IMG/VR virus record: IMGVR_UViG_3300009605_000080
Location: 1 to 30,664 of that record
Source: a virus
Strand: one strand, 5' to 3'
Length of the DNA: 30,664 nucleotides
Made by a program: the position numbers and the translations under genes. The notes under the pieces were generated by a model that was not told the DNA's origin, did not search any database, and was given only the letters and a program-made list of their open reading frames with translations. This document shows positions 1 through 30,664 of the stretch, piece by piece (within the stretch, counting starts at the first letter, position 1; every line of letters starts with the position of its first letter).

Positions 1-68
1 CCCTCCACTGCTCGAATAAAATTTCGGCGGTTCTGATACCGCCGAAATTTTATTCGAGCAGTGGAGGG
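1..68. repeat. Perfect 30-bp inverted repeat with 8-base loop at sequence edge
   Basis: Bases 1-30 are the exact reverse complement of bases 39-68, separated by the loop TTCTGATA (31-38). A perfect 30-bp stem starting at base 1 is either a fold-back chimera from amplification or assembly, or a real hairpin or terminal structure. The loop is not itself palindromic, which argues against a protelomerase-type resolution site. The right arm runs directly into the ribosome-binding region of the first gene, so that arm is probably the genuine genomic strand. Confidence 0.9.
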
Positions 69-80
69 AGAAAAACGGCC

Positions 81-332
81 ATGTTGGCTGGTGCATCAAT
101 TCCCACAATCAGCCGCTTGAGATTTGGCGGCGGGTGCCGGGGTTCCGCGAGAACTACCATGCCCGCTGAAGCCAAGAAATTCCCGATCGGCTGCCGGGTG
201 GAGTTCGATGGCCGCAAGGGGAAGGTGATTAGCCATTATTCGCTGTATACCGTCGAGGTGGAGTGGGATGGCCGTGGACCGTCCCTCGTCAGCACGACCG
301 TATTGAAGAAATTGAAAGGAGGCAAGAAATGA
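81..332 (+). CDS. Small SH3/KOW-like hypothetical protein
   Basis: I do not recognise a named family. The second half of the protein (from MPAEAKKF) is a short basic beta-rich unit, with IGCRVEFDGRKGKV followed by TVEVEWDGRGP, which resembles small SH3/KOW-like folds found in phage accessory genes. Two starts are possible. ATG 81 has a GGGAG ribosome site ten bases upstream and gives 83 residues. ATG 159 lacks a good ribosome site but begins exactly at the conserved-looking part and gives 57 residues. The stop overlaps the start of the next gene as ATGA, so the two are translationally coupled. The N-terminal 26 residues look non-domain-like, so the shorter form may be the real protein. Confidence 0.55.
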   Translation: MLAGASIPTISRLRFGGGCRGSARTTMPAEAKKFPIGCRVEFDGRKGKVISHYSLYTVEVEWDGRGPSLVSTTVLKKLKGGKK

Positions 333-676
333 AAGTGCTCGTATGCGGAGGTCGGAACTACACAAACCAGCTGCGGTTGTTCGATGTCCTTGATCGCTTG
401 CACCGGATACGTGGACCCATCACGACGGTCATCCATGGTGAGGCCAAGGGCGCCGATCGGTTAGCCGGTGATTGGGCCATATCACGAGACATCATGATCG
501 ACAGCTACCCAGCACAGTGGGGCAAGCATGGTCGGGCGGCTGGCCCGATCCGCAATCGGCAAATGATCGAGGAGGGCCGGCCAGATCTGGTCGTGGTGTT
601 TCCCGGGGGCCGTGGCACCGCCGACATGCGGAAGCGCGCCCTGGCGACTAAGATCAAGGTGGAGGACGTACAATGA
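329..676 (+). CDS. DUF2493 / YspA-like SLOG-family protein
   Basis: This 115-residue protein starts at ATG 329 with a strong AAAGGAGG site just upstream, and it overlaps the previous stop as ATGA. It shows the DUF2493 (YspA, cpYpsA-related SLOG) pattern: N-terminal MKVLVCGGRNY (1-11), then HGEAKGADRLA (36-46), then VVVFPGGRGTADM (88-100). SLOG proteins adopt a Rossmann-like fold and are thought to bind nucleotides or nucleotide-derived ligands. Phage copies are common but have no proven role. It covers the whole usual domain, so it is intact. It belongs to a run of small accessory genes, and a second Rossmann-type protein lies about 0.7 kb downstream. Family assignment is firm; function is unknown. 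Confidence 0.85.
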   Translation: MKVLVCGGRNYTNQLRLFDVLDRLHRIRGPITTVIHGEAKGADRLAGDWAISRDIMIDSYPAQWGKHGRAAGPIRNRQMIEEGRPDLVVVFPGGRGTADMRKRALATKIKVEDVQ

Positions 677-858
677 TCGCGCCCTTTCTATACGCGTGGG
701 CGGCTTTGTGCCTGGGGTGGATACTCTGGCAGAATGAAACGGCTCACGACATCCCAACGGCATTCGGCGTCCTGCTGGTGTCGCTATTCTGGCCGGTGGC
801 GGTCCCACTGTGCTGGTTCATGGAGCAACTGCAGAAGAGAAGGCAGAGGGATGGGTGA
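673..858 (+). CDS. Small two-helix membrane protein
   Basis: This is a 61-residue protein starting at ATG 673, overlapping the preceding stop as ATGA. It has two hydrophobic segments, roughly residues 2-19 (APFLYAWAALCLGWIL) and 31-49 (AFGVLLVSLFWPVAVPLCW), and a short basic tail ending QKRRQRDG. Both segments are long enough to span the inner membrane with a short connecting loop. I do not recognise a family. The position among early or middle accessory genes, far from the lysis module, argues against a holin, although the topology alone would allow one. The gene is tightly packed between its neighbours, which supports it being real. Confidence 0.6.
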   Translation: MIAPFLYAWAALCLGWILWQNETAHDIPTAFGVLLVSLFWPVAVPLCWFMEQLQKRRQRDG

Positions 859-1069
859 GCACCCACCAGGGAGATCAGCACAGGCTCACTGGGCCATGGA
901 TATTACCTCCAACACGACGGAGCGTGAAGCCCTGAAGATAATTGCGGCCTATATCCTGGGCGGCAATCTCACCGCACACCGCCGGTCGATGCTCCAGCAA
1001 CGTGCTGAACAAATCCCTGGGCAGTATTTCCCAGGGGAACTCCTACCGAGGAAAGGAACTAGGAGATGA
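851..1069 (+). CDS. Hypothetical small protein
   Basis: This is a 72-residue protein starting at ATG 851, inside the end of the membrane-protein gene (8-base overlap), with an AGAAGAGAAGGCAGAGGG purine run upstream. It has no membrane segment. The middle, around TTEREALKIIAAYILGGNLTAHRRSMLQQRAEQI, looks alpha-helical and amphipathic. The next gene starts four bases before its stop (ATGA), so it sits in a translationally coupled series. The reading frame opens further upstream, but that part would overlap the membrane-protein gene and looks like shadow sequence. No family recognised. Confidence 0.5.
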   Translation: MGEHPPGRSAQAHWAMDITSNTTEREALKIIAAYILGGNLTAHRRSMLQQRAEQIPGQYFPGELLPRKGTRR

Positions 1070-1338
1070 GCGTTCAATTAGGCGAAACATTGAAGGACCG
1101 CATTACTGGCTTCACAGGCGTGGTCCTGGGGTATGTGGTCTATATCTCAGGCTGCAATCAGGCCCTCCTGGCACCACCCGTCGACAAGGACGGGAAGCAT
1201 GTATCGAGCCACTGGTTCGATGAGCAACGGTTGGTCCACCCAGAATGGCCGAAGAAGAAACCCAAAAAGAAACGGGAGCCCATCGTCCTGGATAATGTTG
1301 CCACACCGGGGGCCGCTGATCCGGCACCCACCAAGTAG
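1066..1338 (+). CDS. Small phage protein with SH3/KOW-like core
   Basis: This is a 90-residue protein starting at ATG 1066 with a GGAAAGGAACTAGGAG site. The motif order LGETLKDRITGFTGVV, then YISGCNQALLAPPVD, then HWFDEQRL matches a small protein family seen in many phages, in which a beta-barrel-like domain carries a conserved GC(N/D)Q motif. The C-terminal 30 residues are lysine and proline rich (KKKPKKKRE) and probably disordered. The function of the family is unknown to me. It overlaps the previous gene by four bases, and a small gap with a ribosome site (GGGAGAACTGCA) leads to the next gene. Confidence 0.7.
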   Translation: MSVQLGETLKDRITGFTGVVLGYVVYISGCNQALLAPPVDKDGKHVSSHWFDEQRLVHPEWPKKKPKKKREPIVLDNVATPGAADPAPTK

Positions 1339-1349
1339 GGAGAACTGCA

Positions 1350-1835
1350 ATGAGGATCACGTTATGCGGCAGCAGCCGCTTCGAGCAAGAATTCAAGGAC
1401 TGGGCGTTCACCCTGTCCCTGAAGGGCCATCGGGTCCACGGGCTTTCTGCGTATCGGTCGGATCTGCCTGAGGGTGGGCCGGACGAGGCGCAGAAGGAAA
1501 TCCTGGACCTGCTCCACATGGCCAAGATTATGGACAGCGACGCCATCCTCGTCATCGACAAGCCAGGGGAAGGGGTGGAGAACTACATCGGCTTCAGCAC
1601 GCGGCGAGAACTGGCCTGGGCTGAGGCCATTGGGAAGCACGTATACATGGCCTCGGATTTTGCTCACAATCCCAGGGAGTTCGTGGGGACGCTGCGGTTC
1701 TATACTGATGTGGTCGTGGACCAAGCAGCCGGCCTGCAGCCCCATGGCACCATGCACCAGGACCCTCCGACGGGGGACGTGGAGCCACTTGTGCCACAAC
1801 GACCAACGGCGGAGGAGCAAGAAGCCGATGCCTAA
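1350..1835 (+). CDS. Nucleoside 2-deoxyribosyltransferase-like (SLOG superfamily) protein
   Basis: This is a 161-residue protein starting at ATG 1350. The N-terminus MRITLCGSSRFEQEF (1-15) is followed by a helix and GHRVHG, then KIMDSDAILVIDKPGEG (59-75) and YIGFSTRRELAWAEAIGKHVY (79-99). This order is typical of nucleoside 2-deoxyribosyltransferase-like Rossmann folds of the SLOG superfamily, in which the STRRE-type glutamate often corresponds to the catalytic or ligand-binding residue. It may process or sense a nucleotide-type metabolite. Activity is not shown by the sequence. The last 30 residues are low complexity (PPTGDVEPLVPQRPTAEEQEADA). It is the second SLOG-type gene in this cluster. 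Confidence 0.75.
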   Translation: MRITLCGSSRFEQEFKDWAFTLSLKGHRVHGLSAYRSDLPEGGPDEAQKEILDLLHMAKIMDSDAILVIDKPGEGVENYIGFSTRRELAWAEAIGKHVYMASDFAHNPREFVGTLRFYTDVVVDQAAGLQPHGTMHQDPPTGDVEPLVPQRPTAEEQEADA

Positions 1836-1846
1836 CCAAGAACAAT

Positions 1847-2002
1847 GTGGAGCTGTATGCAAGGGAGCTGCTGACGGCCATTCGGAACTTCCGGCACACG
1901 GCCCTAGTGGATGATGACTGGCCTGAGGTCAATGAGAAGCTGGACCTCGCCGAAGACCGCCTGGAGCGTGTGCTGCCCCTGAGGGATGGCCATGGTTTCT
2001 GA
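1847..2002 (+). CDS. Small helical hypothetical protein, start uncertain, possible frameshift
   Basis: Reading from GTG 1847 gives 51 residues (VELYARELLTAIRNFRH..., ending RVLPLRDGHGF) with coherent, acidic, amphipathic helices and codon use like the neighbouring genes. This start has no ribosome site. The well-placed site GGAGGAG at 1811-1817 instead serves ATG 1828 in another frame, which gives only 29 residues (MPNQEQCGAVCKG...) that look like shadow sequence. One missing or extra base between 1828 and 1847 would join the good start to the good body. Either the natural start is the weak GTG, or there is a frameshift or base error here. No named family recognised. Confidence 0.5.
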   Translation: MELYARELLTAIRNFRHTALVDDDWPEVNEKLDLAEDRLERVLPLRDGHGF

Positions 2003-2383
2003 GGGGGTAAAACCGACACCCGAACCCTGATTGCGGACCACTGGGGCACGCCACAGCGGGCCCTGCTAGGTGGTCATGTGGAGGTATGACTGAGGTGATT
2101 ATAGCGGCCCCGTGGGGCGATCTACGAGGCCGCAGCCGTGGTATCCATATGGTATCCAAATGGCCTCCATCTGGGAGTATTTTATGGCACCGGTGAGTAT
2201 TGGAAGATGGCAATAAAACGGCCTTTCTATATTACTTGCGCGTAGGGGTCCATGTATAGACGTTCCATGGATTAACCTCTATCAGGTTGATATATGGGGC
2301 CTGCTACCAGATATTCCTCAATAAGATCAACCGTCTATCACATTATCAGGACTTTTCGGCCATGGTCCCCTGCTGATAAGCGT

Positions 2384-2395
2384 ATAGTATCAAGG
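2384..2395 (+). repeat. 12-bp direct repeat, copy 1 (ATAGTATCAAGG)
   Basis: ATAGTATCAAGG occurs here and again at 2564-2575. Each copy is preceded within about 20 bases by TGCTGATA (2371 and 2541), so the repeated unit is composite: a CTGATA element followed by an inverted TATCAA element. The reverse complement of its core, CCTTGATA, occurs at 2499-2506. Confidence 0.6.
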
Positions 2396-2412
2396 ACTTA
2401 GGGTCGCGCAAC

Positions 2413-2433
2413 GCGCGGGATACGCACCCGCGC
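2413..2433. repeat. GC-rich perfect hairpin in control region A
   Basis: GCGCGGG (2413-2419) pairs perfectly with CCCGCGC (2427-2433) across the seven-base loop ATACGCA. No T-run follows, so it is not a standard intrinsic terminator. The overlapping string CGCGCGGGA (2412-2420) is repeated in control region B at 28324-28332. Confidence 0.6.
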
Positions 2434-2471
2434 AGGTGAACTCGTCGCAAGGTTTGAAATGTCCGTCAGTA

Positions 2472-2494
2472 CTGATTATACTGATATACTGATA
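2472..2494 (+). promoter_or_regulatory. Triple CTGATA array, region A
   Basis: Three hexamers, CTGATT at 2472, CTGATA at 2481 and CTGATA at 2489, are spaced 9 and 8 bases apart. The 23-base block is identical at 21 of 23 positions to 28367-28389 upstream of the helicase operon. Such regularly spaced direct repeats usually mark binding of a multimeric DNA-binding protein. Whether this is an operator, activator site or iteron cannot be told from sequence alone. Confidence 0.65.
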
Positions 2495-2542
2495 TAAGCC
2501 TTGATATCATTGGGCTATTTCCATATCAGCATTTTCCCGATG

Positions 2543-2575
2543 CTGATATACTGATAGTATTGAATAGTATCAAGG
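2543..2575 (+). promoter_or_regulatory. Second CTGATA pair with ATAGTATCAAGG
   Basis: CTGATA at 2543 and 2551 (8 bases apart) is followed by a degenerate third unit TTGAAT at 2560 (9 bases on) and then the second copy of the 12-bp repeat (2564-2575). The spacing echoes the main triplet in the opposite order. It lies about 100 bases before the terminase small subunit start, where a promoter would be expected. Confidence 0.5.
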
Positions 2576-2672
2576 GGCTGGAAATATTAGAGTAGTACAG
2601 GGTGTAACGAGCGGACGCTAGATATATGATCCCATTCCCGTGAGGTTCGTGTGTGCGCGTGAGGGGAACCGA

Positions 2673-3233
2673 GTGGCTTCTAAGACAACCACAGACATTC
2701 AGAAGAAGGGCACGTCCCGCAGGGGCCTGAAGCGGGCAGCAAAAGCCCGTGGCAGCAAGGCACCGGGCCGAGGCCATCCAGTCACGAAAGCCCACCTGGC
2801 CTATTTCCTTAATGAGCTCATGCAGTATCCGTGCGTGTCATCGGCGGCGCTCGCTGCTGGCATCGGACGTGAGCCGCTATACCGCCGCCGTCATGAGGAC
2901 GCGGACTTTGCTAAAGCATGGGAGGAGGCCAAGGCTATTGGTGCCGAGGCCGCTTATGAGGAGGAGGCCAATCGGCGAGCTATCCATGGTGTGGATGAGC
3001 CGGTGATCTATAAGGGCGAGATGCAGTACCGCATAGACCACACGACGGGGTTGCCCATGTTGGATGAGAACGATGAACCCATCCCCCTGACGGTGCGGCG
3101 ACCCTCGGACACGCTGCTGATCTTCCTCATGAAAGGCGCCAATCCGGGTAAGTACCGTGACGGGCCTCAGACCAATCTCAATCTGGCGGTCGGTGTCAAG
3201 ATCGTGGTGACGGGCGATGACACCAGACTTTAA
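2673..3233 (+). CDS. terS: Terminase small subunit
   Basis: This protein recognises phage DNA and helps load the packaging motor. I chose GTG 2673 because a GAGGGG site lies seven bases upstream; GTG 2640 in the same frame has no comparable site. The product is 186 residues. A lysine- and arginine-rich N-terminus (KKGTSRRGLKRAAKARG) precedes a helix-turn-helix-like part with the pattern LNELMQYPCVSSAALAAGI, then YRRRHEDADFAKAWEEAKAIG. This resembles terminase small subunits of HK97-like phages, including the EANRRAIHGVDEPV stretch and the C-terminal RRPSDTLLIFLMKGANPGKY. It overlaps the large subunit gene by 17 bases. It is the first gene of the late operon. Confidence 0.85.
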   Translation: MASKTTTDIQKKGTSRRGLKRAAKARGSKAPGRGHPVTKAHLAYFLNELMQYPCVSSAALAAGIGREPLYRRRHEDADFAKAWEEAKAIGAEAAYEEEANRRAIHGVDEPVIYKGEMQYRIDHTTGLPMLDENDEPIPLTVRRPSDTLLIFLMKGANPGKYRDGPQTNLNLAVGVKIVVTGDDTRL

Positions 3234-4503
3234 ATTGACCGAGCGGCAGATCGCCGCCAACCGTATGCTGGGTGACCCCCAGCGCCATACCCTGCTCGTG
3301 GGTGGATCCAGATCGGGCAAGACATTCCTGATCATTCGTGCCATCATCATACGTGCGGCCAAGGCCGCCAATTCACGGCATTTGATTACGCGCCTCCGTG
3401 CGAACGCCGTTCGTGCGTCGGTGTGGTTGGACACGTTCCCCAAGGTGCGAGATTTGTGTTTCCCTGATTTGCCGATGACCGAACATCGACAGGACGGCTA
3501 TTTCGAGCTGCCCAATGGTTCGGAGATTTGGTTCGGTGGCCTGGATGACAAGGAGCGGGTGGACAAAATCCTCGGCCAGGAGTACGCCACCATCTTCCCG
3601 AATGAGTGCTCCCAGATCCCATACAGCTCCATCAAGACGTTGCTCACGCGGCTTGCGCAACGCGCGCCCGGGCTCGTGCAGCGTGCCTATTACGACCTCA
3701 ACCCGGTGGGCGTGGGGCATTGGACCAATCGGCTGTTCGTGCAGAACAAGAACGTCGACAACGAGGAGAAGCTGCGGAACCCCGATCAGTATGCCCTCAT
3801 GTATATGAACCCGGAAGATAACAAGGAGAATTTGGACCCGGCGTATCTCGACGAGCTGCGGTCCATGTCGGCACGGCACCGCCAACGGTTTTACGAGGGC
3901 AAGTATGTCAGCGAGGTCGAAGGGGCCTTGTGGACAGCGGACATGATCGAGAGCTCGCGGGTATCGGAGGACGACGTGCCAGATCTGAAACGGGTGGCCG
4001 TCGCCGTGGACCCGTCAGGCGCCTCGGGCCCTGAGGATTATCGGTCGGATGAGATCGGGATTATTGCAGCGGGTCGGGGCGTCGATGACCATGCGTACGT
4101 GAAGGCTGACAATTCCTTGCGGGCATCGCCTGAGGTGTGGGGGCGCATTGCCGTCGACACTTACAACGAGCACGAGGCAGACCTGATCGTGGCTGAACGG
4201 AACTTCGGCGGTGAGATGGTGGCGGCTGTGATCCGTGCCGTTGATCCTCATGTGCCGGTCAAGCTGGTGACGGCGTCACGGGGCAAGGTCGTGCGGGCCG
4301 AACCTGTTGCGGCGTTATATGAGAAGGACAAGATACACCACGTCGGTCGGTTCCCCCGGTTCGAAGATCAGTTGATTAACTTCACGACGGCTGGCTATGT
4401 CGGGGACAAATCCCCTGACCGTGCGGACGCTGGCGTCTGGGGCCTGACTGAGCTCATGCTCAAGACGGGAACTGGCCGAGCCGTCATGCCACACATTTCA
4501 TGA
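3217..4503 (+). CDS. terL: Terminase large subunit (packaging ATPase and nuclease)
   Basis: This is the motor that pumps and cuts DNA at the portal. The product is 428 residues, a normal size. The ATPase domain has Walker A GGSRSGKT (29-36) and a Walker B-like end in YATIFPNEC, with the catalytic glutamate at about 130. The C-terminal RNase-H-like nuclease starts at VAVDPSGA (Asp 265), continues through DLIVAERNFGGEM, and ends with SPDRADAGVWGL, whose aspartates at about 401 and 404 are candidates for metal binding. It follows the small subunit with a 17-base overlap. The Walker B string FPNEC is slightly unusual but keeps the catalytic glutamate. I cannot tell a cos from a pac mechanism from the sequence. 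Confidence 0.95.
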   Translation: MTPDFKLTERQIAANRMLGDPQRHTLLVGGSRSGKTFLIIRAIIIRAAKAANSRHLITRLRANAVRASVWLDTFPKVRDLCFPDLPMTEHRQDGYFELPNGSEIWFGGLDDKERVDKILGQEYATIFPNECSQIPYSSIKTLLTRLAQRAPGLVQRAYYDLNPVGVGHWTNRLFVQNKNVDNEEKLRNPDQYALMYMNPEDNKENLDPAYLDELRSMSARHRQRFYEGKYVSEVEGALWTADMIESSRVSEDDVPDLKRVAVAVDPSGASGPEDYRSDEIGIIAAGRGVDDHAYVKADNSLRASPEVWGRIAVDTYNEHEADLIVAERNFGGEMVAAVIRAVDPHVPVKLVTASRGKVVRAEPVAALYEKDKIHHVGRFPRFEDQLINFTTAGYVGDKSPDRADAGVWGLTELMLKTGTGRAVMPHIS

Positions 4504-4513
4504 AGGAGCGATC

Positions 4514-4849
4514 ATGCTGAAATTTGCACAAGGCGTAGCGGCTACTCTGTTAGCCATGGCCCTCGTTTATGGTGCGGTGGCCTGGGCCGCTGACACGTTC
4601 TCGACGGATCGGATCGGTCTGCAGAGCCCATTCAATAACGGCTTTGAAGTCACGCCGCATGATACCAACGAGCTGACCAACCACACCCGGGCCATTTATG
4701 TGGGTGGTGCCGGCAACATTTCGTTGACGACCAGCGGCGGCGATCTATTCACGATGACTGGTGTGCTGGCTGGGACGTTATACTGGGTTCGTGCCAAGAT
4801 CATCCTGTCGACTGGCACTACAGCCACCAACCTGGTCGGATTGTACTGA
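4514..4849 (+). CDS. Exported spike-base-like protein (RCAP_rcc01079-like family)
   Basis: This is a 111-residue protein starting at ATG 4514, with an AAGGAG site a few bases upstream. Residues 1-26 form a textbook signal peptide: MLK, a hydrophobic core (GVAATLLAMALVYGAVA) and a cleavage-like AWA-AD. The rest, with LQSPFNNGFEVTPHDTNEL, RAIYVGGAGNISLTTSGGD and LSTGTTATNLVGLY, follows the pattern of spike base proteins known from the Rhodobacter gene transfer agent and many alphaproteobacterial phages. Those proteins normally lack a signal peptide and sit with tail genes. Here the gene sits between terminase and portal and should be exported to the periplasm. It could be a decoy or surface-active version. 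The family match is from memory of motif order; the signal peptide is directly visible. Confidence 0.65.
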   Translation: MLKFAQGVAATLLAMALVYGAVAWAADTFSTDRIGLQSPFNNGFEVTPHDTNELTNHTRAIYVGGAGNISLTTSGGDLFTMTGVLAGTLYWVRAKIILSTGTTATNLVGLY

Positions 4850-4863
4850 GGGAGGGCTTGGAT

Positions 4864-4953
4864 ATGTTGGCGCAGAACTACGGGTTCTGGACGGCCGCAT
4901 ACTGGCCAAGGATTGCTGTCGGTAACAAGGTGCTGTTGGTCGTGGAGGGCTAA
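4864..4953 (+). CDS. 29-residue hypothetical peptide
   Basis: ATG 4864 follows an AGGGAGGG site at suitable distance and encodes MLAQNYGFWTAAYWPRIAVG followed by nine more residues to TAA at 4951. The next gene (portal) starts at the very next base, so translation would be coupled. The peptide is rich in Trp and Tyr with a hydrophobic C-terminal half, but it is too short for a full membrane span. No family recognised. It could be only a leader for the portal gene. Confidence 0.45.
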   Translation: MLAQNYGFWTAAYWPRIAVGNKVLLVVEG

Positions 4954-7026
4954 ATGGGACGCTTGCGAAATGCCTGGACTGCACTTGTCGGCCGTAAGGA
5001 GAGCATGGCAGGCCATGTCGTCGCGTTGGGTGACATGGGCCAGCCGGCATGGACGCCACGGGACTATGGCAATCTCGCCAAGGAGGCGTATCAGAAGAAC
5101 GTAGTGGCGTTTCAATCCATCAATATGGTGGCGCAAGGATTTGCTCAGATCGATTGGGAGCTGTTCCGTAAGGGCCGTGGTGATCGGGCACAGCTTGATG
5201 AGCATTCATTGCTGAACCTCGTGAAACGACCCAACCCCATGACCGGCGGTGCTGACTTGTTCAGCGCTTGGGGAGCATTTCTGCTAATCGCCGGCAATTC
5301 GTACCTGGAGGCTGTTGGACCTGACGGGAAGGAACCGATCGAATTGTGGAACCTGCGCCCCGACCGCATGAAGGTCGTACCCGGCAAGACGGGATTGCCG
5401 GCCTTGTACCGTTACAGCCTCAAGGGTCGCGATGTGGACTGGCCCGTAGACCCCTTTACGGGCCAGTCCCTCGTGAGCCATTGGCGGACATTCAATCCAC
5501 TCAACGACTGGTATGGCATGAGCGCCATTGAAGCAGCGGCGTTCTCTGTGGACCAGCACAACTCAGCCGGCCAATGGAACCAGTCCATGCTTCAGAACAG
5601 GGCCATGGTCGGTGGAGCACTCATCTTCAAATCCACGGACGAGGGTGGCGGACCTGCCGTCCTGTCGCCAGAGCAACGTGCATCACTGCAGCACCAGCTG
5701 GATACGAGGTTCGCTGGAGCGCGGAATGCTGGCAGGCCTGTCCTGCTGGAAGGAGATTTCGATTGGAAAGAAATGAGCCTGACACCCAAGGACATGGACT
5801 GGCTCAAGGGGCGTGATGTTTCGGCCCGTGATGTGGCGCTGGCGTTCGGGGTGCCGCCCCAGCTTGTGGGCATCCCGGACGCTGCCACCTATTCCAATAT
5901 GCGTGAGGCCCGGTTGGGGCTGTGGGAAGAAACCATCTTGCCCCTGTTGGACAAGGGGCGGGATGAACTCAACAACTGGCTGGTGCCGATGTTTGGTGAT
6001 GACTTGGCGCTGGAGTACAACGCCGACGTTGTGCCGGCCTTGAACATGCAGCGGCAGCGCAAATTCGAGACATTTGGAGGGGTGGATTTTCTTACCATCA
6101 ACGAGAAGCGGGAGGCCGTGGGTTATGAGCCAGTGGATGGCGGCGACGATATCCTTGTCAATGCTGGCCTGCTGCCGCTCGGATTTTCCCTTGGTAATGA
6201 CGACGAGGGGCAGGTCGCTCTAGCCAGCCCTGGTGGCCTGTCCTACAAGTTGTTGACGGACAGGTCGCCGGGTGCCCAGGCCAGGGAATTTGCACAACAC
6301 ACCCGGCTGCAGATCGCCCGCGCACGTGGGCTCGCAAGATCCATGATAGCAGAATTGCGTCGTGTGGCACGGGACGCGGCGGCGGGATATGCCGAGGGTG
6401 GCCTGAGTGAGGCCATGCACCGCACGGACCAGCACGACGAGCGCGTCACCTTGGCCTTGCGCGCCCACTACACCACGGTCATGGACACATTCGGTGAGCG
6501 CATTCTTGACGCCGCCAAGGATCAGGGGGCGGTGGAGACCAAGGATGCTGCTGACGCCTTTGCGTTGTCGCGGGATGAGTGGATCGGCACCCATGCCGCG
6601 AAGAAGGTAACGGCTATCAGCAAGACCACGCGGGACCAGATCCGTAATGCCGTGGCCGAGGGTGAGGCCGTGGCTGAAGGCACCGTGGCAGTGGCCCGTC
6701 GGATCACGGAAGCCACGGGCGGGCTCATTGCGCGTAATCGCGCGGTCCTTATCTCCCGCACGGAGACCCATTCGGCAGCGGTGGCGGCAGGTGATCAAGC
6801 TGCCGAGGCAACAGGACTGCAGTTGCAGAGGGAGTGGATTGCGGCTGGTGACGACCGGACCCGTGAGACGCACATCGAGGCGAATGGTCAAGTGGTCCAA
6901 CTCAAGCAGCCGTTCCGTGTTGGCAATGGTGATCTGATGAGACCCGGTGATCCCAGCGGACCACCTGAGGAGACGATCAACTGTCGCTGTGTCATTGGGC
7001 ACCTGACACCAGAGGAGGTAGCATGA
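4954..7026 (+). CDS. Portal protein fused to Mu gpF-like head morphogenesis domain
   Basis: This is a 690-residue protein starting at ATG 4954, directly after the previous stop. Residues 1 to about 410 are an HK97-type portal: VVAFQSINMVAQGFAQIDWELF, LVKRPNPM, LLIAGNSYLEAV, LRPDRMKVVPG, YGMSAIEAA, GVPPQLVGIPDAATYSNMREAR and WLVPMFGDDLALEYN. After a linker, residues about 450-690 are a Mu gpF/SPP1 gp7-like head morphogenesis domain, with LISRTETHSA, WIAAGDDRTRETH (from residue 628), PFRVGNGDLMRPGDP and the conserved INCRC (675-679). These two functions are usually separate adjacent genes. Here they are one open frame with no stop or shift between them. The portal forms the DNA channel at the capsid vertex; the F-like part probably assists early head assembly or is injected. 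Confidence 0.9.
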   Translation: MGRLRNAWTALVGRKESMAGHVVALGDMGQPAWTPRDYGNLAKEAYQKNVVAFQSINMVAQGFAQIDWELFRKGRGDRAQLDEHSLLNLVKRPNPMTGGADLFSAWGAFLLIAGNSYLEAVGPDGKEPIELWNLRPDRMKVVPGKTGLPALYRYSLKGRDVDWPVDPFTGQSLVSHWRTFNPLNDWYGMSAIEAAAFSVDQHNSAGQWNQSMLQNRAMVGGALIFKSTDEGGGPAVLSPEQRASLQHQLDTRFAGARNAGRPVLLEGDFDWKEMSLTPKDMDWLKGRDVSARDVALAFGVPPQLVGIPDAATYSNMREARLGLWEETILPLLDKGRDELNNWLVPMFGDDLALEYNADVVPALNMQRQRKFETFGGVDFLTINEKREAVGYEPVDGGDDILVNAGLLPLGFSLGNDDEGQVALASPGGLSYKLLTDRSPGAQAREFAQHTRLQIARARGLARSMIAELRRVARDAAAGYAEGGLSEAMHRTDQHDERVTLALRAHYTTVMDTFGERILDAAKDQGAVETKDAADAFALSRDEWIGTHAAKKVTAISKTTRDQIRNAVAEGEAVAEGTVAVARRITEATGGLIARNRAVLISRTETHSAAVAAGDQAAEATGLQLQREWIAAGDDRTRETHIEANGQVVQLKQPFRVGNGDLMRPGDPSGPPEETINCRCVIGHLTPEEVA

Positions 7027-7070
7027 GAGTTCTGATGATTTGGGACATGCAGCTAAGGCGAAGGAGCTAA
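7023..7070 (+). CDS. Possible 15-residue micro-ORF between portal and protease
   Basis: ATG 7023 overlaps the portal stop (ATGA) and has an AGGAGG site four bases upstream. It encodes MRVLMIWDMQLRRRS and ends four bases before the protease start. It may only keep ribosomes moving into the protease gene. There is no evidence of a function, and it may be chance. Confidence 0.25.
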   Translation: MRVLMIWDMQLRRRS

Positions 7071-7074
7071 CGCC

Positions 7075-7761
7075 ATGATTGAGATGAAACGGATCGACTG
7101 CTCGTTGACAGTCACCAAGGACCTGTCGGAAGACGGCACATTCGAGGGCTATGGTTCAGTGTTCGATGTGCTGGACAGCGATCGCGAGATCGTTGTTAAA
7201 GGAGCCTTTGAGAAATCGCTGAAGGAGAAGGGGCCGCGTGGTATCAAGTTCCTTTGGCAGCATCGGACGGACCAACCCGTCGGCATCTTCCCGGAGATGG
7301 GTGAGGATGAGCGAGGCCTGTTTCTAAAAGGCGACATCGCGACTGCTGCCTCGCAGGGCAGGGATGCTTATGAGTTGCTCAAGATTGGAGCACTCGATGG
7401 ATTGTCCATCGGCTTCCGAACGGTCAAATCGGAAATCGATGAGGAAGTACGGATCAGGAAGCTGGTTGAGATTGATCTATGGGAGGTCTCCCTGGTCACT
7501 TTTCCAGCCAACTCACAGGCGCGAGTGAGCGCCGTAAAAGATGATGTTGCGTTCGCCGGTCTGGCCGGGATGGCCAGCACCATTGAGACAGAACGTGACT
7601 TCGAGGGTCTTCTACGGGACGTAGGGTACTCGCAGCAAGAGGCCAAGGCCATTACAGCCAATGGCTTCAAATCACTTGTCGCGGCACAACGGGACGTTGG
7701 CGCTGAGGCAGACCTGATCGCGGCCATGAAGGCAGCGTCAGGGGTAATCTCCCATCAATGA
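7075..7761 (+). CDS. HK97-family prohead protease
   Basis: This enzyme removes the delta domain of the capsid protein during head maturation. The product is 228 residues from ATG 7075 (AAGGAG nine bases upstream). Family motifs are clear: FEGYGSVFDVLDSDREIVVKGAF near the N-terminus; WQH with catalytic His 63; GALDGLSIGF with catalytic Ser 111; and EIDLWEVSLVTFPANSQARV, which carries the acidic residue of the triad and the usual F-PAN motif. Residues after about 155 form a helical tail (FEGLLRDVGYSQQEAKAI) that is common in this family. It lies between portal and capsid protein, the normal place. Confidence 0.93.
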   Translation: MIEMKRIDCSLTVTKDLSEDGTFEGYGSVFDVLDSDREIVVKGAFEKSLKEKGPRGIKFLWQHRTDQPVGIFPEMGEDERGLFLKGDIATAASQGRDAYELLKIGALDGLSIGFRTVKSEIDEEVRIRKLVEIDLWEVSLVTFPANSQARVSAVKDDVAFAGLAGMASTIETERDFEGLLRDVGYSQQEAKAITANGFKSLVAAQRDVGAEADLIAAMKAASGVISHQ

Positions 7762-7779
7762 CAATGAGGATATTTTGTC

Positions 7780-9024
7780 ATGGCTGATCAAGCGCCAGAC
7801 GTGAAGGAGGTCGTCGAGAAACTCTCGAAAGACGTTGCCACCTTCATCGAGACGAACGACCAGCGCCTCAAGCAGATCGAAGACAAAGGCAGTGCCGATG
7901 TCGTGACTACGGAGAAGCTCGAGCGGATCGAGAAAGGCCTCGATGCCCTCGAGACCATCAATCAGCAGATTACCAAGGCTGCTGAGGATGTCAAGACCCA
8001 GGCCGAGAACGTCGCCGAACAGGCGGAGCAGCTCGACCGGATCGAAACTTCTCTGAAGCGCGTCGACAAAGCCGCTGGTCCCGATTTGGAGACGCAGGAA
8101 AAAAAGGCAGCGTTCTTCAACTATTGCCGTCGTGGCAAGGAGGCGATGACCGCTGAGGAAATCAAGGTGCTGACCGTGGGTGATGATGCCACCGGTGGCT
8201 ACTTGGCTCCTTCCGAGTACGTTCGGGAAATCATCAAGGACGTCGTGGAAATGTCGCCCATCCGCACGATCGCGCGGGTTCGCAGCACCACACAGCGCTC
8301 CGTGATGCATCCCAAGCGCACCGGCACCTTCGCCGCTGTGTGGGTCCATGAGGCCGGCACCCGTTCGGAAACGACGGGTCTGACCTACGGGCTGGAGGAA
8401 ATCCCCACGCACGAGCACTATGCGCTGGTGGACATCTCCGAGCAAGACCTCGAGGACAGTGCGTTCAACCTTGAGGCCGAACTCAACATGGAGTTCGCCG
8501 AACAGTTCGGCGTCTCCGAAGGCACAGCGTTCGTGAACGGCGACGCCGTGGGACAGCCCGAGGGCTTCCTGCAGAACGGCGACGTCGGCACTACGAACTC
8601 CGGGCACGCAACGCTGATCCAGGCCGACGGTCTGATCGACACATTCCACGCCATCAAGTCGGCGTATGCCCGCAATGCTGTCTGGGTCCTCAACAGGAAC
8701 TCCATCGGCGCCGTCCGCAAGTTGAAGGACGGCAACGGTCAGTACTTGTGGATGGCCGGCATTGCGAACGGCGTTCCGAACACGATCATCGGGGCACCGT
8801 ATGTCGAGGCAACGGACATGCCCAACCAAGCCGCGGCCGCCAACTCGGTCGCTTTCGGCGACTTCCGTCGGGGCTATCTCATCGTGGACCGCATTCGCCT
8901 GTCGGTTCTGCGTGATCCCTATACGCAAGCCGCGAGCGGCAACGTCCGCTTCATTGCCCGTCGCCGTGTCGGTGGGCAGGTGGTGCTCGCCGAGGCGCTT
9001 CGCCTCAACACCATCTCGGCCTAA
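7780..9024 (+). CDS. HK97-family major capsid protein
   Basis: This is a 414-residue protein starting at ATG 7780. Residues 1 to about 105 are a charged coiled-coil delta domain (repeats of EKLERIEKGLDALE and AEQAEQLDRIE types) that acts as internal scaffold and is normally cut off by the protease encoded just upstream. The mature part has the usual HK97 signature elements: GDDATGGYLAPSEYVREII, MSPIRTIARVRSTTQ, AFVNGDAVGQPEGFL, WVLNRNSIGAVRKLKD, GAPYVEATDMP, and AFGDFRRGYLIVDRIRLSVLRDPY. Codon use here is strongly biased to C/G third bases, as expected of a highly expressed gene, and this creates a very long false open frame on the opposite strand. Confidence 0.96.
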   Translation: MADQAPDVKEVVEKLSKDVATFIETNDQRLKQIEDKGSADVVTTEKLERIEKGLDALETINQQITKAAEDVKTQAENVAEQAEQLDRIETSLKRVDKAAGPDLETQEKKAAFFNYCRRGKEAMTAEEIKVLTVGDDATGGYLAPSEYVREIIKDVVEMSPIRTIARVRSTTQRSVMHPKRTGTFAAVWVHEAGTRSETTGLTYGLEEIPTHEHYALVDISEQDLEDSAFNLEAELNMEFAEQFGVSEGTAFVNGDAVGQPEGFLQNGDVGTTNSGHATLIQADGLIDTFHAIKSAYARNAVWVLNRNSIGAVRKLKDGNGQYLWMAGIANGVPNTIIGAPYVEATDMPNQAAAANSVAFGDFRRGYLIVDRIRLSVLRDPYTQAASGNVRFIARRRVGGQVVLAEALRLNTISA

Positions 9025-9039
9025 GGAGGGCTCATCATC

Positions 9040-9462
9040 ATGAACCTCTATAACAATCTTCTGCCGGCTCGGGCGATTAGCCCCATTGCCGACAGCAGCG
9101 ACAACACGGTGCTCGTGTCTGAGATCCTGGACACCCAGGGGTTCGAGGAAGTTCTGCTCCTCATTCTCATCGGGTCCCTGGCGGACGCGGCTGCCACCTT
9201 CACCGTTCTCATCGAAAGCGGCGACGACAGCGGCTTGTCGGATAACGTCGCGGTCGACGATGCCTTCCTGCAGGTGGACGAGGCCAATGTCTCGTTCGAC
9301 GAAGCCGACGACAACACCGTCCGTCGTATCGGCATCGTGCCTCCGGAGCGGTATCTGAGGGCAACCATCACACCGGCCGGCAATGCGGGCGTCGCGTTCT
9401 TCTGCGCCTGTTGGCTGTCCGGCAAGGCCAGGCACGCTCCGGTCACGGCGCAAGCCACCTGA
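9040..9462 (+). CDS. Probable capsid decoration/stabilisation protein
   Basis: This is a 140-residue protein starting at ATG 9040 with an AAGGAGG site. It is acidic, has no signal peptide and appears beta-rich: NLLPARAISPIADSSDNTVLVSEILDTQGFEEVLLLILIG, then LADAAATFTVLIESGDDS, then VRRIGIVPPERYLRATITPAGNAG. Many siphophages carry a protein of this pattern directly after the major capsid gene, usually listed as hypothetical. The position and composition suggest a head decoration or structural protein. There is no biochemical proof known to me. Codon bias resembles the capsid gene, which is consistent with high expression. Confidence 0.6.
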   Translation: MNLYNNLLPARAISPIADSSDNTVLVSEILDTQGFEEVLLLILIGSLADAAATFTVLIESGDDSGLSDNVAVDDAFLQVDEANVSFDEADDNTVRRIGIVPPERYLRATITPAGNAGVAFFCACWLSGKARHAPVTAQAT

Positions 9463-9481
9463 CCAGGGCGAGTGGGATGGT

Positions 9482-9515
9482 CTGGGTGGTGTACTGCCTC
9501 CCTGGTGCCACCCAG
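9482..9515. repeat. Stem-loop in the gap before the exported coat-like gene
   Basis: CTGGGTGG (9482-9489) pairs perfectly with CCACCCAG (9508-9515) around an 18-base loop, within the 80-base gap between the decoration gene and the next gene. No T-run follows. It could reduce read-through or protect the abundant capsid message at its 3' end. Confidence 0.45.
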
Positions 9516-9542
9516 GCCTGACCCATTGGAAGGAGAAACGCA

Positions 9543-10124
9543 ATGCGAAATCTTCTGAAGAAAGCCTTGTCAGGATTGTTTGTTGGCCTGTGCATCTTCG
9601 CTGGTGCCGCTATTGCTCAGAATGTCAGCAATTATTCGGAGCAAGGTGGTGCGCGTTGGGTGATCGGTGGATCGCTCGATATCGCCAGCGGCGGTGACCT
9701 GGACATCGAAAGCGGTGGCACGTTCTCCATTGCGAGCACCACGGTATCGGCAACCGGTGCGGAGCTGGACGAAGCGTATCTGTCATTTACACTGGCAGAT
9801 ATTCAGACGGCCTCCTCAACGGTGTACGTCCCGATGCCCGTTGCCGGTGATATCAGTTCGATCCGCGTGTCCATTGATACAGCGATCACGGAAGGGTCGG
9901 CGAGTGACCTAACCTTCGTCGCTTACATCCAGGACGCTACCGGAAAGACACCGATCACTGGTGGCGAGGTCGATGTGGCCTCACCAATCTCGGTCGGCGA
10001 TACGGGAACCGCGACACCCACTGCGCTTAACACAGTGGCCGCGGGTGAACGTATTGTCATCGAGAGCGATGGTGCCTCGTCAACGACTGCCAAGGCCGTG
10101 TTCACCATTACCATCGATCGGTAA
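9543..10124 (+). CDS. Exported coat-like protein with signal peptide
   Basis: This is a 193-residue protein starting at ATG 9543 (AAGGAG seven bases upstream). Residues 1-25 form a signal peptide: MRNLLKKA, a hydrophobic core (LFVGLCIFAGAA) and an AIA-Q cleavage site. It continues with NYSEQGGARWVIGGSLDI, ASGGDLDIESGGTFSIA and ATGAELDEAY, a beta-repeat pattern common in phage structural proteins near the capsid gene, then a beta-rich C-terminal domain (IRVSIDTAITEGSASDLTFVAYI). Virion proteins of this type normally lack a signal peptide, so export is unexpected. The following membrane-enzyme gene starts at the next base, so the two are probably translated together. The family pattern is recognised; the function is unknown. 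Confidence 0.65.
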   Translation: MRNLLKKALSGLFVGLCIFAGAAIAQNVSNYSEQGGARWVIGGSLDIASGGDLDIESGGTFSIASTTVSATGAELDEAYLSFTLADIQTASSTVYVPMPVAGDISSIRVSIDTAITEGSASDLTFVAYIQDATGKTPITGGEVDVASPISVGDTGTATPTALNTVAAGERIVIESDGASSTTAKAVFTITIDR

Positions 10125-11579
10125 ATGCTGACCACGTACTACAAGGGATGTGCGCTCGTCATTGCTGCGGTCCTTGCGACCGCGGCGATGGCGGGCCACG
10201 TTCCAAGTTGGGGTCTAGTGGTAGCACCCAAATGGCTGGCGATTGAAGTGCTGGCTGCCGTGGGGTGCGTGCTGCTGATTACCGATCGGGCTCGCCTGGA
10301 TGTCGTCGATATGGTGGCCGGGATGATGCTCGCTTGGGCTGCAGCCTCCATTGCATGGACCCCCGACGTTGCTCAGTACACACATCAGATGTTCCATGCC
10401 ACGGCGTTGCTCATATTGTTTATTTTGGTCCGACGAGTGGACCAAGATTTCTTGATTACTGCGATGAGTTGGGCTGCCGCTGCGGCAATTATCGTTGCTA
10501 GCGTTAGTGATATCCTCCGGCCAGATTGGCGAGGGGGCTTTGGGAATGACAACTTGGTCTCGGAGATGATCCTGGTGGCGCTGCCCTGGGCCGTGTGGCG
10601 AGTGCCTTGGGTTATCCGCAGTGCCGTGGTCATTGCTGCCGCCTACCAGCTTTGGGACAACCCCAGCCATAGCGAGTTCGTCGCTTTTGCGGGCATGGTC
10701 GCCTTCGCCATATGCGCCTGGAGACGCCGTGTGATGACCACTGATCTTCTTATCATAGCCTTGGGCCTATCCGTTGTCCTCTTGGTCGTCCTGTGGAGCA
10801 GTACGGAGCTCCAGACGTCCTTACGCTTCCGTTGGGAATTCGCTCAGACCACGCTGCGGATGTGGTGGGCTGCTCCATTGATCGGGCAGGGATTTGGTGG
10901 GTATCTGTACCAGTATCCTTTTTTCGCGACGGCACCATTCACGGAAGTGGTGACGCCGGGCACCGTGGTCGAGGCAGCGCACAACGAATATCTGCAGCTG
11001 TTGAGCGACCTGGGTCTTGTGGGATTTGGCATCGTCACCATTTTTGCGGTCATGGTCCTAAAGCGATGTGTGGGCATCGGCCCCCATTGTTTTTCCCTGG
11101 CCGCCCTGGCAACCCTGGCCCTGGTGTCCTTCCCCTTACAGAACCCAGCGACGGCCTTCATGGCGGTCGTGGGCCTGGGAGTAATGGCACCCGCCTTCGG
11201 GCGTGCGCGAAGGAGCGCGCTGCGTCGGCTGGTGTTGCCTGGGTTGATGGCAGTGACGATAGCGATCGTTGGCTACTATGGCATCAAGGAGGCCAAGGCC
11301 GAACAGATGCACATGATCGCTGAGAACGTTAAACGGGAGGTGCCGAAGCTGGCTTACCAGCTTGAGCGGATGGCCCTCAGGGAGTATCCCTTCTATAATC
11401 TGCGTCGGATCGTTCTATTCCCGGCGCTAATGAGGTGGGTGAGGTTGGACCCGAAGCACGGTGTCCCGCCGAAGAAATTCGGGGAGGCAATGCTCGTGAG
11501 CACACTCGCTTCTCCCCGATCCAATCCGGTGGTGCTCACGACATTGGAGTATGCGGCCATGCGTGGTCATCTTAAATAA
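10125..11579 (+). CDS. Wzy/WaaL-like O-antigen polymerase or ligase (Wzy_C domain) in the head operon
   Basis: This is a 484-residue polytopic inner-membrane protein starting at ATG 10125, immediately after the preceding stop. It has around ten hydrophobic segments. It shows the Wzy_C/O-antigen ligase hallmarks in order: GGFGNDNLVSEMILVALPW (137-155), SHSEFVAFAG (181-190), RFRWEFAQTTLRMWWAAPLIGQGFGGY (234-260) with the conserved arginines, a periplasmic loop, then AHNEYLQLLSDLGLVGFG (285-302) with the conserved His 286. Enzymes of this group polymerise O-units or join O-antigen or similar glycans to a lipid acceptor at the periplasmic face. Residues after about 390 form a soluble tail (KLAYQLERMALREYPFY). 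Sequence alone cannot separate polymerase, ligase or protein O-glycosyltransferase. Its place between head and connector genes is unusual and implies late expression. Confidence 0.85.
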   Translation: MLTTYYKGCALVIAAVLATAAMAGHVPSWGLVVAPKWLAIEVLAAVGCVLLITDRARLDVVDMVAGMMLAWAAASIAWTPDVAQYTHQMFHATALLILFILVRRVDQDFLITAMSWAAAAAIIVASVSDILRPDWRGGFGNDNLVSEMILVALPWAVWRVPWVIRSAVVIAAAYQLWDNPSHSEFVAFAGMVAFAICAWRRRVMTTDLLIIALGLSVVLLVVLWSSTELQTSLRFRWEFAQTTLRMWWAAPLIGQGFGGYLYQYPFFATAPFTEVVTPGTVVEAAHNEYLQLLSDLGLVGFGIVTIFAVMVLKRCVGIGPHCFSLAALATLALVSFPLQNPATAFMAVVGLGVMAPAFGRARRSALRRLVLPGLMAVTIAIVGYYGIKEAKAEQMHMIAENVKREVPKLAYQLERMALREYPFYNLRRIVLFPALMRWVRLDPKHGVPPKKFGEAMLVSTLASPRSNPVVLTTLEYAAMRGHLK

Positions 11580-11596
11580 CGGAAGGAGAGAATTTG

Positions 11597-11809
11597 ATGT
11601 GGGTCAAGATGAAACAGGACTGTGACGGCTCGCCAGACGGCGCCAAAGTCGAACACTTCAAGGAGGGCGATAAGCACAACGTGCCCGAACGCTTGCGGGA
11701 TGTGTTCGTCGAAGGTGGCCTGGCCGAAGACACCACGGCCCCCAAGGCCAAAAAAGAAAAGAAGGACAACAAGGCCAAGGCCGGCGCCCCCGAGGACAAG
11801 GGAGACTGA
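11597..11809 (+). CDS. Small lysine-rich head-tail region protein
   Basis: This is a 70-residue protein starting at ATG 11597 with a strong AAGGAGAG site; a TTG one codon earlier is in frame but not needed. The N-terminal half (MWVKMKQDCDGSPDG, FKEGDKHNVPERLRDVFVEGGLAED) looks like the small domain often encoded just before the head-tail connector in siphophages. The C-terminal half is a disordered run of Lys, Ala, Glu and Asp. It probably plays a structural or assembly role. The function is not proven. Confidence 0.6.
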   Translation: MWVKMKQDCDGSPDGAKVEHFKEGDKHNVPERLRDVFVEGGLAEDTTAPKAKKEKKDNKAKAGAPEDKGD

Positions 11810-11812
11810 TCA

Positions 11813-12490
11813 TTGTCCCTCAGTCCAACTCGACTGATTAAGCTCCCGCTCCGTCTTACGGAACAGGGCGCTCCCACCGTTGAGCCGATGTTGGTAGCGA
11901 CTGCCAAGGATCATCTGAAGGTGACCGATACAGCAGACGATACCCTCATCACCAATCTCATCGTGGCGGCTCGTCAACGCTGTGAGGATTACACGGGGCG
12001 GGCGCTGATCACTCAGACGTGGCAAGCGTTCATGGACCAATGGCCGTTCTCCAATGATGCCGATGCGCTGTGGGAAGGCACTCGCACCGGTCCTGAGAGC
12101 ATCATTACCGGCCGAGCGGAAGGGATCGTGTTACCCAAGCCACCTTTAGCATCAGTAACGCACATCAAAACTTACGATGATGCCGATGTAGCGACGACAT
12201 TCGCTGCCAGTAATTACTTCGTCGATACAGCGACCGAACCCGGGCGGATTGTTTTGCGATCTGGCTCCAGTTGGCCGAACCCCTCGCGTGTAGCGAATGG
12301 CATTGAAGTCCAATTCGTCTGTGGCTATGGCGTCGCTGGTAGCATACCCGATGACCTCATGTCGGGAATGCTTATGCTCATCGGGCATCTGTACGAGAAC
12401 CGTGCGGAAGTCCAGGAGACAAATGCCAATCAAATGCCCTGGGGTGTCAGATCCCTTTGGGATAGCAAACGGATCATAGAAGTCGGATGA
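11813..12490 (+). CDS. Head-tail connector (gp6-like / phiE125 gp8 family)
   Basis: This is a 225-residue protein starting at TTG 11813, three bases after the previous stop and served by GGGAG at about ten bases. A later in-frame ATG at 11888 would cut into the conserved start, so TTG is preferred. The motif order EPMLVATAKDHLKVTDTADD, LITNLIVAARQRCEDYTGRAL and TQTWQAFMDQWP is typical of the connector family that binds beneath the portal. GIEVQFVCGYG and IPDDLMSGMLMLIGHLYENR complete the family pattern. The final part, PWGVRSLWDSKRI, matches the usual C-terminus. It overlaps the next gene as ATGA. Confidence 0.85.
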   Translation: MSLSPTRLIKLPLRLTEQGAPTVEPMLVATAKDHLKVTDTADDTLITNLIVAARQRCEDYTGRALITQTWQAFMDQWPFSNDADALWEGTRTGPESIITGRAEGIVLPKPPLASVTHIKTYDDADVATTFAASNYFVDTATEPGRIVLRSGSSWPNPSRVANGIEVQFVCGYGVAGSIPDDLMSGMLMLIGHLYENRAEVQETNANQMPWGVRSLWDSKRIIEVG

Positions 12491-12819
12491 ACATCGGCAA
12501 GATGAGAACACAGCTCGACCTGCAGGTTAAGAACATGACACCGGATGCTGGTGGCGGTGCCGGTGGTACGTTGTCCTGGGATGCAGTCGCCAGCGTGTGG
12601 GGCCACATTAAACCTATGTCCGCGGGCGAGCGTCTTGCCCAGCAGGGCCTCGAAGATGTAGTCACCCACCAGGTGACGATTCGGCATCGGACGGACATCA
12701 CGACGGAGAACCGGTTCGTGGTGGGGTCGCGGGCATTCAACATCAAGGGCATCTTCGATCCTGAGGATGATAAAGCCCGGTACCTTGTCATGCTGTGCGA
12801 TGAGGGGGTAGCCACCTGA
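12487..12819 (+). CDS. Head-tail adaptor / head closure protein
   Basis: This is a 110-residue protein starting at ATG 12487 and overlapping the connector stop. The motif order MNIGKMRTQLDLQV, VASVWGHIKPMSAGERL, HQVTIRHRTDITTENRFV and FNIKGIFDPEDDKARYLVMLCDEG is typical of the phage head-tail joining family (SPP1 gp16-like). These proteins plug the filled head and provide the tail docking surface. Length is normal. The stop overlaps the next start. Confidence 0.88.
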   Translation: MNIGKMRTQLDLQVKNMTPDAGGGAGGTLSWDAVASVWGHIKPMSAGERLAQQGLEDVVTHQVTIRHRTDITTENRFVVGSRAFNIKGIFDPEDDKARYLVMLCDEGVAT

Positions 12820-13271
12820 TGGCGCAAGCCAGCAAAATCATCGGCATGAAGGAGCTGAAGGGCCGGCTCAAAAAACTGCCGGAGAAGGCTCGTAAGCCCA
12901 TGGCCGATCTGTTATTGTCCGCGGCTGTGGACACTGCGACGGAGGCCAAGCGTCTGGTGCAACGTGGACCCAAGTCAGGCCGTATGTACCGGCGCCGCAG
13001 CGTGATCCACAGGGCTTCCGCTCCCGGCCAACCCCCTGCCACTGACACTGGCTTCTTAGCTGCTCACATCCGGGCATCGATGGCCAGGGGGAAGCGGCTT
13101 GCAGCCGAGGCCGTGAGTGGCGCCGAGTATTCGGACATGCTGGAATTCGGGACCAGCCGCATGGGGGCACGGCCGTTTATGACACCGGCCTTCGAACACG
13201 CTAAGGATGGCTTTAAGAAACGCCGCAAGGTCTTCCTTAAGAAGTTCACCAGATCAGCGGGGAAAGGCTGA
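12819..13271 (+). CDS. HK97 gp10-family neck / tail completion protein
   Basis: This is a 150-residue, strongly basic protein starting at ATG 12819. It has KELKGRLKKLPEKARKPM near the start, RGPKSGRMYRRR, then HRASAPGQPPATDTGFLAAHI and YSDMLEFGTSRMGARPFMTPAFE. These are the HK97 gp10 family features found in almost all siphophage head-tail modules. It forms part of the neck or tail completion complex. It overlaps the next gene as TGATG. Confidence 0.9.
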   Translation: MAQASKIIGMKELKGRLKKLPEKARKPMADLLLSAAVDTATEAKRLVQRGPKSGRMYRRRSVIHRASAPGQPPATDTGFLAAHIRASMARGKRLAAEAVSGAEYSDMLEFGTSRMGARPFMTPAFEHAKDGFKKRRKVFLKKFTRSAGKG

Positions 13272-13681
13272 TGGCTTCATCTGAGTGGGAACTGCAGGTC
13301 GAGATTTATGACGCCATCCGTAATGACGCCACTGTGCAGGGGCTCATCGGCAGCACGGCACGGGTCTATGATCATGTGCCTCAAGATCCGACGTTCCCTT
13401 ATGTGACCATTGGCGAGGGGACCACGATTGATGAGAGTACGTTCGCGAAGAATGGATTTGAGCACACACTCGAAATCCATTCGTGGTCTCGCTACCGTGG
13501 CCGCAAGGAAGTTTCTGATATTATGAGTGCAGTCCACGGAGCACTGCACGAGGTGACGCTGACACCAGCGACATTTGTTCACGTGGGAATTGTCTTCGAA
13601 TTCTCACAATCATTGCTTGAGCCCGATGGGCTGACCCGGCACGGTGTGCAGCGGTTCCGAGCAATATTGATGGAGGCCTGA
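13271..13681 (+). CDS. Tail completion protein (DUF3168 family)
   Basis: This is a 136-residue protein starting at ATG 13271. LQVEIYDAIRNDATVQGLIG, ARVYDHVPQDPTFPYVTIGEGT and LEIHSWSRYRGRKEVSDIMSAV are the usual DUF3168 elements, as in lambda gpU-like tail terminators. It should cap the end of the tail tube that meets the head. It sits between the gp10-like gene and the tail-tube gene, the expected order. Confidence 0.88.
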   Translation: MASSEWELQVEIYDAIRNDATVQGLIGSTARVYDHVPQDPTFPYVTIGEGTTIDESTFAKNGFEHTLEIHSWSRYRGRKEVSDIMSAVHGALHEVTLTPATFVHVGIVFEFSQSLLEPDGLTRHGVQRFRAILMEA

Positions 13682-13683
13682 TC

Positions 13684-14415
13684 ATGGCACTATACGTCCT
13701 TACGAACTGCAAGTTTTGGCTGGGTGATCATGACCTGTCCGGGCACCTGAACCAGATGGCTCTGGAGTACGCTGCGGAGCTTCAAGACGACACGGTGTTC
13801 GGTGACGATACTCGGTCGCGTATCGGTGGGCTCAAGACGATCCAAGCCAACCTGGAAGGCTTCTATGATACGGCAGCAGCACCAGCCGACATCGACAGTC
13901 ACATATTCCCGAAGGTCGGGACGCAAGGTATCGTCACCACGGTTGGACCCACCGACGGCGCGGATGCTTCGCCGGCTTATTTCTTCCAAGCCAACGAAGG
14001 CGAGTACAATCACGAGGCAGTGCTGGGAGAAATTCTCAGCTTCAGCGCTCGTGCAGAAGCTAGTGAGGGTCCGTTGGTCTCAGGGACGGTCATGCACAAT
14101 GCCACCCGGACCACGACTGGGAATGGCACTGCTCGTCAGCTTGGCCTTGTGGCTGCTGGGGAAAGTGTGTATGCCTCGCTCCATGTTATCACTGCCAGCT
14201 CTGGCGACACCCTCGATGTGATCGTTCAAAGTGACGACAACTCGGGGATGACTTCAGCAACCAATCGCCTGACCTTCACCCAGGCGACCGGGATCACGTC
14301 CGAATGGAAGTCTCTTGCGGGCGCGATTGCCAATGACGACTGGTGGAGGGTCAACTACACCATTGGTGGCGCAGGACCGAGCTTTGAGTTCATCTGCGCT
14401 ATTGGTATCGTCTAA
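13684..14415 (+). CDS. Major tail tube protein, long paralogue
   Basis: This is a 243-residue protein starting at ATG 13684. The position between the tail terminator and the chaperone genes fits the tail tube. It shares the block AELQDDTV..D.TRSRIGGL (about residues 31-50) with the next gene, and both begin with a beta segment plus a DLS motif, so the two are paralogues. From about residue 125 it extends with a beta-rich domain (TVMHNATRTTTGNGTARQLGLVAAGESVYASLHVI) that the shorter copy lacks. That extension could be an added decoration-type domain or a receptor- or carbohydrate-binding fold. Confidence 0.8.
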   Translation: MALYVLTNCKFWLGDHDLSGHLNQMALEYAAELQDDTVFGDDTRSRIGGLKTIQANLEGFYDTAAAPADIDSHIFPKVGTQGIVTTVGPTDGADASPAYFFQANEGEYNHEAVLGEILSFSARAEASEGPLVSGTVMHNATRTTTGNGTARQLGLVAAGESVYASLHVITASSGDTLDVIVQSDDNSGMTSATNRLTFTQATGITSEWKSLAGAIANDDWWRVNYTIGGAGPSFEFICAIGIV

Positions 14416-14430
14416 GGAAGGAGAGCCATC

Positions 14431-14838
14431 ATGGCGATCTTCGTTGCAACTGATTACTCTGTCACACTCAACACGGTCGATTTGTCGGACCACGTGAAGT
14501 CTTGCGTTCTGAACTATAGCGCGGAGCTGCAAGATGATACTGTGATGAGCGATACTACCCGGTCACGCATTGGTGGCCTGTTGGATTGGTCTATCGACAT
14601 TGAGTTTGCCCAGGACTTCGCGGCGTCCAAGGTCGATGCCACCCTCTTCAGCATCGTTGGAACCGTGTTCGCTTGTGTCCTGGTGCCGACGAGTTCGGCC
14701 GTTAGCGCGACCAACCCCAGCTTCACCGGCAATGGTGTGCTGGAAACCTACCCGCCGATGGGTGGGGCCGTGGGTGATTTGGCGACGACCAATATCACTA
14801 TCCAGTCGGCTGGCACACTCACGCGAGCCACATCATAA
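14431..14838 (+). CDS. Tail tube protein, short paralogue
   Basis: This is a 135-residue protein starting at ATG 14431 with an AAGGAAGGAGAG site. It shares AELQDDTVMSDTTRSRIGGL (about 31-50) with the previous gene and then has its own C-terminal half (ACVLVPTSSAVSATNPSFTGNGVLETYPPMGGAVGDLATTNI), whose FTGNG/GDLATT pattern occurs in tail tube proteins. It could be the main tube subunit with the longer copy as a minor or decorated form, or the tube could be mixed. Both genes are intact. Confidence 0.7.
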   Translation: MAIFVATDYSVTLNTVDLSDHVKSCVLNYSAELQDDTVMSDTTRSRIGGLLDWSIDIEFAQDFAASKVDATLFSIVGTVFACVLVPTSSAVSATNPSFTGNGVLETYPPMGGAVGDLATTNITIQSAGTLTRATS

Positions 14839-14859
14839 CCCTTAGGAAAGGAGGGAGGC

Positions 14860-15267
14860 ATGAGAACCCTATCCAAGGAGGACATCTTGGGTGCGGACGA
14901 CCTTCGTACTGAAGATGTCGAAGTACCCGAATGGGATGGTAAGGTGACTGTCCGTATGATGACCGGAACGGAGCGAGACAAGTGGGAGGCTTCGCTGATG
15001 CCGGAGGACGGTGAAAGCCGTAAGTCGGTGTTCCAGAACATGCGGGCACGTCTCATTGCTCTGACCGCCATCAATGGCGACGGCGAGCTGATGTTCACTG
15101 CTGCAGACATGATCGAACTGGGCAAGAAGAATGCGAAAGCCCTCGACCGTGTCTTTGCCGTTGCTTCTCGATTGAATGGTCTGACCGAACAGGACATCGA
15201 GGAAGTGGTGGGAAACTTAGGCGGCGCCCCGAGCGGATTAGGTACCTCGCCCTCTGTCGCGAGTTAG
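14860..15267 (+). CDS. Tail assembly chaperone (gpG-like, unshifted product)
   Basis: This is a 135-residue protein starting at ATG 14860, with an AAAGGAGGGAGG site. Its acidic N-terminal part (KEDILGADDLRTEDVEVPEWDGKVTVRMMTG) and the position directly before the tape measure gene are typical of G-type tail chaperones. The -1 slippery site GGGAAAC lies near its 3' end, so most ribosomes would make this form and a minority the longer fusion. The chaperones coat the tape measure protein during tail assembly and are not in the virion. Confidence 0.85.
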   Translation: MRTLSKEDILGADDLRTEDVEVPEWDGKVTVRMMTGTERDKWEASLMPEDGESRKSVFQNMRARLIALTAINGDGELMFTAADMIELGKKNAKALDRVFAVASRLNGLTEQDIEEVVGNLGGAPSGLGTSPSVAS

Positions 15268-15431
15268 GATATCCCAGCGTCAGGGCGCTGTTGTGTGAAT
15301 TGACCAGCGAGGAGATTACTGAATGGCTGGCCTTCAAGCAGATCGAGAACGAACTCGACGACGAAGGGGCCATTCAGGGTCAGCTGCTCCAGCGGGTCAT
15401 GGACAAGACAAAGAAGGGGCGTAAGCACTGA
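14860..15431 (+). CDS. Tail assembly chaperone frameshift fusion (gpGT-like)
   Basis: A -1 slip at GGGAAAC (15210-15216) continues translation in the second frame to the TGA at 15429-15431. The fusion has 119 residues from the first frame and 71 from the second, 190 in all. The second-frame part reads LRRRPERIRYLALCRELGYPS, then TSEEITEWLAFKQIENELDD and ends KTKKGRKH. It is an open, coding-like frame with no start of its own, which is the usual sign of a T domain. The TGA overlaps the tape measure ATG at 15431. In lambda the equivalent product recruits tail tube subunits to the tape measure complex. Confidence 0.85.
15210..15216 (+). other. Programmed -1 ribosomal frameshift site GGGAAAC
   Basis: In the first frame this reads G GGA AAC, the classic X XXY YYZ heptamer, placed between codons GTG and TTA of the gpG-like gene. 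The second frame is open from here for 71 codons. The GC-rich sequence just downstream could add a stimulating structure, but I have not folded it. Confidence 0.85.
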
Positions 15432-17446
15432 TGGCAACATTAGGCACATTGGCCATTCGGTTCGAGGCTGACATGAAGCCATTTAATCGTGGCATCGATC
15501 AGACCGAACGGCGCTTGCGAACATTCCAGAGCCGCGTCGGTAAAACCTTCCGCAGTGTTGGGAAATCCGTCGGGGGTGCCGTCAAGAAGATGGCGTCCTT
15601 CCGTGGGGCCATGGTCCTCGCGGCAGGTGTCACTGGTCTTGGATTGCTCATCAAAAAATCCATTGATTTCGGTGACGAGCTGGCAAAGACAGCAGACAAG
15701 ACCGGGTTCACTACAACCAAGCTGCAAGAGCTCCGTGTGGCAGCGGATCTAGCCGGCGTTAATGTTGGGGCCATGGCCGGTGGCCTGTCGGCCTTCGCCA
15801 AGCGGATCGGTGAAGCCCGCGCGGGCACGGGTACCTTAATCACCATCCTGAAAGGCATGGATACGGAGCTGCTGAAGAATGTCCAAGCCGCCCAGAACGT
15901 CGACGACGCTTTCGACCTCATTATCAAAAAGGGTGCTTCCCTGACCTCCCAACTGGATCGGGCTGCGCTGTTCGCTGCGGCCTTTGGGCGGACCATGGGC
16001 GTAGACATGACCAACCTGATTAAGAATGGCATCGGGGGCATGGAGGCCGCCATACAACGGGCCAGAGATCTGGGGCTGGTGCTGGAGGAGGACCTGCTAC
16101 GGTCGGCTGAGAAGGCTAAGGATGAGCTTACGTTGCTGTTCACCTTGATCAAGGTGAAGGTGACGCAGGCCGTGCTGGAAAATGCGGACGCCATTGCTGA
16201 TCTGGCGACGGCCCTGACGAATTCCATTCCTGCGATCATTACTTGGGGGCGGGAGTGGGCTGTATACTTCAACATCATTGACCAGAGTGCTCAGGCCAAG
16301 ATGGCTGAACTGCAGGCCAAGCTCGTTGGCTTGCGGGAAGAACTGGAAGACCAAAGTGCGCTGAAGAGTTGGGCCGATAGTGTAAGTGGGCTGGGTGGCC
16401 AGCTACAGCAACGAGTTGATGAGACCCAGGCCGCCATCGAACGGTTGAATAACTCCATGCTGGCCGCACTTCGCAAGGCCGAACGGCTGCGGGTTGCCGG
16501 CGCCAGTGCTGCAGGGGAGGCTCCTGCTGCGACGAGTGGGCTAAGCCCATTTGCTGATGCCACGGCGGATCTTGGCTTTCCTTCCGTAGGCCGACCTGCC
16601 GGGGGATCATTTCGTGCTGCCCAGCAGGAGGGGCTGGCCGTCATGCAGGAGGTGATCGACAAGAACAACGAATTTCGGGCCGCGGCCAAGGCCGCATTCA
16701 CTGAGACGCGTACACCCATGGAGAACTACCAGGCCCGACTGCTCGAGCTTCAGGATCTGTTCGCGAACAACCTCATCGACTTCGATACTTACCAGCGGTC
16801 ACTTGTGAAGGCCAATGACATCTTGACTGAGACCAAGAAGAAAACGCAGGAGTTCCAAAAAGTCGTGGTCGTCCTGGGTGAGCGAATGTCAAGTTCCTTC
16901 TTGGATGCCATCCAGTCTGGCGAGGACCTCCGTGGGACATTGCGGGGGCTGCTGGCTGATGTTCAGAATTTCCTCTTTGCCCAGGCCAAGTCAGCATTCT
17001 TTGATAGCTTAGGCGGTGCGGCCAAGGCTGGGGGTGGTAGCATTTTCGGGAGTATCTTAGGCGCCATTGGCTTTGGTGGCGGTGGAACACCTGCTGCGAT
17101 CGGTCCTGGTTCGGGCGTCACTAGCGGCCTGGGAGAATTCGGTGGTACGACATTCCCCCGGTTCGCTCAGGGTGGCTCCTTCAAAGTGGCCGGTCGTGGT
17201 GGAACAGATGCAAACCTCGTGCAGTTCCAGGCCACCAAAGGCGAGCAAGTAGATGTCACGCCAACCAATCAACAAACGAAGAGGGTTGGCTCGACAGTAT
17301 TCATTGACGCGCGTGGGGCCGACAGTGCAGCCATCAACCGGCTCGAAACGATCGTGCTCGCACTGGATGGTACATTCGAACGGCGGGCTGTCGGTGCCGT
17401 CGTCGAAGCACAACGTCGTGACCCACGGCTGAGAGGCAGGGCCTGA
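15431..17446 (+). CDS. Tail tape measure protein
   Basis: This is a 671-residue protein starting at ATG 15431. The N-terminus LGTLAIRFEADMKPFNRGIDQTERRLRTFQ is typical of tape measure proteins. A hydrophobic segment follows (AMVLAAGVTGLGLLI, about 57-72), then long helical stretches rich in Ala, Glu, Gln and Lys (e.g. EYAVKAKDELT-like regions and VDETQAAIERLNNSM). The C-terminus is Gly-rich with a PRFAQGGSFKVAGRGGTDANLVQFQATKGEQVDVTP motif common to this class. By the usual rule of about 1.5 angstrom per residue it would specify a tail near 100 nm. It overlaps the next gene as TGATG. Confidence 0.92.
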   Translation: MATLGTLAIRFEADMKPFNRGIDQTERRLRTFQSRVGKTFRSVGKSVGGAVKKMASFRGAMVLAAGVTGLGLLIKKSIDFGDELAKTADKTGFTTTKLQELRVAADLAGVNVGAMAGGLSAFAKRIGEARAGTGTLITILKGMDTELLKNVQAAQNVDDAFDLIIKKGASLTSQLDRAALFAAAFGRTMGVDMTNLIKNGIGGMEAAIQRARDLGLVLEEDLLRSAEKAKDELTLLFTLIKVKVTQAVLENADAIADLATALTNSIPAIITWGREWAVYFNIIDQSAQAKMAELQAKLVGLREELEDQSALKSWADSVSGLGGQLQQRVDETQAAIERLNNSMLAALRKAERLRVAGASAAGEAPAATSGLSPFADATADLGFPSVGRPAGGSFRAAQQEGLAVMQEVIDKNNEFRAAAKAAFTETRTPMENYQARLLELQDLFANNLIDFDTYQRSLVKANDILTETKKKTQEFQKVVVVLGERMSSSFLDAIQSGEDLRGTLRGLLADVQNFLFAQAKSAFFDSLGGAAKAGGGSIFGSILGAIGFGGGGTPAAIGPGSGVTSGLGEFGGTTFPRFAQGGSFKVAGRGGTDANLVQFQATKGEQVDVTPTNQQTKRVGSTVFIDARGADSAAINRLETIVLALDGTFERRAVGAVVEAQRRDPRLRGRA

Positions 17447-18075
17447 TGACCATTTCATTTCCCCTGACCTTCCCAACAGATATCTCGGCGGAAGTCAGCT
17501 TCGCTGCTATACCCATTGTCGGATCGACGCGGTCGCCATTTACACAAGACCCAGAAGTCTTCGTCCATCAGGGCCAGGTGTGGGTGGTGATGATCCAACC
17601 GCCACCCTTTAATCGGGCAGACGCCGAGGACAAGCTCATTAGCTTCCTTCTCAGCCTGAATGGGATGGAAGGGACATTCACCATGGGCGATCCTACAGGC
17701 GCGACGGCGCGTGGTGCCTTGGGTGGAACTCCCTTGGTGGCTGGCGCAAGTCAGACCGGCCAGGACCTCAACATTGATGGCTGCTCAAACGATATTACTG
17801 GGTGGTTGAAGAAAGGCGATTATATTCAGCTGGGTTCTGGGTCTACGGCTCGCCTATATAAGTCGTTGGTTGATAGCAACACCAACGGTTCTGGAGAGAC
17901 GACTTTGACCCTTTGGCCAGCGATCACACTGAACAACTCACCTGCGAATAATGCCACGGTGACGACAGCGAGTTGTGTGGGCCTGTTCCGATTGGCCTCG
18001 AACAAGATGCCGTGGGATTTAGCGCCAACGCCGATCCTGACAGGTCAAGCTTTCACAGCGATTAGTGAGCCCTAA
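17446..18075 (+). CDS. Distal tail protein
   Basis: This is a 209-residue protein starting at ATG 17446. It follows the tape measure gene and has the pattern QGQVWVVMIQPPPFNRADAEDKLISFLLSLNGMEGTFTMGDP that I associate with distal tail proteins of siphophages. The second half is beta-rich (ITGWLKKGDYIQLGSGSTARLYKSLVDSNTN, then LTLWPAI). It would form part of the hub at the tail end. I do not know a specific named family, so this is a positional call with motif support. Confidence 0.7.
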   Translation: MTISFPLTFPTDISAEVSFAAIPIVGSTRSPFTQDPEVFVHQGQVWVVMIQPPPFNRADAEDKLISFLLSLNGMEGTFTMGDPTGATARGALGGTPLVAGASQTGQDLNIDGCSNDITGWLKKGDYIQLGSGSTARLYKSLVDSNTNGSGETTLTLWPAITLNNSPANNATVTTASCVGLFRLASNKMPWDLAPTPILTGQAFTAISEP

Positions 18076-18076
18076 G

Positions 18077-18640
18077 ATGGCCCGCTCGATCACAGCTGCA
18101 TTGAATACGAAATTGCTGGCCACGGTTAAGCGTCCGATTTTCTTGATCGAAGCACTATTCGACACGGGGGCATTGCGGCTCTGGTCTGGGCTTGGGACAC
18201 TGACCTGGAACAGCAACACCTGGGTCGGCACTGGTCGGCTCCTTCAATTCTCTCCCGTGCAGGAGACAGCGGACATCATTGCAACGGGATTGAATTACAC
18301 CTTGTCGGGATTGGACGCAGCCATCTTGGCCCTGGTTGATGTTGAGCAATACCAGGGGCGAATAGTCAAGTTGTACTTTGGCGCCATGACCGCAGCCGGC
18401 GCCATCGTTGCGGACCCCTATGAATTACACCGCGGCAAGGCCGACACCATGAATGACGAGGAGACAGGAGAGACCACGACAGTGGCTCTTAGCGTCGAAA
18501 GCGTGCTGATCGATTTGGAGAAGCCCGTGCTGTTTCGCTACACCAGCGAGGATCAGAAGTTGATCGACAGCACCGACACTTTCTGCGACTTCGTCGTTGA
18601 CCTCCAGCAGAAGAATATCATCGGGAAGGAGGGCGATTGA
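18077..18640 (+). CDS. Tail tip/hub protein
   Basis: I prefer ATG 18077, just after the upstream stop, giving 187 residues; an in-frame GTG at 18065 would add four. The sequence MARSITAALNTKLLATVKRPIFLIEALFDTGALRLWSGLGTLTWNSNTWVGTGRLL and the TADIIATGLNYTLSGLD motif resemble tail-hub proteins found in roseophage-like and other siphophages between the distal tail and J genes. It probably contributes to the hub. The evidence is context and motif pattern, not a defined domain. Confidence 0.65.
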   Translation: MARSITAALNTKLLATVKRPIFLIEALFDTGALRLWSGLGTLTWNSNTWVGTGRLLQFSPVQETADIIATGLNYTLSGLDAAILALVDVEQYQGRIVKLYFGAMTAAGAIVADPYELHRGKADTMNDEETGETTTVALSVESVLIDLEKPVLFRYTSEDQKLIDSTDTFCDFVVDLQQKNIIGKEGD

Positions 18641-19107
18641 TGACAGCTCCCGTTCCCCGCCGTGAAGATTGGCCACACTTACTGGAGGCCGAATTCTTGC
18701 GTCAGTCCACGTTGCCTTTCGAGTATGGCCGACGGGATTGTTGCTTCGCCGTGGTAGAGTGTATTCGCCGAATGGTGGGCAGTGACAGTGTGGCGGCTGA
18801 TCTGGAAGCCGAACACCTGGGGTCCTTGCGTGGTTCGCTGGAGATGTTCCAGAAATACGGCGGCCTGGAGGGCCTAGCTGAGTTGATTGCGGGGCAGTAT
18901 GGGTGGGCCGAGTGGCCTACCCCCTTACGCGCGCAACGGGGAGACGTGGGGGTGGTTCAGGGCGATCAGGTGGACCCAGAACTCGGCGTCGATCGGGTCT
19001 TGGGTATTGTCCACCTCGACGGGAAGTCCGTGCTAGTCGCTAATGATCCTGGCTGGCTTGCGTTTCCCCTGACCTCACTTGTCCGTGCTTGGAGGATTAA
19101 CGTCTAA
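18640..19107 (+). CDS. DUF6950-like (NlpC/P60-related) tail protein
   Basis: This is a 155-residue protein starting at ATG 18640; TTG at 18637 is in frame but overlaps the previous stop. The segment WPHLLEAEFLRQSTLPFEYGRRDCCFAVVECIRRM places Cys residues in a YGRRDCC context like the catalytic CxF of NlpC/P60-related tail peptidases. PLRAQRGDVGVVQGD and IVHLDGKSVLVANDPGW then resemble the histidine-containing beta region. Such genes sit before the J gene and act in peptidoglycan degradation at the tail tip in some phages. It may be a divergent or inactive form. I cannot confirm activity. Confidence 0.65.
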   Translation: MTAPVPRREDWPHLLEAEFLRQSTLPFEYGRRDCCFAVVECIRRMVGSDSVAADLEAEHLGSLRGSLEMFQKYGGLEGLAELIAGQYGWAEWPTPLRAQRGDVGVVQGDQVDPELGVDRVLGIVHLDGKSVLVANDPGWLAFPLTSLVRAWRINV

Positions 19108-22091
19108 TGGGCAAGGCACTTGGCATGTTCGTCAAGGCCTCTGTCGCTGCTTCAGCGACGTTCTTCTTTGGGCCGGCCGGTGGGTTCACTTTTGGTGGAC
19201 TGGTGCCTGGTGGTATCGGGCTTGGTACGTCTATTGCTTTGTCGGCTGTCGGTTCAGCGGCCCTGGGAGCGCTCGAGCTGGCACTCGCCCCCACGCCAAA
19301 GGTTCCTAATTTCACTTCGCCAAGTTTCCAGGTTCAGTCCCGTGATAATTCGACCCTCATCCGGCAACCGATCACTGAGCGCCGTGTGGTCATCGGTGAG
19401 GCTCGTGTGTCTGGGCCGTTGGTGTTTCTTGAAAGCACTGACGATAATCAGTTCCATCATATGGTGATCCCGCTTTCTGATGGTGAGGTTGATGCAATTA
19501 AGACCGTTTATTTAGGGACCGATGCCGTCTATGACACCATGCTCGATGGCAGCGGGAATGTCACTTCGGGGAAGTATGCGAACCTTGTGAGGATCAAGAA
19601 ACATCTGGGGGCATCTGGGCAGGCAGCCGACTCAGATCTAACCGGCGCCATTACAGCTCTCGATGGCAACTTCAAAGGAACGGACGTCGCTTATATCTAT
19701 GTTCGAACGGAGACGGACCGTGACATCTTCCCCAATGTCATTCCTACGAATATCAGCGCGTGGGTGCGTGGGGCAAAGTTATTTGACCCGCGGGATGGCA
19801 CCACTCGCTGGCAACCAAGTCCTGCCTTGGCTGCTCGTCTTTATCTTACGAATACACGGTGGGGCCGGGGTGTGGATGCCGTCAACGATCTTGATGACGC
19901 TACGACAATGTCTGCCGCGAACACCTGCGATGAATTCGTTGCTACGACAACAACGACGGTAGATCTATCTACCCACGTCGTGACGGCGACGGCAGCTAGT
20001 GACCTCCTCATCACGACTGATGAGCGGGCTGTATTTCAAACCGGGGATCGGGTCCAAGGAACTACAACGGGAACCCTGCCGGCAGGCCTTTCTCTTGCGA
20101 CGAATTACTATGTGATCGTCGTCCAAGAAGTTCAATCTGTCGATAGCACTGACGACGATGCCGTTACTCAGAATGTCACTTATCAACTGGCGACGACTTA
20201 TGACAATGCGCTGACTGGAACTCAGATCGACATTACCGATGCTGGCACGGGCACCCATACTCTAACGAAGAATGGTGAGCCTCGGTATACAGCGAACGGT
20301 GTGATCGATTTCAAGCGGTCGCCGGCAGAAGCACTGGAGGATCTTAAATCCGCGATGGCCGGGCGCATTTATCCTATCGGCCCGAAGTGGACCATCGACG
20401 CTGGTGTCTATGTTGCCCCGACCGTGACACTGGATGAGAGTGACATGCGGGGATCGATCCGGCGTCGTGGTCGGCATTCCCGCCGTGAGCGGTTCAATGC
20501 CGTCAAGGGCATTTATGTTTCGCCATTGAACGCGGGCATCGCAACAGATTATCCACCCGTGACCGACAGCACATTCCAGACGAATGACGGTGGCAGCCGG
20601 GTCTTCGCCGAACTGGATTTGCCTTTCACCTCACGATCAAATACCGCCCAGCGACTTGCAAAAATCGCTCTGCAGCGTCATCGGCAAGAACAAACGATCG
20701 AGCTCGTTTGCTCCATGGCGGCTTTCCAGCTGCAGGCCGGTGGGACATTCGCCCTGGACAACACCCGCCGCAACTGGTCTGCTAAGGTATTCGAAATTGC
20801 TGAGTGGGTGTTCACCTCCGTTCAAAGCGAGGAGGGTCCTGCCTATATCATCAATCTGATCGCACGAGAAACGGTCTCCACCGTATTTGACTTCAATGCT
20901 ACTGCTGAAGAGACAGCTGTCGATCCGGCACCACGGGTCAACCCCCTGGACCCCACGACAATCGGCGAGCCCTCGGCAATCACCATTACTGAGGAGCTGT
21001 ATAATACGCGGAACAGCGCAGGGGTAAAAGCCCGGGCGAATGTCACATGGACAGCAGCAACGGATAAGTTCGTTGACGAATATCAGGTCAGCTTTAAACT
21101 GACGACAGATACTACATATCTGACGTTGGCAGCGACACCAGGCCTCAAGGTGGAAATCAATGATCTGAACCCAGGCCGTTACGATTTCAAAGTTCAATCC
21201 GTTAATCAGTTGGGCATTAGAAGTGATGGTGTCGTTATCACGCAAGAAATCCTTGGTCTGCTTTCACCACCGACAGCACCCCAGGGCGTCACGATTTTTC
21301 AGTTGGGTGGCATTGCCATTCTGCAATGGGACCAATCGCCAGATCTGGATGTGTTGATTGGAGGTGACGTGCTGATCCGTCACGCCACACCAGTTAGTGG
21401 AGTGACATGGCAGACGTCCACGTCATTATCCGATCCGATCCCTGGTGATACAACTGTCGCTTTTGTACCGTTGAAAGTTGGCACCTATCTTCTACGTACG
21501 CGTGATAGCAGCGGCATCCTTAGTACAGCGACGACGTCCATCACATCGGCTCAGGCGACCATCCTCGCTTTTACTAATACGGACACCATTACAGAGAGCA
21601 CGGCCTTCACAGGCACACATGCTTCTACGATCGAGGACGGCGGCCTTCTGAAGCTTGTTGGTCAAGATAATATGGATGATTGGGCTGATGTTGATCTAGT
21701 TGCTGATTGGGATAGTGAAGGTGGCGTGGCCTTATCCGGCACATATACGTTTGCTGCCAGGTTTGATTTCGGATCGGTGGTCCAGCGAAGGCTCACAAAT
21801 GAAGTTGCCATCACCGTTGTCAACGTCCTTGATCAGATCGATAGCAGGACATCCCTCATCGACACGTGGGATGACTTCGATGGAAACACATCCGGCTTCG
21901 CCGATCTTGAAACAGAGTTCAGGACCACCCAGACCGATCCGACAGGGGCACCAGTCTGGACTGATTGGAACCGCTTTTCAGTCACCGAGGTTAGTGCCTG
22001 GGGCGTTGAGATGCGAGCACAATTATTGACGACCGATCCCGCATACAACGTCCATTGCACGAAGCTTGAAGTTGTCGCAGCACGAATATGA
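19107..22091 (+). CDS. J-like tail tip / host specificity protein
   Basis: This is a 994-residue protein starting at ATG 19107, overlapping the prior stop as TAATG. Residues about 1-75 are Gly/Ala-rich and hydrophobic (KASVAASATFFFGPAGGFTFGG, ALSAVGSAALGALELALAP), as in gpI/J-like proteins that cross or contact membranes. Then come RQPITERRVVIGEARVSGPLVF, LSDGEVDAIKTVYLG and RWQPSPALAARLYLTNTRWG, typical of the J family. Residues about 284-390 form a repeat-like beta insert (VDLSTHVVTATAASD, LPAGLSLATNYYVI). A fibronectin type III-like segment lies at about 636-711 (ARANVTWTAATDKFVDEYQVSF). The C-terminus, about 915-994, has SRTSLIDTWDDFDG. The protein contacts the host receptor and opens the path for DNA. 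Confidence 0.88.
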   Translation: MGKALGMFVKASVAASATFFFGPAGGFTFGGLVPGGIGLGTSIALSAVGSAALGALELALAPTPKVPNFTSPSFQVQSRDNSTLIRQPITERRVVIGEARVSGPLVFLESTDDNQFHHMVIPLSDGEVDAIKTVYLGTDAVYDTMLDGSGNVTSGKYANLVRIKKHLGASGQAADSDLTGAITALDGNFKGTDVAYIYVRTETDRDIFPNVIPTNISAWVRGAKLFDPRDGTTRWQPSPALAARLYLTNTRWGRGVDAVNDLDDATTMSAANTCDEFVATTTTTVDLSTHVVTATAASDLLITTDERAVFQTGDRVQGTTTGTLPAGLSLATNYYVIVVQEVQSVDSTDDDAVTQNVTYQLATTYDNALTGTQIDITDAGTGTHTLTKNGEPRYTANGVIDFKRSPAEALEDLKSAMAGRIYPIGPKWTIDAGVYVAPTVTLDESDMRGSIRRRGRHSRRERFNAVKGIYVSPLNAGIATDYPPVTDSTFQTNDGGSRVFAELDLPFTSRSNTAQRLAKIALQRHRQEQTIELVCSMAAFQLQAGGTFALDNTRRNWSAKVFEIAEWVFTSVQSEEGPAYIINLIARETVSTVFDFNATAEETAVDPAPRVNPLDPTTIGEPSAITITEELYNTRNSAGVKARANVTWTAATDKFVDEYQVSFKLTTDTTYLTLAATPGLKVEINDLNPGRYDFKVQSVNQLGIRSDGVVITQEILGLLSPPTAPQGVTIFQLGGIAILQWDQSPDLDVLIGGDVLIRHATPVSGVTWQTSTSLSDPIPGDTTVAFVPLKVGTYLLRTRDSSGILSTATTSITSAQATILAFTNTDTITESTAFTGTHASTIEDGGLLKLVGQDNMDDWADVDLVADWDSEGGVALSGTYTFAARFDFGSVVQRRLTNEVAITVVNVLDQIDSRTSLIDTWDDFDGNTSGFADLETEFRTTQTDPTGAPVWTDWNRFSVTEVSAWGVEMRAQLLTTDPAYNVHCTKLEVVAARI

Positions 22092-22101
22092 GGAGGGAAG
22101 A

Positions 22102-22467
22102 ATGGGCCACGTTGCAATTGTGAACAAAGAGTTGATCCTTCAGGGGTTTGATGTCATTAAGCAGGACGTCCCTGAGAACGTCCTGTTTGGAGAGCATGTC
22201 GGCGTCCCGGAAGGCTGCGATCTTAAACCAGGCGAATATGTTTGGAGCATCGAGAAATCTGCTTGGCTTCCAATGCGGAAGCTCCAGACCGATCCTCTTG
22301 GCCTGACTATTCGAGCAATCATCCTTGGACTACAGGCTGTCCGCGATCAAAGCGATATTCAGCTGCCAGATGAGACCCTTCAGTTCATCGAAATCTGGGA
22401 ACGCTCCGGTCAGCTAGACTTGTGGAACAAGGAACATAAGGGCGCAGTCCCGCAGCCAAAGGAGTAA
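22102..22467 (+). CDS. Hypothetical tail-region protein
   Basis: This is a 121-residue protein. ATG 22102 is chosen because GAGGAGGGAAG lies just upstream; the longer frame from 22066 lies inside the J gene. No signal peptide. It has MGHVAIVNKELILQGFDVIKQDVPENVLFGEHV, ending with a helical tail (LGLQAVRDQSDIQLPDETLQFIEIWERSGQLD). The position between the tip protein and the fibre suggests a fibre-attachment or fibre-assembly role, but I recognise no family. Confidence 0.55.
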   Translation: MGHVAIVNKELILQGFDVIKQDVPENVLFGEHVGVPEGCDLKPGEYVWSIEKSAWLPMRKLQTDPLGLTIRAIILGLQAVRDQSDIQLPDETLQFIEIWERSGQLDLWNKEHKGAVPQPKE

Positions 22468-22470
22468 ATT

Positions 22471-23049
22471 ATGTCAGACCATGATATGGATATTGCGAAT
22501 GCGGACGGCGCCACCGTCCGTGCTGACATCAATTCAGCCCTTGTTGCGCTGGTAGGGTTGCACAACGGAGCTTCGGCGCCAGCCACCACATTCGCTTTCC
22601 AGCTGTGGGTTGATACGTCCGGCACTGATGTCCTCAAGCAGCGCAACGCAGCGAATTCGGCCTGGGTCACGATTTACGATATTGGGCTCATCATTGGACA
22701 GCTTGGGAAGGTGGGCAACTGGACCAAGTCACAGACCGGCGCGATCACTGTCCTGTCGGATGGGGCGACGGTCGCAGTTGACTTTGAGAACAGCAACAAC
22801 TTCTCCCTAACCATCGCTGGCAACCGAACCCTTGGTCAGCCCTCGAATCAAGTCGTAGGTCAGCACGGATCGATTACCGTCACCCAGGATGGAACGGGAA
22901 GTCGTACCCTCGCCTACCACGGCGACTACAAGTGGGCTGGAGGAACTGCTGGTGTGCTTACCACGACAGCCTCGGCGAAGGATCGGCTGGACTATTATGT
23001 GAGCGCAGCGAATGTCGTTCAGTTGGTGTTAAGCCTCGATGTGAAGTAA
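22471..23049 (+). CDS. Tail fibre-like protein
   Basis: This is a 192-residue protein starting at ATG 22471. Its N-terminus, DIANADGATVRADINSALVALVGLHNGASAP, then TTFAFQLWVDTSGTDVLKQRNAANSAWV, is a repeated pattern of phage tail fibres, probably an attachment domain. The C-terminal part (NRTLGQPSNQVVGQHGSITVTQDGTGSRTLAYHGDYKW, ending VVQLVLSLDVK) matches the usual beta-helical or distal fibre end. It is probably a receptor-binding or adaptor fibre. Confidence 0.75.
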   Translation: MSDHDMDIANADGATVRADINSALVALVGLHNGASAPATTFAFQLWVDTSGTDVLKQRNAANSAWVTIYDIGLIIGQLGKVGNWTKSQTGAITVLSDGATVAVDFENSNNFSLTIAGNRTLGQPSNQVVGQHGSITVTQDGTGSRTLAYHGDYKWAGGTAGVLTTTASAKDRLDYYVSAANVVQLVLSLDVK

Positions 23050-23059
23050 GGATTGCGCT

Positions 23060-25561
23060 ATGGCAAAGATTGTTGATGCCCCATTCGATCTGGATTGGGA
23101 TGATCTGGATTTCAACTTCGAAGACCTGCCCATAAGAGGGAAGTGCAGCTGGCTTGCTGGCGGTGCCATGGCAGGGGCAGCGGGCGCTGCTGGCGGTGCG
23201 TACTACTCGTACACCATCGATAACTCATGCCGATTTAACGCGGCTGACAGCGCGCACATGACACGCACGAATGCGGGAGGTGACCAGACAGAGTTTACTG
23301 TTTCATTTTGGGTGAAGCGGTCCAACTTAGCATTCGCCACGACACAGACTGTTATTAGCCAATTAACCGATGGCTCTAACTTCAGCCTGATGGAGTTCAT
23401 AGACGATGCTTTGTGGTGGTGGGACTACGTCGGAGGAGTTTTAAAACACAAGCTTGTTACAACTCGCCTTTTTCGCGATCCTTCCGCTTGGTATCACATT
23501 GTATATGCATATGATAGTGACCAAGGAACCCCGGCTAATCGAATTAAACTCTATGTCAACGGAACCCAAGTCACGGCGTTCTCTACGGCAACTTATCCGG
23601 CATCCGCCTATGCTTCAAGACTTAACGGAAACTTCACAATAGCTATTAGCGCACGTCCCGCTGGCAATATTGAGCATGACGGTTATCTCGCAGAGTTTGT
23701 TTTCATTGATGGTGACCAGCTTACTGCTGCCAGTTTCGGTGAGACCAATGATGACGGCATCTGGGTTCCAAAAGACGTTAGCGGACTGACATTTGCGAAC
23801 GAAAGCTTTTATCTGGATTTCAAAGTTGCTCCCGGCACCGGCAACGGTGCAGGCACTGATGTTTCGGGTAGAGCCAACCACTTCACCGACAGCGGACTTG
23901 CAGCCAACGATCAAGTTGCCGATTCACCAACGAACAACTACTGCACTCTTAATAGTGTCTGGAAGGAAATGTCCGATACCAGCGGCACATACTCCGCCGG
24001 GCAGACCTATGCTAATGGCAACCTCGATTTTACTTCCGCAGCTTCCACCCCAAATCGTGGAGACATGGTGTCCACGATGGGCATGTTGGCTAACGCAACG
24101 AGCGGCGCGATTTACTACGCTGAATTGACTATTGCTAGTAATTCCAGTGGCAACCCTGTTGGTGGAATATCCGGCTTATTTGGGGATGGCATACGAACAG
24201 GCTTTGACATTGGCTGGCACCATGACGGGACTAAAGGTGGTTCTTGGCATGCCAATACAAGCCTCGCCACTCATACGGCTGGGGATGTTCTCGGCTTCAT
24301 AGTTGATTGCGCGAACAATGTCCTGTGGGTGACTAAAGATGGCACCTACCAGACTGGAGCCGATAGTGGCGCAGGGTCAAATGCCGAAGTTGAGGCTGGT
24401 GATACATCGGCACGCAATGCCGACCTTGTAAGTGGACGGGAATATTATTTCGTCAGCCGCGCCAACAATACGTCTGGTAGCTGGACCGGCTCTTGGAATT
24501 TTGGGCAACATGCCTGGAATACGGCTCCGCCAGCTAATGCGCGGGCGCTGAACGAGGCATCCCTTGCAACGGATCGTGCCTGGGCGATCACCCAGGGCAG
24601 CGATTATTTCAGTGTCACTCTTTATACGGGTAACGCTTCTGCCGACACCGACATCGACGTTGGCTTCGATGTTACCAACTGCCTTGCTTTGATCAAAAAC
24701 CGGGACCAGGCTGATGCTGGTAGGATGGTCGATACAGTTCGCGGCGCAACCTTAGCACTTAGTCCTGCATTTGCCAACCTGTCGGAAGTAACGGAAGCAG
24801 ATGGCGTGACGGCGTTTGGGACTGTCGCCAATAACATTCGGCTTGGAACTGGAGCAGGAGGCTACAACGATACAGGCGAGGCATTTGTTGCGTATACGCT
24901 CAAAGAAGACCCAGTGGCCGGGTTCGATATCGTTGCTTATACCGGGAATGGCGCGAACAGAACTATTGCACATAGCCTCGGCATCATCCCCCAAGTTATA
25001 ATCGCCGCAAACCGTCCTGATGATAGGCATATCCACGCCTATCATTCGGGTGTGGCTTCTGATCCTGAAACTGATTACTTACTTTTTAGCGCCGCTTCGG
25101 CAGTAGCAGATGACGCCACAATCTGGAATGACACAGCACCAACATCATCCGTCTTCTCCTTGGGGACCAGTGCTAATGTGAATGATAGCGGTGACAGTCA
25201 TATTGCATGGCTACTAGCTAATGTGGAAGGCTTTTTATTTTGCAGCTACTACTTCGGCAACGGCAATCTAGACGGACCATTTATCTACTGCGGGTTTCGT
25301 CCACGCTTCGTCATGTTAAAAAATTCGGCAAGTGGAACCAGTGGGTGGATGGTGCATGATACTGCCCGTAATACATTTAACCCTCATGGTGAAGAGTTTA
25401 TCCTCAATATTACTGTAGCAGAGGCTTCCAGAACAATAATGGACATTCTATCTAACGGGTTCAAAATTAGAGGGACCGATGGCGAGTATAATAATGCGAG
25501 CCAGCGCATGGTATTTATTGCTATTGGTGAAAATCCCTTTCCAAGATCGAAAGCGAGGTGA
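23060..25561 (+). CDS. LamG/SPRY-domain tail fibre with DUF7483-like C-terminus
   Basis: This is an 833-residue protein starting at ATG 23060. Residues about 60-240 are LamG-like (FTVSFWVKRSNLAFATTQTVIS, AWYHIVYAYDSDQGTPANRIKLYVNGTQV), a carbohydrate-binding type fold. Residues about 320-475 are SPRY-like (YYAELTIASNSSGNP, GDVLGFIVDCANNVLWVTKDGTYQ). From about 510 comes the pattern of DUF7483-type fibre ends, including two similar modules: VAYTGNGANRTIAHSLGIIPQVI and YYFGNGNLDGPFIYCGFRPRFVM. The gene is visibly more AT-rich than its neighbours, especially at third codon positions, which suggests exchange as a host-range module. It is the largest fibre and the probable receptor-binding protein. 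Confidence 0.82.
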   Translation: MAKIVDAPFDLDWDDLDFNFEDLPIRGKCSWLAGGAMAGAAGAAGGAYYSYTIDNSCRFNAADSAHMTRTNAGGDQTEFTVSFWVKRSNLAFATTQTVISQLTDGSNFSLMEFIDDALWWWDYVGGVLKHKLVTTRLFRDPSAWYHIVYAYDSDQGTPANRIKLYVNGTQVTAFSTATYPASAYASRLNGNFTIAISARPAGNIEHDGYLAEFVFIDGDQLTAASFGETNDDGIWVPKDVSGLTFANESFYLDFKVAPGTGNGAGTDVSGRANHFTDSGLAANDQVADSPTNNYCTLNSVWKEMSDTSGTYSAGQTYANGNLDFTSAASTPNRGDMVSTMGMLANATSGAIYYAELTIASNSSGNPVGGISGLFGDGIRTGFDIGWHHDGTKGGSWHANTSLATHTAGDVLGFIVDCANNVLWVTKDGTYQTGADSGAGSNAEVEAGDTSARNADLVSGREYYFVSRANNTSGSWTGSWNFGQHAWNTAPPANARALNEASLATDRAWAITQGSDYFSVTLYTGNASADTDIDVGFDVTNCLALIKNRDQADAGRMVDTVRGATLALSPAFANLSEVTEADGVTAFGTVANNIRLGTGAGGYNDTGEAFVAYTLKEDPVAGFDIVAYTGNGANRTIAHSLGIIPQVIIAANRPDDRHIHAYHSGVASDPETDYLLFSAASAVADDATIWNDTAPTSSVFSLGTSANVNDSGDSHIAWLLANVEGFLFCSYYFGNGNLDGPFIYCGFRPRFVMLKNSASGTSGWMVHDTARNTFNPHGEEFILNITVAEASRTIMDILSNGFKIRGTDGEYNNASQRMVFIAIGENPFPRSKAR

Positions 25562-25564
25562 GAT

Positions 25565-26233
25565 ATGTTTTGTGAACTGACGTGGGACAATGTTGCTGAG
25601 ACCTTCGGGCTTCCCGTGGTGAGGCTGCTTCCTGTGAAGAAAGGTTTTGTGGAGGCCAACACTGGCGTGAAACACTCACCGCAGGTCTTCAGCAATGCGT
25701 GGACGGCAGCGCAACGCCTGGCCATCGGGATCGCTGACTTCGCCAACGGCACCTTCGATGATAAACTGCTTAAGCCAGATGGCACGTCCAATGATCAACT
25801 CGTTGGCACTGTCGTCACTCGGGTTCCTGGGACTGTGGCCAAGACGGTTGAGGAGGTGCGCCCGGCCATCTCCCAACGGATCACCAGCCAGCGCAACACC
25901 GTGCTCCATGGCGACATCGAGTGGTCGCCGGATGGCGGGGTGACGACCTACACCGTTCAAACGGCCGAGGTCTCATACTCAAGGATGGGAGCAGCACAGC
26001 ACCGGATCGAAAGCCTCGGGCTAACCTCCCAGGTCTGGCGCATGAGGGATAACCAGCTGGTCTCCCTGTCCGCGGCCGATTTCAAGTCCATGTGGGAGAC
26101 GCTCGCTCAGCACATGGAAGATTGTTATGTGGCCCAAACCACACACGAAGCGGCCTTGGCCGCTCTGACGGACCCTGCGAGGGTCCTGGGGTACGATTAC
26201 ACAACGGGGTGGCCCAACAACGCACCGGAATAG
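25565..26233 (+). CDS. DUF4376-containing fibre/tail accessory protein
   Basis: This is a 222-residue protein starting at ATG 25565 with GAGGTGAG upstream. The C-terminal region (about residues 98-205; EVRPAISQRITSQRNTVLHGDIEW, then VSYSRMGAAQHRIESLGLTSQVWRMRDNQLVSLSAADFKSMWETLAQH) follows the DUF4376 pattern of phage tail-fibre assembly and accessory proteins. The N-terminal 90 residues are unrelated to anything I recognise. Base composition returns to GC-rich here, so the AT-rich stretch ends at the previous gene. Confidence 0.75.
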   Translation: MFCELTWDNVAETFGLPVVRLLPVKKGFVEANTGVKHSPQVFSNAWTAAQRLAIGIADFANGTFDDKLLKPDGTSNDQLVGTVVTRVPGTVAKTVEEVRPAISQRITSQRNTVLHGDIEWSPDGGVTTYTVQTAEVSYSRMGAAQHRIESLGLTSQVWRMRDNQLVSLSAADFKSMWETLAQHMEDCYVAQTTHEAALAALTDPARVLGYDYTTGWPNNAPE

Positions 26234-26235
26234 TT

Positions 26236-26568
26236 ATGATCAGATGTCTTGTCATACTGCTATCCGTCGTCTTCCCCCTAAGCTTGAGCGCGCAAGAAAG
26301 GCCGCCGCAAATTCCCTGCGGGAAGAAGGCGCAGATGATCACGTTCCTTCAAAGCAAGCACAACGAAACGCTGTACGAAGGTGGGCCGACAAATCATGGC
26401 GGCAGTTATGTTGGGCTCTTCAGAAAGCCGGACGGAAGTTCCTGGACCATTGCAGTGGTCTATCTGAATGGCATGATGTGTTTACTCACGGCAGGTGAAG
26501 ACTGGAAATCTGCTGACCAACCAAAACTGAAAGAGGGAGGGCCTCGTGGTGGAAGCGTCTTTAATTAG
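26236..26568 (+). CDS. Small secreted periplasmic protein
   Basis: This is a 110-residue protein starting at ATG 26236. Residues 1-20 are a signal peptide (MIRC, hydrophobic LVILLSVVFPLSLS, then AQ). The mature part, RPPQIPCGKKAQMITFLQSKHNETLYEGG, then HGGSYVGLFRKPDGSSWTIAVVYLNGMMCLLTAGEDW, has two well separated cysteines that could pair in the periplasm. I recall similar small secreted proteins in alphaproteobacterial phage genomes, without known role. It stands at the start of the lysis module and may modify the periplasm or block another phage. The longer reading frame from 26092 overlaps the previous gene and is rejected. Confidence 0.65.
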   Translation: MIRCLVILLSVVFPLSLSAQERPPQIPCGKKAQMITFLQSKHNETLYEGGPTNHGGSYVGLFRKPDGSSWTIAVVYLNGMMCLLTAGEDWKSADQPKLKEGGPRGGSVFN

Positions 26569-26866
26569 CCCTGGTCTCGTGTGGGCAATGCTCTTCGCAA
26601 TCATCGGCGTGGTGTTAGCCATTGGAGAAGCCCGCTACAAGCTAGGGCGGATCACGAAAGTTCTGAATGGCAACACGCTTACGGACATGGATAAATGTAT
26701 CGCCCTCACTAAGCAGAAGCTTGAGGGCATCGAGGAGAAATTGAAGGATAGGATCAGACGAGCCGATGTCCAGTACGAGAAGACAGATAACTCGATCAGC
26801 CGTATCCATGACCGCATTGATGAGCTGAACAAGGACATGGCGTCGATGAAAAGGGAGAAGACCTAA
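26546..26866 (+). CDS. Membrane-anchored coiled-coil protein (possible spanin/XhlA-like)
   Basis: This is a 106-residue protein starting at GTG 26546 (GGGAGGG six bases upstream), overlapping the previous gene by 23 bases. An N-terminal hydrophobic helix (LVWAMLFAIIGVVLAIG, about 11-27) is followed by a charged coiled coil to the C-terminus (LTKQKLEGIEEKLKDRIRR, ISRIHDRIDELNKDMASMKREK). This architecture suits an i-spanin or an XhlA-type lysis accessory protein, and it directly precedes the endolysin. No lipoprotein partner is obvious. Confidence 0.6.
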   Translation: MVEASLISPGLVWAMLFAIIGVVLAIGEARYKLGRITKVLNGNTLTDMDKCIALTKQKLEGIEEKLKDRIRRADVQYEKTDNSISRIHDRIDELNKDMASMKREKT

Positions 26867-27372
26867 TGTTGCCCGGTTTAGATCTGGGACAGTTGGCTCG
26901 CTTCGTCGTTAAGCCAGTCATGTCTGAGCTGGGGATGAACTCCCCAGCAGCTTTGCACCTGATGCTCGGGACCATCGCCCAGGAGAGTCTGGGGGCATTC
27001 ATTGATCAGATCACTGGGCCAGGGGATGTGACCCTGGGGCCAGGGTTCGGCCTGTATCAGATGGAACGGGCAACCCATGATGATCTGTTCGACAACTGGT
27101 TACGCTATAACCAGGTGCCCGAGGTCAAGGTCCTGGCGTATCGATCAAGGTCGCCCACAGATCCCGTCGAGCAAATGGCTGGAAATTTCTGGTACGCAAC
27201 GGCTGTTGCACGGTGCCAGTATCGTCGCATTCCCCAGAATTTACCTTCGGCTGATGACGTCGAAGCCCTTGCCGCTTACTGGAAGGAGCATTGGAACACG
27301 CACCTAGGAAAAGGAACGATCGAACAGTGGGTTCTTAACTACGGCAAGTTCGTCAAACCACTTCAACTATAG
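26866..27372 (+). CDS. Putative endolysin (lysozyme/transglycosylase-like)
   Basis: This is a 168-residue protein starting at ATG 26866, directly overlapping the previous stop as TAATG. The stretch LHLMLGTIAQESLGAF (31-45) with Glu 40, followed by GPGFGLYQMERATHDDLFDNW (58-79), has the catalytic glutamate and GLYQ arrangement of lysozyme-like/SLT-type glycosidases. It has no signal peptide, so it would need a holin. The C-terminal half (AGNFWYATAVARCQYRRIPQNLPSADDVEALAAYWKEHWNT) is helical. Assignment is from motif order; activity is not proven. Confidence 0.7.
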   Translation: MLPGLDLGQLARFVVKPVMSELGMNSPAALHLMLGTIAQESLGAFIDQITGPGDVTLGPGFGLYQMERATHDDLFDNWLRYNQVPEVKVLAYRSRSPTDPVEQMAGNFWYATAVARCQYRRIPQNLPSADDVEALAAYWKEHWNTHLGKGTIEQWVLNYGKFVKPLQL

Positions 27373-27385
27373 AGGAGATGACATC

Positions 27386-27616
27386 GTGGAAATCTTTATG
27401 GCACTGAAGAAATGGCTAGCGGAACGAGGCAGCGAACCATCCACCAAAGTCGGTGGCGGTGTCGGCCTTCTCATACTCAACCAGCTCGCTGAAAAAGGCG
27501 GGTGGGAAACCCTGCAGGGTGTCCTCGGTTCCGCGGCCGGCACAAGCCCGTGGGTTCTTTGGGCATCCGCAGGCCTGTTGGCCTGGGGCATGATCAGCAA
27601 AGAGCGATCGAAGTGA
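27386..27616 (+). CDS. Holin-like small membrane protein
   Basis: This is a 76-residue protein starting at GTG 27386 (GAGGAG nine bases upstream; ATG 27398 is a fallback). Residues about 21-37 (KVGGGVGLLILNQLAEKG) and about 54-72 (SPWVLWASAGLLAWGMI) are hydrophobic; the first is weak. The charged N- and C-termini (KKWLAERGSEPSTK; KERSK) and position after the endolysin fit a holin. It overlaps the next gene as GTGA. Confidence 0.6.
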   Translation: MEIFMALKKWLAERGSEPSTKVGGGVGLLILNQLAEKGGWETLQGVLGSAAGTSPWVLWASAGLLAWGMISKERSK

Positions 27617-28239
27617 TCGGGCCAGATTTTCCGGAGGGCGGCGTCGTCAAGTACGGCGCTGTTCGCTCGGACCTTCGGGACATGGATTATCTGCTTTGTT
27701 CAGGGAACGCCGCATTTTCTAAGTTGATCCAATTGGGAACCGGCGCGGTATGGTCCCATGTGGCGAGGCTCATTTGGGTTCCGAAGTTCGACAATCTCAT
27801 GGTCTTCGAGAGCGTTGAAAGCATCGGGGTACGACTTGTTCCCCTTAGTTCATACATGAGGGACTACAGCGGCACCGGCGAACCTTACCCTGGTGGGTTG
27901 CTCGTTGGCCGACACCCGGATTACGATCTGTCTGACGCTTATCCAGATCGCATGGAACGGGCGGGCCGCTTCATCGGCAAGCACCAAGGCCGGCCTTATG
28001 ATGGCGCAGAGATTGGCCGCATTGCGTGGCGGATCGCTGCTGCGGTCATGGGCGTTGAACCTGACCTCGTGCGGGATGATACCTTCATCTGCTCGGAAGC
28101 ATCGACTGAGCTCGATGCTGAGTACGGTCTGGACCTTTCAGATCTGTGGGATGGTCGGGGATTTGTCTCGCCGGCCAATATTGCCATGTGGGAGCCCATC
28201 GATCAAGTGTGCATCCTGAGGCCCAAAGATGGGGGCTAG
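27613..28239 (+). CDS. Permuted papain-like (YiiX/NlpC-P60-type) amidase or peptidase
   Basis: This is a 208-residue protein starting at GTG 27613, which overlaps the previous stop (GTGA). Key residues of permuted NlpC/P60-like enzymes are visible: DMDYLLCSGNAAFSKLIQLGTGAVWSHVARLIWV with His 49 in WSHVA, ESVESIGVRLVPLSSYM as the following strand, and FICSEASTELD with Cys 160. In permuted families the His comes before the Cys, as here. It probably cleaves peptidoglycan cross-links or a thioester or amide bond. It completes a lysis group of secreted protein, coiled coil, glycosidase, holin and amidase. It is the last gene of the late operon. Confidence 0.75.
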   Translation: MIGPDFPEGGVVKYGAVRSDLRDMDYLLCSGNAAFSKLIQLGTGAVWSHVARLIWVPKFDNLMVFESVESIGVRLVPLSSYMRDYSGTGEPYPGGLLVGRHPDYDLSDAYPDRMERAGRFIGKHQGRPYDGAEIGRIAWRIAAAVMGVEPDLVRDDTFICSEASTELDAEYGLDLSDLWDGRGFVSPANIAMWEPIDQVCILRPKDGG

Positions 28240-28298
28240 ACGGACCATGACCGTGGCCGGGGGTGCCATGGGACCACGAGGCGCGTCACGGTCCGTCT
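28238..28298. terminator. Long hairpin at the end of the late operon (terminator-like)
   Basis: AGACGGACC (28238-28246) pairs with GGTCCGTCT (28290-28298). The stem then continues through one mismatch to TGAC/GTCA, and an inner CGTGG/CCACG can add to it. The left arm begins inside the TAG stop of the last lysis gene. No T-run follows directly, so it is either a factor-dependent or weak terminator, or an mRNA-stabilising 3' structure. Confidence 0.6.
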
Positions 28299-28531
28299 AT
28301 GCATATCACCATATCCGCATCCCCGCGCGGGAGGATTTAGTGACGGTGGCGAAAGGTCGAAAAAAGCTGATAATACTGATATGCTGATAATATCATTCTA
28401 GATCAGGGGGTTAGGCGTATCACCTAGCGGGCGTGTACTGATAATCGGATACTTCCGCTTTTTGTCGCCCCCGGGGGGTGTTCCTTATTTCCCTGGTATG
28501 GTTCATGGTCCATACGAATGGGAGAATTGAC
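28240..28531. promoter_or_regulatory. Gene-free control region B before the helicase operon
   Basis: This gap of about 290 bases contains, in order, the long hairpin above, the 10-bp palindrome CCCGCGCGGG (28322-28331), the sequence AAGGTCGAAA, the CTGATA triplet at 28367-28389, a further CTGATA at 28438, TATCACC at 28304 and 28418, and the palindrome CCCCCGGGGG (28468-28477). No gene is convincing. A 39-codon frame from about 28268 has no ribosome site. The shared elements with region A indicate a common regulatory design. I see no clear sigma-70 promoter. Confidence 0.6.
28367..28389 (+). promoter_or_regulatory. Triple CTGATA array, region B
   Basis: CTGATA occurs at 28367, 28376 and 28384, spaced 9 and 8 bases apart as in region A. 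It matches 2472-2494 at 21 of 23 positions. It stands about 140 bases before the helicase start. An isolated CTGATA follows at 28438. Confidence 0.65.
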
Positions 28532-30025
28532 TTGGCTAAGCGGACCAAACGACGGCGAGTGGTCAGCACAGCTGACTATAAATTTAAGTCCACCCCGCGA
28601 CCTTACCAGCAAGTCGTGTTTGAGCAGTCGCGTGATCGGGAATGGTATGCCATCTTCCTGGAGCAGGGTCTCGGCAAGACCAAGATCGCATTGGACACCG
28701 CGGCGTGGCTGTATGACACGGGGGAGATAAATGCCCTGGTGGTGACGGCGCCGAACGGGGTCCACCGGGAATGGGCAACGGATCAGATCCCTGAGCACTT
28801 ACCCGACCGTGTACGCGCGTGCTCCTTGATATGGCGCTCCGGCCGGGTTGGTGGGAAGGCCTACACCAAGGAGCTGAATGACCTGATCGGGCATGAGGGG
28901 CTGGCGGTCTTCCTAATCAATGTCGAAGCCGTCATCACAAAGGCCGGCAAGGCATACCTTAAGAAATTCTTGCTAGCCCGCCGCACGCTCATGGTCATCG
29001 ATGAGAGCACAACGATCAAGAACCCTGGCGCGTCACGAACGAAGCTGCTGTCCGCCGCCAGGAAATACGCGGACTACCGCCGGATCATGAGCGGCACCCC
29101 AACACCCCAAGGACCATTTGACTACTACTCGCAGTTCCGTTTCCTCAGTCCGTCGATCCTGGGCTTCGACTCTTTTTATGTGTTCAAACACCACTTCGGT
29201 TCTTTCGAGCGGAAGTTCGCTGGTGGGTCCACCGGGCATCAGTACGACAGCCTGACGGAGTACAGAAATCTGAGCGAGTTGCGGGACATGATCGCCGATC
29301 ATTCCGTCCGCCTGACGAAGAAGGATTGTGCCGTAGATCTGCCACCAAAAATCTACAAGAAAAGGTATTACCCCCTGCCCTCCGATCAGCGCAAAATCTA
29401 CAATCGGCTGCGGGATGAGTTCTTAATTGAGCTGTCCGGGGGCTCAGTCGGTATCCCCATGGTGCTGACTAGGATCACCCGGCTTCAGCAGATTACATGC
29501 GGTTTCTTACCAGCCGACTTCGACGATCCGGATGCTGGGTGGGAAGACGTCGGCGACAAGCAGCCACGGATTGAAATGGCCATGGAGGCCATCCTGGACT
29601 CTCCAGGCAAAACTATCGTCTGGTGCAGGTTCCGACATGACGTGGATGCTCTTTGTGAGGCCTTCAGCCAGGCTGACGTGGCCGCCGTGAGATACGATGG
29701 GGCTGTACCCCAAAATAAGCGGCCAGCGGCCCTCAAGGCGTTCCGTGAAGGTAAGGCCAGGGTGTTCGTGGGCAATCCCCATGCTGGTGGACGGGGGCTG
29801 AACCTGCAAGTGGCCGACACGGTCGTTTACTTCTCGAATGACTTTTCGCTGGAGGCCCGGCTGCAGAGCGAGGATCGGGCGCACCGGCTCGGCCAGAAGA
29901 ATACGGTGGTCTACATCGACCTGATTGCTGAGAATACTGTCGACGAGAAAATTGTGACGGCTTTGCGGGATAAGAAAAGCATGGCCGACCTATTGACGGG
30001 GGATGACCCAGAGGAGTGGCTATGA
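28532..30025 (+). CDS. SNF2-family DNA helicase/ATPase
   Basis: This is a 497-residue protein, taken from TTG 28532 because GGGAG at 28520 gives good spacing and the residues before it look non-domain-like; an upstream in-frame ATG exists at 28505. Motifs in order: Q/I with Walker A EQGLGKT (44-50), TAPNGVHREW (Ia), DESTT (157-161, motif II), SGTPTPQGPFDYYSQ (188 onward, motif III), TIVWCRFRHDV (IV), GNPHAGGRGLNLQVADTVVYFSNDFS (V) and QSEDRAHRLGQ (445-455, VI). Such helicases in phage replication operons are thought to unwind or remodel DNA. The gene begins the second operon, after control region B, and overlaps the next gene by four bases. Confidence 0.93.
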   Translation: MAKRTKRRRVVSTADYKFKSTPRPYQQVVFEQSRDREWYAIFLEQGLGKTKIALDTAAWLYDTGEINALVVTAPNGVHREWATDQIPEHLPDRVRACSLIWRSGRVGGKAYTKELNDLIGHEGLAVFLINVEAVITKAGKAYLKKFLLARRTLMVIDESTTIKNPGASRTKLLSAARKYADYRRIMSGTPTPQGPFDYYSQFRFLSPSILGFDSFYVFKHHFGSFERKFAGGSTGHQYDSLTEYRNLSELRDMIADHSVRLTKKDCAVDLPPKIYKKRYYPLPSDQRKIYNRLRDEFLIELSGGSVGIPMVLTRITRLQQITCGFLPADFDDPDAGWEDVGDKQPRIEMAMEAILDSPGKTIVWCRFRHDVDALCEAFSQADVAAVRYDGAVPQNKRPAALKAFREGKARVFVGNPHAGGRGLNLQVADTVVYFSNDFSLEARLQSEDRAHRLGQKNTVVYIDLIAENTVDEKIVTALRDKKSMADLLTGDDPEEWL

Positions 30026-30393
30026 GCAATGACCAGGGCACCGTGTTCGTGACGCAAGAGCCCATGCGCCGACAGCCCAATGGTTCGTGGGAGCCCATTT
30101 ATGATCTGTCGCCGGCGGCGGCCTATGGCAAGCTCGAGGTGTTGCTTGATCCACGAACGTCGATCTTGTCTCCTGGGCCAGTCGTTTTTGAGATGAGAAA
30201 ACGGCTAAGGAATTTCTGCGATGACGACCACATTCTCGCTATGGGTGATCCCATTGCTATCGGTATTGCGTCCGCTATGGCGGCGGATGCCAACCGTGGG
30301 CGAGTGGCAATGTTGAAGTGGGATCGTGAGACCCGCAACTATATACGGGTCCAATTCGACATGAGGGATACGAAAGTCAGGAAAGGAGCATAA
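30022..30393 (+). CDS. Hypothetical protein downstream of helicase
   Basis: This is a 123-residue protein starting at ATG 30022, overlapping the helicase stop as ATGA. It contains VFVTQEPMRRQPNGSWEPIYDLSPAAAYGKLEVLLDP, LSPGPVVFEMRKRLRNFCDDDHILAMGDPIAIGIASAMAAD and RGRVAMLKWDRETRNYIRVQFDMRD. This recurring pair (helicase then this protein) occurs in phage replication clusters I recall. No function is known to me. It is translationally coupled to the helicase. Confidence 0.75.
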   Translation: MSNDQGTVFVTQEPMRRQPNGSWEPIYDLSPAAAYGKLEVLLDPRTSILSPGPVVFEMRKRLRNFCDDDHILAMGDPIAIGIASAMAADANRGRVAMLKWDRETRNYIRVQFDMRDTKVRKGA

Positions 30394-30396
30394 ACT

Positions 30397-30664
30397 GTGG
30401 CAAAAGGTAGTGACAAGCTCGGCCCCGACGAAATGGATTTCGAAGGGGATGCTGACGACAATCTAAGCAATGTCGATGGCAAGAAAATCAAGACCATTGC
30501 GGACTTGGCTCAGAAGCAGATCGAACTCGACGAGAAGGTGGTTCATGGTCAGGCCTTCGTTGCCGATCTGCAGGCGGAGCTGAAGCAGGTGAAAGAAGTC
30601 GACTTGCCGGCGGCCATGGCCGCAGCCGGGGTGGACCAAATCAAACTGAGCACCGGCGAGAAGG
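30397..30664 (+). CDS. Coiled-coil phage protein, 3' end cut off by the window
   Basis: The frame opens at GTG 30397 (AAAGGAG nine bases upstream) and stays open to the last base (89 codons). It reads VAKGSDKLGPDEMDFEGD, then TIADLAQKQIELDEKVVHGQAFVADLQAELKQ, then VDLPAAMAAAGVDQIKLSTGEK. The coiled coil followed by LPxxMxxxGVxxIKLxxG is the pattern of a widespread phage protein in replication clusters. The function is unknown to me. The gene is truncated by the window edge. Confidence 0.75.
   Translation, partial: MAKGSDKLGPDEMDFEGDADDNLSNVDGKKIKTIADLAQKQIELDEKVVHGQAFVADLQAELKQVKEVDLPAAMAAAGVDQIKLSTGEK

What the first reader, a model, noticed from the sequence alone, without database searches (positions are those of the whole stretch)
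2280..2575. Dense two-orientation CTGATA/TATCAG cluster and 12-bp direct repeat
Region A has many hexamers on both strands, an 8-base spaced inverted pair (TATCAC 2336, TATCAG 2344), a TATCA-GGT-TGATA dyad at 2280-2292, and ATAGTATCAAGG repeated at 2384 and 2564, each after TGCTGATA. This is far more structure than a simple promoter needs and resembles a multi-site operator or an origin.
Basis: seen in the sequence. Interest (0 to 1): 0.6.

Follow-up and report, generated by a model that had tools for sequence, protein, structure and literature searches.

The report
Paired phage control regions with CTGATA
This stretch is one of two matching switch-like control regions in a bacterial virus, one in front of its particle-building genes and one in front of its DNA-copying genes, and a distant relative carries the same short repeated word at the same two places, so one regulator probably acts on both gene sets.

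Summary
The cluster is real: 8 CTGATA/TATCAG copies in 296 bp (shuffles average 0.3; none of 2000 reached 8). It is the most locally clustered hexamer of the ~53.4 kb genome, which near-identical contigs complete. Every long gene lies on the + strand. CTGATA clusters only in the two non-coding regions that head the gene modules: region A before terS/terL (the finding) and region B (28367-28443) before the SNF2-type helicase. A and B share a 23-bp triple tandem repeat, CTGATwATACTGATATrCTGATA (steps 9 then 8 bp), found nowhere else in the genome. In a distant relative (G012; helicase 40% identical, different terminase families), 9 of 16 CTGATA copies fall in the same two places, including a triple tandem before the helicase. 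That argues for function and against a packaging site. In Pseudomonas phages YuA, Ab18 and PaMx11, with the same layout, the terS- and helicase-upstream regions also share repeats, and the YuA record annotates a promoter in each. Best reading: paired multi-site operators that let one DNA-binding regulator coordinate both transcription units. The regulator is unidentified. An origin is not excluded, but GC skew and the second cluster do not support it. The 'inverted pair' at 2336/2344 is a direct 8-bp repeat.

The parts
2003..2672 (+). Region A: non-coding control region upstream of terS/terL and the structural module
   Evidence: No convincing ORF; lowest-GC 200-bp stretch of the genome (40%) lies inside it; three other contigs have it identical and one has a single mismatch
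2472..2494 (+). Composite triple tandem repeat CTGATTATACTGATATACTGATA (steps 9, 8)
   Evidence: 21/23 identical to the element at 28367 and nowhere else in the genome within 5 mismatches
2280..2292 (.). Dyad TATCA-GGT-TGATA
   Evidence: Read directly
2336..2349 (-). Direct repeat TATCAC-TATCAG, 8-bp step
   Evidence: Read directly
2371..2395 (+). Module TGCTGATA...ATAGTATCAAGG, copy 1; includes the start of a WATCARNNNNTTR (IHF consensus) match at 2388-2400
2523..2549 (.). Perfect 10-bp inverted repeat ATATCAGCAT-7-ATGCTGATAT
2541..2575 (+). Module TGCTGATA...ATAGTATCAAGG, copy 2 (spacing 10 bp longer), with tandem CTGATA pair 2543/2551
2454..2482 (+). Sigma70-like promoter candidate TTGAAA-17-TATACT; its -10 overlaps the composite
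   Evidence: 10 of 12 matches; consensus match only
2673..3233 (+). Terminase small subunit
   Evidence: phrog_4044, E 5e-32
3217..4503 (+). Terminase large subunit
   Evidence: phrog_979 E 2.8e-73; PF17289
28240..28531 (+). Region B: non-coding control region upstream of the replication module
   Evidence: Second and only other CTGATA cluster
28367..28389 (+). Composite triple tandem repeat CTGATAATACTGATATGCTGATA (steps 9, 8)
28438..28443 (+). Fourth CTGATA of region B
28532..30025 (+). SNF2-type helicase, first gene of the replication module (TTG start with GGGAG inferred)
   Evidence: phrog_62 E 8e-121; PF00176

Best explanation
Region A is the control region of the structural (late) module, and region B is its twin in front of the replication module. 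Each carries an array of CTGATA half-sites, including a triple tandem stepped by 8-9 bp plus inverted copies. One sequence-specific DNA-binding protein, phage- or host-encoded, most likely binds these cooperatively and so represses, activates or switches both transcription units together. Shown: the array, its twin, its restriction to these two places, its conservation in a distant relative, and the shared arrangement in YuA-type phages. Inferred: protein binding, cooperativity, regulation, and the sign of regulation. Not identified: the protein.
For: Clustering far above chance. Only two clusters in the genome, each just upstream of the first gene of a module on a genome whose long genes all run one way. 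A 23-bp composite shared 21/23 with the same 9+8 geometry; local score 36 against a maximum of 35 in 1000 shuffles. Test on distant relative G012 with motif and positions fixed beforehand: 9 of 16 CTGATA copies in 572 bp upstream of its terS-terL block and its helicase (P 3e-13), with a triple tandem of steps 9, 9. Terminase families differ while the motif is kept (phrog_979/4044 vs phrog_9/5601). In YuA, Ab18 and PaMx11 the place most similar to the terS-upstream region is the helicase-upstream region. The YuA record annotates a -35/-10 promoter with measured activity in both, and YuA's AAGTAAGTTAAG tandem occurs only in those two regions.
Against: No transcription or binding data. No regulator identified: Pfam, PHROGs and NCBIfam scans of the unannotated proteins gave no transcription factor. 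In G012 the helicase-side triple runs in the opposite direction relative to the gene, so it is not a promoter core element. Four other contigs with a related polymerase lack a CTGATA cluster before the helicase. The sigma70-like match in A is weak evidence.
Confidence: 0.68

Rival explanations
1. Region A (or A and B) is a replication origin: the CTGATA repeats are iterons bound by an initiator, next to an AT-rich unwinding element.
For: A contains the most AT-rich 200-bp stretch of the genome; short tandem and inverted repeats resemble iterons; the motif is conserved in G012, which shares the replication proteins but not the terminase; orientation is not conserved.
Against: GC-skew extremes are at ~8.2 and ~48.2 kb; no DnaA box; two equivalent clusters at the heads of both modules; no recognised initiator gene found.
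Confidence: 0.18
2. A packaging site (pac or cos) recognised by TerS next to its own gene, as in the lambda cosB R-sites.
For: Position directly upstream of terS.
Against: A twin lies 26 kb away before the helicase; the motif is kept in G012 although TerS and TerL belong to other families; four other contigs read through A, so it is not a physical end in those assemblies.
Confidence: 0.05
3. A host nucleoid protein (IHF-like) or host global regulator, not a phage protein, uses the sites, as CtrA does in some Alphaproteobacteria phages. This is a version of the operator reading.
For: An exact IHF consensus match at 2388, one of four in the genome; precedent of CtrA-site clusters in phage gaps beside the terminase (PMC9437464).
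Against: The tandem CTGATA sites lack the TTR half of the IHF consensus; no CtrA TTAA-N7-TTAA match in the genome; host unknown. The 3 hits of the composite pattern in 84,980 genomes were scattered (Clostridium, a Lachnospiraceae and a Bacteroidales MAG), with no host regulon visible.
Confidence: 0.15
4. Chance accumulation of AT-rich words in a non-coding stretch.
For: The region is AT-rich.
Against: Composition-matched shuffles never give the counts; twin element and conservation in a distant relative.
Confidence: 0.01

Closest known systems
Pseudomonas phage YuA (Yuavirus, Mesyanzhinovviridae): promoter regions 489-568 and 33014-33160
   Same: One-direction gene order as annotated; promoters upstream of the SNF2-type helicase and of terS; the two regions share tandem ~9-bp repeats found nowhere else in that genome
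   Different: Different repeat sequence (AAGTAAGTT); the record also annotates -24/-12 promoters, whereas the sigma54-type pattern searched had no match in our genome
Abidjanvirus Ab18 and PaMx11: terS-upstream and helicase-upstream regions
   Same: Same layout; the two regions share a block of repeated short words (ACTYGAG)
   Different: The shared block is ~300-390 bp and inverted; different words
G012 = IMGVR_UViG_3300048589_000566
   Same: Same CTGATA word, same two positions, triple tandem before the helicase
   Different: Steps 9, 9; opposite orientation relative to the helicase; other terminase family; helicase 40% identical
CtrA-site clusters in Alphaproteobacteria phages such as vB_BsubS-Delta (PMC9437464)
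   Same: Many sites of one regulator in a large intergenic gap beside the terminase module
   Different: The CtrA consensus is absent here; in that phage the gap separates divergent modules
Halovirus HF2 intergenic repeats that carry promoters (PMC8707807, abstract only)
   Same: Repeated intergenic elements acting as promoters in a virus
   Different: Archaeal virus, long repeats, unrelated sequence

Membership tests
Paired module-head control regions of YuA-type phages | Long genes in one direction, with long non-coding regions before terS and before the SNF2 helicase | tested here: met
Paired module-head control regions of YuA-type phages | The two regions share a repeat-rich element not found elsewhere in the genome | tested here: met
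Paired module-head control regions of YuA-type phages | Active promoter in each region | not testable with these tools
   No transcription data; only a consensus match at 2454-2482
Multi-site operator | Several copies of one word, direct and inverted, beyond chance, next to a promoter or gene start | tested here: met
Multi-site operator | A cognate DNA-binding protein | tested here: inconclusive
   No known regulator found; a winged-helix domain is predicted in one phage protein, with no link to these sites
Iteron replication origin | Skew switch or depth peak at the site | tested here: inconclusive
   Skew extremes are elsewhere, but skew is weak evidence in a one-direction genome; no read depth
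Iteron replication origin | Initiator gene or DnaA boxes | tested here: inconclusive
   No DnaA box in the genome; no initiator recognised, though many proteins have no family
pac/cos site | Unique site by the terminase genes, tied to the terminase type | tested here: not met
   Twin at 28367; motif kept with a different terminase family
CtrA-controlled gap | TTAA-N7-TTAA sites | tested here: not met
   None in the genome

The most novel reading that the evidence does not exclude
YuA-type and related one-direction phages carry a previously undescribed master switch: a regulator that binds tandem 8-9-bp half-sites placed at the heads of both the replication and the structural modules. The site sequence changes between lineages (CTGATA here and in G012, AAGTAAGTT in YuA, ACTYGAG in Abidjanvirus), but the paired geometry stays.
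Probability: 0.3. Interest if true: 0.65.

Novelty: new variant of a known kind. Interest (0 to 1): 0.5.

Why it matters
Lytic-looking phages without a recognisable repressor, RNA polymerase or sigma factor still have to time replication and particle building. A motif shared by the heads of both modules, conserved while the terminase changed, shows where that timing control probably sits and gives a defined DNA bait for finding the regulator. The same comparison works in the culturable Pseudomonas phages YuA, Ab18 and PaMx11.

Tried and rejected
TerL relatives at 50-62% identity (L014-L090) lack the cluster; TerL is mosaic there, so this says little. The palindrome ATATCAGCAT-N7-ATGCTGATAT in unrelated contigs L093/L094 is coincidence. 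The composite pattern hits 3 scattered bacterial genomes, not followed further. No Rfam match and no tRNA. Packaging site rejected because the motif survives a terminase swap. CtrA and DnaA consensus absent, and no match to the sigma54-type pattern searched. The fold search with the whole 327-aa model was uninformative because most of it is low-confidence. The triple-tandem scan (10 hits in ~6.0 kb of control regions, 10 in ~271 kb elsewhere) was defined after seeing examples, so it is only descriptive; PaMx11 gave no hit in its regions. Phage phiJL001 was not in the collection under the accession tried. Contigs G007, G009 and G010 showed no tandem array in the 600 bp before the helicase.

Full report
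WHAT THE WINDOW IS. The window is a 30,664-bp record of a virus. A 52,836-bp contig (G001, IMGVR_UViG_3300009602_000016) is 99.9% identical and circularly permuted relative to it. Window 30-7843 equals the end of G001, 8377-30664 equals its start, and contig L003 bridges the two ends, giving a genome of ~53.4 kb. The first ~30 bases of the window are a fold-back artefact: they are the reverse complement of the next bases and are not contiguous in G001. Every long, family-assigned gene is on the + strand: a structural module from terS (2673) to ~28,239, and a replication module from an SNF2-type helicase (~28,532) through primase, UvrD/Dda-like helicases, methyltransferase and DNA polymerase A to small genes that lead back to ~2,002. 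No integrase, repressor, RNA polymerase or sigma factor was recognised in the scans made.

THE OBSERVATION. Eight CTGATA/TATCAG copies lie in 2280-2556. Composition-matched shuffles of the same 296 bp average 0.33, and none of 2000 reaches 8; no 300-bp stretch in 50 whole-genome shuffles exceeds 3; CTGATA is the most clustered hexamer of the genome. The dyad at 2280 and the 12-bp repeat at 2384/2564 are as described. The pair at 2336/2344 is direct, not inverted. Same-strand TGATA sites 8-9 bp apart occur 5 times in the two clusters, against 0.9 expected inside the same spans (p = 0.002).

THE TWIN. Elsewhere the hexamer clusters only at 28367-28443, upstream of the helicase. A and B share CTGATTATACTGATATACTGATA / CTGATAATACTGATATGCTGATA, 21 of 23 identical, with repeat starts stepped 9 then 8 bp. 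The local alignment score of 36 was not reached in 1000 shuffles (maximum 35), and no other place in the genome comes within 5 mismatches of the composite. Scanned across IMG/VR, the composite pattern with these steps hits only contigs of this same phage.

TEST IN A DISTANT RELATIVE. The DNA polymerase led to G012, a 40-kb contig (GC 63.5%) whose replication module is syntenic: helicase 40%, Pam3-gp32/33/34-like proteins, primase 46%, polymerase 48% identity. Motif and positions were fixed beforehand by this phage. In G012, 9 of 16 CTGATA copies fall in 572 bp made up of the gap before its helicase and the gap before its terminase block (binomial P 3e-13). CTGATA is the only hexamer with at least 4 copies in both gaps, and the helicase gap holds CTGATA-CTA-CTGATA-CTG-CTGATA, steps 9 and 9. 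G012's TerL and TerS are phrog_9 and phrog_5601, whereas ours are phrog_979 and phrog_4044. The motif therefore outlived a terminase exchange, which argues against a TerS-binding packaging site. In G012 the triple runs opposite to the helicase gene, so the element behaves like a binding site, not a directional promoter core. Of the other contigs tested, G008 has an AATCAGCC triple tandem (8-bp step) at 23827, by its helicase-upstream gap, but no CTGATA cluster; G007, G009 and G010 show no array in the 600 bp before the helicase. The arrangement is not universal.

CULTURED COMPARISONS. Pseudomonas phage YuA has the same layout. Its record annotates promoters with measured activity and clear -35/-10 signals at 489-568, before the helicase, and at 33014-33160, before terS. 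These two YuA regions share a 57-bp block ending in GTAAGTAAGTTAAGTAAGTTAAG; AAGTAAGTTAAG occurs only at 631, 640, 33169 and 33178 in that genome. In Ab18 and PaMx11 the two regions share ~300-390 bp in inverted orientation. Searching each whole genome with the terS-upstream region, the best match is the helicase-upstream region in all four phages: 36 vs 31 next best here, 69 vs 34 in YuA, 290 vs 40 in PaMx11, 393 vs 38 in Ab18. The margin in our phage is small on this measure; the composite test above is the stronger one. Roseobacter phage RDJL6 has nine GGACCAG sites in both orientations, with tandem pairs 9 bp apart, in a 973-bp non-coding gap upstream of its terminase genes.

MECHANISM. 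The best-supported reading is paired multi-site operators for one regulator of both modules. Shown: anatomy, twin, exclusivity, conservation. Inferred: protein binding, cooperativity, regulation and its sign. The binder is unknown. Family scans found no transcription factor. One 327-aa phage protein (genome position 39,704-40,687 in window-extended coordinates) has a C-terminal domain predicted as a winged helix (pLDDT 76) that aligns to the DNA-binding domain of BirA biotin repressors (Z about 8, rmsd 1.5-3.3 over 58-62 residues). Winged helices of proteasome and COP9 subunits score as well, and tblastn found no homologue of this protein in G012, so it is only a candidate. A host regulator is equally possible; CtrA does this in some Alphaproteobacteria phages (PMC9437464), but its consensus is absent here.

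ORIGIN READING. Region A contains the lowest-GC 200-bp stretch of the genome. Detrended cumulative GC skew peaks at ~8.2 kb and bottoms at ~48.2 kb, away from A and B; no DnaA box matched; and there are two equivalent clusters. Origin function remains possible and needs read depth.

LIMITS. All other contigs of this phage are near-identical in A and B, so sequence-level footprinting rests on one distant relative. The triple-tandem scan across phages was defined after examples were seen. The 'early' and 'late' labels are by analogy with gene content, not by measured timing. The literature library holds open-licence papers only; the original YuA paper was not read, and its promoter data are taken from the sequence record.

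Noticed in passing
window 1-68: Perfect 31-bp inverted repeat at the contig start is a fold-back assembly artefact: the first ~30 bases are absent at that place in G001 and L001.
   Followed up: yes
L107/L115 (Ab18), L119/L120 (PaMx11): Two non-coding regions, before terS and before the helicase, share a ~300-390-bp inverted copy rich in ACTYGAG words.
   Followed up: partly
L114:34112-35084 (Roseobacter phage RDJL6): Nine GGACCAG sites in both orientations, in tandem pairs stepped 9 bp, in a non-coding gap.
   Followed up: partly
L153 (G008 contig position 23827): AATCAGCC triple tandem with an 8-bp step by the helicase-upstream gap of another phage contig.
   Followed up: no
window 10125-11579: Membrane protein with a Wzy_C O-antigen ligase domain inside the structural module, unusual among head genes.
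   Followed up: no
L006:5902-6882: 327-aa phage protein with a predicted C-terminal winged-helix domain; no relatives in the viral collection beyond this phage.
   Followed up: partly
window 2415-2437: GC-rich 7-bp stem (GCGCGGG/CCCGCGC) between the two halves of the CTGATA cluster, without a T run.
   Followed up: no
window 2139-2160: Tandem TGGTATCCATA / TGGTATCCAAA, 11-bp step, in the same non-coding region.
   Followed up: no
window 28456-28480: Terminator-like hairpin between the region B array and the helicase start, possibly an attenuator.
   Followed up: no
window 2388-2400: Exact IHF consensus match (one of four in the genome) overlapping the first copy of the 12-bp repeat.
   Followed up: no
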